Source of the DNA: Branchiibius hedensis | GTDB taxonomy: Bacteria > Actinomycetota > Actinomycetes > Actinomycetales > Dermatophilaceae | DNA: 64,000 nt | Direction: 5' to 3' | Assembly (NCBI RefSeq): GCF_900108585.1 | Contig: NZ_UESZ01000001.1 | Span: forward strand, 2,604,001-2,668,000 | Part shown: piece by piece, positions 1 through 64,000 of the stretch | How positions within the stretch are numbered: the first letter of the stretch is position 1 | How the letters are laid out: each line of letters starts with the position of its first letter | Notes under the pieces: generated by a model | What the model was told of the DNA's origin: nothing | Databases searched by the model: none | The model's input: the letters and a program-made list of their open reading frames with translations, nothing else | Position numbers and translations under genes: made by a program

Positions 1-19
1 CCTCCGGGGTCAGCACCCG

Positions 20-958
20 TCAATGCCCCAGGTGCGCAGTCTTGCCCGACCGGCCGAGCGCCTCATCCGACTCGGCCCAGCTGTGCAGCCACGCCCGGAA
101 GTCCGGCCCGATGTCGCGGTGGCGGACCGCCAACCGGACGACCGCCTTCAGGTAGTCCAGCCGGTCACCGGTGTCGTAACGCAGACCGCGGAAGATGACG
201 CCGGTGACTCCGCCGCCCTTTGCGTCCGACCCGGCCAACTCCACGAGGGCGTCGGTCAGCTGAATCTCCCCGCCGCGGCCGGGTTTGGTGTGCTTGAGGA
301 TGTCGAAGACCGACGGGTCGAGCACGTACCGGCCGATGATCGCCAGGTTGCTCGGTGCCTCGCCGACGGCCGGCTTCTCCACCAGGGATTTCACGCGCAC
401 AACGTCACCGTCGAGGTCCTCGACCTCCGCGCAGCCGTAGAGGTGGATCTGGTCCTCGGGGACCTCCATCAACGCCACCACGGAGCCACCGAACTCGTGC
501 CGCGCGGCGATCATGTCCAGCAGCAGGTGCTCGGTCTCGTCGATCAGGTCATCGCCCAGCAGCACCGCGAAGGGTTCGTTGCCGACGTGCGCCTCCGCGC
601 ACAGCACAGCGTGCCCGAGTCCGAGCGGCTCGCCTTGGCGGATGAAGTGCACGTTGCCGAGGTTCGCGGACTTCTGCACCCGCGCCATCCGCAGCTTGTC
701 GCCCTTCTTCTCCAGCGCCTGTTCTAGCTCCCAGTGCCGGTCGAAATGGTCCTCCAGCGCCGCCTTGTTGCGACCGGTCACCATCAACACGTCGTCGATG
801 CCGGAGCGGTTGGCTTCCTCCACGACGTACTGGATGGCCGGTTTGTCGACGACCGGCAGCATCTCCTTGGGGATCGCCTTGCTGGCCGGCAGGAACCGGG
901 TGCCCAGCCCCGCAGCGGGGATGACTGCCTTGCGGACCGGGTCCTCGATCGAGATCAT
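20..958 (-). CDS. galU: UTP--glucose-1-phosphate uridylyltransferase
   Basis: 312-residue cytoplasmic nucleotidyltransferase that makes UDP-glucose from UTP and glucose-1-phosphate for cell-envelope sugars and glycolipids. The N-terminus carries the nucleotide-binding signature AVIPAAGLGTRFLPASKAIPKE, here spanning residues 12-33, followed by the MLPVVDKPAIQYVVEEA segment typical of GalU. VLLGDDLI and LVEKP are the usual downstream motifs. Length matches the family. The start abuts the divergent cyclo-ligase gene, so the two promoters must lie in or next to roughly 35 bases. Confidence 0.96.
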   Translation of the reverse strand: MISIEDPVRKAVIPAAGLGTRFLPASKAIPKEMLPVVDKPAIQYVVEEANRSGIDDVLMVTGRNKAALEDHFDRHWELEQALEKKGDKLRMARVQKSANLGNVHFIRQGEPLGLGHAVLCAEAHVGNEPFAVLLGDDLIDETEHLLLDMIAARHEFGGSVVALMEVPEDQIHLYGCAEVEDLDGDVVRVKSLVEKPAVGEAPSNLAIIGRYVLDPSVFDILKHTKPGRGGEIQLTDALVELAGSDAKGGGVTGVIFRGLRYDTGDRLDYLKAVVRLAVRHRDIGPDFRAWLHSWAESDEALGRSGKTAHLGH

Positions 959-992
959 GCGCTCACCTTATGCGCTCAGCCACACTCATCAG

Positions 993-1556
993 GTGGACCA
1001 GTCAGAAGCTGCGGCGAAGGTCGCATTGCGCCGTGAGCTGCGCCGAGCCCGACGTGAGCGGGTCACCGCCGCCGACCAGGAGAGTCGCCGCGACCTGGGC
1101 CGCCGCCTGTCGGCGCACCTGATGGGAATGGTGTCTGATTCCCGTACGATGACCGTGGCGGTTTTCGAGTCCCTCCCGACCGAGCCGCCCACCGAGGAGA
1201 TCATCGCGGCGCTGCGAGTCGCCGGGCATCGGGTCATTGCCCCGATCCTGTTGGCGGACAAGGACCTGTCCTGGCGCGACCTGTCCAGCGGCCAGGACCT
1301 GGGCGTCGAGGGGATCGCCGACGCCACGGTCATCGTGCTGCCGGCACTTGCCGTCGATGTGCGCGGCCGCCGCCTCGGCCAGGGTGGCGGTTCCTACGAC
1401 CGGGCGCTGCTGCGAGCCGACCCCGAAGCGGTCCGGCTGGCAGTGGTGTTCGAGCAGGAGGTGCTGGACGCCGTACCTGCGGATGATCACGACCAACCGG
1501 TCGACGCGGTCTTGACCGCGGACCGGGGTGTGCGGCGCCTTCCCCTCGGCGACTGA
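993..1556 (+). CDS. 5-formyltetrahydrofolate cyclo-ligase
   Basis: About 187 residues. ATP-dependent conversion of 5-formyl-THF to 5,10-methenyl-THF (MTHFS family, folate salvage). The diagnostic C-terminal motif RLGQGGGSYDRAL is present, as are the basic N-terminal helix KVALRRELRRARRER and VIVLPALAVD. The open frame runs back into galU, so the GTG at 993 is chosen; an ATG at 957 overlaps galU and adds 12 residues. Sits in the galU-FmdB-mtnP-mscL neighbourhood common in Actinobacteria. Confidence 0.9.
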   Translation: MDQSEAAAKVALRRELRRARRERVTAADQESRRDLGRRLSAHLMGMVSDSRTMTVAVFESLPTEPPTEEIIAALRVAGHRVIAPILLADKDLSWRDLSSGQDLGVEGIADATVIVLPALAVDVRGRRLGQGGGSYDRALLRADPEAVRLAVVFEQEVLDAVPADDHDQPVDAVLTADRGVRRLPLGD

Positions 1557-1599
1557 GAGAATCAGCGCACCGACCCCAACGCACGAGGAGGCCTGCCGC

Positions 1600-3141
1600 A
1601 TGCTGCCCTCCTCTCTGAGCGCCATCACGTCGTTCACGCCGGATGATCTGACCCGCACGTTGGTGATCGGTTCCCTGGTGCTGCTGGTCTCCGTAGCCGC
1701 GGTCCGACTGGCCAACAAGTCCGGCCTCCCGACGCTGCTGCTCTACCTGGGAATCGGTCTGGTGCTGGGTGAAGCCGGGCTCGGCATCCAGTTCAGCGAC
1801 CCGCGGTTGACGCAGGTTTTCGGGTATTCCGCCCTGGCGCTGATCCTGGCCGAGGGTGGCCTCACGACCAGTTGGAGCTCGATCCGGCGCAGTGTCGCGC
1901 CCGCAGCGGTGCTCTCGACGGTCGGCGTCCTGGTCTCGATCGCCGTCGTCGGTGTCGCTGCGCACTATCTGCTGAACCTGAACTGGCAGGTGGCCTTCCT
2001 GCTGGGTGCCATCACCAGTTCCACCGATGCCGCGGCGGTCTTCTCCGTGCTGCGCCGGGTGCCGTTGCCGCACCGTCTGACCGGAGTCCTCGAAGCGGAG
2101 TCCGGGTTCAACGACGCCCCGGTCGTGCTGATCGTCGTCGCTCTCGCCGAGGGCGCGGCGCACCGCAACGAGAGCCCCTGGTGGGTCGTGGTCATCGAGG
2201 CGACCCTGGAGTTGGTCGGGGGCGCCGCCATCGGTCTGGCGATCGGCTGGGCCGGCTCCTGGATCGGCCACCGGGTCACCGCGACCTCCTCGGCGCTGTT
2301 CTCCCTGGCCGTGCTGAGTCTGACCGTCCTGGCGTACGGCGTGGCCGACCTGGCGCACACCAGCGGCTTCATCGCGGCGTACCTGTGTGCCCTGGTCATC
2401 GGTAACCAACGGCTGCCGCACCGGCAGGCGACCCGCAGCTTCGCGCAGGCCCTGGGCTGGTTGGCCCAGATCGGGTTGTTCGTGATGCTCGGTCTGCTGG
2501 CTTCGCCGAAACGGCTGATGGATCAGTTGGTTCCCGCGATCGTCATCGGCGTGGTGCTGCTCCTGCTGGCCCGGCCGCTGTCGGTGCTGGTCAGTCTGGC
2601 GCCGTTCCGCTTCACACCGCGGGAGATGGCCTTCCTCTCCTGGGCCGGCCTCCGCGGCGCGGTCCCCGTCGTGCTGGCCACCGTCCCGTTGACCGTCGGC
2701 ACCCCGAACACCGGCTGGATCTTCGACCTCGTCTTCGTCCTGGTGGTGGTCTTCACCATCGTGCAAGCACCCACGCTGCCCTGGTTGGCACGCAAACTGC
2801 GGATCGCGACCGCCGCGCACACGGTCACCGTTGAGGTCGAATCCACTCCCCTGGATGAGCTCCACGCCGACCTGTTGCAGGTGCGCGTCGGTCCGGATTC
2901 GAAGCTGAACGGTGTCGAGATCCATGAGTTGCGGCTGCCCGCCGGAGCCGCTGTGACGCTGGTGGTGCGGGACGGCACCAGCGCCGTACCCGCGCCCAAC
3001 ACCGTGCTGCGGCACGGTGATGAACTGCTGGTGGTCACCACCGCCGACGCGCGGACCGCCACGCTGCGGCGGATCCAGGCGGTCAGCGCCGATGGCCGCC
3101 TGGCGGGCTGGCGCAAGGCCCCTCGCAACCGAGCACCCTGA
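1600..3141 (+). CDS. Potassium/proton antiporter (CPA family, TrkA-C domain)
   Basis: 513-residue integral membrane cation/proton antiporter of the NhaP2/CvrA type. Residues 1-400 hold about 12 hydrophobic segments, including the conserved ITSSTDAAAVFS and EAESGFNDAP stretches of CPA1 exchangers, where the acidic residues carry the transported ion. The last 90 residues form a cytoplasmic TrkA-C (RCK_C) domain (about 425-500), which usually binds a nucleotide or ion and gates transport. ATG 1600 has a strong GAGGAGG 9 bases upstream. Predicted role: K+ efflux and pH homeostasis; substrate is inferred from family. Confidence 0.9.
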   Translation: MLPSSLSAITSFTPDDLTRTLVIGSLVLLVSVAAVRLANKSGLPTLLLYLGIGLVLGEAGLGIQFSDPRLTQVFGYSALALILAEGGLTTSWSSIRRSVAPAAVLSTVGVLVSIAVVGVAAHYLLNLNWQVAFLLGAITSSTDAAAVFSVLRRVPLPHRLTGVLEAESGFNDAPVVLIVVALAEGAAHRNESPWWVVVIEATLELVGGAAIGLAIGWAGSWIGHRVTATSSALFSLAVLSLTVLAYGVADLAHTSGFIAAYLCALVIGNQRLPHRQATRSFAQALGWLAQIGLFVMLGLLASPKRLMDQLVPAIVIGVVLLLLARPLSVLVSLAPFRFTPREMAFLSWAGLRGAVPVVLATVPLTVGTPNTGWIFDLVFVLVVVFTIVQAPTLPWLARKLRIATAAHTVTVEVESTPLDELHADLLQVRVGPDSKLNGVEIHELRLPAGAAVTLVVRDGTSAVPAPNTVLRHGDELLVVTTADARTATLRRIQAVSADGRLAGWRKAPRNRAP

Positions 3142-3163
3142 AACTATTCGTAGAATTGCGCCC

Positions 3164-3535
3164 ATGCCCACTTACTCGTACGCGTGCAAAGACTGCGGGC
3201 ACGCCTTCGACATCGTGCAGTCCTTCAGCGACGACGCGCTGACCGTCTGCCCCGAGTGCGGCGGCACACTGCGCAAACAGTTCAACGCGGTCGGCGTCGT
3301 CTTCAAGGGGTCCGGCTTCTACCGCACCGACAGCCGCGACTCGGCCAAGAAGGCTGGCAGTTCCGCGGACACGAAGTCCGACGCCAAGTCGGCGGACAGC
3401 AAGTCCACCTCCACGGAGAGCAGTTCGTCGAAGTCCTCCGACAGCGGCGCCTCCAGTTCCAGTAGTTCGTCGTCGAGTAGTTCATCGTCGAGCAGTTCGT
3501 CATCCACAACCTCTTCGGCGGCGGGCAGCAAGTAG
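3164..3535 (+). CDS. FmdB-family zinc-ribbon protein with poly-serine tail
   Basis: 123 residues. The first 60 are a classic FmdB/CxxC_CxxC_SSSS putative regulatory domain: MPTYSYACKDCGHAFD, then CPECGG, four cysteines that should bind one zinc. The rest is a low-complexity Ser/Lys/Asp tail ending in long runs of serine, typical of actinobacterial members. The function of the family is not firmly known. Lies 22 bases after the antiporter and 17 before mtnP, so probably co-transcribed. Confidence 0.9.
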   Translation: MPTYSYACKDCGHAFDIVQSFSDDALTVCPECGGTLRKQFNAVGVVFKGSGFYRTDSRDSAKKAGSSADTKSDAKSADSKSTSTESSSSKSSDSGASSSSSSSSSSSSSSSSSSTTSSAAGSK

Positions 3536-3552
3536 CCCCTAGATTCGGGGTC

Positions 3553-4371
3553 ATGAGCAGCGAATCCCTTGTCGGCATCATCGGCGGCTCCGGGCTGTAC
3601 TCCTTCTTCGCCGACGACGCCCCGCGCCGCACCGTCGACACCCCGTTCGGTGCGCCCAGCGACGACATCGTCCTCGGCGAGATCGGCGGCCGCCAGGTCG
3701 CCTTCCTGCCCCGGCACGGCCGCGGGCACAGGTATCCGCCGCACCGGATCAACTACCGCGCCAACCTGTGGGCGTTGCGCAGCCTGGGCGTGCGCCAAGT
3801 GCTGGCGCCCAGCGCGGTGGGTTCCCTGCAGCGGCAGCTGGGTCCGGGCACCTTCGTGGTGCCCGACCAGGTCGTCGACCGCACCTGGGGTCGGGCGCAC
3901 ACGGTGTACGACGACCCGGGCCCGGTCGTGCACGTCGCCTTCGCCGACCCCTACTGCCCGCTCGGCCGCACCGCGCTCCTCCAGGGTGCCGAGGGCGTGC
4001 CGAACCCGTGCGTCGACGGCGGCACGCTCGTGGTGATCAACGGCCCGCGATTCTCCAGCCGGGCCGAGTCCCGCTGGCATCAGCAGGCCGGGTGGAGCGT
4101 CGTCGGGATGACCGGGATGCCGGAAGCCTCGATCGCCCGTGAGTTGGCGTTGTGCTACTCGGCGATCTGTCTGGTCACCGATCTGGATGCCGGCCTCGAG
4201 CAGGACCAGGGGGTCACCCACCAGGAGGTGATGGCCGCCTTCGAACGCAATCTGGAGCAGGTGCGCGCCATCATCTCGGCGGCCGTTCCCGCGTTGCCGA
4301 CCACCGAGTCGCCGTCCTGCTCCTGCCGCCAGGCCCTCGACGGTTTGACGCTGCCCTTCGACCTGCCGTGA
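3553..4371 (+). CDS. mtnP: S-methyl-5'-thioadenosine phosphorylase
   Basis: 272 residues, PNP/MTAP family. Cleaves methylthioadenosine with phosphate, giving adenine and methylthioribose-1-phosphate (methionine and purine salvage). The phosphate-binding N-terminus VGIIGGSGLY, the RHGRGHRYPPHRINYRAN segment, INGPRFSSRAES and MTGMPEASIARELALCY are all present. The C-terminus has a CSC motif, seen in thermostable MTAPs with disulfides. The stop overlaps the GTG of the following SAF gene (GTGA), implying translational coupling. Confidence 0.93.
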   Translation: MSSESLVGIIGGSGLYSFFADDAPRRTVDTPFGAPSDDIVLGEIGGRQVAFLPRHGRGHRYPPHRINYRANLWALRSLGVRQVLAPSAVGSLQRQLGPGTFVVPDQVVDRTWGRAHTVYDDPGPVVHVAFADPYCPLGRTALLQGAEGVPNPCVDGGTLVVINGPRFSSRAESRWHQQAGWSVVGMTGMPEASIARELALCYSAICLVTDLDAGLEQDQGVTHQEVMAAFERNLEQVRAIISAAVPALPTTESPSCSCRQALDGLTLPFDLP

Positions 4372-5009
4372 AACCTCCCGTTCAGCGGCTGCTCCCGGAC
4401 TCCTGGCAGGGCGGCAGCGTCGCAGCCACGGCCCGGCGGCACCGCGCCCGCAAGGTGCTCGCGGCGGTGCTGGTCGCGGTCGCTGCCCTTGCCGCGGTCC
4501 ACCGCGTCACCTCGGCGGGGGCGACCCGGACCGTGGTCGTGGCGGCGCACGATCTGAGCGCAGGGCAACGCCTGGCCGGCGCGGACCTACGATCCGTGGC
4601 CTGGCCGGTCAGTGCCGCACTGCCCGACCCGCTGACCATGACTCAAGCGGTGGGCGCGGTGGTCGATGCCCCGATGCGCGCGGGCGAGCCGGTGACCGCG
4701 GCCCGTATCCGGGACGCCCGGTCCTGGGCCGGTTCGAGCAGCCGCGTCGTGTTGAGTGTGCCGGTCGAGCCCGCTCTGGCTGCCGTGCTGCAGCGAGGCG
4801 ACCGGGTCGATGTCTACGCCGGGGCGCGCCTGGTCGCCGCCACCACCACGGTCGTGCAGACATCTGCTGCCGCGGCGTCCTCGTGGACCGAGTCGGAAGA
4901 CCCCCGAGTTCTGTTGTCGGTGAGTGCATCCGACGCAGCGGCGGTCGCTGCCGGTGGCGAGGATTCGGGCAGCGGGCGGCTGACCCTTGCCTTGCATCCG
5001 GCCGCCTAG
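4368..5009 (+). CDS. SAF-domain protein, CpaB/RcpC-like, outside the pilus operon
   Basis: 213 residues. A basic N-terminal stretch is followed by one membrane segment (about 25-45), then an SAF domain beginning TRTVVVAAHDLSAGQRLAGA, with a second block containing RGDRVDVYAGA, as in CpaB/RcpC pilus proteins. GTG 4368 overlaps the mtnP stop, so it is expressed with mtnP rather than with the pilus genes 20 kb away. SAF proteins in Flp systems bind cell-wall or pilus components; here the role is only inferred. Confidence 0.8.
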   Translation: MKPPVQRLLPDSWQGGSVAATARRHRARKVLAAVLVAVAALAAVHRVTSAGATRTVVVAAHDLSAGQRLAGADLRSVAWPVSAALPDPLTMTQAVGAVVDAPMRAGEPVTAARIRDARSWAGSSSRVVLSVPVEPALAAVLQRGDRVDVYAGARLVAATTTVVQTSAAAASSWTESEDPRVLLSVSASDAAAVAAGGEDSGSGRLTLALHPAA

Positions 5010-5131
5010 CGCACGACTGGCGCTATCTCATGTGTCCCGGGCCACACCATCCGTGGGGTGAGGAAGTCGAGCCGCTGCCGCATTCTCGATAGATTCGGTC
5101 AGGACCGATTCCCCCCGATCAAGGAGACTTC

Positions 5132-5563
5132 ATGCTGAAGGGCTTCAAGGACTTCCTCTTCCGCGGCAACCTCATCGAGTTGGCCACCGCCTTCGTCATC
5201 GGCGCAGCGTTCACCACGCTGGTCAACACCTTCACCAGCGCCATCATCGAGCCGGTGCTGAACGCCTTCGGTGGCAAGAACGCCTCTCAGGGCCTGGGCT
5301 TCCGCATCATCTCGGACAACCCGTCGACGTTCATCAACATCAGCACCATCATCAACGCCTTGATCGTGTTCGTGCTGACGGCCGCGGTGCTGTACTTCCT
5401 GTTCATCGTGCCCTACGAGCGCTCCAAGCACCTGATCGGCATCGAAGAGCCGGAGAACGAGGAGACCGACAAGGACATCCTCGCCGACATCCGGGGGCTG
5501 CTGCGCGAAGCACGCGACGACCGCCCCGAGACTCGCCCCGTCGCCGACCCCTCGGACGGCTGA
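5132..5563 (+). CDS. mscL: Large-conductance mechanosensitive channel
   Basis: 143 residues. Homopentameric membrane channel that opens under membrane tension and protects against hypo-osmotic shock. The N-terminus MLKGFKDFLFRGNLIELATAF and the TM1 helix AFVIGAAFTTLVNTF match MscL; TM2 is around residues 68-92, followed by a charged cytoplasmic helix. The C-terminal tail is slightly longer than in E. coli (136 residues). Strong RBS AAGGAG before ATG 5132. Stand-alone gene with about 120 bases of upstream spacer. Confidence 0.96.
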   Translation: MLKGFKDFLFRGNLIELATAFVIGAAFTTLVNTFTSAIIEPVLNAFGGKNASQGLGFRIISDNPSTFINISTIINALIVFVLTAAVLYFLFIVPYERSKHLIGIEEPENEETDKDILADIRGLLREARDDRPETRPVADPSDG

Positions 5564-5568
5564 ATCAG

Positions 5569-5790
5569 CTAGTCCCAGTGCGGTGGTCGCTGCTCCAGCA
5601 ACCACCGATCCGCAGCGCTGAGCGGCGGCTCGGCAGACTTCTTGGTCTGCTGGGCCGCCGCTTTCGCGTCCTCGACCGCGGGTTCGCGCTGATCGGTGTC
5701 GTCGTCACCAGCGACGACAGGCACCTCGCGCTGCGGGTCACCGCCGGTCGCGGGCCGGACCGCTCGACGATGCCGCCGTGGCGACGTCAC
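5569..5790 (-). CDS. Small conserved protein coupled to the helicase-like gene
   Basis: 73 residues. Its GTG overlaps the TGA of the large upstream gene (GTGA at 5787-5790), so it is translationally coupled to it. The N-terminal two thirds are charged and low in complexity. The C-terminus LSAADRWLLEQRPPHWD is compact, and I recall similar tails in small actinobacterial proteins next to this kind of ATPase. No motif predicts a function; a partner of the upstream protein is the simplest guess. Confidence 0.65.
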   Translation of the reverse strand: MTSPRRHRRAVRPATGGDPQREVPVVAGDDDTDQREPAVEDAKAAAQQTKKSAEPPLSAADRWLLEQRPPHWD

Positions 5791-8700
5791 AACGACCTCA
5801 ACACCTGCGCGAGCCGGTCAGCCTCACCCGCGAGGTCCTGCTGGAGGTCCTGGGCGTAGACGGTCTCGGTGTGCCATCCCCGGATCGCGAGTTGATCCGG
5901 ACGCAGCCGCAGCCGGAACCGCAACGGTTCGCCGTGATCGCTGTCGTCAGATTCCACCGCCAGCAGCAGCTTCACGTCCGCCCCACCCACGGCGAGTTCG
6001 ACCGGCCGCCCGGACACGCCGTACGACGGGATAGCCGTCAACCCGCGCGAGCGCAACTGCGCCGCCAAAGCATCGATCAGGACCGGCACGTCGTTGCTGG
6101 CCACGACGGGCAGCACGGGGGTGTCCAGGACGCTACCGGTGGACGCGGTCCGCCGCCGTCGCCGAGGGGTACTCTGCTCCAGCGACTGCACCTGCAACGA
6201 CTGCGGATCGCCACCCGCGGCGCAATAACGCAGATAGTCGCGCAGCGTCCGTGACCCGGTGGTGCGCAGTCGGTCCTCGGGAAACGTCTGCGGGTCAAGG
6301 GTGCTCAGGACCTGCACGCGGCGCCGGGCCCGGCTCACCGCGCTCCAGAAGCGCACCATGGCCCCTTCGGCGCCCATCGCTTGCAGCAGCGCCGCGCCGC
6401 CACGCTCGTCGGCCAGGACCACGATCGCGGTGTCGGCGGTGACTGCGCGGGTGGTCACGACATCGCCGATCACCAGGGTGCGCTCGGCGCCACCCAACCG
6501 GCGTCGGATGTCCGGATCGTCCACCCGGCGCACCAGGTCGGTCTGGATCCGCTGCGCCAGATCCGCGGTCCACGTCACGACCAGGAGGGTGCCGTCGGGG
6601 TCGGCGCTCGCCGCTTCCCGGATGGCGGACAGGGCCGCCGACACGATGCGATCCTCATGCACCGTCGTCATGCCGATCGGGGTGCTGGCCCCCGCCGCCG
6701 GGAACCCGGTGACCTCGCCGCCATAGCGGCGCACCGCCGCGAAGGCGCTCAGCCGCTCATCGAGGCTGCGGTAGTCGTGGGCGAGCGCCAGCTGCGGGGC
6801 CAGCGGTTCGAGGGCCTGGAACACCGACGGCGCGGGCGGGGACTGCAGTGCACGCGGCAGGACAACCTCCTGGGTGCGATCGCCGAAGACCACAACCTGT
6901 CCCGCCCGGGTGATCGCCGGCAACGCCTCCGGCAGCGGCACCTGTCCACCGTCGTCGAAAATCACGACGTCAAACCACAGCCCGGTGGCGAGGGTCGCGG
7001 CCACCGCAAGCGGGCTGACCAGCCAGGCCGGCCGCAGCGCGGTCAACAGTTCGGGCGCCTGGGTCAACAGGGCCCCCGGATGCAGGACCCGGCTACGCAG
7101 CGTGACGACCTGGTCGGGCAGATCGACGCGCACCCGCTCCACCTGGCGGCGCACCCGCTCGCGCACCGCCGCGGCGCCTGCCCGCACGTGGGCAGCGTCG
7201 TCGGCGCGGAAGTCCTGCTCGGTCGCCCGCGCCGCCTCCGGATCGTGGGCTGCGAGCACCGGATCGGTGCGCTGGGAGTGCCCCAACACCGAGCTCCACC
7301 ACACCCATCGCACCTGCCACGCGGCCTCTTCGGGGCTGGCATCACGTGCGGCCAGATCATCCAGCAGGTCACCAAACCCGTTGGCCCGCAGCAGATCCAG
7401 CGTGCCAATCACTTCCGGCACAATCGCCAACCGGTCGTCGGCGTCGCGCAACCGCTCGGTCAGCACCTGGATCTCATCGAAGTCGGTGTCCACCAGGCTG
7501 CGAGCTGATGCACTACCGGCCAGGCGCGCCTCGAGCCACTCCAGCCGACCGCGCAGCGACTCCACCTGGGTGGCGACCTGCGGGGTGCGCAGCGGTGCCG
7601 TCGGAACGCTGCCTTTACCCGCGAGCGCCTGCCACCGGGTGCGCTGCTTCAACGCCCGCTGCAGCACCCCGTGCAGGCTGTGCGCGCTGGCGCCGGGCCG
7701 CAGCAACCGCTTGGCCTGGCTGCGCAGCCGGCGCCGCTCGAACATGCCCAGATCCGTCGGGGCGTCCGCGCCCTCGGCGGTGCCAGCGACCATCTCCGGC
7801 AGGCCCGCCCCGAAGACCTCCGGGGTGAAGACTTCCAACGTCTGGAAGACCCCGGCCATCAGATCCAGTTGGTCCTGGGCCTCGCGCAAGGAGCGCGGGC
7901 GGGCGAGTCCGACCTCGTCGGACAGTGCGGTGATCGTCGCGCGTTCGGCGTCCAGGCCGCCGTCGGCCAGGTCCGCGACGAGTTGTGCCGTGCGTTGGCG
8001 ATGATCGGCGCCCACGACCCGGGCACCGAACCACGGATCGTTCGTCGATCCCCCCGACCACGCCCCGGCCTCGACCGCCGCCTGCAGCGCATCGGACAGC
8101 GTGTAGAGGCGCTCGACGCTCACCGCGACCAAGTCGTCGATCACCAGCCGGCGGTCGCTGCCGACGTACTCCTGCCCGCTCATGTCGGCCAGCGCCCGTC
8201 GGCACTGCGCGGGGCTGACTCCCCACGGTGCGCGCAGGTCGTGCTCGGCCGCCCAGCGCTGCTCGAGGGTGGCGACCACACCGGCCAGGTCAGCCGGTTC
8301 AGCAACGGCTGGCTCGCTGGCGGCGGCAGCCAGGTCCGCCAACTGCCCCCGCAACCGGTCGGTGAGAGCGGCCGCCGTCTGCGAACGTACGTCGAGCAGC
8401 AGGTCCCCGAGCCCGGCCTGTCCCAGCCGGTCCAGCACGGCGTCGCCGTCCGACCACGCCTGGGTGACCACCAGTGCGCGGCGGCCGTCCATGGCCAACC
8501 CGGCCACCAGGCCGGCGATCGTCTGACTGGTGCCACAACCGGATGGGGCATGCACGGTGAGCTGCGCACCGGCCCGGACTGCGGCGATGACCTGTTGCTG
8601 CTCCGCGTCCAGATCCAGCGGCGCGAACTCGTCTTGCACCGCAACCGGCTGCGGTGGTGGTGGCTCGGCACCGACCTGCTGGGCGGCTTCGTGGTCACCG

Positions 8701-9392
8701 GCGAGGGCGGCGACCACGTCGTGGGTGCCGATCCAGGCTCGCTGGCTGGTCAGGTCGCGGGCGTTGGCCGCCTTGACGTAGCTGAAGGAATCGATCACCC
8801 GGGATCGCTCGATCCGAAACCCGGGCAACGTGGCCGCTCGCTCAACGATGTCGAAGGCGTGACTGAGGTCGAAGACATCGCCGGAGCGGGATGCGCGCAG
8901 CACCTCGCCGTCGTCGACTTCAATGCCCTGGGCGCGCAGGTAGGACGTGAGCGCGGGATTGACCTCGAGGTCGCCGACCAGTTGCAGGGTGATCCGGCCA
9001 CCGTGATCGCGGGCGATGTCGGCACGCCACAGGATGACCGGCGCGCGAGGGGTGCTACCCGGTTGCTGCCAGGTCGCCGTACCCATTGCCAGGTAGCAGG
9101 TCAGCAGACCCACCTGCTCCCGCAGGACGTCGACCCGTCGGTGCAGGGCCTCGGCCCGCACGGTCAGGCTGGCCAGCGCACTCGGCTCCCGGACCAGCTC
9201 CGGTAGGCCGACCACAGCACCGGACAGCAGCCGTGCCAGACCGCCGGGGTGGGCCCTGGCCAGATCGACCTCGGTGGGTTCGCCGGTGCTCGCCCACAGC
9301 AGGTTGTTGGGCCCGCCGAGCCCGATCAGGTGTCGCGACCAGTCCTGGACCGCTGCGTCCGCGAGGGCGTTTCGGTCGGGTCGATCGCTCAC
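5787..9392 (-). CDS. DUF4011-like superfamily 1 helicase relative with degenerate Walker motifs
   Basis: 1201 residues. The N-terminal 230 resemble the DUF4011 region (WSRHLIGLGGPNNLLW). Then come a helicase motif I (HAPSGCGTSQTIAG, about 282-295), a long helical insert, a motif II (VVIFDDGGQVPLPEALPAI, about 809-827) followed by VVVFGD, and a C-terminal UvrD/Sen1-like region with TLVIGDVVTTRAVTADTA. In motif I the catalytic lysine of GxGKS is threonine (T288), and in motif II the usual DE is DD (D813-D814). Either ATP hydrolysis is lost, or this clade uses a variant site. Such proteins are often tied to nucleic-acid processing or defence; the role is not shown here. Confidence 0.75.
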   Translation of the reverse strand: MSDRPDRNALADAAVQDWSRHLIGLGGPNNLLWASTGEPTEVDLARAHPGGLARLLSGAVVGLPELVREPSALASLTVRAEALHRRVDVLREQVGLLTCYLAMGTATWQQPGSTPRAPVILWRADIARDHGGRITLQLVGDLEVNPALTSYLRAQGIEVDDGEVLRASRSGDVFDLSHAFDIVERAATLPGFRIERSRVIDSFSYVKAANARDLTSQRAWIGTHDVVAALAGDHEAAQQVGAEPPPPQPVAVQDEFAPLDLDAEQQQVIAAVRAGAQLTVHAPSGCGTSQTIAGLVAGLAMDGRRALVVTQAWSDGDAVLDRLGQAGLGDLLLDVRSQTAAALTDRLRGQLADLAAAASEPAVAEPADLAGVVATLEQRWAAEHDLRAPWGVSPAQCRRALADMSGQEYVGSDRRLVIDDLVAVSVERLYTLSDALQAAVEAGAWSGGSTNDPWFGARVVGADHRQRTAQLVADLADGGLDAERATITALSDEVGLARPRSLREAQDQLDLMAGVFQTLEVFTPEVFGAGLPEMVAGTAEGADAPTDLGMFERRRLRSQAKRLLRPGASAHSLHGVLQRALKQRTRWQALAGKGSVPTAPLRTPQVATQVESLRGRLEWLEARLAGSASARSLVDTDFDEIQVLTERLRDADDRLAIVPEVIGTLDLLRANGFGDLLDDLAARDASPEEAAWQVRWVWWSSVLGHSQRTDPVLAAHDPEAARATEQDFRADDAAHVRAGAAAVRERVRRQVERVRVDLPDQVVTLRSRVLHPGALLTQAPELLTALRPAWLVSPLAVAATLATGLWFDVVIFDDGGQVPLPEALPAITRAGQVVVFGDRTQEVVLPRALQSPPAPSVFQALEPLAPQLALAHDYRSLDERLSAFAAVRRYGGEVTGFPAAGASTPIGMTTVHEDRIVSAALSAIREAASADPDGTLLVVTWTADLAQRIQTDLVRRVDDPDIRRRLGGAERTLVIGDVVTTRAVTADTAIVVLADERGGAALLQAMGAEGAMVRFWSAVSRARRRVQVLSTLDPQTFPEDRLRTTGSRTLRDYLRYCAAGGDPQSLQVQSLEQSTPRRRRRTASTGSVLDTPVLPVVASNDVPVLIDALAAQLRSRGLTAIPSYGVSGRPVELAVGGADVKLLLAVESDDSDHGEPLRFRLRLRPDQLAIRGWHTETVYAQDLQQDLAGEADRLAQVLRSL

Positions 9393-9593
9393 TGCGCCAG
9401 GCTATCCCGCCGGGCGCAGGACGCCACGCGCGTGCTCCTGGCACAGGTGGAGGCTGACGGATCGTTACCCTTGAGCACGCTGGCAGCGCCGGACCGCATC
9501 AACCCCGGTGCGACGCCGTAACGTGGCGTTGCTCACACCGCGCTCGTTGCCGGTGTTCCTTTCTCGTCGATCCGGTTCAGACAGGAGACGTCC

Positions 9594-10862
9594 ATGCGGC
9601 TGCCTTCGAAGGGCGTGCGCTCGGTAGCACCCTCCGAGCCGGACCCTGACCCGTTGGCGGATCAGGACGAGATCCCGGATCCGGCGGTGGCGGTCGAGCG
9701 CACCCCGAACGAGGGCGTCGATCGGGCCCAGATCATCGGCGACGGCGTGCGATGGCTGGCCAGCTGGGGCCTACGGCTGATCGTGATCCTGGTCGCCACG
9801 TGGATGCTGCTGCAGGTCATCGGCCGCTTCTGGAGCGCTGTCCTGCCGGTGCTGCTGGCCTTGATCGCGTCCACGTTGCTGTGGCCACCGACCCGTTGGC
9901 TGCGCAAGCACGGCTTCTCGGTGACCTGGTCGGCGGTGACCGCGCTGGTCGGTGGCCTGGCGTTGATCATCGGCATCTTCGCGGCGCTGGCTCCCTCCGT
10001 GGTCGACCAAGCGCCGGAGCTCAGCGAGAACGCCATCAAGGGGGTCAACCAGATCCGCAACTGGCTGCAGGGACCGCCGTTCAACGTGCGACCTGATCAG
10101 ATCGACGACGCGGTGAAGGCCATCACCGACCGTTTGCAGTCCAGCGGCGAACAGATCGCCAGCGGTGTTTTCACCGGGGTCGCAACCGCCGGCTCGGTGC
10201 TGGTGACGTTGGTCGTCGCGCTGATCCTGACCTTCTTCTTCATCAAGGACGGCTACCGATTCCTGCCCTGGGCGCGACAGACCTTCGGTCGCGGAGCGGG
10301 CGCTCACTTCACCGAGGTGCTGACCAGGGTCTACGGCACGCTGGGTGGTTTCATCCGCACCCAGGCGATCGTCAGCGCCGTCGACTCGACCTGCATCGGT
10401 ATCGGGTTGCTGCTGCTGGGCATCCCGCTGGTCGGTCCGTTGGTCGTGCTGACCTTCTTCGGTGGCTTCATCCCGATCGTCGGTGCGTTCGTCGCCGGCA
10501 CGTTGGCCGTGCTGGTCGCGCTGGTCACCAAGGGTCTGACGGCGGCGATCATCGCGTTGGTGCTGATCATCGCGGTGCAGCAACTCGAAGGACACATCCT
10601 CCAACCGCTGCTGCAGTCGCGTTCCATGCACCTGCACCCGGCGATCGTGCTGCTGGCGATCGCGGCCGGCGGTGACACCTTCGGGATCATCGGCGCATTC
10701 CTGGCCGTTCCGCTGGCCGCGAGCGCCGCTGTTGTCTGGCGTTACCTCAGCGAACAGATCGACCTGCGCACCGGGGATGCGGCGCCGGAGGACCTCACTC
10801 CGTTGACCCCGGAAGGCAAGTTGGCCCAGGAAGCCGCCGTTCGGCGTACGTCGAAGGCTTAA
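9594..10862 (+). CDS. AI-2E family transporter (PerM/YdiK-like)
   Basis: 422-residue polytopic membrane protein. An acidic N-terminal tail (1-55) is followed by two TM pairs, a soluble segment with amphipathic helices (about 130-195), and a second hydrophobic half containing FFGGFIPIVGAFVAG and QQLEGHILQPLLQSRSMHLHP, both hallmarks of the AI-2E_transport family. Members export autoinducer-2 or act as Na+/H+ antiporters; the substrate here is unknown. AGGAG lies 8 bases before ATG 9594. Its stop overlaps that of the convergent carbonic-anhydrase gene by three bases. Confidence 0.92.
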   Translation: MRLPSKGVRSVAPSEPDPDPLADQDEIPDPAVAVERTPNEGVDRAQIIGDGVRWLASWGLRLIVILVATWMLLQVIGRFWSAVLPVLLALIASTLLWPPTRWLRKHGFSVTWSAVTALVGGLALIIGIFAALAPSVVDQAPELSENAIKGVNQIRNWLQGPPFNVRPDQIDDAVKAITDRLQSSGEQIASGVFTGVATAGSVLVTLVVALILTFFFIKDGYRFLPWARQTFGRGAGAHFTEVLTRVYGTLGGFIRTQAIVSAVDSTCIGIGLLLLGIPLVGPLVVLTFFGGFIPIVGAFVAGTLAVLVALVTKGLTAAIIALVLIIAVQQLEGHILQPLLQSRSMHLHPAIVLLAIAAGGDTFGIIGAFLAVPLAASAAVVWRYLSEQIDLRTGDAAPEDLTPLTPEGKLAQEAAVRRTSKA

Positions 10863-11368
10863 CCGGTCACCGCGTGCTTGCGGGTCAGCTCGCGGTAAAC
10901 CTCGGCGTTCAGCAGGACGCCCGCCTTCTCCTCTTCGGTGAGTTCACGGCGCACCTTGCCCGGCACGCCGGCGACCAGGGACCCGGGCGGTACGACGATC
11001 CCCTGGGTGACCAGGGCGCCCGCGGCGACCATGCTGCCGCGGCCGATAACGGCTCCGTTGAGGACGGTCGCGCCCATCCCGATCAGTACGTCGTCCTCGA
11101 TGGTGCAGCCGTGCAGGGTCGCGTTGTGTCCGACGCTCACGTTGCGACCGACGGTGAGTGCGTGACCCGGGTCGACGTGCAGGGCGCAGTTGTCCTGGAT
11201 GTTGCTGCCCTCGCCGATCTCGATGTGGTCCATGTCGGCACGCAGCACCGCCGCGTAGAAGACACCGACACCTGCGCGCAGGGTGACGTTGCCGACGACG
11301 GTCGCATTGCTCGCAACCCAGGCGGTGTCGTCGATGGTGGGCTCGTGGCCGTCGAAGGTGAGGATCAT
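10859..11368 (-). CDS. Gamma-class carbonic anhydrase-like hexapeptide-repeat protein
   Basis: 169 residues, left-handed beta-helix built from hexapeptide repeats (VVGNVTLRAGVGVFYAAVLRAD, DVLIGMGATVLNGAVIGRGS). The metal-binding histidines of gamma-CA/PaaY proteins are at HVDPGH and SVGHNATLHGC. Ends with the helix LTEEEKAGVLLNAEVYRELT. The open frame extends further upstream, but the ATG at 11368 starts exactly at the conserved MILTFDG. May hydrate CO2 or be an acyltransferase-like relative; the family cannot be separated by eye. Confidence 0.88.
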   Translation of the reverse strand: MILTFDGHEPTIDDTAWVASNATVVGNVTLRAGVGVFYAAVLRADMDHIEIGEGSNIQDNCALHVDPGHALTVGRNVSVGHNATLHGCTIEDDVLIGMGATVLNGAVIGRGSMVAAGALVTQGIVVPPGSLVAGVPGKVRRELTEEEKAGVLLNAEVYRELTRKHAVTG

Positions 11369-11511
11369 GCGGTCATTCTCGCCGGTGCCCGTCACCGCCG
11401 GGAGACTCGACCCACCCCGCCCACACATCTCACTGCCTTCTCTTCCTGTGAGCCGGGTCACATCATCGGTACGCTACTTACGCCACCGTAACTACCGAGA
11501 GAACCGGCTCA

Positions 11512-12792
11512 ATGTTGCGCACTGTCTCCACCGCTGCTGTTGCGGCGACCCTGGCCGCGGGTGGCTTGACCGCCCTTGCCCCGAGTGCCTCCGCGGCCTC
11601 GTTCTACGACCCGCCGGCGGCGGTGCCCGCGACTCCCGGGACCGTCATCTACGCCCAACCGGTGTCGACGAGCTACGCGGCCAAGGCCACCAAGATCATG
11701 TACTCCTCGATCGACTCCAGCGGGCAGCCGGTCGCCGTGACCGGGCTCTACTTGCAGCCGACGGCTGCTTGGAAGGGGTCCGGCTCGCGGCCGCTGGTGT
11801 CATACGCCTTCGGCACGATCGGGCAGGGCGACCAGTGCGCTCCCTCGAAGCTGCTGCAGAACCCGATCAGCATCTCCGGCAACGGCTCCGGTGGCATCAC
11901 GACCGCATTGGGGTATGACGCGATTTTCGTGGGCGACCTTCTGAACCGGGGCTATTCGGTGGTCGTCACCGATTACGTCGGGCTGGGCACGACCGACCGG
12001 GTGCACACCTACATGAACCGTCTGGACCAGGGGCACGCGGTGCTGGATGCGGTCCGGGCAGCGCGCAACCTGTCCGGCACCGACATCACCGCCTCGTCGC
12101 GGGTGGCCACCTGGGGCTACAGCCAGGGCGGGGGCGCGACCGGTTCCGCTGCCGAGTTGCAGCCGAGCTACGCACCGGACGTGCAACTAGCCGGGTCCTT
12201 CGTGGGCGCTCCCCCGGCTGACCTGAATGTCGTCATCAAGGGCATCGAGGGCAACGCGATCGCCGGCGTGCTCGGCTACGCGATCAACGGACTCGCGCAG
12301 TCCTATCCGGCGTTGCAGCCGATCCTCGATGCGAACACCAAGGACGCGGGCAAGGCAGCGCTGAAATCGCTGTCGACACAGTGCATTGCGGACACCGTGT
12401 TGTCCTACGGCGGTGCGACCAGCACCAAGTGGATCACGGGCGGACGGTCGCTCAGTGACGTGATCGCGGCGAATCCCGTGGCGCAGCAGATTGTCAGCGA
12501 CCAGCGCATCGGCCGCCTGAAGCCGACCTCGCCGGTGCTGCTGACCACCGACCTGGCGGACCAGACGGTGCCACACAGCCAGGTGCGGCAGCTGGCCGTC
12601 GATTGGTGCGCGAAGGGCGCTCGGGTCAACTACACGACGTACGGGCTGAACATCCAGGACGGCGACAAGCTGGCCGTGCACCACCTCGGGGGCATGGTGG
12701 AGAGCTGGCAGCCGGCCCTCAACTGGGTGTCCGCGCGGCTGGCGGGGGTGCCGGAGTACGGCAACTGCCTGTTCCTGCCGCTGTTGAAGTAG
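11512..12792 (+). CDS. Secreted lipase (LIP/secretory lipase family)
   Basis: 426 residues. Sec signal peptide MLRTVSTAAVAATLAAGGLTALAPSASA (residues 1-28), then an alpha/beta hydrolase of the secretory lipase type. The nucleophile serine lies in GYSQGGGA (S204); LLTTDLADQTVP supplies the acid and AVHHLGG the histidine. Two cysteine pairs (near DQCAPS and LSTQCIADT) fit an exported protein. Predicted substrate is triacylglycerol or other esters. A 14-bp hairpin lies 11 bases past the stop. Confidence 0.9.
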   Translation: MLRTVSTAAVAATLAAGGLTALAPSASAASFYDPPAAVPATPGTVIYAQPVSTSYAAKATKIMYSSIDSSGQPVAVTGLYLQPTAAWKGSGSRPLVSYAFGTIGQGDQCAPSKLLQNPISISGNGSGGITTALGYDAIFVGDLLNRGYSVVVTDYVGLGTTDRVHTYMNRLDQGHAVLDAVRAARNLSGTDITASSRVATWGYSQGGGATGSAAELQPSYAPDVQLAGSFVGAPPADLNVVIKGIEGNAIAGVLGYAINGLAQSYPALQPILDANTKDAGKAALKSLSTQCIADTVLSYGGATSTKWITGGRSLSDVIAANPVAQQIVSDQRIGRLKPTSPVLLTTDLADQTVPHSQVRQLAVDWCAKGARVNYTTYGLNIQDGDKLAVHHLGGMVESWQPALNWVSARLAGVPEYGNCLFLPLLK

Positions 12793-12803
12793 CAGGTACG
12801 TCG

Positions 12804-12835
12804 AGTGGCCGCGCCCCAGCCGGGGTGCGGCCACT
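12804..12835 (+). terminator. GC-rich hairpin terminator after the lipase gene
   Basis: Perfect inverted repeat AGTGGCCGC...GCGGCCACT with an inner GCCCC/GGGGT stem and a four-base loop, 14 pairs in all. There is no strong T-run after it, which is usual in high-GC Actinobacteria. It separates the lipase from the tRNA gene. Confidence 0.75.
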
Positions 12836-12909
12836 TGCGTTGTCGGCTCTGCCTCGCGCGGCGGTTACCCTTGGTGGCGCGTACGGCGAGTGATCGGCGT
12901 ACGCTCCCC

Positions 12910-12982
12910 GCCCTCGTAGCTCAGGGGATAGAGCACCGCTCTCCTAAAGCGGGTGTCGCATGTTCGAATCATGCCGGGGGCA
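12910..12982 (+). tRNA. tRNA-Arg (anticodon CCT)
   Basis: Full cloverleaf can be folded by eye. Acceptor stem 12910-12916 pairs with 12975-12981 (one G-U). D stem is GCTC/GAGC, anticodon stem CCGCT/AGCGG with loop CTCCTAA (anticodon at 12943-12945), and T stem GCATG/CATGC with loop TTCGAAT. The discriminator is A at 12982, and CCA is not encoded. This is the single-codon AGG isoacceptor. Confidence 0.95.
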
Positions 12983-13223
12983 CGCGACGTTGAGCATCCT
13001 TCGCCTGGTGGGTCTTCTTCTCACTCGCGGCCGTTGCGCCGATGGCGGCCAGCATCGCGGAGAACAGAATGATCTTCGCGGTTGGCGAGTGCCAGCCAAG
13101 GAGATCCGTGATGAAGGCAAGGACCACGAAAAGCAGCCCCACGCCGACGGTCCTCCAGTACACGATCCGAGGGTAGCCCCGCAGCTTGGAGTTGGACTCG
13201 TTGAGCAGCTGGCGCCCGCTCAC
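12969..13223 (-). CDS. Small two-helix membrane protein overlapping the tRNA 3' end
   Basis: 84 residues with two predicted membrane helices (VGVGLLFVVLAFITDLLGW and TAKIILFSAMLAAIGATAA) and charged ends. GTG 13223 directly follows the TAG of the VapC-like gene, which suggests coupled translation. Its last four codons and stop lie inside the antisense strand of the tRNA-Arg gene (12969-12982). The overlap could mean the gene is spurious or that its end was reshaped by an insertion at the tRNA. No family recognised. Confidence 0.5.
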   Translation of the reverse strand: MSGRQLLNESNSKLRGYPRIVYWRTVGVGLLFVVLAFITDLLGWHSPTAKIILFSAMLAAIGATAASEKKTHQAKDAQRRVPPA

Positions 13224-13625
13224 CTACACCCGAATGACCGCAGGCTCGCCGCAATGCTCGATGGCGTCGAAATCATCGTCCTGCGTAACGATGTCCATGT
13301 CATTCGCGAGCGCCACGGCCGCGATCCACAGGTCGTTGACCTTGGCACGCCGCCCCTCCTCGGCCAGTCGCACCCGCAACTCAGCCCAGCGACGCGCGGC
13401 CTCGGCGCTCACCGGTAGCGCCTCGACCGTCGACGCAACGCCCAAGGTCGCCAGCCGACGGGACCGCGTTGCGGTGTCGGGAGCGGCGAGCACCCCGGCC
13501 TGCAACTCGGCGAGCGTCATCACGCAGACCGTCGTGTCCTCGGGGATCGCGGACACGTCGAGCGGCCGCCCGGACTCGCGCGCGATGAAGACGCTGGTGT
13601 CCAGCAGCGCCGGGCGCGCACTCAC
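13224..13625 (-). CDS. vapC: VapC-type PIN-domain toxin
   Basis: 133 residues. PIN fold ribonuclease: LLDTSVFIARE (first Asp), MTLAELQAG (Glu), then KVNDLWIAAVALANDMDIVTQDDDFD, which supplies the remaining acidic metal ligands. Toxins of this family cut tRNA or rRNA when free of antitoxin. GTG 13625 overlaps the antitoxin stop (GTGA), the normal antitoxin-first order. Confidence 0.92.
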   Translation of the reverse strand: MSARPALLDTSVFIARESGRPLDVSAIPEDTTVCVMTLAELQAGVLAAPDTATRSRRLATLGVASTVEALPVSAEAARRWAELRVRLAEEGRRAKVNDLWIAAVALANDMDIVTQDDDFDAIEHCGEPAVIRV

Positions 13626-13879
13626 AACGGGTCGAGTTCGTCGGTGGTTTCACCCGCGAGGTCGTCGAGGTCCCGGGACAACTGCGGATCACTCTGATGC
13701 GCGGCCAGCAGCGCGACGAGATCCGCCTTGGCGAAAAACTGCGGCCGCGACGCTCGCACGGGGCCAACCTCGGCGACCGGCTTGCCGTTCACGGTGATCG
13801 TCACCCGTGTGCCCTCCGCGACTTGGCGCAGGACGTCGGCCGTGTGGTTGCGCAGATCCCGCGAGGCCACCGTGCTCAT
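13622..13879 (-). CDS. Phd/YefM-type antitoxin
   Basis: 85 residues. The N-terminal DNA-binding fold MSTVASRDLRNHTADVLRQV, then GTRVTITVNGKPVAEV, is the prevent-host-death signature. The C-terminus is acidic and probably disordered until it wraps the VapC partner. Encoded directly upstream of and overlapping the toxin; autoregulation of the pair is expected from the family. Confidence 0.92.
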   Translation of the reverse strand: MSTVASRDLRNHTADVLRQVAEGTRVTITVNGKPVAEVGPVRASRPQFFAKADLVALLAAHQSDPQLSRDLDDLAGETTDELDPL

Positions 13880-13917
13880 GCGCGCAAATGTAGCACTCTT
13901 GCCACAGCGGGCTTAAG

Positions 13918-14328
13918 CTACGAATTCGGGATATTGATCATGCTGTGCCGGCCGAACCACACCACCATCTGCCCACCTTGTGCGGTCGCCACAGCGCCGA
14001 TCGCGTCCGCATCAGCGGGGCTGCACGGCACTCGCAGCAGCACCCGGCCGCCGCGCAACGCCTCGTCGACAAGGTAGAGCTCGTTCTCGCCCGATCCCGC
14101 ATGCTGCAGGCCCCGGACCAGGTGTGCCCGCGAGCCGTGGCCGTTGCCCGCCGCATCGAAGATCCGCACGCCGTCCGGGCCAGAAAGAATGTCGACCGCC
14201 TCGATGTCCGGGAACTGGCCCGCTAGCGCATCGGCCACGGCACTGGCTTGTTCCACCGTGTCGAAGATGGCCACGAGCTCGTCGAACGGAAAGCTGGGGT
14301 TGCGGTCCTCGTTGAGTCTGATCTTCAT
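13918..14328 (-). CDS. Conserved hypothetical protein (stress-type small protein)
   Basis: 136 residues, no signal peptide or membrane segment. The N-terminal half (LVAIFDTVEQASAVADALAGQF) looks like a small alpha/beta ferredoxin-like fold with DGVRIFDAAGNGHG; the second half (GRVLLRVPCSPADADAIGAVA) looks like a second one. ATG 14328 is preceded by a strong AGGAGGTAG. Similar two-lobed proteins are annotated only as hypothetical. Function unknown. Confidence 0.7.
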   Translation of the reverse strand: MKIRLNEDRNPSFPFDELVAIFDTVEQASAVADALAGQFPDIEAVDILSGPDGVRIFDAAGNGHGSRAHLVRGLQHAGSGENELYLVDEALRGGRVLLRVPCSPADADAIGAVATAQGGQMVVWFGRHSMINIPNS

Positions 14329-14382
14329 GTCACTACCTCCTGTGATGGTCATGCTTCGAGCATCACCGCGGAGCTACGTGAA

Positions 14383-15015
14383 TTACCAGGCTGATGAATT
14401 TCGACCGGTTGCCCCAGGGGGAAGGCGCCGCCCGCCAGTCATCGCCGCGCGCAATCCCGGCGCGACCAACGGCACCAACTCCCGCACGGGCATCGATGCA
14501 ATCGGTTCGAGCTGCAGCCAGTACCGGGCCAGCAGCAGGCCGGCCACCTGCGAACCGAAGGCCGTGGCGCGGGCAGTAGCACCAACGCCCCCGAAACGCT
14601 CGGCCAGTTGCCGGATCATCTCCGTCTGCACCACTTCTTTGACCAATCGGGCGACTTCGGGATCCTGGGTAGCCGCCGACAACATCACCCGCAGCGGTCC
14701 CCCTGACTCCGGGTCGTCCCAGGTGGAGATGAGCACCTCGACCACCCGCTCCGGAATCGTCGCCAGGTCACCATCGATCGCCTGATGCAGCAGGAGCGGT
14801 GGGTTCACCTCGAGTGCGAGCGCCGCACTGAAAAGGCCGGATTTGGACCCGAAGTAGTAACTGAGCAGGGCGACATCGACCCCGGCCTCGGTGGCGATCG
14901 AACGCATGGTGGTTGCGGGATACCCATTGGCCAGGAACTGCCGCCGCGCGACGTCCAAGACCGCCTGCTTGGTGCCCGGACTGCCCCGTCGCCTGCCTCG
15001 CGGCGTCGAATTCAT
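14383..15015 (-). CDS. TetR-family transcriptional regulator
   Basis: 210 residues. The N-terminal helix-turn-helix covers about residues 20-55 (FLANGYPATTMRSIATEAGVDVALLSYYFGSKSGLF); the C-terminal helical ligand domain is divergent. Divergently transcribed from an MFS exporter, so it most likely represses that gene and itself and is released by a transported compound. ATG 15015 is preferred over an upstream TTG at 15042. Confidence 0.88.
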   Translation of the reverse strand: MNSTPRGRRRGSPGTKQAVLDVARRQFLANGYPATTMRSIATEAGVDVALLSYYFGSKSGLFSAALALEVNPPLLLHQAIDGDLATIPERVVEVLISTWDDPESGGPLRVMLSAATQDPEVARLVKEVVQTEMIRQLAERFGGVGATARATAFGSQVAGLLLARYWLQLEPIASMPVRELVPLVAPGLRAAMTGGRRLPPGATGRNSSAW

Positions 15016-15076
15016 CGCGGTGCCGCGGACGGCGACAGCCAACCGAGACGTGGTGCGGACGCGTAATTCATCAGTC

Positions 15077-15086
15077 TAGAAATCTA
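15077..15086. promoter_or_regulatory. Candidate TetR operator between regulator and exporter
   Basis: Short inverted repeat TAGA-AA-TCTA in the 123-base divergent spacer. The arms are only four bases, so this is weak evidence; location is the main argument. Confidence 0.3.
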
Positions 15087-15138
15087 TCGGCGGCCGCTGG
15101 GACGGTCAATGCATCCGCAACAACCACGAGGAGCCACC

Positions 15139-16638
15139 ATGACCGACCTCACCGATGCCGTCACGACATCGCCCACTCCCTATCGGCGAAGCGTCCTGCC
15201 CGTCATCGTCATCGCGCTCGCCGCTGTCGTCTCAGCAATCTCATCGCTGAACCTGGCGGCGCCGTCGATCGCCATCGACCTGGGCGCCGACGCCACCCAG
15301 ATCTCCTGGATCGTCGACGCCTACGCCCTGTCGTTCGCGGCCCTCCTCCTGCTGTCCGGAGCGATCGGTGACCGCTACGGCAGACGCCGCGCTCTGGTCG
15401 CCGGCCTCGTGGTCTTCATCTGTGCCTCGATCTCGGCACTGTTCGTCAACACGCCAGGGCAACTGATCGCCGTACAGGCCGTCCTCGGCGCTGGGGCCGC
15501 CCTCGTCATGCCGGCGACGCTGTCGACGATCACCAGCACCTTCCCGCCCGAGCGTCGCGTCCGGGCCGTCGGAACCTGGGCCGGCGTGTCCGGCGCCAGC
15601 GCCGTCCTGGGGCTCCTGGCCGCGGGATTGCTTCTGCAGCAATGGAGTTGGCGGTCTATCTTCGTTTTCAACCTGACGATGGGACTTATCGCCCTCGTTG
15701 GCACCGTGCGGTTCATCCCGGAGTCGGCGGACCGCGACGCGCCGAAGCTGGATCTGGTCGGAGCCCTTCTGTCGGTCGCCGGCCTCGCCGTCCTCGTCTA
15801 CTCGATCATCGAAGCCCCGACACAGGGCTGGATCAGTGCGGCGACCCTCATCGGACTCGGCGTCGGAGTGGTCGTGCTGCTGTGCTTCCTCGGCTGGGAA
15901 CTGCGCCACGACGACCCGCTCCTGGACCCCCGGCTCTTCCGGCTGCACGGCTTCTCAGCCGGCAGCCTGAGCATCACCGCGCAGTTCTTCGGGTTCTTCG
16001 GTTTCGTCTTCCTGATGGTGCAGTACCTGCAGTTCGTCCTCGGCTACAGCGCCCTGACCACCGCCCTTGCCATCGTGCCGCTGGCCGCCCTGATGATGCC
16101 CGCCGCACGCGTCCTGGCCCCTGCGGCCGCCGACCGGATGGGCACGGGTACGACGATCGCGGCCGGTCTGCTGCTGATCGCCGCCGGTTTCGCGGTGCTG
16201 GCCCAGTTGGATCCGCAGAGCAGCTACTGGCTGGTCCTCGCCGGTCTGCTTCCGCTCGGCCTGGGTATGGGTCTGGCCATGACGCCCGCGACCAACGCCA
16301 TCACCGCGGCTTTGCCCACGGCCAAGCAGGGCGTCGCCTCCGCCATGAACGATCTGTCGCGCGAACTCGGCGCCGCGCTGGGTATCGCCGTGCTGGGCAG
16401 CATCCTCCAGTCGGCGTATCGCAGCACCCTGACCCTGCCCGGGGTGCCGGATCCCGCAGCGGAGCAGGCACGCTCCTCACTCGCCGTGGCGATGCATATG
16501 GGCCGGCCGATCGCGACGCAGGCACAATCCGCCTTCACCGACGGTATGTCGGCGGCCCTGCTGTGGGGCGCTGGGCTGGTCACCGCTGCTGCCGTGGCCG
16601 CGTTCGTCACGTTGCGCGGTAGGCACCGCCACGGCTAA
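15139..16638 (+). CDS. MFS drug exporter, DHA2 (14-TM) type
   Basis: 499 residues with 14 predicted membrane helices. The motif A region GAIGDRYGRRRALVAG and the antiporter motif C region GVSGASAVLGLLAAGLLL are present, as is SWIVDAYALSFAALLL near the N-terminus; this is the QacA/EmrB-like layout. Proton-driven efflux of a toxic or signalling molecule is inferred. ATG 15139 has GAGGAG 7 bases upstream; an in-frame ATG at 15109 lacks one. Probably controlled by the adjacent TetR protein. Confidence 0.9.
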   Translation: MTDLTDAVTTSPTPYRRSVLPVIVIALAAVVSAISSLNLAAPSIAIDLGADATQISWIVDAYALSFAALLLLSGAIGDRYGRRRALVAGLVVFICASISALFVNTPGQLIAVQAVLGAGAALVMPATLSTITSTFPPERRVRAVGTWAGVSGASAVLGLLAAGLLLQQWSWRSIFVFNLTMGLIALVGTVRFIPESADRDAPKLDLVGALLSVAGLAVLVYSIIEAPTQGWISAATLIGLGVGVVVLLCFLGWELRHDDPLLDPRLFRLHGFSAGSLSITAQFFGFFGFVFLMVQYLQFVLGYSALTTALAIVPLAALMMPAARVLAPAAADRMGTGTTIAAGLLLIAAGFAVLAQLDPQSSYWLVLAGLLPLGLGMGLAMTPATNAITAALPTAKQGVASAMNDLSRELGAALGIAVLGSILQSAYRSTLTLPGVPDPAAEQARSSLAVAMHMGRPIATQAQSAFTDGMSAALLWGAGLVTAAAVAAFVTLRGRHRHG

Positions 16639-16771
16639 GGCAGACCCTGATGAGATGGAGAATCGCCCTCCATCGGATCGCTATGAACCTGGTCAGGCGG
16701 GCAGCCACGTGCCAAGATGTCGATTTCGTGTGGTTGATGGGTGCGTGAAGCTCGATTCCAGGGGAGATGAC

Positions 16772-17767
16772 ATGAGTACGTCCATGAGCAAGGTGGCCGC
16801 TATCGGTGTTGCCGCACTCGCCGCGAGCCTGGCGACAGCCCCCTCGGCCCTGGCCGCCACCCCCGCCGCCGCAACCCCTACCGCCGTGAGCACCACCGTG
16901 GTGAGCATGCGGGTGTTGTCCACCGTCTCGTCGCTGAACGTCCGTAGCGGCCCGGGCGCGGGGTATACGCGAGTGGGCGCCCTCACCAAGGGCTCCTTCG
17001 TGCTCGGTGTGCTGAACGGCGGCTGGTTGAAGATCAGCTCCGGCCCGTACGCCGGCCGCTACACCTCTGCCAGCTACCTCACGCTGGTCAAGCCTGCGGC
17101 GGCTGCCGCGGTCGGCAGCACGGTGACTGGTTGGATCGCCCTCACCGGCGGCATCCCGGCGAGGGTGCACACTGCTCCCGGTTTCGCCTACAACGTCGGC
17201 CGCACCCTGGCCGCCGGTACGACGGTCAGCGGCAAGGTCGTCGACGCCAACTGGATCCGGCTCAACGGCACCGGCGGATACGTCAACCGCGGAACGATCG
17301 AAACCCTCTCGGCCAATGTGGCCTCGGTCAACGGCAACCTCCCGGCGTGGGCCCTGTGCCCGATCAACACGGCGTACAACTCACCGCAGCCGTTCGACCC
17401 GGGCTACACGGTCACCACCCCGCGCTACCTGAATTGCAACGCGGTCACCGCCCTCAACGCCCTGCAGACCGCCTACCTGGCCAAGTTCGGCCACTACGCC
17501 AACATCGACCTCGCCTACCGCACCTACAGCGAGCAGCAGTACTGGTACAAGACGCTCGGTCCGAAGTACGCCAACTCTCCGGGCACCTCCAACCACGGCG
17601 TCGGTCTCGCCGTCGACTTCCAGGAATGGGAGGGGCACACCACCGAATTCGACTGGGGCGGAGCGGGTTCCAACTGGTTGCGTGCCAACGGAGGCAAGTA
17701 CGGCTTCACCCAGCCGTACGCCTATGGCACCGACGGCGAGTCCTACCACTTCAACTTCACCGGCTAG
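16772..17767 (+). CDS. Secreted D-Ala-D-Ala carboxypeptidase (VanY/M15) with two SH3b repeats
   Basis: 331 residues. Signal peptide 1-29 (ending in SALA), then two bacterial SH3 repeats (about 50-105, LNVRSGPGAGYTRVG; about 120-175, ARVHTAPGFAYNVGR) that probably bind peptidoglycan. The C-terminal M15B zinc peptidase shows YRTYSEQQYW, TSNHGVGLAVDF (first His and Asp ligands) and ESYHFNF (second His). Predicted to trim peptide stems in the wall. GGGGAG lies before ATG 16772. Confidence 0.92.
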   Translation: MSTSMSKVAAIGVAALAASLATAPSALAATPAAATPTAVSTTVVSMRVLSTVSSLNVRSGPGAGYTRVGALTKGSFVLGVLNGGWLKISSGPYAGRYTSASYLTLVKPAAAAAVGSTVTGWIALTGGIPARVHTAPGFAYNVGRTLAAGTTVSGKVVDANWIRLNGTGGYVNRGTIETLSANVASVNGNLPAWALCPINTAYNSPQPFDPGYTVTTPRYLNCNAVTALNALQTAYLAKFGHYANIDLAYRTYSEQQYWYKTLGPKYANSPGTSNHGVGLAVDFQEWEGHTTEFDWGGAGSNWLRANGGKYGFTQPYAYGTDGESYHFNFTG

Positions 17768-17833
17768 CCGAACCCGACGACCAACCCAGCCCCGGGGACA
17801 GCGTCGTCCCTACGACACCCGTAGGGAGTAGCT

Positions 17834-18943
17834 GTGTCGCATCACAACTCCGGGCCGCGCGCCCACCAACTGCCGATCGCCGACATCACCGACGCGTACG
17901 CGTTTCCCGCCCCAGGACAACCGGGGCACCTGGCCCTCGTGGTCAACACCGTCCCGTACGCCGATCCGAACGGCTTCCTGTCCGACGCCTTGATCTATCG
18001 GTTCCGGATCCGTCCTCTCACAGCAGATCCGTCACACCCGGCCTTCTTTGCCCCGGGCATCGACGACAGCGAGATCACCATCGACGTCACGTTCGACCCA
18101 CCAGGCGATGGCCGCCAACAGGGTCATCTCGTCGTATCTTCCGGTGCCACAGTCGATTTCGAGGTCAACCAGGTGGCCGAGGGCGATGGGCTCCGCGTCT
18201 TCGCCGGACCGCGCTGGGATCCCTTCTTCAGTGACGCCCTTGCCCTGCAGGAGACCATCACCACCGGCACGTTGGCCTTCAAGAATCCCGGGGCCATCCT
18301 GTCCGACGGCAAGAACGTCTTCTCGGTCGTCGTCGAGATCGACCTGAGCGCGCACGGCACACAGACACTCGTGGCCGTGGTCGCCGAGACCCTGATCAAC
18401 GGGAAGATCCCCATCCGCTGGGAGCGCTTCGGCCGCCCGGAACTGGAGAACGCCGTCCTCGGTATGAAGACCTACGACACGGTCAACCGGGACCTGGAGA
18501 TCCGTGACCTGTTCAACGCCGAGGATGCCTTTCACCTCGTGCCCGACTACGTCGGCGCCTACCGGGCGCGCCTCAACGCCAACCTCAGCTTCTGGGACGG
18601 CATCGACGGCACGACGCAGTGGCCACTGGCCACGGACGGCACCCACCCGCTCACCGAGTTGCTGCTCGCCGACTATCTGATCGTGGACTACGGCAAACCG
18701 TTCGCCGAAGACACGTTCCTGGAGATCGAGCGGTCGGTGGTGGCCGGCCGGACCCACCAGACCTGTGGCGGTCGCTCGCTGAACGACGACTGCATGGACA
18801 CGCTCTACACGTACCTGATGAACGGCGGGCAGGGTCCCCGGATCAGTGACCACGTGGACGGCCCGACGAAGCGGGCGAGCGAAACCTTCCCCTACCTCGT
18901 CGAGCCGAACCCGACCCCGCCGTCACCCCCGGCTCACCATTGA
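17834..18943 (+). CDS. DUF4331 family protein
   Basis: 369 residues, no clear signal peptide. The start SHHNSGPRAHQLPIADITDAYAF and the LALVVNTVPYADPNG segment are the DUF4331 hallmarks; beta-rich throughout, with a proline-rich end. GTG 17834 is preceded by GGGAG. The family is widespread and often cell-surface in other phyla, but no biochemical function is established. It stands alone here. Confidence 0.85.
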   Translation: MSHHNSGPRAHQLPIADITDAYAFPAPGQPGHLALVVNTVPYADPNGFLSDALIYRFRIRPLTADPSHPAFFAPGIDDSEITIDVTFDPPGDGRQQGHLVVSSGATVDFEVNQVAEGDGLRVFAGPRWDPFFSDALALQETITTGTLAFKNPGAILSDGKNVFSVVVEIDLSAHGTQTLVAVVAETLINGKIPIRWERFGRPELENAVLGMKTYDTVNRDLEIRDLFNAEDAFHLVPDYVGAYRARLNANLSFWDGIDGTTQWPLATDGTHPLTELLLADYLIVDYGKPFAEDTFLEIERSVVAGRTHQTCGGRSLNDDCMDTLYTYLMNGGQGPRISDHVDGPTKRASETFPYLVEPNPTPPSPPAHH

Positions 18944-18956
18944 GCCGAGGGCCTGC

Positions 18957-19997
18957 TCAGCGACTGCCCTTCGGCGCAGCGGCGTTCCAGCCGTTGACCG
19001 CACCCTTGGTCACACCCCGCAGCCGCCGTTTGACCGCCCGGGAGTACCGCGGCACGAACGCCTGCGATGCCGCCGGCTTGGCCGGTGCCGCCGGGGCAGC
19101 GGCCGGCACTTCGACGACCTTCTCGCGGTAGATGACCTTCGGCTCGGGGTCGGCCTTGCCCGGGTACCAGTAGGGCTGCCATTCCTTCCACCCACCCGTC
19201 CGCGGGTCGTCGATGACCTCAGCGGGCATGTCCCGGACGGTCAGACCGGCCGCTTCCAGCTCCGCGATGACTTCGGGGGTGAAGGGGTGGTTGCGCCACA
19301 TGTTCGCGATGTAGGTGCGGTGCCGCAGGTAGTCCAGGTAGCGGCGGGCGTGCTTGTCGTTGGCGCCGATGTGCGCGAAGACGGCGAGCCGGTTCTCGTG
19401 CAGCGGTGCCACCTCATCCTCGCTGAAGGAGTTCCACTCTTCCGGCTCCGGGTCGGGCCGGTTCGGATCCTTCAACAACGTGCCGGCACCGGAGTGCGTC
19501 ATCCGCATGCTCCACACAAGCAGGTCCGTCGGCCGGCTACGCACATAGGTGGTCGGGCCGCTACTCAGATCGCAGATGTCATGGGCGCCCGGCTTGAGGT
19601 TCAAGCCGCCGCTGTGCTCGGTGTGGTCCTGCAGATAGATCCCGAACCGCAATTGGGTGTACCGGTCGTCCCAGTCGGGCGCCTTCTCGTCCAGGCGATC
19701 GGTGTTGTCCTTGTGCCAGACCCGGATCTTGCCGTTGATGGTCGCCGAGCTGTCACCGCCGTAGATCACGTCATCGGTGTCCAGCAGCTTCTTGGCCACC
19801 GCGGCCATCTTGCCGTCGGTGAGCACGTGCTTCAGCGGCCCGGCTGTCAGCTCCCCGCCGACGCTCGCATTGGCCATGACCTCCTGGCGCATCTGCGCGA
19901 CTTCTTCTTCGGTATAGACATCCGGCAGGATGGCGTAGCCCTCCCGCCAGAAAGCGTCAACATCAAGGTCTTGCAGAGACTCGTCGAAATCGGCCAT
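18957..19997 (-). CDS. Phytanoyl-CoA dioxygenase (PhyH)-family oxygenase
   Basis: 346 residues. Cupin-fold Fe(II)/2-oxoglutarate oxygenase: WREGYAILPDVYTEEEV at the start, iron-binding HxD in RVWHKDN, and the second histidine in MRMTHSGAG. The first 250 residues are the catalytic core; the last 60 form an Ala/Pro-rich linker and a basic tail (RAVKRRLRG). Substrate unknown; neighbours do not help. ATG 19997 has GGAG just upstream; the frame extends 55 codons further without a good start. Confidence 0.82.
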   Translation of the reverse strand: MADFDESLQDLDVDAFWREGYAILPDVYTEEEVAQMRQEVMANASVGGELTAGPLKHVLTDGKMAAVAKKLLDTDDVIYGGDSSATINGKIRVWHKDNTDRLDEKAPDWDDRYTQLRFGIYLQDHTEHSGGLNLKPGAHDICDLSSGPTTYVRSRPTDLLVWSMRMTHSGAGTLLKDPNRPDPEPEEWNSFSEDEVAPLHENRLAVFAHIGANDKHARRYLDYLRHRTYIANMWRNHPFTPEVIAELEAAGLTVRDMPAEVIDDPRTGGWKEWQPYWYPGKADPEPKVIYREKVVEVPAAAPAAPAKPAASQAFVPRYSRAVKRRLRGVTKGAVNGWNAAAPKGSR

Positions 19998-20071
19998 GGC
20001 TCCAAAAGTAGTGTTAATAGCATCACAATTGTCTGAATCAGGGGCGGCGAGTCCCGAGCCGAGGAGATGAC

Positions 20072-20095
20072 ATGACCACCACCCCGCGCCGATGA
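20072..20095 (+). CDS. Possible seven-residue leader ORF coupled to the prepilin peptidase
   Basis: ATG 20072 follows a strong GAGGAG at 5 bases spacing and encodes MTTTPRR, ending in a TGA that overlaps the prepilin peptidase ATG (ATGA 20092-20095). The peptidase ATG has no Shine-Dalgarno of its own, so ribosomes that finish the short peptide probably re-initiate. Too short to test by coding statistics. Confidence 0.4.
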   Translation: MTTTPRR

Positions 20096-20778
20096 CCGCC
20101 TCGACGATCGGGGTAGCAGCCGCCGGACTGATCGGCGGCCTCCTCGCCGGCCTCATGCTCACCCCGCGTCTGACGACGCTCGGGCACCGCTATGCCGACG
20201 AGGTCGACGTACGCGTCATGTCCTTCCGCTGGGTGCCCGTGGTGACTGCGCTCGCCGCCGGTCTGGTCGGCGCCGCACAGACCTCCGTGGGTGGCATCGT
20301 GCAGGGCTTGGTGTACGCCGCGTTGACCGTTCCGTTGATCGTGCTGGCCGCCATCGACCTTGACGTTCATCGGCTGCCCGACCGGTGGACCGGTCCCACT
20401 TTCGTAGCCGCCCTGGCCGGGCTGTTGGTCGTGAGCATCGTTCGCCATCAATGGCATTCGCTGCTGATTGCGGTCTGTTGCGCAGCAGGCGTGGCCTTGT
20501 TCTACCTGATCATCGCGCTGATCGCCGGCGGTCAGGGCTTCGGACTCGGCGACGTCAAGCTGTCCCCCACCCTCGGTTTGTTGCTCGGGTTCAACGGGGT
20601 GGCCCAGGCCGTGCTCGGGGTGTTCGCCGGCTTCCTGTCGGGCGCCGTACTGGCGATCATCCTCATCCTGTTCCGCGGCGCCACCCGCAAGACGGCTATC
20701 TCGTTCGGTCCGCACATGATCCTGGGCGCGTTGCTCGTGCTGGCGCTGCCGCTCGTCGGAGCGGTCAGCCAGCACTGA
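20092..20778 (+). CDS. Prepilin peptidase (A24, TadV/PilD-type)
   Basis: 228 residues with about seven membrane helices. The two catalytic aspartates are in AAIDLDVHRLPD and GLGDVKLSPTLG (GxGD motif). It lacks the N-terminal zinc/methylase domain of PilD, but has the full A24 core. It should cut the class III leaders of Flp, the TadE proteins and the two Flp-fusion proteins in this island. The main pilus operon begins 3.7 kb downstream. Confidence 0.92.
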   Translation: MTASTIGVAAAGLIGGLLAGLMLTPRLTTLGHRYADEVDVRVMSFRWVPVVTALAAGLVGAAQTSVGGIVQGLVYAALTVPLIVLAAIDLDVHRLPDRWTGPTFVAALAGLLVVSIVRHQWHSLLIAVCCAAGVALFYLIIALIAGGQGFGLGDVKLSPTLGLLLGFNGVAQAVLGVFAGFLSGAVLAIILILFRGATRKTAISFGPHMILGALLVLALPLVGAVSQH

Positions 20779-20790
20779 GCCGATGGCGAC

Positions 20791-22059
20791 TTACTGGCAG
20801 GCGGCCCAGGTCACGAAGTTCTGACCGTCCCAGTACTGCGCGCCGGTCACCTTGGAGTGCGGCAGTTTCAGGTTGCCGCTGATTCCGACGTCGGCCATGA
20901 ACTTGCCACCGACCTTGGCCTCGATGTCGGTGCCGTCGTCGTGGTAGGTGAGTCGGGTGACCTGACCGTGGTCCTGCGCGCTGTTGAAGAATCCGGACCA
21001 GGTGGCGGGGTTGACGTTGTAGAGGACGTCGTTCGCCGCCTGACGATCCGCCTCGGACTTGACCGGCAGCGTCCACGAATTGATGGTGCTGTCCTCCTTC
21101 CCGAGACCGGTGGTTCCCGTGAACTTCACGCTGGTGAGATTGTGGTTCTTGTCGTACGAACCCTCAATGAGCGCAGTCGCATTCGGATCGAAGGAGGCAC
21201 TCTTCCACGCGGCTGAGGCCGCCGCTGTGGCACCGGCTGACGCGCGTCCGACGATCACGTACGAGCCGTCGGAATTGGTGCGTACGCCGAGCACGGCATC
21301 GACCGACCCACTGGCCGACAGCTGACCGACGCCGAGCGTGTCGTGAGCCGACGCGTCAGCGCTGGCACCGCCGTACACCATGGTCGAGTCGGGCGTGGGC
21401 GGCTGCTTGAGACCCGCCCATTCGGCCACGGTGTCCGAGGCCCAGGTGACTCCGGGGATGTGCGAGGCCCACCCCGTCCCGGTGCTGTTGAGCAGCGCAT
21501 CCCTGCTGTCTTGGTAGATGCTCCAGTTGCGGATGTCTTCGGCCTGGGACTTGCTGTTGACCAGGTAGGTCTGGGTGACACCGCCCTGGAGTCGGGCGTT
21601 GGCGTCCGCGCCGATGTCCCAGCCGTAGCCGGACCCGTTGACGTTCACGCTGGCGTCCCAGCCGACCCCGCCGGCCACCCCCACGGTGCCTCCGGAGGTG
21701 ACGTTGACGGCGTACTGGCCGTTGCTCAGTCGTTCGATCGACACCTTCTTGTTGCCACCGGCACTCACGCCGGCGGCGACCTCGCCGGAGACTTCATAAC
21801 CTTCGGCTGCGGCAGTGCACGGCTCGGTCGGCACGTGCGCATCCGGCGCGGAACTGCCCTCGCCCGCCGAGCAGGACCCCTGACCGCCGGTGAGCACCGT
21901 GCACACCAGATCGGCGACCCGACCCCCGACGTTGCTGTGGGTGATGGCCACCGTGATCGCCCCGACCAGCAGCGCAGCCAGGAAGATCAGCCCGGCCGAC
22001 TCCAGGCTGAGCGCGCCCCGTTCGCGACGGGGTGCCCGCCCGGAGGTCTTGTTGGTCAT
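20791..22059 (-). CDS. Flp-type prepilin fused to a large surface domain (copy A)
   Basis: 422 residues. Charged leader, then RERG/ALSLESAG with Glu at +5 and a hydrophobic helix to residue 42: a class III prepilin signal. The remaining 370 residues are Gly/Ser/Ala/Asn-rich and likely beta-structured. A cysteine pair after the helix (DLVC, GSCSAGE) and a terminal cysteine (AACQ) occur at the same places in the 480-residue protein at 37515. Alignable blocks with that paralog include SNGQYAVNVTSGGTVGVAGG and NLTSVKFTGTTG. Probably a minor pilin or tip protein of the Flp fibre; a role in adhesion is a guess. Divergent from the next two genes. Confidence 0.8.
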   Translation of the reverse strand: MTNKTSGRAPRRERGALSLESAGLIFLAALLVGAITVAITHSNVGGRVADLVCTVLTGGQGSCSAGEGSSAPDAHVPTEPCTAAAEGYEVSGEVAAGVSAGGNKKVSIERLSNGQYAVNVTSGGTVGVAGGVGWDASVNVNGSGYGWDIGADANARLQGGVTQTYLVNSKSQAEDIRNWSIYQDSRDALLNSTGTGWASHIPGVTWASDTVAEWAGLKQPPTPDSTMVYGGASADASAHDTLGVGQLSASGSVDAVLGVRTNSDGSYVIVGRASAGATAAASAAWKSASFDPNATALIEGSYDKNHNLTSVKFTGTTGLGKEDSTINSWTLPVKSEADRQAANDVLYNVNPATWSGFFNSAQDHGQVTRLTYHDDGTDIEAKVGGKFMADVGISGNLKLPHSKVTGAQYWDGQNFVTWAACQ

Positions 22060-22181
22060 GGCGCTCCCTTCCGGATTTCACTGTGCTGCAGATCCGCCCG
22101 TTCGGCATGGGCCCGCGGACCCGGATCCGCGGGGCCTGCGGGCCCGGGCGCGAACCCGGATGGTTTGCCACGATCGAGCCC

Positions 22182-22613
22182 ATGAACGAAACCGTCGCGC
22201 GCATCGTTCGATGGCTCTCGCTCACGCTCGCACTGGCGGTGACCTCGACCGTGCTCGGCATCGTGGGGATCACGTTTGCGTCGCTCCAAGGCGAAATCGG
22301 CATGGGTATCGCCGTCCGGACGATCCTGGAACTGTTCGCCCTGGTCAGCATCGTGGCGTTCTGCGCCCGGCGCTGGCAGGACTACGGGTGGGGTTTCTGG
22401 CTCAGTGCGGCAACGGCGGGCTATCTGCTGAATCCGTTGAGCTGGACCGGGCAGGCGCTCGCGGGCCGGGCCGTGCTCCCCTCGGCCGGACCGGCCACAG
22501 CCCTGGTCGATCTGGTCACGTGGGTTGGCGTCGCCTCCGCCGTTGTCTGGCTGCAGGGCCGCCGGCACGAAGGTCCGCCGATTCCGGCCGACGTGCGAGA
22601 GTTGCTCCGATGA
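22182..22613 (+). CDS. Small four-helix membrane protein beside Flp-fusion A
   Basis: 143 residues with about four predicted membrane helices (LSLTLALAVTSTVLGIVGI, TILELFALVSIVAFCA, FWLSAATAGYLL, ALVDLVTWVGVASAVVWL) and short loops. Its stop overlaps the next lipoprotein ATG (ATGA). A membrane protein of similar size (39517) sits next to the other Flp fusion. No family recognised. The upstream open frame lacks a start; ATG 22182 is chosen. Confidence 0.7.
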   Translation: MNETVARIVRWLSLTLALAVTSTVLGIVGITFASLQGEIGMGIAVRTILELFALVSIVAFCARRWQDYGWGFWLSAATAGYLLNPLSWTGQALAGRAVLPSAGPATALVDLVTWVGVASAVVWLQGRRHEGPPIPADVRELLR

Positions 22614-23230
22614 ACAGCTCTCTGGTCACCGCCGCAGTGACCGTGCTCGTGGCCTGCTCGCTCGCGGCCTGCTCGAGTTCCTCACCGGGTTCGACCTCGC
22701 AGACCGCCAACAGCCTGCGCCCCTCCGATTCGGCCCCCGCGACGTACACGCCCGTGGCCACGCCGCCGCTGAATTACCGCACCCTCACGGGAAAGGGCTT
22801 CACGTTGCGGGTTCCGGCAGCGTGGACCGACAACGAGGTCCCGGCCACCGCCAAGGGCGGCACCCCCGGGGTCGCTGCCCGCGAGCAGGGACGCGACCCG
22901 TCGCTGCCCGTCGGCGTCGCGGTCGTCGTCGACAACCAACCCGCTTCCGACGCGCTCGCCCAGTCCGAGGTGCTGGCGACGACCAAGGTGTCGACTGGTC
23001 AAGCCAAAGACGTCACGCGGTCTACGGTGAAGTGGCCAGGCACCACGTCCGCGGTGCTGGTCACGTGGACCGAGACACCGCAGGGCACGTCGGATCCGTA
23101 CCGCATCGAGCAACTCTTCGCCCAGGTCTCTCCTGACCTGATCCTGAACGTGGTCGGCAAGGCGCCCGCAGCTGAGTTCGGCGCCGCCGGCATCGAGCGC
23201 ATCATGCGCACCTTCACGGTTCAGTCCTGA
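22610..23230 (+). CDS. Lipoprotein beside Flp-fusion A
   Basis: 206 residues. Signal peptide with lipobox LAAC (cysteine near residue 21), Ser/Thr-rich linker, then a compact domain starting LTGKGFTLRVPAAWTDN and ending IERIMRTFTVQS, which resembles PsbP-like or LpqN-type actinobacterial lipoproteins. The second such protein (38957) has the matching VTEGHLTFQVPSTW. Anchored on the outer membrane face; role probably linked to the pilus proteins encoded around it. Confidence 0.8.
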   Translation: MNSSLVTAAVTVLVACSLAACSSSSPGSTSQTANSLRPSDSAPATYTPVATPPLNYRTLTGKGFTLRVPAAWTDNEVPATAKGGTPGVAAREQGRDPSLPVGVAVVVDNQPASDALAQSEVLATTKVSTGQAKDVTRSTVKWPGTTSAVLVTWTETPQGTSDPYRIEQLFAQVSPDLILNVVGKAPAAEFGAAGIERIMRTFTVQS

Positions 23231-23287
23231 CCCCCGAAAACCTCACGGGCAGTAGTGGGTTCGGCCTTGATCTGAAGCAGCCTGGAG

Positions 23288-23815
23288 TCAGCGTGCGTCT
23301 CGACCCAGCGCCACGAACACCGCGGCGCCGAGCATCAGGATGATGCTGCCGCCGGTCAGACCCAGAGCGTACGGACGCCAGGTGGCTGCACCATCGACGC
23401 TGAGCAATACCTGCTGCCCGTCCGAGGCCGGGCAGGTGACGGTCTGCCCGGCGCGCCAGCCGTCGGTCAGATACCCCGCGTAGTACCAGGATCGGCCGTC
23501 GTGCTGCAGGCTGGTGCTGGCCTGGCCCACCCCGGCCAGCAAGTCCGCCGGGTAGAAGTAGACGCCTGGCTGGTTGGGGGTGCACTCGGTGGTCGCCGGC
23601 CGGTCGGTGTAGATCTGCAGCCGCGCCGGTCCCGATGCGGAGCCCACGATCGTCACGGCGGACCCCGTTGCCCCGGTGCCATGGAAGGTGCGCCCGCTGG
23701 TCAGCAGCAACACCCAGAACCCGATCGCACAGACCACGACCACGGCAGCGCCGGCCAGGATGTACCAGCGGAACATCCGCGCGATGCGCCGGATCTGACC
23801 GGGCGGCACGCTCAT
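23288..23815 (-). CDS. Membrane protein with extracytoplasmic domain between two helices (1)
   Basis: 175 residues. TM helix near the N-terminus (AGAAVVVVCAIGFWVLLLTSG), an extracellular part with cysteines in TTECTPNQPGVYFYP and TVTCPASDGQ, and a second TM (GLTGGSIILMLGAAVFVALG). Its ATG overlaps the stop of the preceding gene (ATGA), so the two are coupled. The architecture is the same in both. No known family. Next to the pilus operon, so an accessory role is possible. Confidence 0.7.
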   Translation of the reverse strand: MSVPPGQIRRIARMFRWYILAGAAVVVVCAIGFWVLLLTSGRTFHGTGATGSAVTIVGSASGPARLQIYTDRPATTECTPNQPGVYFYPADLLAGVGQASTSLQHDGRSWYYAGYLTDGWRAGQTVTCPASDGQQVLLSVDGAATWRPYALGLTGGSIILMLGAAVFVALGRDAR

Positions 23816-24387
23816 CGACCGAACCTGGTGAGCCCGCGCGCCGCCGGAAGCATCAACGCCGCAGCGCCCAGCAATGCGATGCCCGCGATGACCAGCGAGA
23901 GGGCAACCCGCGGCAGGCCGGCATCGGTCGGCAGGGCCCACATCGTGACGCCGGTCTCAGCTCGTCCGCCGGAGCACGTTATGCTCGATCCGTCTCCCGT
24001 CGGGCCGACGGTCACGACGGGCGTCAGGCTCTGGTCGTCGATCACGCGGGTTCCGATGACGTCCGGGTCCGGTGTGGACTCGAGCACCCGTGCGCTTGAA
24101 TCACCGTCCGTCAGCCGGCATCCCCAGTCCGCAGCCCGGGTCTTCACGGCCGGATCGATATCCGCGAAAACCGTTGTGCCAGAGTCGAACCAGGGACTCC
24201 TTCCGAGATCAGCCGGCTGACCCGCGAGGACTTTCACCGGTTCGAGTTGGGGCATCGACCAGGCAACCGCACCGACGCCGAGCAAGCCACAGGCGATGAC
24301 CGCGACGATGGCCGACGCGATGACACCAGCACGGTGCCGACGCGACGAGTCGGTGTATCGCCGACCCGATGGTCGTCGTCTGACCAC
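23812..24387 (-). CDS. Membrane protein with extracytoplasmic domain between two helices (2)
   Basis: 191 residues: basic N-terminus, TM helix (VIASAIVAVIACGLLGVGAV), extracellular region with a cysteine pair (WGCRLTDGD, SITCSGGR), and C-terminal TM (VALSLVIAGIALLGAAALML). GTG 24387 is well placed after GAGAGGAAA; the longer upstream frame has no good RBS. Divergent from the pilus operon across about 100 bases, hence possibly co-regulated. Function unknown. Confidence 0.7.
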   Translation of the reverse strand: MVRRRPSGRRYTDSSRRHRAGVIASAIVAVIACGLLGVGAVAWSMPQLEPVKVLAGQPADLGRSPWFDSGTTVFADIDPAVKTRAADWGCRLTDGDSSARVLESTPDPDVIGTRVIDDQSLTPVVTVGPTGDGSSITCSGGRAETGVTMWALPTDAGLPRVALSLVIAGIALLGAAALMLPAARGLTRFGR

Positions 24388-24491
24388 GATTTCCTCTCCG
24401 TCCCGAGTTGCGGAAACTCCCGACAATCTCACCCTGATCCTCGCTCGTAAACGCCCATAGAGTCGTGCGCCGAGGGATGGATCGATAGCCG

Positions 24492-25280
24492 ATGGATGAC
24501 TGTGTGAGGGCGAGTTCCGTGAACGTGATGCTAGTCGTGCTGAGCGCCGCCGCCGATGCGAGCGCAACGCCGTGGCCGGAAGCAGACAGCGATGTCTGGA
24601 TCCTTCCGTCGGGTCCGGACGAGCTGGCCCAGCACCTGACCGCCCACCCGGCATCGACCGTCCTGGTCCTCACTGCGTCGCGTGAAGGCACCGCGGCTCG
24701 TCTGGCGATCACCGTCGCCGCGGGCGCCCACCCGGCCACCCGATTCGCGCTGCGCGAGGCCTCGGCCAGTGTCCTTGGCCTTGCCGCAGTCGGTCGGCAG
24801 GCGACGCGAATCACCGCGGATCCCGCCGCTGCGTTGCGCTTGGTGGACGCACAACTCGACCGCATCGTGTCGGGAGTCTGGCTGCGCCGGGTGAACAACC
24901 TCAGCGATCCCGCACCGGGTTTGTGGCACCACCTACGGTCGATGCTGCCAACCGCCGGCGGGTTCCTGGTTGTCTTCGGTGCCGACCCGCGGGTCACGAC
25001 CGCGGCGGTGCGCACCCCCACCGAAGCCACCGTGCTGGTCGCCGCGGCCGACCCGAATCCGGTTGCCCAGGCGATCGGTCGATCGGACGTCACCCGTGTC
25101 GCGGCCCCGATCAGCACCAAGAACGCCTACGGCAGCGCCGGTGCCGAATTCGTGGCTCTACCTCCAGCGCCGGTCCTCGCACCGGCACCCGCCGGGTGCC
25201 CGATCTGCCAGCAGGGTTGCGACGGATCGGTCTGCCAGTTCTGTCATGTCGTCATCGTCGGTCAGGAGCGCGCAGCGTGA
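24492..25280 (+). CDS. First gene of the pilus operon: unknown protein with C-terminal zinc ribbon
   Basis: 262 residues, soluble. Residues 10-200 look alpha/beta (VNVMLVVLSAAAD, STVLVLTASREG, GGFLVVFGADP, ATVLVAAADPNP) without Walker motifs; an Ala/Pro linker leads to a tail with CPICQQGC and CQFC, a likely zinc site. The stop overlaps the cpaB GTG. Could be a cytoplasmic regulator or a degenerate TadZ-like protein; I recognise no family. A GTG at 24519 with GAGGGCGAG upstream is an alternative start. Confidence 0.65.
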   Translation: MDDCVRASSVNVMLVVLSAAADASATPWPEADSDVWILPSGPDELAQHLTAHPASTVLVLTASREGTAARLAITVAAGAHPATRFALREASASVLGLAAVGRQATRITADPAAALRLVDAQLDRIVSGVWLRRVNNLSDPAPGLWHHLRSMLPTAGGFLVVFGADPRVTTAAVRTPTEATVLVAAADPNPVAQAIGRSDVTRVAAPISTKNAYGSAGAEFVALPPAPVLAPAPAGCPICQQGCDGSVCQFCHVVIVGQERAA

Positions 25281-26005
25281 ATCCCCGCCAACGGCGAGGT
25301 CTGATCCTCATCGTGATCTCAGCCATCGTGGCCCTGGCCACGTTCTTCGTGGTGACCAGCTACGTGGCGTCCGTGAACAGCCAGGTCGGTGCGAAAGTCA
25401 CCGTTTACCGGGCCACTCAGGCCATCGAGGCATACACCCCGTTGAGTGCCAGCAACCTGCAACCCGTCGAGGTACCGGCCCGCTGGGCAGCGCAATCGTC
25501 CGTGCTGACGTTGTCCCAGCTGCAGGGTCGGCGGATCGGTTTCCGGGTCAACTCCGGCACCACGATCAGCTCGGACATGCTCATCCCCAGCTCCAGCCTC
25601 AACCGCGACGAGCGGGAGGTCGCGATCGACGTCGACCCCGTCACCGGGATCGCCGGTCGGGTCCGGCCCGGGGACCGGGTGGACATCTACGCGGTGTACG
25701 GCGATGTGCCCGGCTTACCGAAATCCGTCAAGGTCCTCACCCGAGACGTGCGGGTGATCTCCATCGCCGGTCAGCAGACGGTGACCAACCAGACCACCAA
25801 CGGCACGAACCAGAGCCAGGTGATCCCCGTGACGCTGGCGTTGCTGCCCAAGGACGCCATGGCGGTCACCTACGCGGCCAACTTCGCCCAGGAGGTCCGG
25901 CTGATCGGCCTGCCGAGCGACGTCGGCACCGACCGCAAGGACGACATCAGCGAGTACGACGCCAGCCAGTTGGGTGGCAAAGCAGTCCCGGAGGCCACCA
26001 AATGA
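25277..26005 (+). CDS. cpaB: Flp pilus assembly protein CpaB/RcpC
   Basis: 242 residues. One N-terminal TM (GLILIVISAIVALATFFVVTSYV), then an SAF domain (VYRATQAIEAYTPLSASNL) and the RcpC half (GIAGRVRPGDRVDIYAVYG). In Gram-negatives it sits near the secretin; in this monoderm-type setting it would face the wall and may help the fibre pass through. GTGA overlap with the gene before, ATGA with the one after. Confidence 0.9.
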   Translation: MNPRQRRGLILIVISAIVALATFFVVTSYVASVNSQVGAKVTVYRATQAIEAYTPLSASNLQPVEVPARWAAQSSVLTLSQLQGRRIGFRVNSGTTISSDMLIPSSSLNRDEREVAIDVDPVTGIAGRVRPGDRVDIYAVYGDVPGLPKSVKVLTRDVRVISIAGQQTVTNQTTNGTNQSQVIPVTLALLPKDAMAVTYAANFAQEVRLIGLPSDVGTDRKDDISEYDASQLGGKAVPEATK

Positions 26006-27540
26006 GCGACGTCGTCATCGGTCTCGGCGACCAGAACCTGGTCGCCGACCTCACCGGAATCCTGCAGGAGATCGACGACGTGTCGATCAAGGCCGTGGCG
26101 ACCACGACCCAGGAACTGATCGACCTCAGCCGCCGGATGCGCCCGGACATCGTCATCGCCTACAGCGAAATCGGCCCCGAGCCGATCACGGAGATCATCC
26201 GGGACATCACCGCGCAACGCCCGGACGTCGCCGTCCTGGAGGTGTCCGACACGCGCACACCGGCCACCGTCGTCAAGGCCATGGAGGCCGGCGCCCGCGG
26301 CGTGATCGCCTACCCGTTCTCCTTCCCGGACGTCTCCAGTCGGCTGGAACTGGCCCAGGAATGGGTCTCCCACATCCGCAAGTTCCAGACCGGGGCCGAG
26401 GCATCCGGTCGCCAACGCGGAACCGTCCTGAGCGTCGTCGGAGCCAAGGGCGGCGTCGGCACGACCACCATCGCGACGCATCTGGCGCAAGACCATGTCC
26501 TGAAGCACCCGGACGCGAAGGTGTGCCTGGTGGATGTCGACGTCGAGAAGGGCGACATCGGCGCCGTACTCGATGTCCGGCAATCGGTGTCGATCGCCGA
26601 CGTCGCGAAGGTCGCAGAAGACCTGGGCACCCAGACGGTGCTGGACGCGGTGATCCTGCACGAAACCGGCATCCATGTGCTGCTCGCACCCGCAGACGTC
26701 CGCGAAGCCGACTTCGTCACCCCGGAAGCGCTGCAAGCGATCGTGGAAATCCTGCGCCGTGAATTCGATGTGGTCATCATCGACGGCGGCGGGCACGTCT
26801 CGCCCAGCCAAGCGGCCAGCGTCGAAGTCGCCGACGAAGTGCTGGTCGTCACCACCGCGGACGTGATGTCGGTGCGCGCGATGCGCCGCCGGATGATGGC
26901 CTGGACGGCCCTGTCGGTCGGCGACGAGTCGACGATGCGGGTGCTGGTCAACAAGGTGGACAAGCAGAGCATCTTCCCCGCCTCCGCTGTCCCGCGGCTG
27001 ACCACCGCACGCGTGACCGAGACCAGGATCCCGATGTCGACCCGACTGCTGGAAGTCGCTCAGAACGAACGCAATCCGCGCGCCATCACCGAGGTCGCCT
27101 GGTGGCGACTGTTGTCGGAGTTGCGCCGCGAGGTGGGCCTGGAGCGACCGTCGGCGATCCCGCCCGCGACAGCCGTGCCGCGCACCCGACGCCGCAAACG
27201 CGAGGCCGGTGGCGTCTCATTGGAGAACGCTGCCCTGATCCCGTTCGTGCTCGTGCTCGCCGCCGTCGCCTGGCAGTTGGCGGTCACTGGCATCACGTTC
27301 ATCTGGGCCGGCCACGCCACCACTGCGGCGGCACGGGCGTACGCGGTGAGCCACCAGACCTCATCCGCCCGATCTGCCGCCGTCGATGCCCTCCCGGGCC
27401 CGTTTGCCTCTGGCCTGGCGGTGGCGACACCCACCAAAGGCTCCATCTCCGTGACCGTGAACATCCCGATGGGCTTCGGCAACGTGGTGGGCCTACCCAC
27501 CACGTTGACGACAAGTCGCTCGGTGGTGGCCGAACCGTGA
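26002..27540 (+). CDS. cpaE: CpaE/TadZ ATPase fused to a TadE-like pseudopilin
   Basis: 512 residues in one uninterrupted frame. Residues 1-125: receiver-like domain (RMRPDIVIAYSEIG, GARGVIAYPF). Residues 140-385: MinD/ParA-type ATPase with deviant Walker A GAKGGVGTTT (K149; second Lys replaced by T154, as in many CpaE) and EFDVVIIDGGG. Residues 386-400 are basic and Pro-rich. Then EAGGVSLENA and a hydrophobic helix to about 432, followed by about 80 residues of TadE character. E408 is at +5 if cleavage falls between G403 and G404. CpaE normally ends near residue 400, so this is a fusion. ATGA overlaps cpaB upstream; GTGA overlaps the separate tadE downstream. Confidence 0.85.
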   Translation: MSDVVIGLGDQNLVADLTGILQEIDDVSIKAVATTTQELIDLSRRMRPDIVIAYSEIGPEPITEIIRDITAQRPDVAVLEVSDTRTPATVVKAMEAGARGVIAYPFSFPDVSSRLELAQEWVSHIRKFQTGAEASGRQRGTVLSVVGAKGGVGTTTIATHLAQDHVLKHPDAKVCLVDVDVEKGDIGAVLDVRQSVSIADVAKVAEDLGTQTVLDAVILHETGIHVLLAPADVREADFVTPEALQAIVEILRREFDVVIIDGGGHVSPSQAASVEVADEVLVVTTADVMSVRAMRRRMMAWTALSVGDESTMRVLVNKVDKQSIFPASAVPRLTTARVTETRIPMSTRLLEVAQNERNPRAITEVAWWRLLSELRREVGLERPSAIPPATAVPRTRRRKREAGGVSLENAALIPFVLVLAAVAWQLAVTGITFIWAGHATTAAARAYAVSHQTSSARSAAVDALPGPFASGLAVATPTKGSISVTVNIPMGFGNVVGLPTTLTTSRSVVAEP

Positions 27541-27887
27541 GCAGGTCCGCCCGCCACCCAGAGCGGGGTACGGCGGCCGTGGAGTTGGCGGGCCTGATCC
27601 CGATCCTGCTGTTGGCTGCCCTGGTCGCCCTCCAATTCGGGATCGTCGGATGGACAACCCTGTCCGCCGGCTGGGCCGCCCGGGACGCCGCCCGGGCCGC
27701 GACCCTGGGCAAGGACCCCGCGCAAGCGGCCCGAGGAGCGCTGCCCGGCAACCTGTCCGCCGAGTCCATCACCGGTGGCGCGACGGGCGACGCCCAGCGC
27801 TACACCGTGCAGGTGCACATCCCCAGCCTGATTCTGATCGACCTGGGGTCGGTCTCCCGAACCGTCGAAATGCCGGACATCAAATGA
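27537..27887 (+). CDS. TadE-like minor pilin
   Basis: 116 residues. Leader SRSARHPERG, then TAAVELAGL with Glu at +5, and a hydrophobic helix (IPILLLAALVALQFGIVGW): a class III signal. The short C-terminal part resembles the end of the preceding fusion protein, including a common D-A-A-R-A-A motif after the helix. Likely a minor pilin that primes Flp assembly. GTG 27537 overlaps the fusion stop; its own stop overlaps cpaF. Confidence 0.88.
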   Translation: MSRSARHPERGTAAVELAGLIPILLLAALVALQFGIVGWTTLSAGWAARDAARAATLGKDPAQAARGALPGNLSAESITGGATGDAQRYTVQVHIPSLILIDLGSVSRTVEMPDIK

Positions 27888-29188
27888 AACGCAACTACGC
27901 CTCCTTCGCCGGTGCTCTACCGGTCGGCGCGACCCGCGAAGACGACTCTCTGGTAGGCCGATTCAGGGCTCTCCTCCTGGAAGAAGTCGACCTCAACGCG
28001 CTGAGCAAACTGGATGCCGGTCAACGTCGCGCTCGCCTGGAGCGGGTGATCGCTCACCTCGTCTCGCGCGAGGGGGTGATCCTCAGCGCCAGCGAACGAA
28101 ACCAACTGATCCGCCGGGTTGTCGACGAGGCGGTCGGTCTCGGTGTCCTCGAACCGATCCTGGCCGACCCCTCCATCAGCGAGATCATGATCAACGGGCA
28201 CGAAACGATCTTCGTCGAGCGCAACGGCCGCCTGGAGCGATGGCCGGCACCCTTCAGCAGCGAGGAACAGTTGCTGCAGACGATCGACCGCATCGTGTCG
28301 ACGGTCAACCGCCGCGTGGACGAGTCGAGCCCGATGGCGGACGCCCGGCTGCCCGCTGACACCCGCCTGCCGCGCGGTGCTCGCGTCAACGTCGTCCTGC
28401 CACCGCTGGCGCTCAACGGCCCGACCGTCACCATCCGGCTGTTCCCCGTGTCGCTGCCGCTCAGCCGCCTGATCGAGATGGGCACCCTCGATCAACGCAC
28501 CGCGCTCCTGCTGCAGACCTGCGTCGAAACCCGCCTGAACGTCGTGGTTTCCGGCGGCACCGGCTCCGGCAAAACCACCCTGCTCAACGCGCTGTCGACG
28601 TTCATCGACCCCCGCGAGCGCATCATCACCATCGAGGACGCTGCCGAACTGAGCCTGAACCAACCGCACACCATCCGTCTGGAGACCCGGCCCGCGAACG
28701 TGGAGGGCCGCGGGGCGGTGTCGGTGCGTGACCTCGTGCGCAACTCCCTGCGCATGCGTCCCGATCGGATCATCGTCGGCGAATGCCGCGGCGGAGAAGC
28801 GCTCGACATGCTCCAGGCGATGAACACCGGCCACGAGGGTTCGCTCACAACGGTGCACGCCAACTCCCCCGACGATGCCCTGTCCCGGCTGGAGACCCTG
28901 GCGTCGATGAGCGACGTCGAAGTGCCCTTCCACGCGTTGCGCGACCAGGTGAACTCGGCCATCGACGTGATCGTCCAGTTGACGCGCGCCCCGGACGGCG
29001 CCCGCCGCGTGACCAACGTTTCCTTCGTGGCCAGCCGCCGCCAGGAACCGTTCGAACTGATCGAACTGATGACCTGGCAGCCCGCCGACGGACACTCCCC
29101 CGGCCGGTTCGCCGCCACTGCGCTGCCGGAGCAGCTGCGGCGCCGGTTCATCGCCGGCGGCGCCGACCCCCGGTGGTCGACGCCGTGA
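27884..29188 (+). CDS. cpaF: CpaF/TadA pilus assembly ATPase
   Basis: 434-residue hexameric secretion ATPase powering Flp extension (and retraction in some systems). The N-terminal domain includes EPILADPSISEIMINGHETI; Walker A is SGGTGSGKTTLLNAL; ASP and Walker B regions are IITIEDAAELSL and RPDRIIVGECRGGEALDML; the HIS box is in GSLTTVHANSP. Both motifs are intact, so it should be active. ATGA overlap with the tadE gene. Confidence 0.95.
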   Translation: MKRNYASFAGALPVGATREDDSLVGRFRALLLEEVDLNALSKLDAGQRRARLERVIAHLVSREGVILSASERNQLIRRVVDEAVGLGVLEPILADPSISEIMINGHETIFVERNGRLERWPAPFSSEEQLLQTIDRIVSTVNRRVDESSPMADARLPADTRLPRGARVNVVLPPLALNGPTVTIRLFPVSLPLSRLIEMGTLDQRTALLLQTCVETRLNVVVSGGTGSGKTTLLNALSTFIDPRERIITIEDAAELSLNQPHTIRLETRPANVEGRGAVSVRDLVRNSLRMRPDRIIVGECRGGEALDMLQAMNTGHEGSLTTVHANSPDDALSRLETLASMSDVEVPFHALRDQVNSAIDVIVQLTRAPDGARRVTNVSFVASRRQEPFELIELMTWQPADGHSPGRFAATALPEQLRRRFIAGGADPRWSTP

Positions 29189-30111
29189 GCATTCTGCTGA
29201 TCCTGCTGGGGTCCCTGGCTGCCATCGTGCTGTTCTGCCTCGGCATCCGTGAGTTCGGCCTGCACCTGTCGGATCGCCGGCGGGCAGTGATCAGCGCCGA
29301 GGCGGTGACGAGCGCAGACCACGCGGCGGGGCTGATCGACGACGCGGACCGCAGACTGCGGCAGACCCGGCTCGGCCGCTGGCTGGAGAGTGAACTCGAC
29401 CTCGCCGGCATCGATCGGAAGCCGATCGTCATCCTGTTGTCCGGTGTCCTGGTCGCGCTGGTGGCCACGTGGGTGGTCTGGGACTTCCTGGCTCCGGCCC
29501 TTGCCGTCTTCGGTCTCGTCGTCGGTGTCTTCGGCGTCCGCTGGTACCTGCGCCGGGGCCAAGCACGACGCCGTGAGGCCTTCGTCGCCCAACTACCAGA
29601 TCTCGCGCGGGTGCTCGCGAACGCCAGCTACGCCGGCCTCTCGCTGCCCACGGCAATCGGTATCGCCGGCGACGAACTGTCCGAGCCTGCTCGCACCGAA
29701 TTGTCCCGTGTCGCAACACGATTGAAATTCGGAGCCCCGCTGCCAACTGCGCTCGAGGGCCTGCGTGCACGGGTGGGCTCCCGCGAAGCGAACGTCCTGA
29801 TCTCCACTCTGGTCGTCGCCTCGCGAAGCGGCGGCTCCCTGGTGACCGCCTTGCGCAACATCGCCGACACGTTGGAACAGCGCAAGGAGACCCGGCGTGA
29901 GGTGCGTACGACGCTGGCGCAGTCGGTCGCCACCTCCTACATGGTCATCGTGCTCGGCGCGGGATCACTGCTCCTGCTGAACTCCATCGAGCCGGGGACC
30001 GTCCAGAAGATGACGACCTCCCTGCTCGGCCAGGTCGCGCTCATCGTCGCTGGGTTGCTGTTCGGTGGCGGCTACCTGGTGATTCGCCGGATGACCAGGA
30101 TCGAATCGTGA
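29185..30111 (+). CDS. tadB: TadB inner-membrane platform protein
   Basis: 308 residues, T2SSF domain. N-terminal TM, a cytoplasmic loop, two TMs around 90-125, the cytoplasmic F domain (LPDLARVLANASYAGLSLPTAI, RSGGSLVTALRNIADTLEQR), then two C-terminal TMs. Forms the platform with TadC. GTG 29185 overlaps the cpaF stop (GTGA), which decides the start. Confidence 0.92.
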   Translation: MSILLILLGSLAAIVLFCLGIREFGLHLSDRRRAVISAEAVTSADHAAGLIDDADRRLRQTRLGRWLESELDLAGIDRKPIVILLSGVLVALVATWVVWDFLAPALAVFGLVVGVFGVRWYLRRGQARRREAFVAQLPDLARVLANASYAGLSLPTAIGIAGDELSEPARTELSRVATRLKFGAPLPTALEGLRARVGSREANVLISTLVVASRSGGSLVTALRNIADTLEQRKETRREVRTTLAQSVATSYMVIVLGAGSLLLLNSIEPGTVQKMTTSLLGQVALIVAGLLFGGGYLVIRRMTRIES

Positions 30112-31019
30112 ACTGGGCCGTCGGGGCCGTGCCGGGGCTGGTGGCCATGATCGCCGTCCTGACCTTTGCCCGCGGCTACCGGATGTTGCGCTCAGATCCC
30201 GCACTGGACCTCGGCGCCGAAGAGATCGCCCTGTTGCGCGGCGCCGAACAGCAACGCTCCAAAGGCCAGAGCGCGCTGGCTTCGCTCTCCTACCGCTTCG
30301 TGCCGCTGTTGCGGCGGCTCCTTCCGGACAGCGCGCTGCGGTGGCTACAGCGCCAGGTCGACACAGCGGGACGCCCAGACTGCCTCGACGTCGACTCGAT
30401 GCTGGCCAAGACCGCGCAGTGGTCCATCATCCTGAGCCCGGCATTCGTCATCTTCCTGCTCAAGGGCAACCTGCCCTTCCTCGTCCTGTGCGTGCTGGCC
30501 GTGACCATCCTGCCGCTCGCCCGCCTGTCGGGGCTGGCCCGCAAGCGCCGTGAACGCATCGACGCTGATCTGCCCGACTTCCTCGACGTGCTGGCCGTGA
30601 CGGTGACGGCCGGCATCGGATTCCGCGCTGCCCTCGCCACGGTCGCCGACCGGTTCGGCGGCCCGCTCGGTGAGGAGATCCAGCTCACCCTGCGCCAGAT
30701 CGACAACGGAGCGACCGTGCGCTCCGCGTTCGTCGGGTTGCGGGCACGCGCCAACTCCGAGGCCGTCGAGGACTTCGTCACGGCCTACCTGCAAGCCGAG
30801 GAACTCGGCGCGCCCCTCGTGGACACCTTGACCCACATCGCCGACGACATGCGCAAGGCGCACGCCCAGCGGCTGCGGCAGAAGGCAGCTCGGGTGGAGC
30901 CGCGGGTCACGTTGGTGGTGACGATGGTCATGGTGCCGGGCATCCTGGTGATCTTCCTGGTCGGCCTGTATTTCGCCGTCGGCGGCGACCAACTCAAGGG
31001 GTTGTTCGGGGGTGCCTAG
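30108..31019 (+). CDS. tadC: TadC inner-membrane platform protein
   Basis: 303 residues, T2SSF family. Membrane segments near 5-20, 103-142 and at the C-terminus (MVMVPGILVIFLVGLYFAV), with the cytoplasmic F domain LPDFLDVLAVTVTAGIGFRAAL and AEELGAPLVDTLTHIADDMR. Partner of TadB. The start overlaps tadB by four bases; the kinase gene begins eight bases before its stop. Confidence 0.92.
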   Translation: MNWAVGAVPGLVAMIAVLTFARGYRMLRSDPALDLGAEEIALLRGAEQQRSKGQSALASLSYRFVPLLRRLLPDSALRWLQRQVDTAGRPDCLDVDSMLAKTAQWSIILSPAFVIFLLKGNLPFLVLCVLAVTILPLARLSGLARKRRERIDADLPDFLDVLAVTVTAGIGFRAALATVADRFGGPLGEEIQLTLRQIDNGATVRSAFVGLRARANSEAVEDFVTAYLQAEELGAPLVDTLTHIADDMRKAHAQRLRQKAARVEPRVTLVVTMVMVPGILVIFLVGLYFAVGGDQLKGLFGGA

Positions 31020-32190
31020 TGCAGCGCCGACGATCAACCGGGTCGCCCTCAAAGTCACCCAGTCAGCGTTCGTCATTCGCCTGATCGCCATCGTCGCCGC
31101 ACTGATGGCCTCGTTCGGCCACCCGCTGGACGTCTCGGCGCTCGCCTGTTGCGTGATCGCCGGTCTCACCAGCTACCTCGGGTTGACCCGTCCCGACCTG
31201 CTGGTCGCGGTCACCCGACACCCGTCGATCGCCTTGGTCGATGTCCTGCTCATTGCTTCGGCAACGGCCCTCGGCGGTCCGATCAGCCCGTTCGTGCTCG
31301 CCGTTCTGACCACGGCCGTGCTGCTGGGTCTGTGGGTCGACCTCGTCTCCGGGCTGATCGTCATCGCCACCCTGACCAGCATCTACGCGATCGGGATCTA
31401 CGGCCGCGGCCTCACCGGTAACGACCACGCCATGACCATCGTGGTCGTCCCGTTCGTCTACCTGATGCTGTGGTACCTCGCGTTCACGCTGAAACGAGCG
31501 CTGGACCAACAGGACCGCAACGAACGCACGCTGCGCGATGCCATCGCCACCGCCGCCGCATCCGAGGAGCGCGCAAGCGTGGCGCGGCAATTGCACGACT
31601 CCGTCGCCAAGACGGTCCAGGGCATCGTCATGTCCGCCAGCGCCTTGCCGGTCTATCTGGAACGAGACCCCGGGCGCGCTGTCGACATTGCCTCCGATGT
31701 GCAGGACATGGCAGGGACTGCCGTCCACGAAATCCGGCAGATCATGGGCAACCTGCGCTCGCGCACCTCTGAGCAACCGTTGGGTGAGGCCGCCCTTGAC
31801 GTGATCACGACCTGGCAGCTGCGAACCGGGCGGACTGCGCACATCGAGATTGCACCTGAGGTGGACGCCCACGACGAGGCGATCCGCTACGAGCTGTTGG
31901 TCATCCTGCAGGAGGCATTGGACAACGTGCACAAACACGCGGGAAGCACTGCCGAAGCCAGCGTCAAACTCGCCATCGAGGGCCAGGACTGCCTGCTGGT
32001 CGTCGCGGACAACGGCCGCGGAGCCGACCCGGTCCAAGTGGACCGCGCCGCGAGCGCTGGACACGTGGGTATCAAGGGCCTCCACGAGCGAATGGCCCGC
32101 ATCGGTGGGCGGGTCCTGTGGGACAGCGCACCGGGTGAGGGCACGACCCTGACCTGCACCGTCCACTCGAGGGGGTTGCTGGAGGTATGA
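31012..32190 (+). CDS. NarL-type sensor histidine kinase of the pilus operon
   Basis: 392 residues. About five to six N-terminal membrane helices (residues 17-160) with almost no extracellular sensor loop, then HisKA_3 with H195 in SVARQLHDSVAKTVQ, and an HATPase_c domain (EALDNVHKHAG, VVADNGRGAD, GLHERMARIGG). Probably senses something in the membrane. GTG 31012 overlaps tadC by eight bases, so it is made together with the platform; its own stop overlaps the response regulator (ATGA). Confidence 0.92.
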   Translation: MPSAAPTINRVALKVTQSAFVIRLIAIVAALMASFGHPLDVSALACCVIAGLTSYLGLTRPDLLVAVTRHPSIALVDVLLIASATALGGPISPFVLAVLTTAVLLGLWVDLVSGLIVIATLTSIYAIGIYGRGLTGNDHAMTIVVVPFVYLMLWYLAFTLKRALDQQDRNERTLRDAIATAAASEERASVARQLHDSVAKTVQGIVMSASALPVYLERDPGRAVDIASDVQDMAGTAVHEIRQIMGNLRSRTSEQPLGEAALDVITTWQLRTGRTAHIEIAPEVDAHDEAIRYELLVILQEALDNVHKHAGSTAEASVKLAIEGQDCLLVVADNGRGADPVQVDRAASAGHVGIKGLHERMARIGGRVLWDSAPGEGTTLTCTVHSRGLLEV

Positions 32191-32897
32191 CGACGGAGCA
32201 GGGCAGCCTCGGCGTGTTGATCGTCGACGACAGCCCCGTGGTGCGGACGGGTCTTCGCGCACTCATCGGGACCGAGCCGGACCTTGCGGTGGTCGGTGAG
32301 GCCAGCAACGGCGACGAGGCCATCCGGATGGCGGCGGCCACCCGACCGGACGTCGTGCTACTCGACGTCCGGATGCCACGGCGGGACGGCCTGTCGGTCG
32401 TGGCCGAACTGGCTGGCAGCAGCGCCGTCCTCATGCTGACCTTCACCGACGACCCGAGCGTGATCAGCCAGGCGCTGAGCGCGGGGGCGGTCGGGTATCT
32501 CGTGCACGGCACCTTCGACGCCTCCGCCTTGTCCCACATGATCCGGGGAGCAGCTGCGGGCGTGGGTGCGTTCTCGGGCCCCGCTCTGGCCGCGCTGCGC
32601 ACCACGGCCCAGGTCGAGGCGCCATCCGGGCTGCGTGACGGCGGGCATTCACTGAGTCCACGGCAGGTCGAGGTGATGGACCTGGTCGCCGAGGGTCGGT
32701 CGAACTCCGATATCGCGCGGACCTTGTTCGTCGCCGAGAAAACGGTGAAGAACCACATCAACCAGATCTTCGCCTCGCTGTGCGTCTCCTCCCGCGCGGA
32801 AGCGATCGCCGCGTGGGTCGGCCTGGGGAAACCGGCAGCGAACTTGGGCCCGTCGGTGGGTCCTGGGACCCTGCGACGGGCTCCGCTCGATCCGTAA
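32187..32897 (+). CDS. LuxR/NarL-family response regulator of the pilus operon
   Basis: 236 residues. Receiver domain with D14/D15 and phospho-acceptor D60 in VLLDVRMPRRDG, and T85 as the switch threonine; the normally invariant lysine (YLxK) is histidine (H107). The C-terminal LuxR HTH is clear (LSPRQVEVMDLVAEGRSNSDIA). Pairs with the upstream kinase; the flp promoter directly downstream is the obvious target but is not proven. Confidence 0.92.
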   Translation: MTTEQGSLGVLIVDDSPVVRTGLRALIGTEPDLAVVGEASNGDEAIRMAAATRPDVVLLDVRMPRRDGLSVVAELAGSSAVLMLTFTDDPSVISQALSAGAVGYLVHGTFDASALSHMIRGAAAGVGAFSGPALAALRTTAQVEAPSGLRDGGHSLSPRQVEVMDLVAEGRSNSDIARTLFVAEKTVKNHINQIFASLCVSSRAEAIAAWVGLGKPAANLGPSVGPGTLRRAPLDP

Positions 32898-32936
32898 CTT
32901 CGGTGGTGTCGCCAAGGGGGCTCCCGGAGCCCGAAG
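32898..32936 (+). terminator. Stem-loop between response regulator and flp
   Basis: Inner hairpin GGGCTC-CCG-GAGCCC (32918-32932), with an outer CTTCGG/CCGAAG pair (32898-32903, 32931-32936) that competes with it by two bases. No T-run. It could end the regulatory transcript or act as a processing site that sets flp mRNA apart. Confidence 0.45.
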
Positions 32937-32988
32937 GTGAAGCAGGACAAGGGCTCCCGGCCGCAACCACAAGTTCAAGGAGATCGAA

Positions 32989-33201
32989 ATGCAGAACTAC
33001 TTCGCCGCCCGCATGATGGTCACGCTGCATGTGCTGAAGGCTCGTTACGCCGACCGTGAGCGCGGCGCCTCCGCTCTGGAATACGTCGGCATGGTGATCC
33101 TGGCCGCGCTGCTGGTGGTGGCTGTCATCACCGCCATCAACCCCGCCAACATCAAGGGCACCGTGACGGAGAAGGTGAACGAAATCCTCACCGCACAGTG
33201 A
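32989..33201 (+). CDS. flp: Flp major pilin
   Basis: 70 residues. Leader of 25 residues ending DRERG, then ASALEYVGM with Glu at +5 and Tyr at +6 (the Flp signature) and a single hydrophobic helix; the mature pilin is about 45 residues. AAGGAG lies upstream of ATG 32989. Flanked by hairpins on both sides, consistent with differential abundance of this mRNA. Both Flp-fusion proteins share this N-terminus. Confidence 0.94.
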   Translation: MQNYFAARMMVTLHVLKARYADRERGASALEYVGMVILAALLVVAVITAINPANIKGTVTEKVNEILTAQ

Positions 33202-33221
33202 GTGCATCCCGTCGCACAGGT

Positions 33222-33250
33222 GCGGGGAGCGGCCAGCGGTCGCTCCCCGC
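33222..33250 (+). terminator. Strong hairpin downstream of flp
   Basis: Perfect ten-base stem GCGGGGAGCG/CGCTCCCCGC with a nine-base loop (33232-33240), 20 bases after the flp stop and no T-run. Likely a partial terminator or 3' stabiliser that lets flp be expressed above the TadG-like gene. Confidence 0.6.
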
Positions 33251-33284
33251 TCCTGCACGTCACCAACCAAGAGCTAGGACCCTC

Positions 33285-33923
33285 ATGCGCAACCAGGAAC
33301 GCGGCCAGGCCGTGACCGCCCTCGTGGTTTGCGTGGCGCTTCTCCTGTTGGGCGTCGGGTTCCTGGCGTACGTGAAGTACGACAAGGCAACCGACCAGGC
33401 CAGTGGCCTGCAGACCGCCGCCGACGCGACGGCCCTCGCGGGTGCTCAACAGATCGCCAAGGACGCACCAGCGGCCATCGTCGATGCCCTGCTCAACGGT
33501 CGCAGCCTGTCCGGAATGGGCCAGGGAGCGGCCGCCGATTTCGCCACCCGCAACGACGCCCGTGTCATTGCCTACCGCTACTTCCCCGATTCCGACCGGG
33601 TCGAAGTCACGGTGCAAAGCGCGCACACCCTGGAGTCGGGCCAGCTGGAAACCCGATCTTCGGTAGCTCGCACCGGCATGCGCCTGGGACCGTGCCACCT
33701 GCCGGATGCGCCCACCCCCACACCGACGCCCACCCCTACACCGACGCCGACCACCTCTTCCGCGACGCCCTCACCCACCACGTCAACGCCCCCACCGGAT
33801 GTCGACTCGGTCGCCCGTTGCGGCGACGTCGAGATCCCGATCACCTTCCCGGGCACCGGCGGACCAGCCCACGCACAACCCGGCCACCTGACGTTCCACT
33901 TCGAGCCGCGACTGGATAACTGA
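33285..33923 (+). CDS. TadG-like pilus assembly protein with Pro/Thr-rich spacer
   Basis: 212 residues. The N-terminus NQERGQAVTALVVCVALLLLGV is the Tad (TadG N-terminal) signature: the RG is present but Glu at +5 is absent. A conserved DQASGLQTAADATALAGAQ follows. A PT repeat (PTPTPTPTPTPT) and Thr/Pro-rich spacer (about 143-170) join a short C-terminal domain of about 40 residues. Probably wall-spanning. ATG 33285 is favoured by AGGA; a GTG at 33198 overlapping the flp stop would add 29 residues. Confidence 0.8.
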   Translation: MRNQERGQAVTALVVCVALLLLGVGFLAYVKYDKATDQASGLQTAADATALAGAQQIAKDAPAAIVDALLNGRSLSGMGQGAAADFATRNDARVIAYRYFPDSDRVEVTVQSAHTLESGQLETRSSVARTGMRLGPCHLPDAPTPTPTPTPTPTPTTSSATPSPTTSTPPPDVDSVARCGDVEIPITFPGTGGPAHAQPGHLTFHFEPRLDN

Positions 33924-34023
33924 CCATGGGAGAAGTCCATCCGCAGTCGAAGGTCAGCTATGGTCGAAAACCGTTGCCGCAAGAAGTACCGACGTTGCCT
34001 GTCAATCTGCGAAGGACTCACCC

Positions 34024-35124
34024 GTGACCACCCATAGCCTGCGGAAGCGCGCCACCACCGCGCTGGCCGTCGTGGCATCGGCCGGTGCCATCGCTGGGGG
34101 CCTGCCGCCCGTCTCGGCCAGCGCCACCGACGACACCACGATTCCGGTGCTGGGGCAGACAGTCAGCAGAAGCACGATTGATCCGAAGGCGCCGGAGGCA
34201 GTCATCACCGTGCACGGCGTGCGCCGAATTCAAGGTGGGACGGCGGTCTACTTCTCGGTCGGATTCCCGGCCGGCACCGCGAATGCGTCGGCGCTCAATC
34301 TGTCGCTGGCTCTTACCGACCAGTTCCGCAAGTACGCCGCGTCCGGGCGGACGTCGGTGCGCGACGACTTGGGGATCGTCGCAGCGGTCGATCAGCGCGG
34401 CAAGAAGGTCTACAGCGGACTGTTGGCCAGCGATCAGCGCTGCGTGTGTTCACACGGCAGCGTGCAGGATCACGTCAAGAGCAATGCCGCGGGCACCGCC
34501 TTCGTGATGTACGTCGTGTTGCCGCAGCTGCCTGCATCGGTGCAGAACCTCGATGTGATCATCGGCGACAAGATCATCCCGGCCGTCCCCGTCCAGGATC
34601 AGGCGATGACGCCTACCGTCTCCGCCGACCAGCCGATCGCACTGGGCACCGGCTGGCCGGCCATCGACCAGAGCGCCCTGGCGACGGTCAGTGACCCGAA
34701 CGCATCGATCTATCCGCTCACCCAGCAGATAACAGCCGGTCAACTGACCACTCGCACCAAAACGTCAACGAAGTCGATCGATATCGCCGCCGACGTCCTG
34801 TTCGCCAGCGGTAGCGCCACGCTGACTGCGGCCGCTCAGGCCACGCTCGCCAAGGCCGGTGCCAGCCTGAAATCGGCCGGCGCCACCGGAACGGTTGACG
34901 TGATCGGATACACCGACTCTGATCTGTCCGAGGCCTTCAACCTCGATCTGTCCAAGCGTCGAGCCGCCGCCGTCGTCGCTGCGCTGAAGCCGCTGGTCGG
35001 AGCGTCCATCACCCTGGTGCCCCAGGGCAAGGGCGAAGCCGACCCGGTGGCCAGCAACGACTCCCCTGAGGGCAAGGCGCTCAACCGGCGAGTATCCCTG
35101 TCCTTCAAGCAGGTCGGCCAATGA
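34024..35124 (+). CDS. Secreted OmpA-domain protein with CxC domain (pair 1)
   Basis: 366 residues. Signal peptide 1-33 (ending SASA), an N-terminal domain of about 180 residues (VITVHGVRRIQGGTAVYFSV, CVCSHGS, LPQLPASVQNLDVIIG), then a C-terminal OmpA/MotB domain with IAADVLFASGSATLTA, GYTDSD and NLDLSKRRAAAVV, whose Asp and Arg bind diaminopimelate in peptidoglycan. Would sit in the wall near the pilus. Its stop overlaps the next gene (ATGA). Confidence 0.85.
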   Translation: MTTHSLRKRATTALAVVASAGAIAGGLPPVSASATDDTTIPVLGQTVSRSTIDPKAPEAVITVHGVRRIQGGTAVYFSVGFPAGTANASALNLSLALTDQFRKYAASGRTSVRDDLGIVAAVDQRGKKVYSGLLASDQRCVCSHGSVQDHVKSNAAGTAFVMYVVLPQLPASVQNLDVIIGDKIIPAVPVQDQAMTPTVSADQPIALGTGWPAIDQSALATVSDPNASIYPLTQQITAGQLTTRTKTSTKSIDIAADVLFASGSATLTAAAQATLAKAGASLKSAGATGTVDVIGYTDSDLSEAFNLDLSKRRAAAVVAALKPLVGASITLVPQGKGEADPVASNDSPEGKALNRRVSLSFKQVGQ

Positions 35125-35690
35125 AGCGACGCAACGCCGCCGTCACGATCGCGGCCCTGAGCACCGTGGTCGCGCTGAGCGCCTGCACCGGCAGCGACAA
35201 CCCGCAGCCGTCGTCCGTGTCGGCCACCAACACATCCCACGGCGGCTCCAGCTCGGCGTCACCGACCGCGTCGGTGCCACCGGACCTCCTGAACTACAAG
35301 ATCGACCAGGTCGCGGCCACGGCCAAGAGCACCACGTTTTTGAGCAACCGAGCCTCGGCGACGTTGTCGGTGGCCTCCGTCAGGGCTACGCCGGACACCA
35401 CGGTCGTCACGTTCTGGGTCACTACTGCCACGCCGTACGCCTCCCCCATCTCCGCCAGCCGCCCGGAGACCTGGCCCAAGCTGGTAGACGCCGGCACGGG
35501 GAACAGCTACGGGGTGAACATCTTCACGGGCAGTCAACCGGGTGCCTACTGCGTCTGCACGGACGTCAACATGATTGAACCCACCCGGCGAGTGCTGACG
35601 GCCCAGTACCCGCCGTTGCCGACGGGCCTGTCCCAGGTCACCTTCCGGCTGACCGGCTTCCCGGACCTGAAGATCCCACTCACCCGCTGA
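35121..35690 (+). CDS. Lipoprotein with CxC domain (pair 1)
   Basis: 189 residues. Lipobox LSAC (Cys near 22), Ser/Thr-rich spacer to about 50, then a domain that lines up with the N-terminal domain of the OmpA protein before it: LSVASVRATPDTTVVTFWV, AYCVCTDVN, and PPLPTGLSQVTFRLTGFPDL. Membrane-anchored partner of that protein; function unknown. ATGA overlap with the OmpA gene. Confidence 0.8.
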   Translation: MKRRNAAVTIAALSTVVALSACTGSDNPQPSSVSATNTSHGGSSSASPTASVPPDLLNYKIDQVAATAKSTTFLSNRASATLSVASVRATPDTTVVTFWVTTATPYASPISASRPETWPKLVDAGTGNSYGVNIFTGSQPGAYCVCTDVNMIEPTRRVLTAQYPPLPTGLSQVTFRLTGFPDLKIPLTR

Positions 35691-35750
35691 CCTCGGCACC
35701 GGCCAGCGCGGATCGCTAGCGGGCCCCACGGGGCAGGAAGGACGGCACGC

Positions 35751-36836
35751 GTGAGGACTCACCCACGCATCGTCGCTACCGGTTTGGCGGTGCTCGCCAC
35801 GTCGTGGGGGGCCATCGGGCCGGCTACCGCCGCGGACAACACCACCGTTCCCGTACTGGGTCAGGTTCAGGCTGGATATGGATCTTCCGGCACGACTCCG
35901 CAAGGAGTCGTGACCGTCCACGGCGTACGCCGGATCCCGGGCGGAACCGCCGTGTATTTCTCCATCGGCTTCCCTGCAGGTACGCCCAATGCTGGCGCCT
36001 TCAACCTGGCGACCATCCTGGCCACCTCAAGCACCGATATGTCTCCAGACCGGTCGGGAGCCAACGCCCTGGGGGAGGCGGGTCTGATGGACTCGGCCGG
36101 AAAGAAGATGTACGTCACCTTGATGACCCCCGACAAGGCCTGTGTGTGCTCCCAAGCGTCTCTGGTCTCCCACGTGAGCGAGGACAACGCGGGTAAGGCC
36201 TACGCGTTGTACTACGTGGTTCCGACGCTGCCCTCGTCCGTGACGACCGTCGACGTGAACATCGCCGGAACCATCATTCCCGACATCCCCGTCGAAGACG
36301 GCGCGATGACCCCGACGCTGCCCGCAGGAAACCCGATCGTGGTCGGCACGGGATGGCCCGCTGTCGACGAGGCCGCCCTGGCCAAGGTGACCAACACCGG
36401 CCAGTCGATCCTGCCGCTGACCCAAGCGGTCGGCGACCTCAGCGGTCAGATCACCGATCGCACCAAGTCCGACAGCAAGTCAGTCGACATCGCTGCCGAT
36501 GTCCTGTTCGCCGTCGACAGCGCCGAGTTGAGTCCCGCGGCCAACGCCACCCTGGCCAAAGCGGCCGCCGCTCTCAAAGCCGACCATGTCACCGGCACGG
36601 TCAATGTGATCGGCTACACCGACTCCGACAACACCGAGGCGCACAACCTGGACCTGTCCAAACGCCGAGCGCAGGCGGTGGTCGCCGCGCTGCAACCGAT
36701 GGTCCCCCCTGGCGTCAAACTCATCCCCCAAGGCATGGGCGAGGCCGACCCGGTGGCGAGCAACGACTTCCCCGAGGGCAAAGCCCTCAACCGGCGAGTG
36801 TCACTGTCCTTCGCGAATCCAGGAGGAGCCCAGTGA
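35751..36836 (+). CDS. Secreted OmpA-domain protein with CxC domain (pair 2)
   Basis: 361 residues, a clear paralog of the 34024 protein over its whole length. Signal peptide ending TAA, then VVTVHGVRRIPGGTAVYFSI, ACVCSQAS, VPTLPSSVTTVDVNIAG, and an OmpA domain with VLFAVDSAELSPAA, GYTDSDNTEAHNLDLSKRRA. Acts in the cell wall by inference. GTGA overlap with the lipoprotein after it. Confidence 0.85.
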   Translation: MRTHPRIVATGLAVLATSWGAIGPATAADNTTVPVLGQVQAGYGSSGTTPQGVVTVHGVRRIPGGTAVYFSIGFPAGTPNAGAFNLATILATSSTDMSPDRSGANALGEAGLMDSAGKKMYVTLMTPDKACVCSQASLVSHVSEDNAGKAYALYYVVPTLPSSVTTVDVNIAGTIIPDIPVEDGAMTPTLPAGNPIVVGTGWPAVDEAALAKVTNTGQSILPLTQAVGDLSGQITDRTKSDSKSVDIAADVLFAVDSAELSPAANATLAKAAAALKADHVTGTVNVIGYTDSDNTEAHNLDLSKRRAQAVVAALQPMVPPGVKLIPQGMGEADPVASNDFPEGKALNRRVSLSFANPGGAQ

Positions 36837-37420
36837 AACGACCACTCGCCCTGGCCAGCACCGGCGCCATCCTCACCGCTTCACTCATCCTGACCGGATG
36901 CACCGGCAGCGACAACAACCAGACCACCACCAACGCGACCTCGCCGTCGGCCTCGAGCGGCAGCGGAACCTCCACGCCCACGGCCACCGCCACGATGCCC
37001 GCCGACATGCTGAACTTCCAGAACAAGTCCGTTGCCCAAGCCACGAGCAGTAGCTTCCTGACCAGCGGCCGGCCCGCGACCATCTTCGTCTCCTCGGTCA
37101 AGGCCAGCACTCATTCCTCAGTGCTGACCTTCTGGTTCACGGCTCCTACCTCGGGCGACTCCCCGTTGAAGTTGAATGTGCCCCAGACCTGGCCGCAGCT
37201 GGTCGACACCGCGGGGAAGAAGGGGTACATCGTCACCACCTTCCCCTCCTTCCCCTTCGTGGGCGGCCGGACACCTGAATGTGCCTGCACCCCGAACATC
37301 GTCGTCTACCCCCAACCCAGGGTCCTGACCGCTGCCTACCCAGCTCTACCAGCCAACCTGACCGAAATCACGCTGCGCCTCAAGGGATTTGCCGACCTGA
37401 AGGTTCCGATCACCCGCTGA
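36833..37420 (+). CDS. Lipoprotein with CxC domain (pair 2)
   Basis: 195 residues. Lipobox LTGC (Cys near 23), a TGSDN start shared with the first pair's lipoprotein, Ser/Thr spacer, then the same domain: ATIFVSSVKASTHSSVLTFWF, ECACTPNI, YPALPANLTEITLRLKGFADLKVPITR spread over its last 130 residues. Strong AGGAGG before GTG 36833. Clear paralog of the 35121 protein. Confidence 0.82.
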   Translation: MKRPLALASTGAILTASLILTGCTGSDNNQTTTNATSPSASSGSGTSTPTATATMPADMLNFQNKSVAQATSSSFLTSGRPATIFVSSVKASTHSSVLTFWFTAPTSGDSPLKLNVPQTWPQLVDTAGKKGYIVTTFPSFPFVGGRTPECACTPNIVVYPQPRVLTAAYPALPANLTEITLRLKGFADLKVPITR

Positions 37421-37514
37421 TCCAGCGCACCGGCCGCCACACCGCTCGGGCTGGGCCCGACTTTGGGTCCGGCGACCCAGGTGCAGGACCACCGTCCCGA
37501 AATACGGTCCACGG

Positions 37515-38957
37515 GTGAGCAGCAGGAGCGCAGGCGAGCGAGGGGCATCCGGCCTGGAATACATCGGCGCGATCATGCTCGCTGCCGCGCTGGTCGTCGC
37601 GATCGTCTACGCCGTCGTCGGCAACGGCCGGGTCGAAAGCGCTGTGTGCCAAGCCGTCAACAGCATCCTGCAGAACGACGGCTCCTGCGGACCCGCCTCG
37701 CCCCCGGGCAAGACCGACAAGGACTTCGAGCCGGACAAGTGCAAGTACAACGAGAAGGGCGAGTCCTACAACAGCAAGGTCAAGATCTTCTTCATCGAGA
37801 TCGGCGACAACGCCGGCCTGGTCGAGACGGTCTACAGCGACGGCTCGGTCAAACTGACAGCGACCGATGGCGCCAGCGTGGGCGCAACCGGTGGAGTCGG
37901 CGCTGATGTGACCTTCGGCAAACTCGAGGCCGGCGCCAAGGTCAACTTCGGTGCGGGACTGCAGTTCGACTACGGCTCGACCTGGAGTTTCGATGGCCCG
38001 GACGGGAAGAAGAACGCCGACGAGTTCCGCAAAGGCCTGGAGGACTACCTGGCCGATCAGGCGGCCATCCAGAACAGCCCGACCTACTCCATCTACTGTG
38101 CGTTCGGCGGCTGCGCCGACCCCCCGCGGGACCCGGACTCACAGATGACCAGCATCAAGTTGACCGGTGATGTTTCGGGGACGCTGGGGCTCAGCCTGAC
38201 CAACAAGACCGGCCCCGACGACAACCGGACCGGTGAGTCCATCCCGGCCGCACAGGTCGTCGGCAAGATCAGCGCCAACTCGCAATGGGCGGTCAACACC
38301 GACAACGTGACGGGCGACACGACGTACACGACCTCATTGGGCATCGACGCCAGCGTGAGCTCCCAACTGTGGACGGCGACCTGGGGCACCAAGGGCGCCT
38401 CGGCCGTCACGATGGCGATCACCAAGAACAAGGACGGCAAGGTCGTGGGCCTGAAGTTCGTGAGCACCACCGAAGGTGGCCAGGCCGGCGGATCCGCGGC
38501 TTCGGGCAGCACCCAGGCCGGCAAGAACTCCGGCGGCGGCAGCATCCTGACCAGTACCGACGCGACGACGGCCACGGTGATCACCACTGACCTGTCGATC
38601 GACGCCAACGACACAGCCGCACAGCAGACCATCGCCAACTGGCTGGGCGGCGACACGAACTACTCGTGGGCCGGCGCGATCGCGGCCGGCGGGATCGACC
38701 CGTCGTACGCCGATCCGAAAGACCCGTTCCAGCAACTCATGCATGACCGGTCGAAGGTCAGCGCCGTCACCTATGACAACGTGAAGGACACGACCGCGTT
38801 CGGGCTGAACGTGAAGGTGGGCGTTGCGTTAGGGTTCGACTTCAGCTTGTCCGACTCTGAATCACAGGCGACGGCGGCGTCCTACCTCGGTGCGCCCGAC
38901 GCATCGGGCAACCGCAAACCGGTCCCGTACTCCGACTGCGTCAAAGGGAGCAACTGA
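37515..38957 (+). CDS. Flp-type prepilin fused to a large surface domain (copy B)
   Basis: 480 residues. Leader SSRSAGERG, then ASGLEYIGA with Glu +5/Tyr +6 and a helix to about 40: almost the Flp pilin sequence. Residues 50-480 form a Gly/Asp/Thr-rich domain with repeated beta-like stretches (SVGATGGVGADVTF, TTYTTSLGIDASVSSQLW, VVGLKFVSTTEGG). The cysteine pair after the helix (SAVC, DGSC) and a near-terminal cysteine (YSDC) match copy A. Its stop overlaps the next lipoprotein by one base (TGATG). Probably a minor pilin or fibre-tip protein. Confidence 0.82.
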   Translation: MSSRSAGERGASGLEYIGAIMLAAALVVAIVYAVVGNGRVESAVCQAVNSILQNDGSCGPASPPGKTDKDFEPDKCKYNEKGESYNSKVKIFFIEIGDNAGLVETVYSDGSVKLTATDGASVGATGGVGADVTFGKLEAGAKVNFGAGLQFDYGSTWSFDGPDGKKNADEFRKGLEDYLADQAAIQNSPTYSIYCAFGGCADPPRDPDSQMTSIKLTGDVSGTLGLSLTNKTGPDDNRTGESIPAAQVVGKISANSQWAVNTDNVTGDTTYTTSLGIDASVSSQLWTATWGTKGASAVTMAITKNKDGKVVGLKFVSTTEGGQAGGSAASGSTQAGKNSGGGSILTSTDATTATVITTDLSIDANDTAAQQTIANWLGGDTNYSWAGAIAAGGIDPSYADPKDPFQQLMHDRSKVSAVTYDNVKDTTAFGLNVKVGVALGFDFSLSDSESQATAASYLGAPDASGNRKPVPYSDCVKGSN

Positions 38958-39493
38958 TGCGCAACACTGCCACCGCAGCCGTCCTGGCCCTGCTCTGCGC
39001 GCTGTTGATCAGTGCGTGTTCGTCATCGCCGACCGGACCCGAACCCGGCGGCGGGGGACAAGTCGAGTACGTCGAGGTGACCGAGGGCCACTTGACCTTC
39101 CAGGTTCCGAGCACCTGGCAGAAGTCGACCGGCGCCGGCAAACCGTTCGAGGTCAAGTACTCCGGGAACGGCATGCAGCTTCAGGCCGCCGGAGAGCTGG
39201 GCGACGACAGCGGAGCGTACGCCGCGTTGGCGCGGCTCGATCTCCCCGCGATGGTGGGGCTGACCGGCTATCAGCCCGGGGCCACGGACCGCATCACCGT
39301 CGACGGCGCGCACGACGCGGTGCTGCGCAACTTCACCTACACCGACGGCTCCAGCACCAAACACGGAATCTGGATCGTGGCGACCCAGTGGCCCTATCCG
39401 AAGTCCGCAGCGCTGGCGATCACCGGCACCCAGGTGGATCCCGACGTCGCGGCGCACATCCAGGAAACGCTGCAGTTCAAGACCTACCACTGA
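38957..39493 (+). CDS. Lipoprotein beside Flp-fusion B
   Basis: 178 residues. Lipobox LISAC (Cys near 21), Gly/Pro-rich spacer, then a domain starting VTEGHLTFQVPSTWQKS and ending IQETLQFKTYH. Shape and end motifs resemble the lipoprotein at 22610. ATG overlaps the stop of the Flp fusion, so synthesis is coupled: evidence that the two products act together. Confidence 0.8.
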   Translation: MRNTATAAVLALLCALLISACSSSPTGPEPGGGGQVEYVEVTEGHLTFQVPSTWQKSTGAGKPFEVKYSGNGMQLQAAGELGDDSGAYAALARLDLPAMVGLTGYQPGATDRITVDGAHDAVLRNFTYTDGSSTKHGIWIVATQWPYPKSAALAITGTQVDPDVAAHIQETLQFKTYH

Positions 39494-39516
39494 GCTTCGT
39501 GAGGATCCGGCCGCCC

Positions 39517-39966
39517 ATGCACCGCAACCACACCGACCACACCCCGGGATCCACTGTGCTGCGGGCGTTCTCAGCGATGGTGGTCGCCTTCCTCGGCCCG
39601 GCGATCCTGATGCCGAGGATCACCCGGGCGCTGCTGACCGGCACGCAGTACGCGCAGACCGGTCGGGTGATCCTGGCCCTAGCCGTCGCCAGCTGTGTGT
39701 CATGCGGCATCGCCGGCTTGGCGAACGGACTGCTGTTCCAGATGCGCTGGCTGCCCGCACTCGTTGCGTCCGCTGCGGCCAGTGTGCTCACCCTGATCCT
39801 GGGCGGGGTCGTGGCCGGCCGCCGCGGCGTCGCGCTGAACCTCCCCGCGCAGCTGGGTTGGGCCGTCGTCTCCTGTGTGGTGCTGTTTGTGGGCGCCATC
39901 GCGGGCGCCTGGTTGCGCGATCAACTCCACACTCGGCGTACCCGAACCGAGGTGTGGTCGCAGTGA
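39517..39966 (+). CDS. Small four-helix membrane protein beside Flp-fusion B
   Basis: 149 residues with four predicted membrane helices (about 18-35, 48-70, 78-98 and 108-130). A GTG at 39499 would add six residues. Same size and position relative to a lipoprotein and an Flp fusion as the 22182 protein, though sequence similarity is not visible by eye. Last gene of the pilus island; convergent with the glycine-zipper gene. Confidence 0.7.
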   Translation: MHRNHTDHTPGSTVLRAFSAMVVAFLGPAILMPRITRALLTGTQYAQTGRVILALAVASCVSCGIAGLANGLLFQMRWLPALVASAAASVLTLILGGVVAGRRGVALNLPAQLGWAVVSCVVLFVGAIAGAWLRDQLHTRRTRTEVWSQ

Positions 39967-39976
39967 GCGCCAGCGG

Positions 39977-40498
39977 CTAGGTCTTCTTCTTGTCCTTCTT
40001 CTCATCGAGCATGCTGCCGATGTAGCCGCCGATCGCGCCGCCGAGGACTCCCCCGGTGACCCCGCCGAGGATGGTGCCGATCGCCGCGCCGATACCGGCG
40101 AGTTGCTGCCCATGACTCATCCGGGCAACGCCGACGGCCACTCCACCGTCGCCGTCCGGTTCCACCTGGAAGCTGCCGAGACCAGCCCCGGCGATGACCA
40201 CGGCAACCGGGCTGACCGCTGGATCCGTCGCGATCTTGTCGTAGATCGACCGGACAGCAAGGTACGCCGGTGCCGGGTCGTGTTTGGGCTCGCCAGCCTC
40301 CTGCACCCGTCGGAACATCTCGACCAACTGCTCGGATTCCTCGCTGCGCAGCAGATCCGCCTCGATCAACCGGCTGAGGATCATCTCGTGCTCGAGCACC
40401 AGATCTCCCCCGGCGGCGTCCATGATCCGCCGGGTCTCGGTGCGCATGGCGTGCATCAGATCGCTCATCCCGACCACGCCGCGTAGTGCTGTTTCCAT
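39977..40498 (-). CDS. Hypothetical protein with C-terminal glycine zipper
   Basis: 173 residues. The N-terminal 100 are helical and charged (MRTETRRIMDAAGGDLVLEHEMI), residues 100-130 are beta-like, and the end is a Gly-zipper membrane segment (GIGAAIGTILGGVTGGVLGG) followed by a lysine tail. AGGAGG precedes ATG 40498. No family recognised; glycine-zipper segments often oligomerise in membranes. Confidence 0.65.
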   Translation of the reverse strand: METALRGVVGMSDLMHAMRTETRRIMDAAGGDLVLEHEMILSRLIEADLLRSEESEQLVEMFRRVQEAGEPKHDPAPAYLAVRSIYDKIATDPAVSPVAVVIAGAGLGSFQVEPDGDGGVAVGVARMSHGQQLAGIGAAIGTILGGVTGGVLGGAIGGYIGSMLDEKKDKKKT

Positions 40499-40581
40499 CG
40501 CTGTCTACCTCCTACTCGCGCCGCCGAGGGGGTACGGCGGGTCATGAGTTGAGGAGGCCGCTCACCGGGTAGCACGGACAG

Positions 40582-41676
40582 TCAGGTAGCCGCCTGCCAC
40601 GCGAGCTGCACAACGTCCGCGGTCGCGACCGTCACCGGCAACTCGGCCGGGACATCCCTGGGGAGCGGCCCGACCGTCCCGTGCAGCCGGGTCGCAGCAG
40701 CTGCAACCACCAACGGCTCGTCGAGCGCGAACCCGAGATAGGTCCCGGTGAAACCAGGGTGCTCCAGAACCACGCCGCCACCGGGCAGGGTCCGGCGCCG
40801 AAAGCCCACTGCCTGAGCCGGATTCGCTGCAGACGGCTCGGCGAATCGTTGCAGTACCGAGCGCGGCACGAAGCCCTCGCGTAGCGCCGATCCCAACGTG
40901 AGCAGATCGTCGATCGAGGCGAACAGCCCGGCGTGCGCAGCGACTCCGCCGAACGCGTGGGCGGCGTTCCCGTCGGACACCTCCCCGCGCACGACACCAG
41001 TGCGCCAGCCGCCGAAATCGCTGGGCCCGAACGGAACTGGATGAGGCAGGCTGGTCGCAAGCATCGCGTACTCGTAGCCGTCGCTGTCCGCTGATGCCGC
41101 TGCCAGCGCCGGATCGACCGGTCCGTATCGGGCGGTCAGCCCCAGCGGAGCGGCCACCCGCTCGGCGAACGCGACGTCCAACGGTTGCCCGCTCACCGAC
41201 GACACCACTGCTCCTGCGAGCAGGACGCCCAGGTCGGAGTAGTTGAAGCGGGTGCCCGGATCGTCAGCCAACGGCAGCTGACAGATAGCCGCGATGGGCT
41301 CGCCCGGGGTGCAATAGAGCGGCCACCATGCTTCGAGTCCCGCTGTGTGCGTGAGTAATTGCTCAACCGTGATCTGTGGGCGCGGAAACTGCGGTAGGTA
41401 CAGCGCCACCGGCGCCTCCAGCGCCAACTCCCCCGATGCCACCAACTGCATCGAAAGCGTCGTAGTCACAGCCAGTTTCGTCACGGACGCGAGGTCGAAG
41501 AGCGCTTCGCGCCACATCGGCACACCGGACTCACCGTCGGTCGGCGAGAGCGCGTAGCCACCCCACCCGACCTCTCGCCGGTCCCCGCGTTGGAAACCGA
41601 TCGCCGTACCTGCCGGATGAGTCCGTTGCGTCCCCAGCGCAAGGATCCGATCGACGTACGGCGCCAGGGAGTTCAC
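40582..41676 (-). CDS. Serine hydrolase (beta-lactamase class C/EstB type)
   Basis: 364 residues, no signal peptide. Catalytic SxxK is in LASVTKLAVT; the YxN-like motif is YSD (RFNYSDLGVLL); HTAGL and a C-terminal HPGFTG block complete the PBP-like fold. Likely an esterase or peptidase in the cytoplasm. 25 bases after the oxygenase gene and on the same strand, so it may belong to the IclR operon. Confidence 0.85.
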   Translation of the reverse strand: MNSLAPYVDRILALGTQRTHPAGTAIGFQRGDRREVGWGGYALSPTDGESGVPMWREALFDLASVTKLAVTTTLSMQLVASGELALEAPVALYLPQFPRPQITVEQLLTHTAGLEAWWPLYCTPGEPIAAICQLPLADDPGTRFNYSDLGVLLAGAVVSSVSGQPLDVAFAERVAAPLGLTARYGPVDPALAAASADSDGYEYAMLATSLPHPVPFGPSDFGGWRTGVVRGEVSDGNAAHAFGGVAAHAGLFASIDDLLTLGSALREGFVPRSVLQRFAEPSAANPAQAVGFRRRTLPGGGVVLEHPGFTGTYLGFALDEPLVVAAAATRLHGTVGPLPRDVPAELPVTVATADVVQLAWQAAT

Positions 41677-41700
41677 GTCTCCGTTCTACCTGACGTCGGG

Positions 41701-42741
41701 TCAGGTCAGGGTCGCCGCCACCCAGGCGTTCTCCCGCTGCGCGGATGCGTTGCGTACGCCGGCTCGCGACCCGGCCAACTTGGCCCGGATGTGCTCATCG
41801 ACGGTGACGTCGTCGTAGAGCCGCGGATGATCTGCCGACACGAACGAATCCCACGGTCCCACAACGGCTTCCGCGTCGGCGTCGAAGAAGTAGGCAGCCG
41901 AGCGACGCCGCTCGATGGTGCCGTCGACGATCGGCGGTTTGACCCGGTGCAGCGTGGAGAGCCACTGCTCGTTGGTCAGCCGCGTGGTGAGATCACCCAG
42001 GTTGATCAGCAGCGCACCGTCGGCCGGGCTGACGTCGTGCCACGTGCCGTCGTGCAACACCTGCAGACCCTTGACCTGGTCGGCCCACAGCAGTGTGACG
42101 ATGCCGTAGTCGGTGTGCTCGCCCATCCCGATCAGGTCCTCATCGACCTCGACGTGGGTCCCGGACGGCAGCGCGTAGTTGTTCATCCGCAGCACCTCGA
42201 TCGGGTGGTTGGCCAGGGCGGCCAGCGACCCCGGTGCCAACGACAGTGCGTCTTCGAAGATCGTGATCATGATCCGCGCAACCCGCGCCACTTCGTCACG
42301 CCACGCGTCCACCCGCTGCTGGAACTCGGGGACCTCGGGCCAGGTGTTCTCTGCGTAGTGATCGGCGAGCAGGTGGTCCTGGGGGTAGTCCGAGGCGCTG
42401 GATCCGACGTTGAACGCCTCGAAGAAGTCCTTCATCCGCTTCTCCGACTGCACCCCGAGACTGAGGGCCAGCGTCTCTGATTTCGGCGGCGTGTAGCCAC
42501 GGTTCTCCGCGGCCGGGCGGACCCACCGCTTCTTGTCCGCCACCGGCAGACCGAAGAAGTCGTCCATCGCCCCGGCCAGCCCGGCCGCGGTCTCCGGCGC
42601 GATCCCGTGGCCGACGATCTGGATGAATCCGACTGAGCGACAGGCCTGGTCGATGGCTTGGGCCACTGCGGCCCGATCGCCGGGCGATCCGTCCACGACG
42701 TACGCCGAGATGTCAACGGTCGGGACCTCGAACTGGCTCAT
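41701..42741 (-). CDS. 2-oxoglutarate/Fe(II) oxygenase, isopenicillin-N-synthase-like
   Basis: 346 residues. Double-stranded beta-helix oxygenase with VDISAYVVDG, the DIOX_N-type SVGFIQIVGHGI, iron-binding HTD in GMGEHTDYGIVTLL, the distal HRV, and the 2OG-binding RRSAAYFF. Substrate unknown; similar genes occur in purine and xanthine catabolic clusters. ATG 42741 has a strong GGGAGG; gene starts 15 bases after the IclR stop. Confidence 0.85.
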   Translation of the reverse strand: MSQFEVPTVDISAYVVDGSPGDRAAVAQAIDQACRSVGFIQIVGHGIAPETAAGLAGAMDDFFGLPVADKKRWVRPAAENRGYTPPKSETLALSLGVQSEKRMKDFFEAFNVGSSASDYPQDHLLADHYAENTWPEVPEFQQRVDAWRDEVARVARIMITIFEDALSLAPGSLAALANHPIEVLRMNNYALPSGTHVEVDEDLIGMGEHTDYGIVTLLWADQVKGLQVLHDGTWHDVSPADGALLINLGDLTTRLTNEQWLSTLHRVKPPIVDGTIERRRSAAYFFDADAEAVVGPWDSFVSADHPRLYDDVTVDEHIRAKLAGSRAGVRNASAQRENAWVAATLT

Positions 42742-42756
42742 AGCTGATCCTCCCAC

Positions 42757-43548
42757 TCAGCCCACGAAACCGACTTGCCCGGCGCTGCTGGGGAACCGAT
42801 CGCGCAACCGCTCGGCCACCTCGATCAGGACGGGGGCGATCAGCGGCACCTTCTCCTCGGTCACCCGGCTGTTGGGCCCGGAGATCGACACCGCCGCCGG
42901 GAACGGAAGGCCACGCACCGCCGCCGCCACGCAGCGCACCCCCGGCTCCTGCTCACCCTCGTCCACGGCGTAGCCACGCTCTCGGATCTGCTCGATGTCA
43001 GCCATCATCGCCTCGGGTGAAGTGATCGTGTGCGAGGTGATCGCCGGCATCCGGGTTCGCTTGAGCAGCGCGAGAATCCGGTCGTCAGGCAGCTCAGCCA
43101 GCATCGCCTTGCCGACGCCGGTGCAGTGCGGTGACACCGCACGACCGACCTCGGTGAACATCCGCATCGTGTGTGGCGACGGCGCTTGGCCGACGTAGAT
43201 CGCCAGATCCCCTTGCAGGATGGCCAGGTTCGCGGTCTCTTCGAACTGCTCGACCAGACCGCCGAGCTCTCCGTGCGCCCACACGTCGAGGCCACGACTG
43301 GCGGACTGACCCAGCCGGATCAACCGCAGACCCAACGCGTAGCGGCGCGAATTGTCCTGGCGCACATAGCCCTCGTTGGACAAGAACCGCAGCAAACGGT
43401 GGATCGTCGGCAGTGGGATGTCGGTCATCTCGGCGAGCTCGGAGATCCCGACCGGCCGGCCGGCGTCGGCGAGGCGCTCCAGCAGCAGGAAGGCGCGATC
43501 GAGCGATTGCACGCGCTCGCTGGCCTTGGGTCCGTCCTTTTCCGTCAT
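42757..43548 (-). CDS. IclR-family transcriptional regulator
   Basis: 263 residues. N-terminal winged HTH (VQSLDRAFLLLERL, GISELAEMTDIPLPTIHRLLRFL) and C-terminal ligand domain (HCTGVGKAMLAELPDD, GYAVDEGEQEPGVRCVAAAV). Divergent from the glyoxylate genes, with three matching palindromes in and before its start. Likely an AllR/GclR-type repressor responding to glyoxylate or allantoin-derived ligand. An ATG at 43590 is an alternative start (14 residues longer). Confidence 0.88.
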   Translation of the reverse strand: MTEKDGPKASERVQSLDRAFLLLERLADAGRPVGISELAEMTDIPLPTIHRLLRFLSNEGYVRQDNSRRYALGLRLIRLGQSASRGLDVWAHGELGGLVEQFEETANLAILQGDLAIYVGQAPSPHTMRMFTEVGRAVSPHCTGVGKAMLAELPDDRILALLKRTRMPAITSHTITSPEAMMADIEQIRERGYAVDEGEQEPGVRCVAAAVRGLPFPAAVSISGPNSRVTEEKVPLIAPVLIEVAERLRDRFPSSAGQVGFVG

Positions 43549-43554
43549 ACGGAA
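43540..43554. promoter_or_regulatory. IclR operator candidate 1 (TTCCGTCATACGGAA)
   Basis: 15-bp palindrome with six-base arms, covering the proposed IclR start codon. Differs from site 3 at two central bases. Suggests autoregulation. Confidence 0.6.
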
Positions 43555-43604
43555 GACACTAGCCGATCTCAGACTCTTGACGTGCGCCATGTCACGTTCT
43601 ATTG

Positions 43605-43619
43605 TTCCGTATTACAGAA
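43605..43619. promoter_or_regulatory. IclR operator candidate 2 (TTCCGTATTACAGAA)
   Basis: 15-bp palindrome with one mismatch relative to site 3. Its centre is 21 bp from that of site 3, two helical turns, as expected for cooperative dimers. Confidence 0.65.
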
Positions 43620-43625
43620 ACTTTT

Positions 43626-43640
43626 TTCCGTATTACGGAA
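43626..43640. promoter_or_regulatory. IclR operator candidate 3 (TTCCGTATTACGGAA)
   Basis: Perfect 15-bp palindrome (seven-base arms) just before the hyi RBS, so bound regulator would block expression of hyi-glxR-gcl. Confidence 0.7.
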
Positions 43641-43648
43641 GGTTGGTC

Positions 43649-44446
43649 ATGACGCTGTCCTACGCAGTCAACTGTTCGCTGCTGTTCACCGAGGTACCAC
43701 TGCTCGAGCGCCCCCAGGCGGCCGCCGACGCAGGCTTCTCCGCGGTCGAGTTCTGGTGGCCCTGGCCGGATCAACCGGTGCCCGCCGACCGGGACGTCGA
43801 TGCGTTCGTGAGCGCCGTGCAGGACGCCGGAGTGCAGCTGATCGGGCTGAACTTCTGGGCCGCCGACCTCACCGGCCCGGACTGCGGCGTCGTCTCGTTG
43901 CCCGGCCGCGAGCAGGACTTCCGCGACAACGTCGACGTCGTGGCCGCTATCGGTTCACGCCTCGACGTGCCGGCGTTCAACGCGCTCTACGGCAACCGCC
44001 TCGAGGGCGTGGACGCCGCCGAGCAGGATGCCGTGGCCACCGACAACCTGCGGTACGCCGCGAAGACCGTCGGAGCCGCCCGCACCGTGCTCGTGGAGAT
44101 GGTCAGCGGCCCCAAGCCCTACCCGCTGCGCACGGCCGCGGATGTGGCCGGCGTACTCGATCGGGTGGGTGAGCCGAACGTGCGGATGCTCTTCGACGTC
44201 TTCCACCTGGCGAACAACGGCGACGACGTCAGCGCCGCGATCGACGCGTACGCCGATCGGATCGCCCACGTGCAGGTCGCCGACCTGCCGGGTCGGCACG
44301 AGCCCGGCTCGGGGGAACTGCCCATCGCCGAGCACCTCGCGCATCTGCAGCGCGCCGGTTACGACGGCCGGGTGGCCCTGGAGTACATCCCGGCCACCAA
44401 CACCACCGACAGCCTCACCTGGTTGCCGCGCGAACAGCGCAGCTGA
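43649..44446 (+). CDS. hyi: Hydroxypyruvate isomerase
   Basis: 265 residues, TIM-barrel xylose-isomerase-like family. Interconverts hydroxypyruvate and tartronate semialdehyde. YAVNCSLLFTEVPLLERP, GFSAVEFWWPW and LFDVFHLANNGDD (metal site) are typical of Hyi, as is HVQVADLPGRHEPGSGELP. Together with gcl and glxR it forms the glyoxylate-to-glycerate route. First gene of the operon under the IclR palindromes. Confidence 0.93.
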   Translation: MTLSYAVNCSLLFTEVPLLERPQAAADAGFSAVEFWWPWPDQPVPADRDVDAFVSAVQDAGVQLIGLNFWAADLTGPDCGVVSLPGREQDFRDNVDVVAAIGSRLDVPAFNALYGNRLEGVDAAEQDAVATDNLRYAAKTVGAARTVLVEMVSGPKPYPLRTAADVAGVLDRVGEPNVRMLFDVFHLANNGDDVSAAIDAYADRIAHVQVADLPGRHEPGSGELPIAEHLAHLQRAGYDGRVALEYIPATNTTDSLTWLPREQRS

Positions 44447-44473
44447 CCCGAAAACCGTTAGGAGCCAGTAGAT

Positions 44474-45364
44474 ATGAGCACGATCGCTTTCATCGGCTTG
44501 GGCATCATGGGTGCCCCGATGGCCAATCACCTGGTCGACGCCGGACACACCGTCGTGGGCTACAACCGCAGCCAGGGCGCGATTGATGCCCTCGTCGCTC
44601 ACGGCGGTAAGGGCGCCACCAGCGTCGCGGACGCCGTTTCCGAGGCCGAGGTCGTCATCACGATGGTGCCCGACTCCCCCGACGTGCTCGGCGTGGCGCT
44701 CGGCGAGGATGGCATCTACGCCAACGCCAAACCGGGCACGCTGCACATCGACATGTCGAGCATCCGCCCGGACGTCGCGGTCCAGCTCGCCGAGGCGGGA
44801 GCCGAGCGCGGGATCCGCGTCATCGACGCACCGGTCAGCGGCGGCGAGGCCGGCGCGAAAGAGGCGGTGCTGTCGATCATGGTCGGCGGGGCGGACGACG
44901 ATGTTGCCGCTGCCACGCCGTACTTGCAGGTCGTCGGTAAGACGATCGTGCACGTCGGGCCGGCCGGCTCGGGTCAGACCGTCAAGGCCGCCAACCAGCT
45001 GATCGTCGCGGGCAACTACGAGTTGGTCGCCGAGGCGATCGTGCTGCTGCGCGCGTACGGCGTGGACGCTGAAGCGGGGCTCAAGGCGTTGGCCGGTGGC
45101 CTGGCCGGCAGCACCGTGCTGGACCGCAAGGGCGCCAGCATGCTGGCCGGTGACTTCAAGCCCGGTTTCCGGGTCGACCTGCACCACAAGGACATGGGCA
45201 TTATCCTGGAGTCCGCCCGGGCCAAGGGGGTCGCGATCCCGCTGGGTGCGGCCACCGCCCAACTCATCGGTTCGCTGCGCGCGCAGGGTGACGGCGACCT
45301 GGACCACTCGGCGCTGCTGCGCGGGGTCGAGCGACTGTCCGGACAGGAGGTCAGCGGATCATGA
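44474..45364 (+). CDS. glxR: 2-hydroxy-3-oxopropionate (tartronate semialdehyde) reductase
   Basis: 296 residues, beta-hydroxyacid dehydrogenase. N-terminal NAD(P) site [21 protein letters not shown]; substrate-binding [13 protein letters not shown] and the catalytic lysine region [10 protein letters not shown] are intact. Reduces tartronate semialdehyde to D-glycerate. The stop overlaps gcl (ATGA 45361). Confidence 0.95.
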
Positions 45365-47124
45365 CGAAGATGCGAGCCGTCGATGCGGCAGTGAAGATCC
45401 TCGAACTCGAAGGTGCTACAACGGCGTTCGGTCTGCCCGGTGCCGCGATCAACCCGTTCTACGACGCGATGCGTGAGCACGGCGGGATCAAGCACATCCT
45501 GGCCCGGCACGTCGAAGGCGCCTCGCACATGGCGGAGGGTTTCACCCGCGCCGCTGCAGGCAACATCGGCGTGTGCATCGGCACCTCCGGTCCCGCGGGC
45601 ACCGACATGATCACCGGTCTCTACTCGGCCAGCGCCGACTCGATCCCGATCCTGTGCATCACCGGCCAGGCGCCGGTGGCCCGCCTGCACAAGGAGGACT
45701 TCCAGGCGATCAACATCGCGGACATCGCTGCACCCGTCACCAAGGCTGCGACGACCGTCCTCGAACCCGCCCAGGTGCCAGGCGTTTTCCAGCAGGCTTT
45801 CCACCTGATGCGCTCGGGTCGTCCGGGCCCGGTGCTGATCGACCTGCCGTTCGACGTGCAGATGGCCGAGATCGATTTCGACCCGGACACCTACACGCCG
45901 CTTCCGGTCTACAAGCCGGCTGCGACCCGCGCGCAGATCGACCACGCGTTGGCCATGTTGGCGAAGGCGGAGCGACCGGTGATCGTCGCGGGTGGCGGGA
46001 TCATCAACGCCGACGCCTCGGACGCCCTGGTTGCCTTCGCCGAAGCCGCCAACATCCCGGTCATCCCCACGCTGATGGGCTGGGGTGCGATCCCCGATGA
46101 CCACCCGTTGATGGCGGGCATGGCCGGACTGCAGACCTCGCAGCGCTACGGCAACGCCACGCTGCTGGAGTCCGACTTCGTGCTCGGCATCGGCAACCGG
46201 TGGGCCAACCGGCACACCGGTGGCCTGGACACCTACACCGCGGGGCGCACCTTCGTGCACGTCGACATCGAACCGACCCAGATCGGAAGGGTTTTCGCGC
46301 CCGACTACGGCATCGTGTCGGACGCCGGCGCGGCCCTGTCGCTGTTCGTCGAGGCGGCTGGCGAGCGGGACTTCCCCGACTGGGACGTGTGGGTCAAGGA
46401 CTGCCAGCAGCGCAAGCACACGTTGCAGCGCCGCACGCACTTCGATGAGATCCCGATCAAACCGCAGCGCGTCTACGAGGAGATGAACCGGGCCTTCGAC
46501 CGCGACACCGTCTACGTGTCGACGATCGGGCTGTCGCAGATCGCCGGCGGGCAGTTCCTGCACGTCTACGGTCCGCGGCACTGGATCAACGCCGGTCAGG
46601 CCGGTCCGCTGGGATGGACGATGCCGGCAGCACTGGGTGTCGCGACTGCCCGTCCCGACACGCCCGTGGTGGCGCTGTCCGGTGACTACGACTTCCAGTT
46701 CATGCTGGAGGAACTGGCCGTCGGCGCGCAGTTCAACATCCCTTACGTGCACGTCCTGGTCAACAACGCCTACCTCGGCCTGATCCGACAGAGCCAGCGT
46801 GGCTTCTCGATGGATTACCACGTGCAGCTCTCCTTCGAGAACATCAACGCCCCCGAGCTGGGTGGCTACGGTGTCGATCACCTCAAAGTCATTGAGGGAC
46901 TGGGCTGCCGGGGTATCCGCGTGCAGGATCCCGAGGAGTTGCCGCAGGCCTTCGCCGATGCGCAGAAGCTCGCCCAGGACCTGCGCGTGCCGGTCGTGGT
47001 CGAGGTCATCCTCGAACGGGTCACCAACATCGCGATGGGTACTGAACTGGACAACGTGGTCGAGTTCGAAGACCTGGCCTCCGTCGGCGCGGACGCACCG
47101 ACCGCGATCAGCATGTTGGACTGA
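45361..47124 (+). CDS. gcl: Glyoxylate carboligase
   Basis: 587-residue ThDP and FAD enzyme that condenses two glyoxylates to tartronate semialdehyde plus CO2. The ThDP activator position is occupied by Val-Glu in [13 protein letters not shown] context with preceding [11 protein letters not shown] (Gcl has Val where other ThDP enzymes have Glu). The C-terminal [21 protein letters not shown] is the ThDP/Mg site. Full length. Central enzyme of the operon. Confidence 0.95.
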
Positions 47125-47128
47125 GCGC

Positions 47129-48243
47129 ATGAAGATCGTCGTGGCCCCCGACAAGTTCAAGGGGTCGCTGTCGGCCTCGGGGGTCGCGGCGGCGCTCGCA
47201 TCAGGATTACGGGCGGCTCTTCCGTCGGCCGACGTCGTCCTGCTGCCGATCGCCGATGGCGGCGACGGCACCGTGGCTGCCGCCGTTGCGGCCGGCTTCA
47301 CCGAGCATCAGGTTGTCGTTGACGGCCCCGTCGGCGACCCGGTGTCTGCTCCGTTCGCGGTCAACGGCGACCGCGCGGTGGTGGAGTTGGCCGCGGCGTG
47401 CGGACTCTCGTTGCTACCCGGTGGGCGCCTGGCACCCCTGACGGCATCGACGTACGGCCTCGGTCAGGTCATCGACGCCGCTCTCGCGACCGGAGCCCGC
47501 GAGATCGTCGTCGGCCTGGGGGCAGCGCCTCCACCGACGGGGGTGCGGGCATGTTGGCCGCCCTCGGCGCCCGCCTCCTCGATGCTTCCGGTACGCCGAT
47601 CGGCCGGGGTGGCGGGGCGTTGTCCCGGATCGCTTCGGTCTCCTTGGAGCCCGTCGTCTCGCGGCTCTCCGGAGCATCGGTCGTCGTCGCCTCCGACGTC
47701 ACGAATCCGCTGCTCGGAATCGACGGTGCTGCAGCGGTTTTCGGACCGCAGAAGGGTGCGTCACCCAGCGATGTGGCGGCACTGGACGCTGCGCTGGGGC
47801 GGTGGGCCGACGTACTCGCATCGGTGGTCGGCACCGACTTCCGGGCGGTTCCCGGTGCGGGTGCCGCCGGTGGTGCCGGGTTCGGTGCGCTGGCCGGTCT
47901 CGGCGCCCGCCTCGAACCAGGCATCGAGCTGATCCTGTCGCTCCTGGGTTTCGACGACGCAGTGCTCGGCGCGGACCTGGTGATCACCGGCGAGGGCTCG
48001 TTGGACGAGCAGTCCCTGTCGGGCAAAGCACCCATCGGGGTGTCGACGGCGGCCGCCAAACATCACGTGCCCGTGGTCGCGGTGGCCGGGCGGTCGCTGC
48101 TCACCACCAAGCACCTGTTAGGCGCGGGAATCACTGCGGCGTGGACCCTTTCGGATCTCGAACCCTCCGTGGAGCGGTCGATCGCCAACGCGCAGTCGCT
48201 CCTGGAGCAGGTGGGCCAGCAGATCGGCACGCACTACCGCTGA
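47129..48243 (+). pseudogene. glxK: Glycerate 2-kinase, frameshifted
   Basis: Glycerate kinase family 1 (ATP plus D-glycerate gives 2-phosphoglycerate), about 371 residues if repaired. MKIVVAPDKFKGSLSA begins at 47129 and reads correctly to EIVVGLG at about 47521. The expected GGSASTDGGAGML then continues in another frame to the stop at 48243 (GADLVITGEGSLDEQS, VVAVAGR). A run of five G at 47518-47522 needs a sixth to restore the frame. Either a real one-base deletion, a homopolymer sequencing error or slippage. Four bases after gcl, the last step of the pathway. Confidence 0.88.
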
Positions 48244-48351
48244 CTCGCGGCCGCGCTAGCCTGCTTCCCCGGGTCTGGCCGTGAATCGCGGGTTTGCCGG
48301 TTGCACATCGACCATCGGCGGCCGAACCCGCCGCCCGGTTACGCTCGGTGC

Positions 48352-48645
48352 ATGACTGATGTCGTGATCACGGACAACCCAGCCGAGAGCCGTTACGAGG
48401 CGCACATCGACGGTGCCCTCGCCGGCTTCGCCGTCTACCAGCTCACCGACGAACTCATCGTCTTCACGCACACCGAGGTGCAACCGGAGTTCGAGGGGCA
48501 CGGCGTGGCGTCCGCTCTCGCGCGGGAGTCACTGGCCGACGTACGCGCCAAGGGTCAGCGCAAGGTGATGCCGCTGTGCCCGTTCTACAAGTCGTACATG
48601 TCCAAGCACCGTGAGGACTATGCGGACCTGATCTACGGCTCCTGA
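48352..48645 (+). CDS. Small GNAT-like N-acetyltransferase
   Basis: 97 residues, COG2388 type. VVITDNPAESRYEAHIDG, then LIVFTHTEVQPEFEGHGVASALARESL (acetyl-CoA loop) and VMPLCPFYKSYMSKH. These short proteins are common; the acceptor is unknown. Stands alone. Confidence 0.88.
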   Translation: MTDVVITDNPAESRYEAHIDGALAGFAVYQLTDELIVFTHTEVQPEFEGHGVASALARESLADVRAKGQRKVMPLCPFYKSYMSKHREDYADLIYGS

Positions 48646-48819
48646 GCCTCAGCAACGCGGCCGACGTCCGTTCGATAAGCCGAGAGGCAGCAGGCGTGTG
48701 TAGCGCTTAGATCTTCTCCACGATGGCTGTGAGATCGCCGCCCGCGTATGCCCACGACCTGCTGATCGCCTAGCCGGCTGGCGGGTCGGCACGCGGTGGT
48801 GCTCTGGCATTCTTGGCGC

Positions 48820-49356
48820 GTGAATACAGCCGTAAAGCTTCGACGCGCGCAAATGGCTCAACGGTTGGTTCGTGTCGAGCGCTCATTGAAGTTCGCAGAA
48901 GATCTACCAGGATTCATCGTCGCCGTCGGAGACAATTGGGCCGTCATCCAAAACATCAGAGACGGCGGCTACTTCGACGGCTATTCCGCCTTCCGGATCA
49001 AAGATGTCGTGCGCATCAAGCGACGCAAGGGGTTCGAGCAGGACTACTCGCGCGGATTGCCCACCTGGCCACCTCGAGCGCCGTCGCCGCTGGCGCTGGA
49101 CAACGTTGCATCCGTCCTACGCTCGATGGCCGCCGCGGCCCAGCTGGTCAGCATCGAGCAGGAGGAACGGCTTAGCGCGCAATGGATAGGCACCCTCGTG
49201 CGGTCCGACGCCGACATAACCTGGTTACACGAAGTTCGTCCGGACGCGACCTGGCACGAGGAACCTCTTGGCTACAAAAGTAAGTGGATCACGTTGATAA
49301 CGATCGGCTCGGGTTATCAGGAAGCCCTGGCCGCCGTTGCAGGATCACGGTCGTGA
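48820..49356 (+). CDS. Hypothetical protein, unusual base composition
   Basis: About 178 residues, soluble. A basic N-terminus, then LPGFIVAVGDNWAVIQNIRDGGYFDGYSAFRIKDVVRIKRRK, which looks like a small beta barrel (about residues 30-67 here), then a helical region and WITLITIGSGYQEALAAV at the end. GC at third positions is visibly lower than in the neighbours, hinting at recent acquisition. GTG 48820 and ATG 48853 are both possible starts; neither has a good RBS. No family recognised. Confidence 0.6.
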   Translation: MNTAVKLRRAQMAQRLVRVERSLKFAEDLPGFIVAVGDNWAVIQNIRDGGYFDGYSAFRIKDVVRIKRRKGFEQDYSRGLPTWPPRAPSPLALDNVASVLRSMAAAAQLVSIEQEERLSAQWIGTLVRSDADITWLHEVRPDATWHEEPLGYKSKWITLITIGSGYQEALAAVAGSRS

Positions 49357-49368
49357 CGGCAGCCGACG

Positions 49369-49665
49369 TTATGTGTCCGCGACAAGGTATGTGACGCCAG
49401 CCGCGACGGCAGTCACCGCAAGCACCGACGGCCACGCCCCCAGCTTTTTGGCCAGTGGGTGGGAGCCGCCGAAAGCCGTCAGGTAGAGCGCGCTCAGTGC
49501 CGCAGTCGTCGGAATGCCCTTACGCGACAGCCATTCTCGTCCAGCGGCAACGCCAGCGGCAGCGAGGACTACACCGCCGAGGGGACGTACGCCGGTCGCC
49601 CGGGCCACGCCATACCCTCCGATGAGTCCGGCAGCGACGACAGGTGCGGTGGGGAAGGAAGCCAT
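49369..49665 (-). CDS. Small three-helix membrane protein
   Basis: 98 residues with three hydrophobic segments (APVVAAGLIGGYGVARATG, LGGVVLAAAGVAAG, VLAVTAVAAGVTYLV) around a conserved-looking WLSRKGIPTTAALSALYLTAFGGSHPLAKKLG, given here as residues 45-76. GGAG precedes ATG 49665. I recall similar small actinobacterial proteins; function unknown. Confidence 0.7.
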   Translation of the reverse strand: MASFPTAPVVAAGLIGGYGVARATGVRPLGGVVLAAAGVAAGREWLSRKGIPTTAALSALYLTAFGGSHPLAKKLGAWPSVLAVTAVAAGVTYLVADT

Positions 49666-49831
49666 GTCTCCACGCTAGGCGATGGCTGCTGAGCGTGATC
49701 TGTGGATAGCGCACCGGACCGCTGAGTTGTCCACACAACCGGATTCGCCCATGGCGGGTGTCAGTGGTGGTCAGTAATTTGATCTCGTACAGACGTTCGG
49801 GGGTCCGGCAACCTGGGGAGGTGGCGCTGGC

Positions 49832-51331
49832 GTGAAGACTATTGAATCCGTTGATGCGGTAGCGGTGTCGGCTGCTCCCTCGGCCGACGCTACGCTCGCC
49901 GGCCTGGTGACTGAGTTGCACTCTGCGCTAGACCGGTTGATCGCGTTTGGCGAGTGGGAACAGGTCTCGCAGACCAGTGCTTTGGCTGCGTCGGGCCGGT
50001 TGGGGTCGGCGAAGGCACGGATCGAGTCGGCAATGGTGAACGCGGCCGATCGGGTGCGGGCGGTGACCACTGCCGCGGGTGGCTCGCCCGGTGCGGTGGG
50101 GTCGATGCTCGCCGGGCAGTTCGGTGGGGACCGCCGGGAGGGCAACGCCCTGCTCTACCTGGGCAAGCAGTTGGCCGATGCGCCGGCGACCAGCGACTCT
50201 CTGGCTGCCGGGCGGGTGTCCAAAGAGCAGGCCCGGGTGATCGCCCGTGGGTTGGCGGCGTTGCCGCCGTCGGTGTCGGAGGCGGACCGCACGCGGGCCG
50301 AGCGGGAATTGCTCGCGGCGGCTCCGAAGATGCCGTTGCCGGACCTGTCGCGGCGTGCGACCCGGATGCGGGAGGCGTTCGAGTCGGTGCACGACGCGGA
50401 TGCGCACGAGAACGACCAACTGGTTGCCCAGGAGCAGTCGGCGTGGGAGCAGTCGGCGTTCTGGATGAAGGAGTTCAAGCCGGGTTTGTTCAAGGGCGGA
50501 TTCCTGCTGCCGGAGGTGCAGGCGCAGATGCTGCAGGCGGCGGTGGAGGCGATCAGCGCCCCGCGGCGGTTCCACTTGATGGACGCAGGACCGCCCGGGA
50601 GTTCCGAGCAGACCACGCCGCGACCACCGGACTGGGCCGCAGTGGATGTCGGCGCCGCGCCTGGCGCCGCTCCCGTGGCCGGCTGGGCGCCCACCCTGGC
50701 CCAGGTCGAGGCCGACCTCGACGCGGCGGACGCCGCCGAGGCGGGCGGTCTTCCGCTGGACAAGCAGCATCGGGAGGGCCGGGCACTGGCTCAGCTGTGC
50801 GAACACCTACCGACCGACAAACTGCCGGGTGCCGGTGGTGTCTCGGCGATCCTGACGGTCAACTTCGATTTCGAGACCCTGGCCCAGGGCGTCCGGGCGG
50901 CGACGTTGTCGACCGGCAGCCGGATGAGCGCCGGTGAGGTACGGCGACTGGCGTGCAACGCCGGGCTGATCCCGCAAGTCTTCGACGGGGCGTCCGTCCC
51001 ACTCGATCTTGGGCGATCCAAACGCACGTTCACGATCCATCAACGGCGAGCGATCGAGAACCGTGACGGTGGCTGCGCGATGCCCGGCTGCGATCGGCCA
51101 CCGGGCTGGTGTGAAGGGCACCACTGGCGAAAACCATGGGCGGCGGGCGGCACCACCAACCTCGACGACCTGGCGCTGCTGTGCGGGTCGGACCATCGGC
51201 GGGTCCACGCGGAGGGCATCCCGATCCGGTTACGGAACGGCCGCCTGGAGTTCTACATTCGGCCGCCGGAAGGAGGTGAGAAGAGATGGCTCAGCAACCG
51301 GCGATTCCGGATGCCCCCGAATGCCCACTAG
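49832..51331 (+). CDS. HNH endonuclease with DUF222 (13E12-type)
   Basis: 499 residues. The N-terminal DUF222 domain (about 15-330, helical, with LAAGRVSKEQARVIARGLAALP) precedes a C-terminal HNH nuclease: RDGGCAMPGCDRPPGWCEGHHW, then TNLDDLALLCGSDHRRVH, supplying the Cys zinc knuckle and catalytic His/Asn/His. These genes are present in many copies in Actinobacteria and resemble 13E12 repeat proteins of mycobacteria. Function uncertain, possibly mobile. Confidence 0.9.
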   Translation: MKTIESVDAVAVSAAPSADATLAGLVTELHSALDRLIAFGEWEQVSQTSALAASGRLGSAKARIESAMVNAADRVRAVTTAAGGSPGAVGSMLAGQFGGDRREGNALLYLGKQLADAPATSDSLAAGRVSKEQARVIARGLAALPPSVSEADRTRAERELLAAAPKMPLPDLSRRATRMREAFESVHDADAHENDQLVAQEQSAWEQSAFWMKEFKPGLFKGGFLLPEVQAQMLQAAVEAISAPRRFHLMDAGPPGSSEQTTPRPPDWAAVDVGAAPGAAPVAGWAPTLAQVEADLDAADAAEAGGLPLDKQHREGRALAQLCEHLPTDKLPGAGGVSAILTVNFDFETLAQGVRAATLSTGSRMSAGEVRRLACNAGLIPQVFDGASVPLDLGRSKRTFTIHQRRAIENRDGGCAMPGCDRPPGWCEGHHWRKPWAAGGTTNLDDLALLCGSDHRRVHAEGIPIRLRNGRLEFYIRPPEGGEKRWLSNRRFRMPPNAH

Positions 51332-51416
51332 GGGAAGGGTCTCGGCGGGTCGTATCGGTCGACCAGCGTGGTCCGCCGCCCCTGGCTCGGACGGCGGACC
51401 CATGCTGAACCTCAAT

Positions 51417-51507
51417 GGCTCAAGCGTTTTCGGCTCAAGCGTTTTCGGCTCAAAGCGTTCTCGGCTCAAGCATTTTCGGCTCAAGCGTTTTCGGCTCAGG
51501 CGTTCTC
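51417..51507. repeat. 15-bp tandem repeat, six copies, at the 3' end of the permease gene
   Basis: Unit GGCTCAAGCGTTTTC repeated head to tail from 51417 (copy 3 has one extra base; copies 3, 4 and 6 carry point changes). The last copy (51493-51507) includes the stop and the final codons of the permease (ENA-stop on the minus strand), so the array looks like duplication of the gene's end. Lies between two convergent genes. Confidence 0.9.
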
Positions 51508-52950
51508 GATGATCGCTTGGCGGGCCCGCGGGTGGATCGCCTCGCGACGCATCTGCAGGCGCTCCTCGTCCTCGTCGGAGATCGCACCCGAGGGCGGCGC
51601 CTCGGAGAAGATCGGGCCCTCGGAGTCGTCGGAGCGGCCGACGATGTTGAAGACGATGTTCAGCAGGACCGCGGTGATGGCGGCGGCGCTGATGCCGGAG
51701 TCGAAGATGACCCGGAACCAGGACGGGAACTGGTCGTAGAACGTCGGCACGGCGATGGGGATGATGCCCATGCCCAGCGACAGGGCCACGATCACCAAGT
51801 TGGCGTTGCCGGAGAAGTCGACCTTCGACAAGGTACGGATTCCGCTGGCCGCCACCGTGCCGAAGAGGGCCAGGCCGGCGCCACCGAGCACCGGCAGCGG
51901 CACGATCGCGATGATCGCACCGAGGACCGGGAAGAGACCCAGCACGAAGAGGATGGCGCCGCTGACGGCGACGACGAACCGCGACTTGATACCGGTGATC
52001 GCGACGAGTCCGACGTTCTGCGCGAAGGCGCTGACCGAGAAGCCGTTGAAGACACCGGCGACCGCCGACGCACCCATGTCGGCCCGCAGACCGGCGGTCA
52101 CCTGGTCACGGGTCGCGGGCTGGTCGATGACCTCACCCACCGCGAGGATGTCCGCCGTGGTCTCGGTCATCGTGACCAGCATGACGATGAACATCGAGAC
52201 GATCGCACCGACGGCGAAGGTCGGCATCCCGAAGTGGAAGGGAGTCGTCAACTGGAAGACGTTGGCGTCGGAGATCTTGCTGAAGTCGGTGATGCCGAAC
52301 GGGATCGCCACGAGGGTGCCGAGTACCAGACCCAGCAGGATCGCGACGCGGCTGAAGAAGCCGGGCAGGAACCGGTAGATCAGGACGATCAGCAGCACGG
52401 TCAACGCGGCCACCGCGACGTTCTTCGGAGCACCGAAATTCGGTGTGACACCGGGGGTTCCGCCGCCGGCCCACTTGATGGCCACCGGCAGCAGAGACAC
52501 ACCGATGATCGTGATGACGACACCGGTGACCACTTCAGGGAAGAACCGCAGCAACCGGGTGAAGACCGGCGCCAGCAGGAGGCCGAGGATCGCTGCCACG
52601 ATCAGCGCGCCGTAGATCGCCCGCAAACCGGCGTGTCCGCCACCCACCGAGGCACCGATGGTGAGCATCGTCGAGACGCCCGCGAACGACGTACCTTGCA
52701 CCAACGGCTGACGGGCACCGATCTTCCAGACACCGATGGTCTGCAGCAGGGTCGCGAGGCCGGACATGAACAGACCGGCCGACACCAGGAAGGTGATGTC
52801 GGCGGCCGAGAGCTTCAGTGCGTTGCCGACCACGAGGGGTACGGCGACCACTCCGGCGTACATCGACAACACGTGCTGCAACCCGTAGAGGAACATCTGC
52901 GGTGCCGGCAACACCTCATCGACCGGGTGTTTGGTGGTGACTTCAGACAT
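51496..52950 (-). CDS. NCS2-family uracil/xanthine permease
   Basis: 484 residues, about 14 membrane spans. Nucleobase:cation symporter-2 features: FLYGLQHVLSMYAGVVAVPLVVG, QGTSFAGVSTML, the NAT-type ETTADILAVGEVIDQP and QNVGLVAITGIKSR (spread over positions 275-330). Imports xanthine, urate or uracil; the adjacent allE gene argues for a purine-derived substrate. GGAGG lies before ATG 52950. Confidence 0.92.
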   Translation of the reverse strand: MSEVTTKHPVDEVLPAPQMFLYGLQHVLSMYAGVVAVPLVVGNALKLSAADITFLVSAGLFMSGLATLLQTIGVWKIGARQPLVQGTSFAGVSTMLTIGASVGGGHAGLRAIYGALIVAAILGLLLAPVFTRLLRFFPEVVTGVVITIIGVSLLPVAIKWAGGGTPGVTPNFGAPKNVAVAALTVLLIVLIYRFLPGFFSRVAILLGLVLGTLVAIPFGITDFSKISDANVFQLTTPFHFGMPTFAVGAIVSMFIVMLVTMTETTADILAVGEVIDQPATRDQVTAGLRADMGASAVAGVFNGFSVSAFAQNVGLVAITGIKSRFVVAVSGAILFVLGLFPVLGAIIAIVPLPVLGGAGLALFGTVAASGIRTLSKVDFSGNANLVIVALSLGMGIIPIAVPTFYDQFPSWFRVIFDSGISAAAITAVLLNIVFNIVGRSDDSEGPIFSEAPPSGAISDEDEERLQMRREAIHPRARQAIIENA

Positions 52951-53025
52951 GGGTGAACCTCCGAAAGGTCATCGTTGACCGTCGAATTCGCCGCCGCGGG
53001 TCGCGGGGCAGGGGGTGACGTGGCC

Positions 53026-53490
53026 TCAGCGGGCCGACAGACCAGCGAGTCGGGCGGCCGCATCGGTGCGGCCGTCCACCTCGTAGTCAGCGCTCTCCAC
53101 CGTGCCGTCGGGTCCGACGACGAAGGTGCTCCGCAGCAGGCCGACCATTGCCTGCCCGTTCACGGTCTTGGGTCCCCACGCACCCCAGCGCTGTGCGGTG
53201 GTGGCGTCCGGATCGCTCAGCAGAGCGTGACCGAGGTCGAATTGGTTTGCGAACCGGGACAGTTCGTCCAGCGGGTCGGGTGACACGCCGTACACGAGGG
53301 CATCGGCGGCGGTGATGGCCGGCAGTTCGTCCCGGTAACTGCACACCTGGTCGGTGCATACGGGGCTGAACGCCTTGGGGAAGAAGTAGATGACAACCCG
53401 ACGGCCGGCCAGTGCGGCGAGGTCGACCGGTCCGTCGGTGCCATCCAGTGACAGCGCAGGAGCGAGGTCACCCGCGGCCAGCCGCGTCAC
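53026..53490 (-). CDS. Peroxiredoxin (AhpE/BCP type)
   Basis: 154 residues. Thioredoxin-fold peroxidase; peroxidatic cysteine in FSPVCTDQVCSYRDEL with a second nearby Cys as in BCP-like proteins, and RSTFVVGPDGTVE. Reduces H2O2 or organic peroxides. GTG 53490 overlaps the allE stop (GTGA), so it is made with the ureide enzyme. Confidence 0.9.
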   Translation of the reverse strand: MTRLAAGDLAPALSLDGTDGPVDLAALAGRRVVIYFFPKAFSPVCTDQVCSYRDELPAITAADALVYGVSPDPLDELSRFANQFDLGHALLSDPDATTAQRWGAWGPKTVNGQAMVGLLRSTFVVGPDGTVESADYEVDGRTDAAARLAGLSAR

Positions 53491-54335
53491 GCGAAGCTCC
53501 GCGGCAGGCGCATGTGCCGGTTCACGTCCTTGTAGAGCAGGTAACGGAACCGACCCGGACCGCCGGCGTAGCAGGCCTGCGGGCAGAAAGCACGCAGCCA
53601 CATGAAGTCGCCCTCCTCGACCTCGACCCAGTCCTGGTTGAGGCGGTAGACCGCCTTGCCCTCCAGCACGTAGAGACCGTGCTCCATGACGTGCGTCTCC
53701 GCGAAGGGAATGACCGCGCCGGGTTCGAAGGTCACGATGTTGACGTGCATGTCGTGCCGCAGATCGGTCGGGTCGGCGAATCGCGTTGTCACCCAACGGC
53801 CCTCGGTGCCCGGCATCGGGGAGGGTACGACGTCCTCCTCGTGCGTGACGAACGCCTCGGGGGCGTCGAGACCGGCCACGGGCTCGTAGGCCTTGCGGAT
53901 CCAGTGGAACCGGACCTCGGCGGAACTGTGGTTGACCGCCGTCCACCGCTGCGACGGGGGCAGGTAGACGTAACTGCCCGCGCGCAGTTCGTGCCGGTCA
54001 CCATCGATCGTGATCGTCATCTCGCCCTCGACGACGAAGAGCACCGACTCCGCACCCAGGTCGGTTTCCGGTCGGTCGCTGCCGCCGCCGGGCGCCACCT
54101 CGACGATGTACTGCGAGAACGTCTCGGCGAATCCGCTCAGCGGCCGGGCCAGCACCCACAGCCGGGTGTCGTGCCACCCGGGCAGAAAGCTGGTGACGAT
54201 GTCGCGCATGACGCCGCGCGGGATGACCGCGTAGGCCTCGGTGAACATCGCGCGATCGGTCAGCAACGCCGACTGGTCCGGATGCCCGCCGTGCGGGGCG
54301 TAGTAGCTGGCGGGGCGGACGGGCGCGGTGGTCAT
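53487..54335 (-). CDS. allE: (S)-ureidoglycine aminohydrolase
   Basis: 282 residues, double cupin, Mn-dependent. Converts (S)-ureidoglycine to (S)-ureidoglycolate plus ammonia in allantoin breakdown. YYAPHGGHP, PRGVMRDIVTSFLPGW and the C-terminal metal site ETHVMEHGLYVLEG with FMWLRAFCPQACY are diagnostic for AllE/YlbA. Its ATG overlaps the malic-enzyme stop (TGATG). The other allantoin enzymes are not in this window. Confidence 0.93.
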   Translation of the reverse strand: MTTAPVRPASYYAPHGGHPDQSALLTDRAMFTEAYAVIPRGVMRDIVTSFLPGWHDTRLWVLARPLSGFAETFSQYIVEVAPGGGSDRPETDLGAESVLFVVEGEMTITIDGDRHELRAGSYVYLPPSQRWTAVNHSSAEVRFHWIRKAYEPVAGLDAPEAFVTHEEDVVPSPMPGTEGRWVTTRFADPTDLRHDMHVNIVTFEPGAVIPFAETHVMEHGLYVLEGKAVYRLNQDWVEVEEGDFMWLRAFCPQACYAGGPGRFRYLLYKDVNRHMRLPRSFA

Positions 54336-55747
54336 CAGTTCTCCTCGGAAGTGACAGCGGGCGGGGTGACGGCGGTCGCTTGGACGGCGGCTGCCACAGC
54401 GGGTGCGACACGAGTGTCGAAAACGCTGGGAATGATGTAACTGGAGGTCAATTCGTCAGCGGCGACGCAACCGGCGATGGCTTCGGCGGCTGCCACGAGC
54501 AGATCGGTCGAGATCTCGTGCGCCCCGGCATCGAGCAGTCAGCGGAAGAGCCCGGGGAAGGCGAGCACGTTGTTGATCTGGTTCGGGAAGTCGCTGCGCC
54601 CGGTCGCGACGACTGCCGCGTGCTCGGCGGCTTCCAACGGGTCGATCTCCGGATCCGGGTTGGCCAGGGCCAGGACGATCGCGCCGTCGTTCATCGTCGC
54701 GACGTGCTTGCCCTCGATGACGCCCGGTGCGGACACACCGACGAAGACGTCGGCGCCGGCGAGCGCGTCGTGCAAGGTGCCCACGAAGCCGGAGGGATTG
54801 GTGTTGTCGGCGATCCAGCGGCGGTGCTCGTCGGTGTATTCGCGGTCGTGGTCCACTGCGCCGTTGCGGTCGCACGCGATAATGTCGCGAGCGCCCTGCG
54901 CCTTCAGCAACTGGATGATCGCGTGCCCGGCGGCGCCGACCCCGCTGACCACGATCCGTACGTCGGAGATCTCTTTGCCGACCACCCGCAGAGCGTTGAT
55001 CAGCGCGGCCAGCACCACGATCGCCGTACCGTGCTGGTCGTCGTGGAAGACGGGGATGTCCAGCTCTTCGCGCAACCGGCGCTCGATCTCGAAACACCGT
55101 GGGGCGGCGATGTCTTCGAGGTTCACTCCCCCGTAGACGGGGGCCATCGCCTTGACGATGGAGATGATCAACTCGGTGTCGGTGGTGTCCAGGCAGACCG
55201 GCCAGGCGTCCACGTCGGCGAACCGCTTGAACAGTGCGGCCTTGCCCTCCATCACCGGTAGCGCCGCGGCCGGGCCGATGTTGCCCAGGCCGAGCACGGC
55301 AGTGCCGTCGGTGACCACGGCAACGGTGTTGCGCTTGATGGTCAGATGCCTTGCGTCGTCAGGGTTTTCGTGGATCGCCAGGCACACGCGAGCGACGCCG
55401 GGCGTGTACGCCCGGGACAGTTCATCGCGGTTGCGCAACTCGACCTTGGACTGCACCGACAGCTTGCCGCCCAGGTGCATCAAGAAGGTGCGGTCGCTGA
55501 CGTTGGCGACCTCGACCCCGTCGACCGATTTCAGCGCCTCGACGACCTCAGCGGCGTGGCTGACGCCCCGGGTGTAGGCGGTCAGGTCGACGACGACGCC
55601 CTCGTGGCCGGACTCGACCATGTCGAGGGCCGTTACATCGGCGCCGGCCGAAGCTGCGGCAGCAGCCAGCGCGGCGGTGGCACTGAATCCAGCGGGCGCG
55701 GAGACCCGCGCGGTGATGCTGTGGCCGGGACTGGTCTGGACCGTCAT
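54335..55747 (-). pseudogene. Malic enzyme with ACT domain, interrupted by an in-frame TGA
   Basis: NAD(P)-malic enzyme (malate to pyruvate plus CO2) with an N-terminal ACT-like region (residues 1-85), then the catalytic core (AYTPGVARVCLAIHENP, FHDDQHGTAIVVLAAL, VVSGVGAAGHAI). The frame stops at 54539-54541 (TGA) right after NNVLAFPGLFR. The next 67 codons in the same frame give the expected C-terminus (LLDAGAHEISTDLL, SYIIPSVFDTRVAPAVA) to a stop at 54335-54337. Relatives have a Gly codon there; GGA to TGA is one change. ATG 55747 has AAAGGAGG. Readthrough product would be 470 residues. Confidence 0.85.
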
Positions 55748-55766
55748 CGGTGACGCCTCCTTTGTT

Positions 55767-55781
55767 TCCGTATTGTGGACA
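55767..55781. promoter_or_regulatory. IclR-like half-site before malic enzyme (TTCCGTATTGTGGAC)
   Basis: Left arm identical to the palindromes at 43605 and 43626; the right arm has three mismatches. A GTGGA...TCCAC repeat overlaps it (55776-55793). Suggests the same IclR protein may control this gene. Confidence 0.4.
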
Positions 55782-55836
55782 TTACTTTCCACTCTGCGTA
55801 ACGTCAAGGCCTTCTTGTGGTCTGGTTCACAGGGCG

Positions 55837-56346
55837 TCAGTCGAAGCGGTGCGACTGCACGTGCTGGAAGATCAGCGAGGTCTCGGTGCTGGCCACATCG
55901 GGGATCCCGCTGAGGTGCTCGATCACGAAGTCGTTCAGCGCATTGGTGTCCGGCACGGCCAGATGGATCATGAAGTCGTGCGTGCCGCCGAGCAGGTAGA
56001 CGTTGCGCACCCCGGGCAGATCCGCCAGGTGGTGCAGGAACTTGGTCAGCCGGGAGCGGGCGTGCGCGCGCATGCGCACCGCGACCATCGCCTGTAGTGG
56101 TCGCCCCGTCAGCGTGGGATCGATGTCCGCGTGCGTCCCGCGCAGGACGCCGTCCTCTACCAGGCCACGGACCCGGCCCAGCGCAGTGGACGGCGCGATA
56201 CGGGCCTTTGCCGCCAGCACATTGTTGGGCGTGCGGGCATCGGCCGCGAGTTCGCGCAGCAGGATCCGGTCGACTTCATCGAGGCCGTCGCGCACATTGT
56301 TCGACCGACTGGTGTGATCCGGGTCACCTTTCGAACGAGTCGCCAC
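55837..56346 (-). CDS. Lrp/AsnC-family regulator (AldR-like)
   Basis: 169 residues. N-terminal HTH (DEVDRILLRELAADARTPNNVLAAKARIAPSTALGRV, about 20-56) and a C-terminal RAM ligand domain (AMVAVRMRAHARSRLTKFL, DFMIHLAVPDTNAL). Divergent from alanine dehydrogenase, the usual AldR arrangement: it senses alanine or other amino acids and activates ald. GTG 56346 has GGGAGG at 6 bases and decides the start. Confidence 0.88.
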   Translation of the reverse strand: MATRSKGDPDHTSRSNNVRDGLDEVDRILLRELAADARTPNNVLAAKARIAPSTALGRVRGLVEDGVLRGTHADIDPTLTGRPLQAMVAVRMRAHARSRLTKFLHHLADLPGVRNVYLLGGTHDFMIHLAVPDTNALNDFVIEHLSGIPDVASTETSLIFQHVQSHRFD

Positions 56347-56447
56347 GCAAGCCTCCCGGCGTCGAAGATTCTTCGGACAAGGTACTGCTTTCCAGGTTGT
56401 AGGAGTAGCAATAGCGGGCTGGAACCGAACCCCCATCAGGAGAGACC

Positions 56448-57563
56448 ATGCGCGTCGGCGTGCCCCAGGAAGTCAAGAACAACGAGTTCCGGGTGGGCAT
56501 CACGCCCTCCGGCGTGCACGAGTTGGTCGCGCACGGCCACGAGGTGCTCATCCAGACCGGCGCCGGGGAAGGTTCACAAATCACCGACGCCGAGTACGTC
56601 GCGCAGGGAGCGACGATGGTCGACGACCCCGACGAGGTGTGGGGTAACGCGCAGATGGTGATCAAGGTCAAGGAGCCGGTCGCCAGCGAATACCACCGCC
56701 TGCGTGAGGATCTGACCCTCTTCACCTACCTGCACCTGGCCGCGGACGAGGCACTGACCAAGGAACTGGTGGCTCGACGTACGACGGGTATCGCCTATGA
56801 GACCGTGCAACTGCCCTCCGGTGGGTTGCCGCTGCTCTACCCGATGTCGGAGGTCGCGGGCTGCCTAGCCCCGCAGATGGGCGCCTACTACCTGACCAAG
56901 CCGCAGGGCGGCCGCGGCGTGCTGATGGGTGGCGTCGGCGGCGTCGCCAACGCGAAAGTCGTGATCATCGGCGCCGGCGTCTCCGGCCAGAACGCCGCCA
57001 ACATCGCGCTCGGCATGGGCGCCGACGTGACCCTGCTGGACACGGACCTGGACAAGTTGCGGATGTCGTTCTGGCGGTACAACAACCGCGTGCAGGGCCT
57101 CGCGTCCTCCTCGCTGACCATCGCCCAGCAGGTGCGCGAGGCCGACCTGGTCATCGGCGCCGTGCTGATCCCGGGCGCCAAAGCACCCAGCCTGGTCTCG
57201 AATGAGCTTGTGTCGCAGATGAAGCCGGGTTCGGTGCTGGTGGACATCGCAATCGACCAGGGCGGCTGCTTCGAGGACAGCCGGCCCACCACGCACGCCG
57301 ACCCTGTGTATCCCGTGCACAACTCGACGATGTACTGCGTGGCGAACATGCCGGGCGCCGTACCCAACACCTCGACCTGGGCGCTGACCAACGCGACACT
57401 GCCCTACGCGGTGCGGTTGGCCGACCAGGGCTGGCAGGACGCGATGCGCGCCGACCACGCCCTGGCGCTCGGACTGAACACGCACGCCGGTGAGATCACC
57501 TGCGCTCCCGTCGCCGAAGCCTTTGGAATGTCCTCCGTCGCGGTGGAGTCAGTCCTCGCCTAG
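56448..57563 (+). CDS. ald: Alanine dehydrogenase
   Basis: 371 residues. MRVGVPQEVKNNEFRVGITP, catalytic His in LFTYLHLAADE, Lys in KVKEPV, and NAD site VVIIGAGVSGQNAANIALGMGADVTLLD (around residues 169-196). Interconverts alanine and pyruvate plus ammonia; helps nitrogen assimilation and redox balance. Follows the divergent Lrp gene by 101 bases. Confidence 0.96.
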   Translation: MRVGVPQEVKNNEFRVGITPSGVHELVAHGHEVLIQTGAGEGSQITDAEYVAQGATMVDDPDEVWGNAQMVIKVKEPVASEYHRLREDLTLFTYLHLAADEALTKELVARRTTGIAYETVQLPSGGLPLLYPMSEVAGCLAPQMGAYYLTKPQGGRGVLMGGVGGVANAKVVIIGAGVSGQNAANIALGMGADVTLLDTDLDKLRMSFWRYNNRVQGLASSSLTIAQQVREADLVIGAVLIPGAKAPSLVSNELVSQMKPGSVLVDIAIDQGGCFEDSRPTTHADPVYPVHNSTMYCVANMPGAVPNTSTWALTNATLPYAVRLADQGWQDAMRADHALALGLNTHAGEITCAPVAEAFGMSSVAVESVLA

Positions 57564-57572
57564 TTTGGAGGT

Positions 57573-58580
57573 ATGACCCTGCGCATCGGATACAAGGCTT
57601 CGGCAGAACAGTTCGCGCCGCGGCGGTTGCTGGACTACGCGGTCCTGGCCGAGGAGATCGGCCTGGAAAGCGTCTGGATCAGCGACCACTTCCAGCCCTG
57701 GCGGCACCACGGTGGGCACGCGCCGTACTCCCTCAGTTGGCTTGCGGCTGTGGGCGAACGGACCGAACGCGTCCAGTTGGGTACGTCGGTCATGACCCCC
57801 ACGTTCCGCTACAACCCCGCTGTGGTCGCCCAGGCCTTCGGCACGCTCGGCTCTCTCTACCCCGGTCGCATCGCGATGGGTGTCGGCACCGGTGAGGCGC
57901 TGAACGAAATCGTTGTCGGCTCAGTGGATTCCGGGCAATGGCCGGACTTCAAGGAGCGGTTCGGCCGGCTGCGCGAGTCGGTGCGGTTGATGCGGGCGTT
58001 GTGGACCGGGGAGCGGGTCAGCTTCGAAGGCGACTACTACCACACGGTCGACGCGACGATCTACGACAAACCCGACGAGCCGATCCCGGTCTACATCGCC
58101 GCAGGTGGTCCGACCGTGGCCAAGTACGCCGGCCGGATGGGTGACGGATTCATCTGCACCTCCGGCAAGGGCAAGGAGCTCTACGTCGACAAGCTGATCC
58201 CGGCGGTCGAGGAAGGCCTGTCGCTGGGCAAGCGGGACACCATCGACCGGATGATCGAGATCAAACTCTCCTGGGACCCCGACCACGCCAAGGCGGTTGA
58301 GAACTGCCGCTTCTGGGCCGCGCTCTCGCTCACTCCGGAGCAGAAGCACGGCACCAGCGACCCGCTGGAGATGGAGAAGCTCGGCGACGCACTGTCCGAT
58401 GAGCAGATCGCGTCCCGCTGGATCGTGTCCTCCGACCCGGACGAGGTCGTGGCTGCGGTGAAGCAGTACGTCGACTGGGGCTTCGACCACCTGGTGTTCC
58501 ACGCGCCGGGCGATGACCAGGAGCGCTTCCTGCGGACCTTCGGCGAGCAGGTGCTGCCGGGGCTGCGCGAACTGGGCTGA
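57573..58580 (+). CDS. fgd: F420-dependent glucose-6-phosphate dehydrogenase
   Basis: 335 residues, luciferase-like TIM barrel. [17 protein letters not shown] carries the catalytic His and Trp of [14 protein letters not shown] the Glu, and [18 protein letters not shown] the F420/substrate region. Oxidises glucose-6-phosphate and makes reduced F420, so the host makes coenzyme F420. Nine bases after ald. Confidence 0.94.
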
Positions 58581-58599
58581 CCCCGCGCCCGATGCTTGA

Positions 58600-58653
58600 C
58601 CCTGGGTTATACGCGGTATAGGTTCCTCTCACCCTTACTCGGTATACCCAGGG
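58600..58653. promoter_or_regulatory. Long inverted repeat before the PadR gene
   Basis: CCCTGGGT at 58600 mirrors ACCCAGGG at 58646-58653; inside lie TATAC-GCG-GTATA (58608-58620) and GGTATA (58641-58646). The right arm reaches the RBS of the PadR gene. Typical PadR operators are such TATAC-type repeats, so autorepression is likely. Confidence 0.6.
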
Positions 58654-58662
58654 AGAAACCTC

Positions 58663-59238
58663 ATGTCTGTCCGCTACGGCCTGCTGGCCCTGCTGTCCGA
58701 AGGGCCGATCCACGGCTCCGGGCTGCGAGCACAGTTCGAGGCGCACACCGGCGGCACCTGGCCGCTGAACGTGGGACAGGTGTTCACTACCCTCGCCCGC
58801 CTGGAGCGAGACGGCCTCGTGGAGCAAACCGGCCCGGCGGACGATGAGGGCAAGATCGAGTACGCCCTGACCGACACCGGCCGCGCCGAACTCGAGACGT
58901 GGTGGTCCTCCCCGGTCGAGCGCGCCACCAGTCCGCGAGACGAATTGGCGATCAAGTTGGTGCTGGCCGTGACCTTGCCCGGCATCGACGTACGCCGAGT
59001 GGTCCAGACCCAGCGCACCGCATCGATGGCGCAACTGCGCGACCTCACCCGTCTGAAACGGTCCTCGGACAAGCACAGCGACATTGCTTGGACGCTGCTG
59101 CTGGAGAACCACCTCTTCGCAGCAGAAGCCGAGGTCCGTTGGCTCGACTACGTGGAGTCGACGTTGACCAAGGGGCGCGTATCCGCCCGCGCCGCAATCA
59201 CGTCCGACGCACCCGCCATCCAGGAGGTCACCCAGTGA
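58663..59238 (+). CDS. PadR-family transcriptional regulator
   Basis: 191 residues. N-terminal winged HTH (VRYGLLALLSEGPIHGSGLRAQFE, FTTLARLERDGLVEQ, YALTDTGRAELETWW) plus a helical Vir_act_alpha_C-type dimerisation domain. Start follows GGGAG. Overlaps the ABC ATPase start (GTGA), so it controls this transporter operon. Confidence 0.9.
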   Translation: MSVRYGLLALLSEGPIHGSGLRAQFEAHTGGTWPLNVGQVFTTLARLERDGLVEQTGPADDEGKIEYALTDTGRAELETWWSSPVERATSPRDELAIKLVLAVTLPGIDVRRVVQTQRTASMAQLRDLTRLKRSSDKHSDIAWTLLLENHLFAAEAEVRWLDYVESTLTKGRVSARAAITSDAPAIQEVTQ

Positions 59239-59963
59239 ACGACACGCCGATCCTGCAGATGCGCGGTGTTACCCGTGTGCACGGCACTGGTCCGCAGGCC
59301 GTGCACGCGCTGCGCGGCATCGACCTCGACGTCGCTCGCGGCGAACTCGTCGCCGTCATGGGGCCGTCCGGCTCGGGCAAGTCGACCCTGCTCAACTTGG
59401 CGTCGGCCTTGGACTCACCCACCCAGGGCACGGTGATCGTCGACGGAGTCGATCTGGGCGGATTGACGCCCGCCCAGATCGCCCGGGTCCGCCGCCGCAA
59501 GATCGGCGTCGTCTTCCAGGACTTCAACCTGATCCCGTCGCTGACGGCAGGCGAGAACGTGTCGCTGCCATTGGAACTGGATGGCTGCTCGGTGCGTGAT
59601 GCCAGGGTGGAGGCACTCAAAGGCCTTGATTCTGTGGGCCTTTCGGAGTTGATCGACCGCTACCCGGACGCCATGTCCGGCGGCCAACAGCAGCGGGTCG
59701 CGATCGCCCGCGCGTTGGTGGGCGATCGCTGCCTGGTCGCCGCCGACGAGCCGACCGGTGCACTCGACACCCAGACCGGCGAGGAAGTGCTGCGGGTCCT
59801 GCGCGACCGATGCGACGACGGAGCCGGCGGCCTACTGGTCACCCACGACGCCCGGCACGCCGCGTGGGCCGATCGGGTCGTCTTCCTGCGCGACGGCGAG
59901 GTCGTCGACTCCACCGGCGCGGCAGCCGAGCCGGAAGATCTGCTGCGCGAGGTCCGCGCATGA
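59235..59963 (+). CDS. ABC transporter ATP-binding protein (MacB/LolD type)
   Basis: 242 residues. Walker A GPSGSGKSTLL, Q-loop VVFQDFNLIPSL, signature MSGGQQQRVAIARAL, Walker B CLVAADEPTGALD and H-loop LVTHDARHAAW. Pairs with the FtsX-type permease; AGGAGG before GTG 59235; ATGA overlap with the permease. Likely exports an antimicrobial or lipid. Confidence 0.95.
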   Translation: MNDTPILQMRGVTRVHGTGPQAVHALRGIDLDVARGELVAVMGPSGSGKSTLLNLASALDSPTQGTVIVDGVDLGGLTPAQIARVRRRKIGVVFQDFNLIPSLTAGENVSLPLELDGCSVRDARVEALKGLDSVGLSELIDRYPDAMSGGQQQRVAIARALVGDRCLVAADEPTGALDTQTGEEVLRVLRDRCDDGAGGLLVTHDARHAAWADRVVFLRDGEVVDSTGAAAEPEDLLREVRA

Positions 59964-62773
59964 CTCTGTTGGACGACCGGCCCTCGGTCTCGCGTCCGCC
60001 AGCCGCCTCGGGGGCGGCTGGCTGGCGCGGTAGTTGGCGGGTCAGCCTGCGGATGGCGCGGCGCGACGTACGTCGACACAAGGGTCGCAGCGCCATCGTC
60101 GCCCTGATGGCCGGGCTGCCCATCGCTGTGTTGTGCTTCGCGTTCACGATGGCGTCGACCGTCACGATCTCCGGTGCCGAGCGGATCCCCTACGAGCTGG
60201 GCACCGCGGCCGCATCGGTCATGGCGCCCCAAGAGGTAGCCGCCCTCCAGACGCCGGACGTGAACGGCCAAGGAACCACGGACACCCCGGCTCAGCGCAT
60301 CCCCGGCTACTCGAGCAGCGGGGACCTGGCTTCGCAAGGGGCCGCCCTCGATGCGCTGCTGCACGGCAAGGCGATCTACAGCGCCCACGCGCAGGGCCGC
60401 GTCATGCTCGCCGACGGCAATCCGCCAATCGTCCTCGAACAGCTCGATCCGCGAGCGCTACGGACACCTTTGGCGACATTGGTCAGCGGTCACTGGCCGC
60501 GCAATGACCAAGAGGTCGTCGTCTCCCGAGACTCTGTCGTGGCAGGGCTTCCGACGTCCGGACCGATCACGCTGTTGATCGACAGCACTCGTCGTCAAGC
60601 AACCGTCGTCGGCATCGTCGACACCAAGACACAAACCGATGTCTTCACCCCGATCGCGATCGGAAACAGCTATCTGCCAACGTGGTTGATCGAACGCGAC
60701 ACCCCCGTGACGTGGTCCGAGGTCCGACAGCTCAACCGTTACGGACTGCTGGTCCTGTCTGCCGACGTACTGCGAAACCCGCCGCCCGAAGACCAGATCC
60801 CGGTGGAGATGCGTGAACTGTCGGGAAACACAGACATCGGGGCCTATGCGCTCGGTGCGTTGTTCCTCGCTCTCATCGTCATCCTGCTCACCGCACCTGC
60901 ATTCGCCGTCAGTGCATCCCGGCAGCGCAGGACCTTGGCCCTCGCCGCCGCCAACGGTGCCGAACAACGACAGTTGCGACGCGCCGTACTGGCTCAAGGG
61001 GTTGTTCTCGGTGGTCTGTCGGTAGTTCTCGGTGGTCTGGCAGGCATCGGCGCGGCGTACGTCGTCAGTCAGCGGTTGCCCGTACCGCGGTCGTGGCAAG
61101 GCCCCTGGGACGTGCCCTGGTTGGCGGTCCTCGGGATCTGCCTGTTGGGCATGGCCGCGTGCGTGGTCGCTGCTCTCCTGCCCGCCCTGCGCCTGGGCCG
61201 CCTGGACGTCGTCGGGGTGATGAAGGGCCAGAGCGTCTCGCCCCCGTTGCGTCGTCGAGTCGCACTCGTGGGCCTGTTCGTCACCGCAGCGTCCACCGCC
61301 TTCCTGCTCCTCGCCCCGATGACCCGGCAGAAGTTCGTCACGACCTCCCCGACCCGCGAAGCCTGCGCCGCAGCGGTGATCGCGCTCTGCCTCGGCGGAT
61401 TGATGATCGTGCCCTGGCTGCTGGTCACGCTCGCCAAGCACTCCCGGCGCTTGCCCATCGCGCTACGGATGGCCGCCCGGGACACCGCTCGGCACCGGTC
61501 GCGTTCCATCCCGACCGTTGCGGCAACCCTCGCAGCGACAGCGGCCATCGTCGCGATGATGATCTCGTTCGCCTCCTACAACGCCTTCGACTCGCGCAAC
61601 TACCGTCCTACGACACTGCAGGGCGAGGCGGTCGCGTGGGGAAGCCCCGACAATGTCGGCCGCCTGGACAACACAGAGGTGCTCGCTGCGATCCACCGGT
61701 CGCAACCGTCCTATCTCGTGACACCGCTGCAGACGGTGACCGATCCGATCAACCAGGCGATCGACCCGACGGCGGACGAACCGCCGACTGATGGTTGGGC
61801 GACAACAATCCTCACCCCCGGCTGCACATTTACGGCTGCCCTTGAAGCGCCGACGATGGATCCAGCTACGGGCGAGCCGGCCAAGTCTGCCTGCCTACAC
61901 CTCTCCAACATGGGCAACGGCATGCAGTCGGGAATCGGTGTGCTCCCCCTGGATGAGATCTCCCGACGGTTCGACCTGACCGCCAGCCAGCGCCGTCAGG
62001 TTGCCGCCGGCGCCCTGGTCCTTCTCGGGTCGAACGTGCCAGCGCAGGTGTCGGTCGGCTCGACCAACTACCACTTCACAGATGAGGTGCAACAGTTCGG
62101 AAAACCGACATTGACGACGGGGATCCCCACCGTGGCCATCCCGCCTCATCAGCACGCGTACGGCGCCTTCACCTCCAGCCTGGGGGCGGTGGCCACACCC
62201 GAGACTGCGGCCCGGCTCGGCTGGGGCGACCATCTCACCTCCACGGCCCTCCTGGTCCGCAATCCGTCGGGAGCAATCCCGGCCGATGCTGAGAAGGCGA
62301 TCAACGATCAGCTCACCAACAGCTCGTTCACGGTCGAACAAGGTTTCCAGAGCCAAATCGGCAACCTGGTCATGATTCTGCTCGGCTGCCTCCTGGCCCT
62401 GCTGCTGGTCACCACACTGACGTCGACTGCCTTGGCAATGGCCGAGCAGCGCGCGGATGACGCAACGATGGCAGCGGTCGGTGCCACTCGGCGTACCCGA
62501 AGGTCCATGGCAGCGGCACACGCCTACTGGCTCGCGCTCCTGGCCGCCTTCTTTGGGTCACTTGCTGGTCTGGCCATCGGGCAGGCGCTGGCCAAGTTGA
62601 CCGTTGGCAGCCGGGCGGGCTCCGATGCCAGTTTCGCTCCGGACGCCACGGTATTCATCACCATTCCCTGGCTGCCGATCGCCGCCATCGTGCTGATCGC
62701 TCCCTTGGTGGCTGCAGCGTTGGCGTGGTTGGCGATTCGCAAGGCGCCTAAGGTCACCCGCCGCGCGACGTGA
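59960..62773 (+). CDS. ABC transporter permease, FtsX-like, two domains
   Basis: 937 residues. N-terminal TM after SLRMARRDVRRHKGRSAIV, a large extracellular domain (about 75-310), three TMs of FtsX domain 1 (about 325-445), middle TMs near 475-525, a second extracellular domain (about 570-830), and three C-terminal TMs of FtsX domain 2 (MILLGCLLALLLVTTLTSTAL). This is the BceB/MacB-like layout for peptide or lipid export. Confidence 0.92.
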   Translation: MTLLDDRPSVSRPPAASGAAGWRGSWRVSLRMARRDVRRHKGRSAIVALMAGLPIAVLCFAFTMASTVTISGAERIPYELGTAAASVMAPQEVAALQTPDVNGQGTTDTPAQRIPGYSSSGDLASQGAALDALLHGKAIYSAHAQGRVMLADGNPPIVLEQLDPRALRTPLATLVSGHWPRNDQEVVVSRDSVVAGLPTSGPITLLIDSTRRQATVVGIVDTKTQTDVFTPIAIGNSYLPTWLIERDTPVTWSEVRQLNRYGLLVLSADVLRNPPPEDQIPVEMRELSGNTDIGAYALGALFLALIVILLTAPAFAVSASRQRRTLALAAANGAEQRQLRRAVLAQGVVLGGLSVVLGGLAGIGAAYVVSQRLPVPRSWQGPWDVPWLAVLGICLLGMAACVVAALLPALRLGRLDVVGVMKGQSVSPPLRRRVALVGLFVTAASTAFLLLAPMTRQKFVTTSPTREACAAAVIALCLGGLMIVPWLLVTLAKHSRRLPIALRMAARDTARHRSRSIPTVAATLAATAAIVAMMISFASYNAFDSRNYRPTTLQGEAVAWGSPDNVGRLDNTEVLAAIHRSQPSYLVTPLQTVTDPINQAIDPTADEPPTDGWATTILTPGCTFTAALEAPTMDPATGEPAKSACLHLSNMGNGMQSGIGVLPLDEISRRFDLTASQRRQVAAGALVLLGSNVPAQVSVGSTNYHFTDEVQQFGKPTLTTGIPTVAIPPHQHAYGAFTSSLGAVATPETAARLGWGDHLTSTALLVRNPSGAIPADAEKAINDQLTNSSFTVEQGFQSQIGNLVMILLGCLLALLLVTTLTSTALAMAEQRADDATMAAVGATRRTRRSMAAAHAYWLALLAAFFGSLAGLAIGQALAKLTVGSRAGSDASFAPDATVFITIPWLPIAAIVLIAPLVAAALAWLAIRKAPKVTRRAT

Positions 62774-62815
62774 GCAGGCAACAGCCCCGAAACACGAGTC
62801 GTCTAGCGTGGCGGT

Positions 62816-63883
62816 GTGGATGTAGCGGTGATCGGAGCGACCGGTGACATCGGACGACAGATCTGCGCGCAATTGATCGAACGCCGGGTGGTGCCGACGA
62901 CCTCGCGGCTGCAACTGGTCGGCCGCCGCGGGGGTTCGTCGCAGACCGCCGCGCACGGGTTGCGGGCCGATCTGCGCGACGCCTACTCCGAGCACGCACC
63001 GCTGATCGACGTGGCCGTGGCCCCTGAGGATGTCGTGGCCGACGTCATCATCATGGCCGCCGGCGCCACCCCGCCCGCCGCGCCGGGGGCCGTGGTGGAC
63101 CGCCGCGAGTTGGCCGCCGTCAACGCTCGTGTCTTCACCCAGTACGCCGAGCGGCTGGCTGAGCACGGCGCCGGCCACGAGGTCATCATCGTGGTCTCCA
63201 ACCCGGTCGAACTCGCCGTCGGGATCCTGGCCAAAGCCCTGGGGCGCCACCGCGTCATCGGGATGGGCGCCTGGTTGGACACGCTGCGCTTCCGCCGCGA
63301 GATCGCCTCGACCCTCGGCTTCCCCCGGCAACGCATCGGTGGCTTCGTCGTCGGCCCGCACGGCGACGATCTGGTGCCCCTGTGGTCAACCGTCCGCGTC
63401 ACGGGTTTGACTGTGCCAGAGCGCAAGTCGGCTGTCCGAAGGGCGCGGGGTGACCGCTCCCTCGATGACTTCGACGGTGAGATCGCGGCGGCCAAGACCC
63501 GGATCGGCGAGGTCGCCTCCGTCGACATGACCGCCGCGTTCGCGGAGGTCTACGACTGGCCGCCGGATCTGCGCACCGTCACCCGACCGTGGCTGACCCA
63601 CCAGAGCGGGGCCAAGACCGCGTCCGGTACGGCGAACGCGACTGTCGAGTTGATCGACACCTTGTTCGACGGTCGGGAGATCGTCGTTGCTGGCCAGGTC
63701 CGCCTCGATGGCGAGATTTCGGTGGCCGGCCAACCGGTGCGTTCGGTGACGGGAGTACCGGTCGTCCTGGGACCAGAAGGCTGGAAGCAGGTGCTGCTGG
63801 ATGATCTCGCCCCCGATGAAGAACGTCGCTTCCGGGCCAGCCTCGACAAGACCGACGCCATGCTCGCGCAGTGGGAGTTGTGA
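62816..63883 (+). CDS. Malate/lactate dehydrogenase family protein
   Basis: 355 residues. Rossmann start VAVIGATGDIGRQI, VVSNPVELAVGILAKALG, substrate Arg in LDTLRFRREI, and catalytic His in VVGPHGDDLVPLWS. Longer than typical MDH (about 315), with a C-terminal extension. Start GTG 62816. The ACT-domain gene begins at 63884, one base after its stop, suggesting they work together. Substrate uncertain. Confidence 0.8.
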   Translation: MDVAVIGATGDIGRQICAQLIERRVVPTTSRLQLVGRRGGSSQTAAHGLRADLRDAYSEHAPLIDVAVAPEDVVADVIIMAAGATPPAAPGAVVDRRELAAVNARVFTQYAERLAEHGAGHEVIIVVSNPVELAVGILAKALGRHRVIGMGAWLDTLRFRREIASTLGFPRQRIGGFVVGPHGDDLVPLWSTVRVTGLTVPERKSAVRRARGDRSLDDFDGEIAAAKTRIGEVASVDMTAAFAEVYDWPPDLRTVTRPWLTHQSGAKTASGTANATVELIDTLFDGREIVVAGQVRLDGEISVAGQPVRSVTGVPVVLGPEGWKQVLLDDLAPDEERRFRASLDKTDAMLAQWEL

Positions 63884-64000
63884 ATGGACACCGACGAGAT
63901 CGGCTACGTCGCCTTCGTTCGCGGCGTCGACCGCACCGGCACCCTGACGTCCATCGCGACAGCCATCTCCACCCGGGGCATCAGCTGTGATTCTTTTGCC
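63884..64000 (+). CDS. ACT-domain protein, start only
   Basis: First 39 codons, cut by the window edge. MDTDEIGYVAFVRGVDRTGT, then LTSIATAISTRGIS, is the beginning of an ACT regulatory domain that binds a small ligand. Immediately follows the dehydrogenase, so it may belong to the same operon. Confidence 0.75.
   Translation, partial: MDTDEIGYVAFVRGVDRTGTLTSIATAISTRGISCDSFA

What the first reader, a model, noticed from the sequence alone, without database searches (positions are those of the whole stretch)
26002..27540. CpaE ATPase fused to a TadE pseudopilin, with a prepilin cleavage motif at the junction
The frame is continuous through a complete TadZ/CpaE-type ATPase, a basic Pro-rich linker and a TadE module. 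E408 is at +5 if a class III peptidase cuts between G403 and G404, as in the other pilins here. Cleavage by the local prepilin peptidase would release a 403-residue cytoplasmic ATPase and a 109-residue membrane pseudopilin: the ATPase would be, in effect, a giant leader peptide, giving fixed 1:1 synthesis and possible delivery of the pilin to the machine. A normal separate tadE follows, so the fusion is not replacing it. I know of no described case.
Basis: partly seen in the sequence, partly recalled or inferred. Interest (0 to 1): 0.85.

Follow-up and report, generated by a model that had tools for sequence, protein, structure and literature searches.

The report
Pilus ATPase fused to a pilin
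Many actinobacteria make a pilus-positioning ATPase (TadZ) and a small pilin (TadE) as one protein with a perfectly kept prepilin cut site at the joint, so the ATPase very probably acts as a 400-residue "leader peptide"; I found no description of this.

Summary
ORF 26002-27540 is one open frame: CpaE/TadZ ATPase (pseudo-receiver plus deviant ParA/MinD domain), a disordered basic linker, and a TadE pseudopilin. It is no lost stop. I found 76 distinct homologous fusions across Actinomycetota (Dermatophilaceae, Cellulomonadaceae, Nocardioides, Actinomadura, Streptomyces, Kineosporia, Egibacteraceae, Solirubrobacterales), in cpaB-tadZ::tadE-(tadE2)-cpaF-tadB-tadC operons. The linker varies from 18 to 236 residues. 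Gly at -1 is present in 76/76, Glu at +5 in 71/76 (Asp in the other five), and an acidic residue or Gln at -3 in 76/76. In 39 relatives the same two proteins are separate genes; there TadE has the same site and usually its own ribosome-binding site. In fused genes, SD-preceded internal starts occur at about chance level, and 20/76 have no start codon within 45 codons upstream. On an outgroup-rooted tree the early branches are fused; the states interchange at least 6-8 times. Cleavage by a prepilin peptidase (one lies at 20092-20778) into a 403-residue ATPase and a 109-residue pilin is the best explanation (0.75). It is not shown biochemically. "Delivery" and 1:1 use are inference. New variant of a known kind.

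The parts
26002..27540 (+). tadZ::tadE fusion gene, 512 aa
   Evidence: open frame; homologous fusions in 75 other distinct proteins
26002..26400 (+). CpaE-type pseudo-receiver (atypical receiver) domain, about residues 1-133; the usual phospho-acceptor Asp position reads Tyr here
   Evidence: Pfam Response_reg 12-114; profile matches solved CpaE receiver domains 4dad/4dn6; acceptor position read from the sequence
26401..27141 (+). TadZ ATPase domain, about residues 134-380; KGGVGTT Walker A lacking the P-loop Lys
   Evidence: AAA_31 141-292; 3ea0 in profile search; Foldseek top hits 3fkq and 3ea0; pLDDT mostly 80-94
27142..27210 (+). Pro-rich then basic linker, residues 381-403, ending in the prepilin-type leader end RTRRRKREAG
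   Evidence: AF2 pLDDT below 50 at 383-407; 18-236 aa long in relatives
27208..27213 (+). predicted prepilin peptidase cut between G403 and G404
   Evidence: G(-1) in 76/76, E/D(+5) in 76/76, D/E/Q(-3) in 76/76
27211..27540 (+). TadE pseudopilin module, residues 404-512 (109 aa): long N-terminal helix then strands
   Evidence: 38% identity to tadE2; helix 412-450 and strands; PF07811 in 9/15 relatives
27537..27887 (+). tadE2, separate TadE minor pilin
   Evidence: PF07811 8.3e-9
20092..20778 (+). tadV-like A24 prepilin peptidase, candidate cutter; both catalytic-type Asp motifs (AAID, GLGD) present
   Evidence: PF01478 7.7e-11; one of two A24 peptidases in the genome
25277..26005 (+). cpaB/rcpC
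   Evidence: TIGR03177 above cutoff
27884..29188 (+). cpaF/tadA motor ATPase
   Evidence: T2SSE 1.8e-64
29185..30111 (+). tadB platform protein
   Evidence: T2SSF
30108..31019 (+). tadC platform protein
   Evidence: T2SSF
32989..33201 (+). Flp-type major pilin, G|ASALEY
   Evidence: weak Flp_Fap match; motif read from the sequence
33198..33923 (+). TadG-like protein
   Evidence: PF13400 3e-4, just under cutoff

Best explanation
The gene encodes a two-part precursor. The TadZ/CpaE ATPase is made first. The TadE hydrophobic segment then inserts in the membrane in the normal prepilin orientation (ATPase in the cytoplasm, TadE outside). A TadV-type prepilin peptidase cuts on the cytoplasmic face after G403. 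This frees a 403-residue ATPase with a basic disordered tail and a 109-residue TadE pseudopilin with Glu5, which joins the Tad pilus or its base. The ATPase is therefore, in effect, a giant leader peptide. Shown: the fusion, its conservation, the intact class III site, the locus, and that the same pair exists as separate genes with the same site. Inferred: membrane insertion, actual cutting, the identity of the enzyme, and any benefit (equal synthesis, co-localisation, or holding TadZ at the membrane until processing).
For: G(-1) 76/76, E 71 + D 5 of 76 at +5, D/E/Q at -3 76/76, mean net charge +3.5 in the preceding 15 residues. Among 27 aligned TadE modules only four columns are invariant and G(-1) is one. 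No ORF with the ATPase and a fused hydrophobic segment had lost the site: the only two long tails without it (L137, L138) carry TadE as a separate gene. Split relatives carry the same site, often after a short leader, e.g. MRTYRDDDRG|QVAVE. The junction is predicted disordered and hence accessible. A prepilin peptidase with both Asp motifs lies in the same region. Operon order is conserved. The Gly at -1 and Glu5 are the defining class III features (PMC4471445).
Against: No protein data. Described leaders are 6-26 aa (PMC4471445); none near 400 is described in what I read, so a peptidase may cut such a substrate slowly or not at all. Fusion is dispensable in evolution, since the clade split repeatedly, so any delivery role is not essential.
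Confidence: 0.75

Rival explanations
1. The protein stays whole: the TadE segment is a membrane anchor that ties TadZ to the pilus machine, and the separate TadE2 is the real minor pilin.
For: A transmembrane tether would plausibly help a positioning ATPase; tadE2 follows directly.
Against: An anchor needs neither Gly at -1 nor Glu at +5, yet Gly is kept in 76/76 and Glu/Asp in 76/76, and the extracellular TadE head is kept too. Split relatives have no tether.
Confidence: 0.15
2. TadE is made from an internal start codon, so the fusion is only an overlap and the fused product is minor.
For: A GTG lies 11 codons before G403 in the window; 10 of 76 fusions have a start with a 5-base SD against 4.8 expected.
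Against: The window GTG has no SD. Starts with SD of 4 or more occur in 20/76, shuffles 15.9 (range 9-24), but in 28/39 split genes; 20/76 fusions have no ATG, GTG or TTG within 45 codons.
Confidence: 0.04
3. Cut as proposed, but the fusion has no special function: it is a translational convenience fixed long ago by loss of a stop, as good as two coupled genes. (A rival about purpose, not about cleavage; compatible with the best explanation.)
For: At least 6 interchanges forced by well supported branches. In many Streptomyces one in-frame stop (TGA-NNN-ATG) separates the two states.
Against: The fusion has persisted from the base of the clade through several families and classes, despite easy reversal.
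Confidence: 0.45
4. Sequencing or assembly artefact (lost stop or frameshift).
For: None found.
Against: Same architecture in 75 other distinct proteins from independent assemblies, some single-contig.
Confidence: 0.01

Closest known systems
TadZ/CpaE (ParA/MinD-like Tad pilus localisation ATPase; solved relatives 3fkq, 3ea0)
   Same: Pseudo-receiver plus deviant Walker A ATPase, Tad operon position
   Different: Carries a linker and a whole TadE at the C terminus
TadE/TadF pseudopilins processed by TadV
   Same: Class III site G|xxxxE, one hydrophobic helix, small strand-rich head
   Different: Leader is a 403-residue ATPase, not a short peptide; known leaders 6-26 aa (PMC4471445)
Split TadZ + TadE pairs of Streptomyces, Nocardiopsis, Cutibacterium modestum
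   Same: Same gene order, same family, same cleavage site
   Different: Stop codon and usually a new start with SD between the two
Other fusions in type IV filament systems (TadB-TadC in Micrococcus luteus tad-2, PMC4322843; PulL as PilM-PilN, PMC10191384)
   Same: Neighbouring machine parts fused
   Different: No prepilin cut site at the junction is described there; here one partner is a prepilin

Membership tests
TadZ/CpaE | N-terminal atypical receiver without the phospho-acceptor Asp | tested here: met
   Response_reg 12-114, 4dad/4dn6 matched; acceptor position is Tyr (sequence)
TadZ/CpaE | ParA/MinD-type ATPase with atypical Walker A | tested here: met
   KGGVGTT; K149 and T154 invariant in 15; 3ea0 profile match 1.8e-26
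TadZ/CpaE | Encoded in a Tad operon | tested here: met
TadZ/CpaE | Polar localisation and role in pilus assembly | not testable with these tools
   needs microscopy and knock-out
TadE pseudopilin | Class III site: Gly(-1), Glu(+5), hydrophobic helix | tested here: met
TadE pseudopilin | PF07811 match | tested here: inconclusive
   window copy missed, 9/15 fused relatives hit, 38% identity to tadE2 which hits
TadE pseudopilin | Short leader (6-26 aa) | tested here: not met
   403 residues precede the cut; so it is a TadE module inside a new kind of precursor rather than an ordinary TadE prepilin
TadE pseudopilin | Processed by a prepilin peptidase | not testable with these tools
   peptidase gene present; cutting needs an experiment

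The most novel reading that the evidence does not exclude
Prepilin peptidase cleavage of an ancient, phylum-wide TadZ::TadE precursor is a control step: it holds the positioning ATPase at the membrane site where its pilin is inserted and frees both together, coupling machine placement to pilin supply one to one.
Probability: 0.3. Interest if true: 0.78.

Novelty: new variant of a known kind. Interest (0 to 1): 0.66.

Why it matters
It would be by far the largest prepilin leader I know of, and a leader with a job of its own. It shows how a pilus-placing ATPase could be tied to the pilin it serves, and it gives natural matched pairs (fused and split relatives, even within Streptomyces) in which this can be tested. 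It also affects annotation: tools that look for prepilins only at N termini will miss these TadE subunits.

Tried and rejected
Artefact: rejected. Internal start: rejected as a general route. Viral contigs: no relative. Plasmids: none at 1e-15. Class- and phylum-wide searches gave no answer four times before one phylum search worked. L125 was first labelled split but its contig ends inside the linker, so it was dropped from the rooted tree. Raw motif listing was confused by overlapping matches (GDRGQ); counts were redone. Ten literature searches and nine papers opened gave no mention of a TadZ-TadE fusion; three papers I wanted were not held (the TadZ structure paper, the TadZ localisation paper and the TadV paper).

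Full report
Observation. The frame 26002-27540 is open for 512 residues. Residues 1-380 are a complete TadZ/CpaE: a receiver-like domain (Pfam Response_reg 12-114) and a ParA/MinD-type ATPase (AAA_31 141-292). A profile of the family matches 3ea0 best and also the solved CpaE receiver domains 4dad/4dn6, and the predicted model matches 3fkq and 3ea0 best. The Walker A reads KGGVGTT; the usual P-loop Lys is Thr, in keeping with the atypical Walker A of TadZ mentioned in PMC6668835. Residues 383-407 are predicted disordered (pLDDT below 50). Then come a long helix, 412-450, and strands, as in a small pilin. tadE2 follows at 27537-27887 and cpaF at 27884.

Is it real? A search of 58 related genomes found the same full-length fusion at 42% and 39% identity in two of them, a third at about 35%, and a fourth cut by a contig end. 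A scan of a collection of 84,980 species plus order- and phylum-wide searches brought the total to 76 distinct fusions, the window's included. They occur in Dermatophilaceae and Intrasporangiaceae, Cellulomonadaceae, Promicromonosporaceae, Nocardioidaceae, Thermomonosporaceae, Nocardiopsidaceae, Streptomycetaceae, Kineosporiaceae, Egibacteraceae and a Solirubrobacterales MAG. Several lie in single-contig genomes. A lost stop in this assembly is therefore excluded. The operon order cpaB - tadZ::tadE - tadE2 - cpaF - tadB - tadC is the general rule, often followed by a histidine kinase and a LuxR-type regulator; in some lineages tadE2 was not detected by BLAST.

Is the cut site kept? The linker runs from 18 to 236 residues. 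Yet Gly at -1 is present in 76/76, Glu (71) or Asp (5) at +5 in 76/76, and an acidic residue (72) or Gln (4) at -3; the 15 residues before the site carry a mean net charge of +3.5. In an alignment of 27 TadE modules only four columns are invariant and the -1 Gly is one of them. The detection step asked for G or A and E, D or Q, so loss of the site could in principle have been hidden. But every ORF with the ATPase and a long tail was looked at: the only two without the site (L137, L138) have TadE as a separate gene.

The natural control. In 39 relatives, mainly Streptomyces and Nocardiopsis, and in Cutibacterium modestum, the next gene is a separate TadE with the same site. In many Streptomyces the two are in frame, separated by one stop, as in GGAGGNCGC-TGA-NNN-ATG, with the SD lying in the end of tadZ. 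A start with an SD of at least 4 bases precedes TadE in 28/39 split genes. In fused genes this occurs in 20/76, against 15.9 (9-24) in codon-shuffled controls, and 20/76 have no start codon at all within 45 codons. For 5-base SDs the fused count, 10, is somewhat above the mean of 4.8 but inside the shuffle range 0-12. So internal initiation cannot be the general source of TadE, and free TadE would have to come from proteolysis.

History. A quick maximum-likelihood tree of the ATPase part, rooted on 12 unfused TadZ, makes the fused and split family one clade (100*). Its early branches are fused, and the states change at least 8 times inside it (6 if only starred branches are trusted) (unrooted version). 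This fits one old fusion followed by repeated splits, some re-fusions not excluded. Caveats: short search, some long branches, and sampling that began from a fused query.

Mechanism. Prepilin peptidases cut class III leaders on the cytoplasmic face, just before the hydrophobic helix (PMC10191384), which is where a cytoplasmic ATPase would lie. The review PMC4471445 gives 6-26 residues for known leaders. An A24 peptidase with both Asp motifs is at 20092-20778; the genome has one more on another contig. I therefore hold it most likely (0.75) that the fusion is cut after G403 into a 403-residue ATPase and a 109-residue TadE. What fusion is for is open. Equal synthesis, or holding TadZ where its pilin enters the membrane, are reasonable, but the repeated splits show that the machine works without it.

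Prior knowledge. Ten full-text searches and the papers opened (PMC2947987, PMC4322843, PMC5696575, PMC6668835, PMC8467076, PMC3244431, PMC10191384, PMC4471445, PMC3316620) gave no mention of a TadZ-TadE fusion. The library lacks most subscription papers, so 'undescribed' means 'not found here'. Automatic domain databases probably list such architectures (my own knowledge, not checked). It is a new variant of a known kind: known parts, known pathway, an unreported arrangement with a direct biochemical prediction.

Noticed in passing
window 20791-22059 (-) and 37515-38957 (+): Two distantly related proteins (32% over 164 aa) of 422 and 480 aa start with a prepilin-like segment (G|ALSLE, G|ASGLEY) followed by a large Gly/Ser/Thr-rich domain with no Pfam match: possible giant pilins or pilus-tethered passengers.
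   Followed up: partly
window 34024-37420: Tandem duplication of a pair: OmpA-domain protein (34024-35124 and 35751-36836, 56% identical) each followed by a small putative lipoprotein, just downstream of the Tad genes.
   Followed up: partly
window 31012-32897: A HisKA_3 kinase and LuxR-type response regulator lie inside the Tad cluster, and homologs follow tadC in many relatives.
   Followed up: partly
L064:2575-4770: Solirubrobacterales MAG: the fusion carries roughly 150 further residues after TadE.
   Followed up: no
L053, L055, L062, L063, L072, L076, L107 and others, junction of tadZ and tadE: In Streptomyces split loci tadZ and tadE are in frame across a single TGA; stop-codon readthrough could still give some fused product.
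   Followed up: no
Streptomyces linkers, e.g. L058, L061, L065, L097, and split tails L055, L062, L107: A DRGSxGLRRR-like segment is kept in the linker of fused forms and at the C terminus of split TadZ, so the basic tail may matter to the ATPase.
   Followed up: no
window 24492-25280: 262-aa protein before cpaB, no family above cutoff, found in 11 of 46 fused-locus relatives.
   Followed up: no
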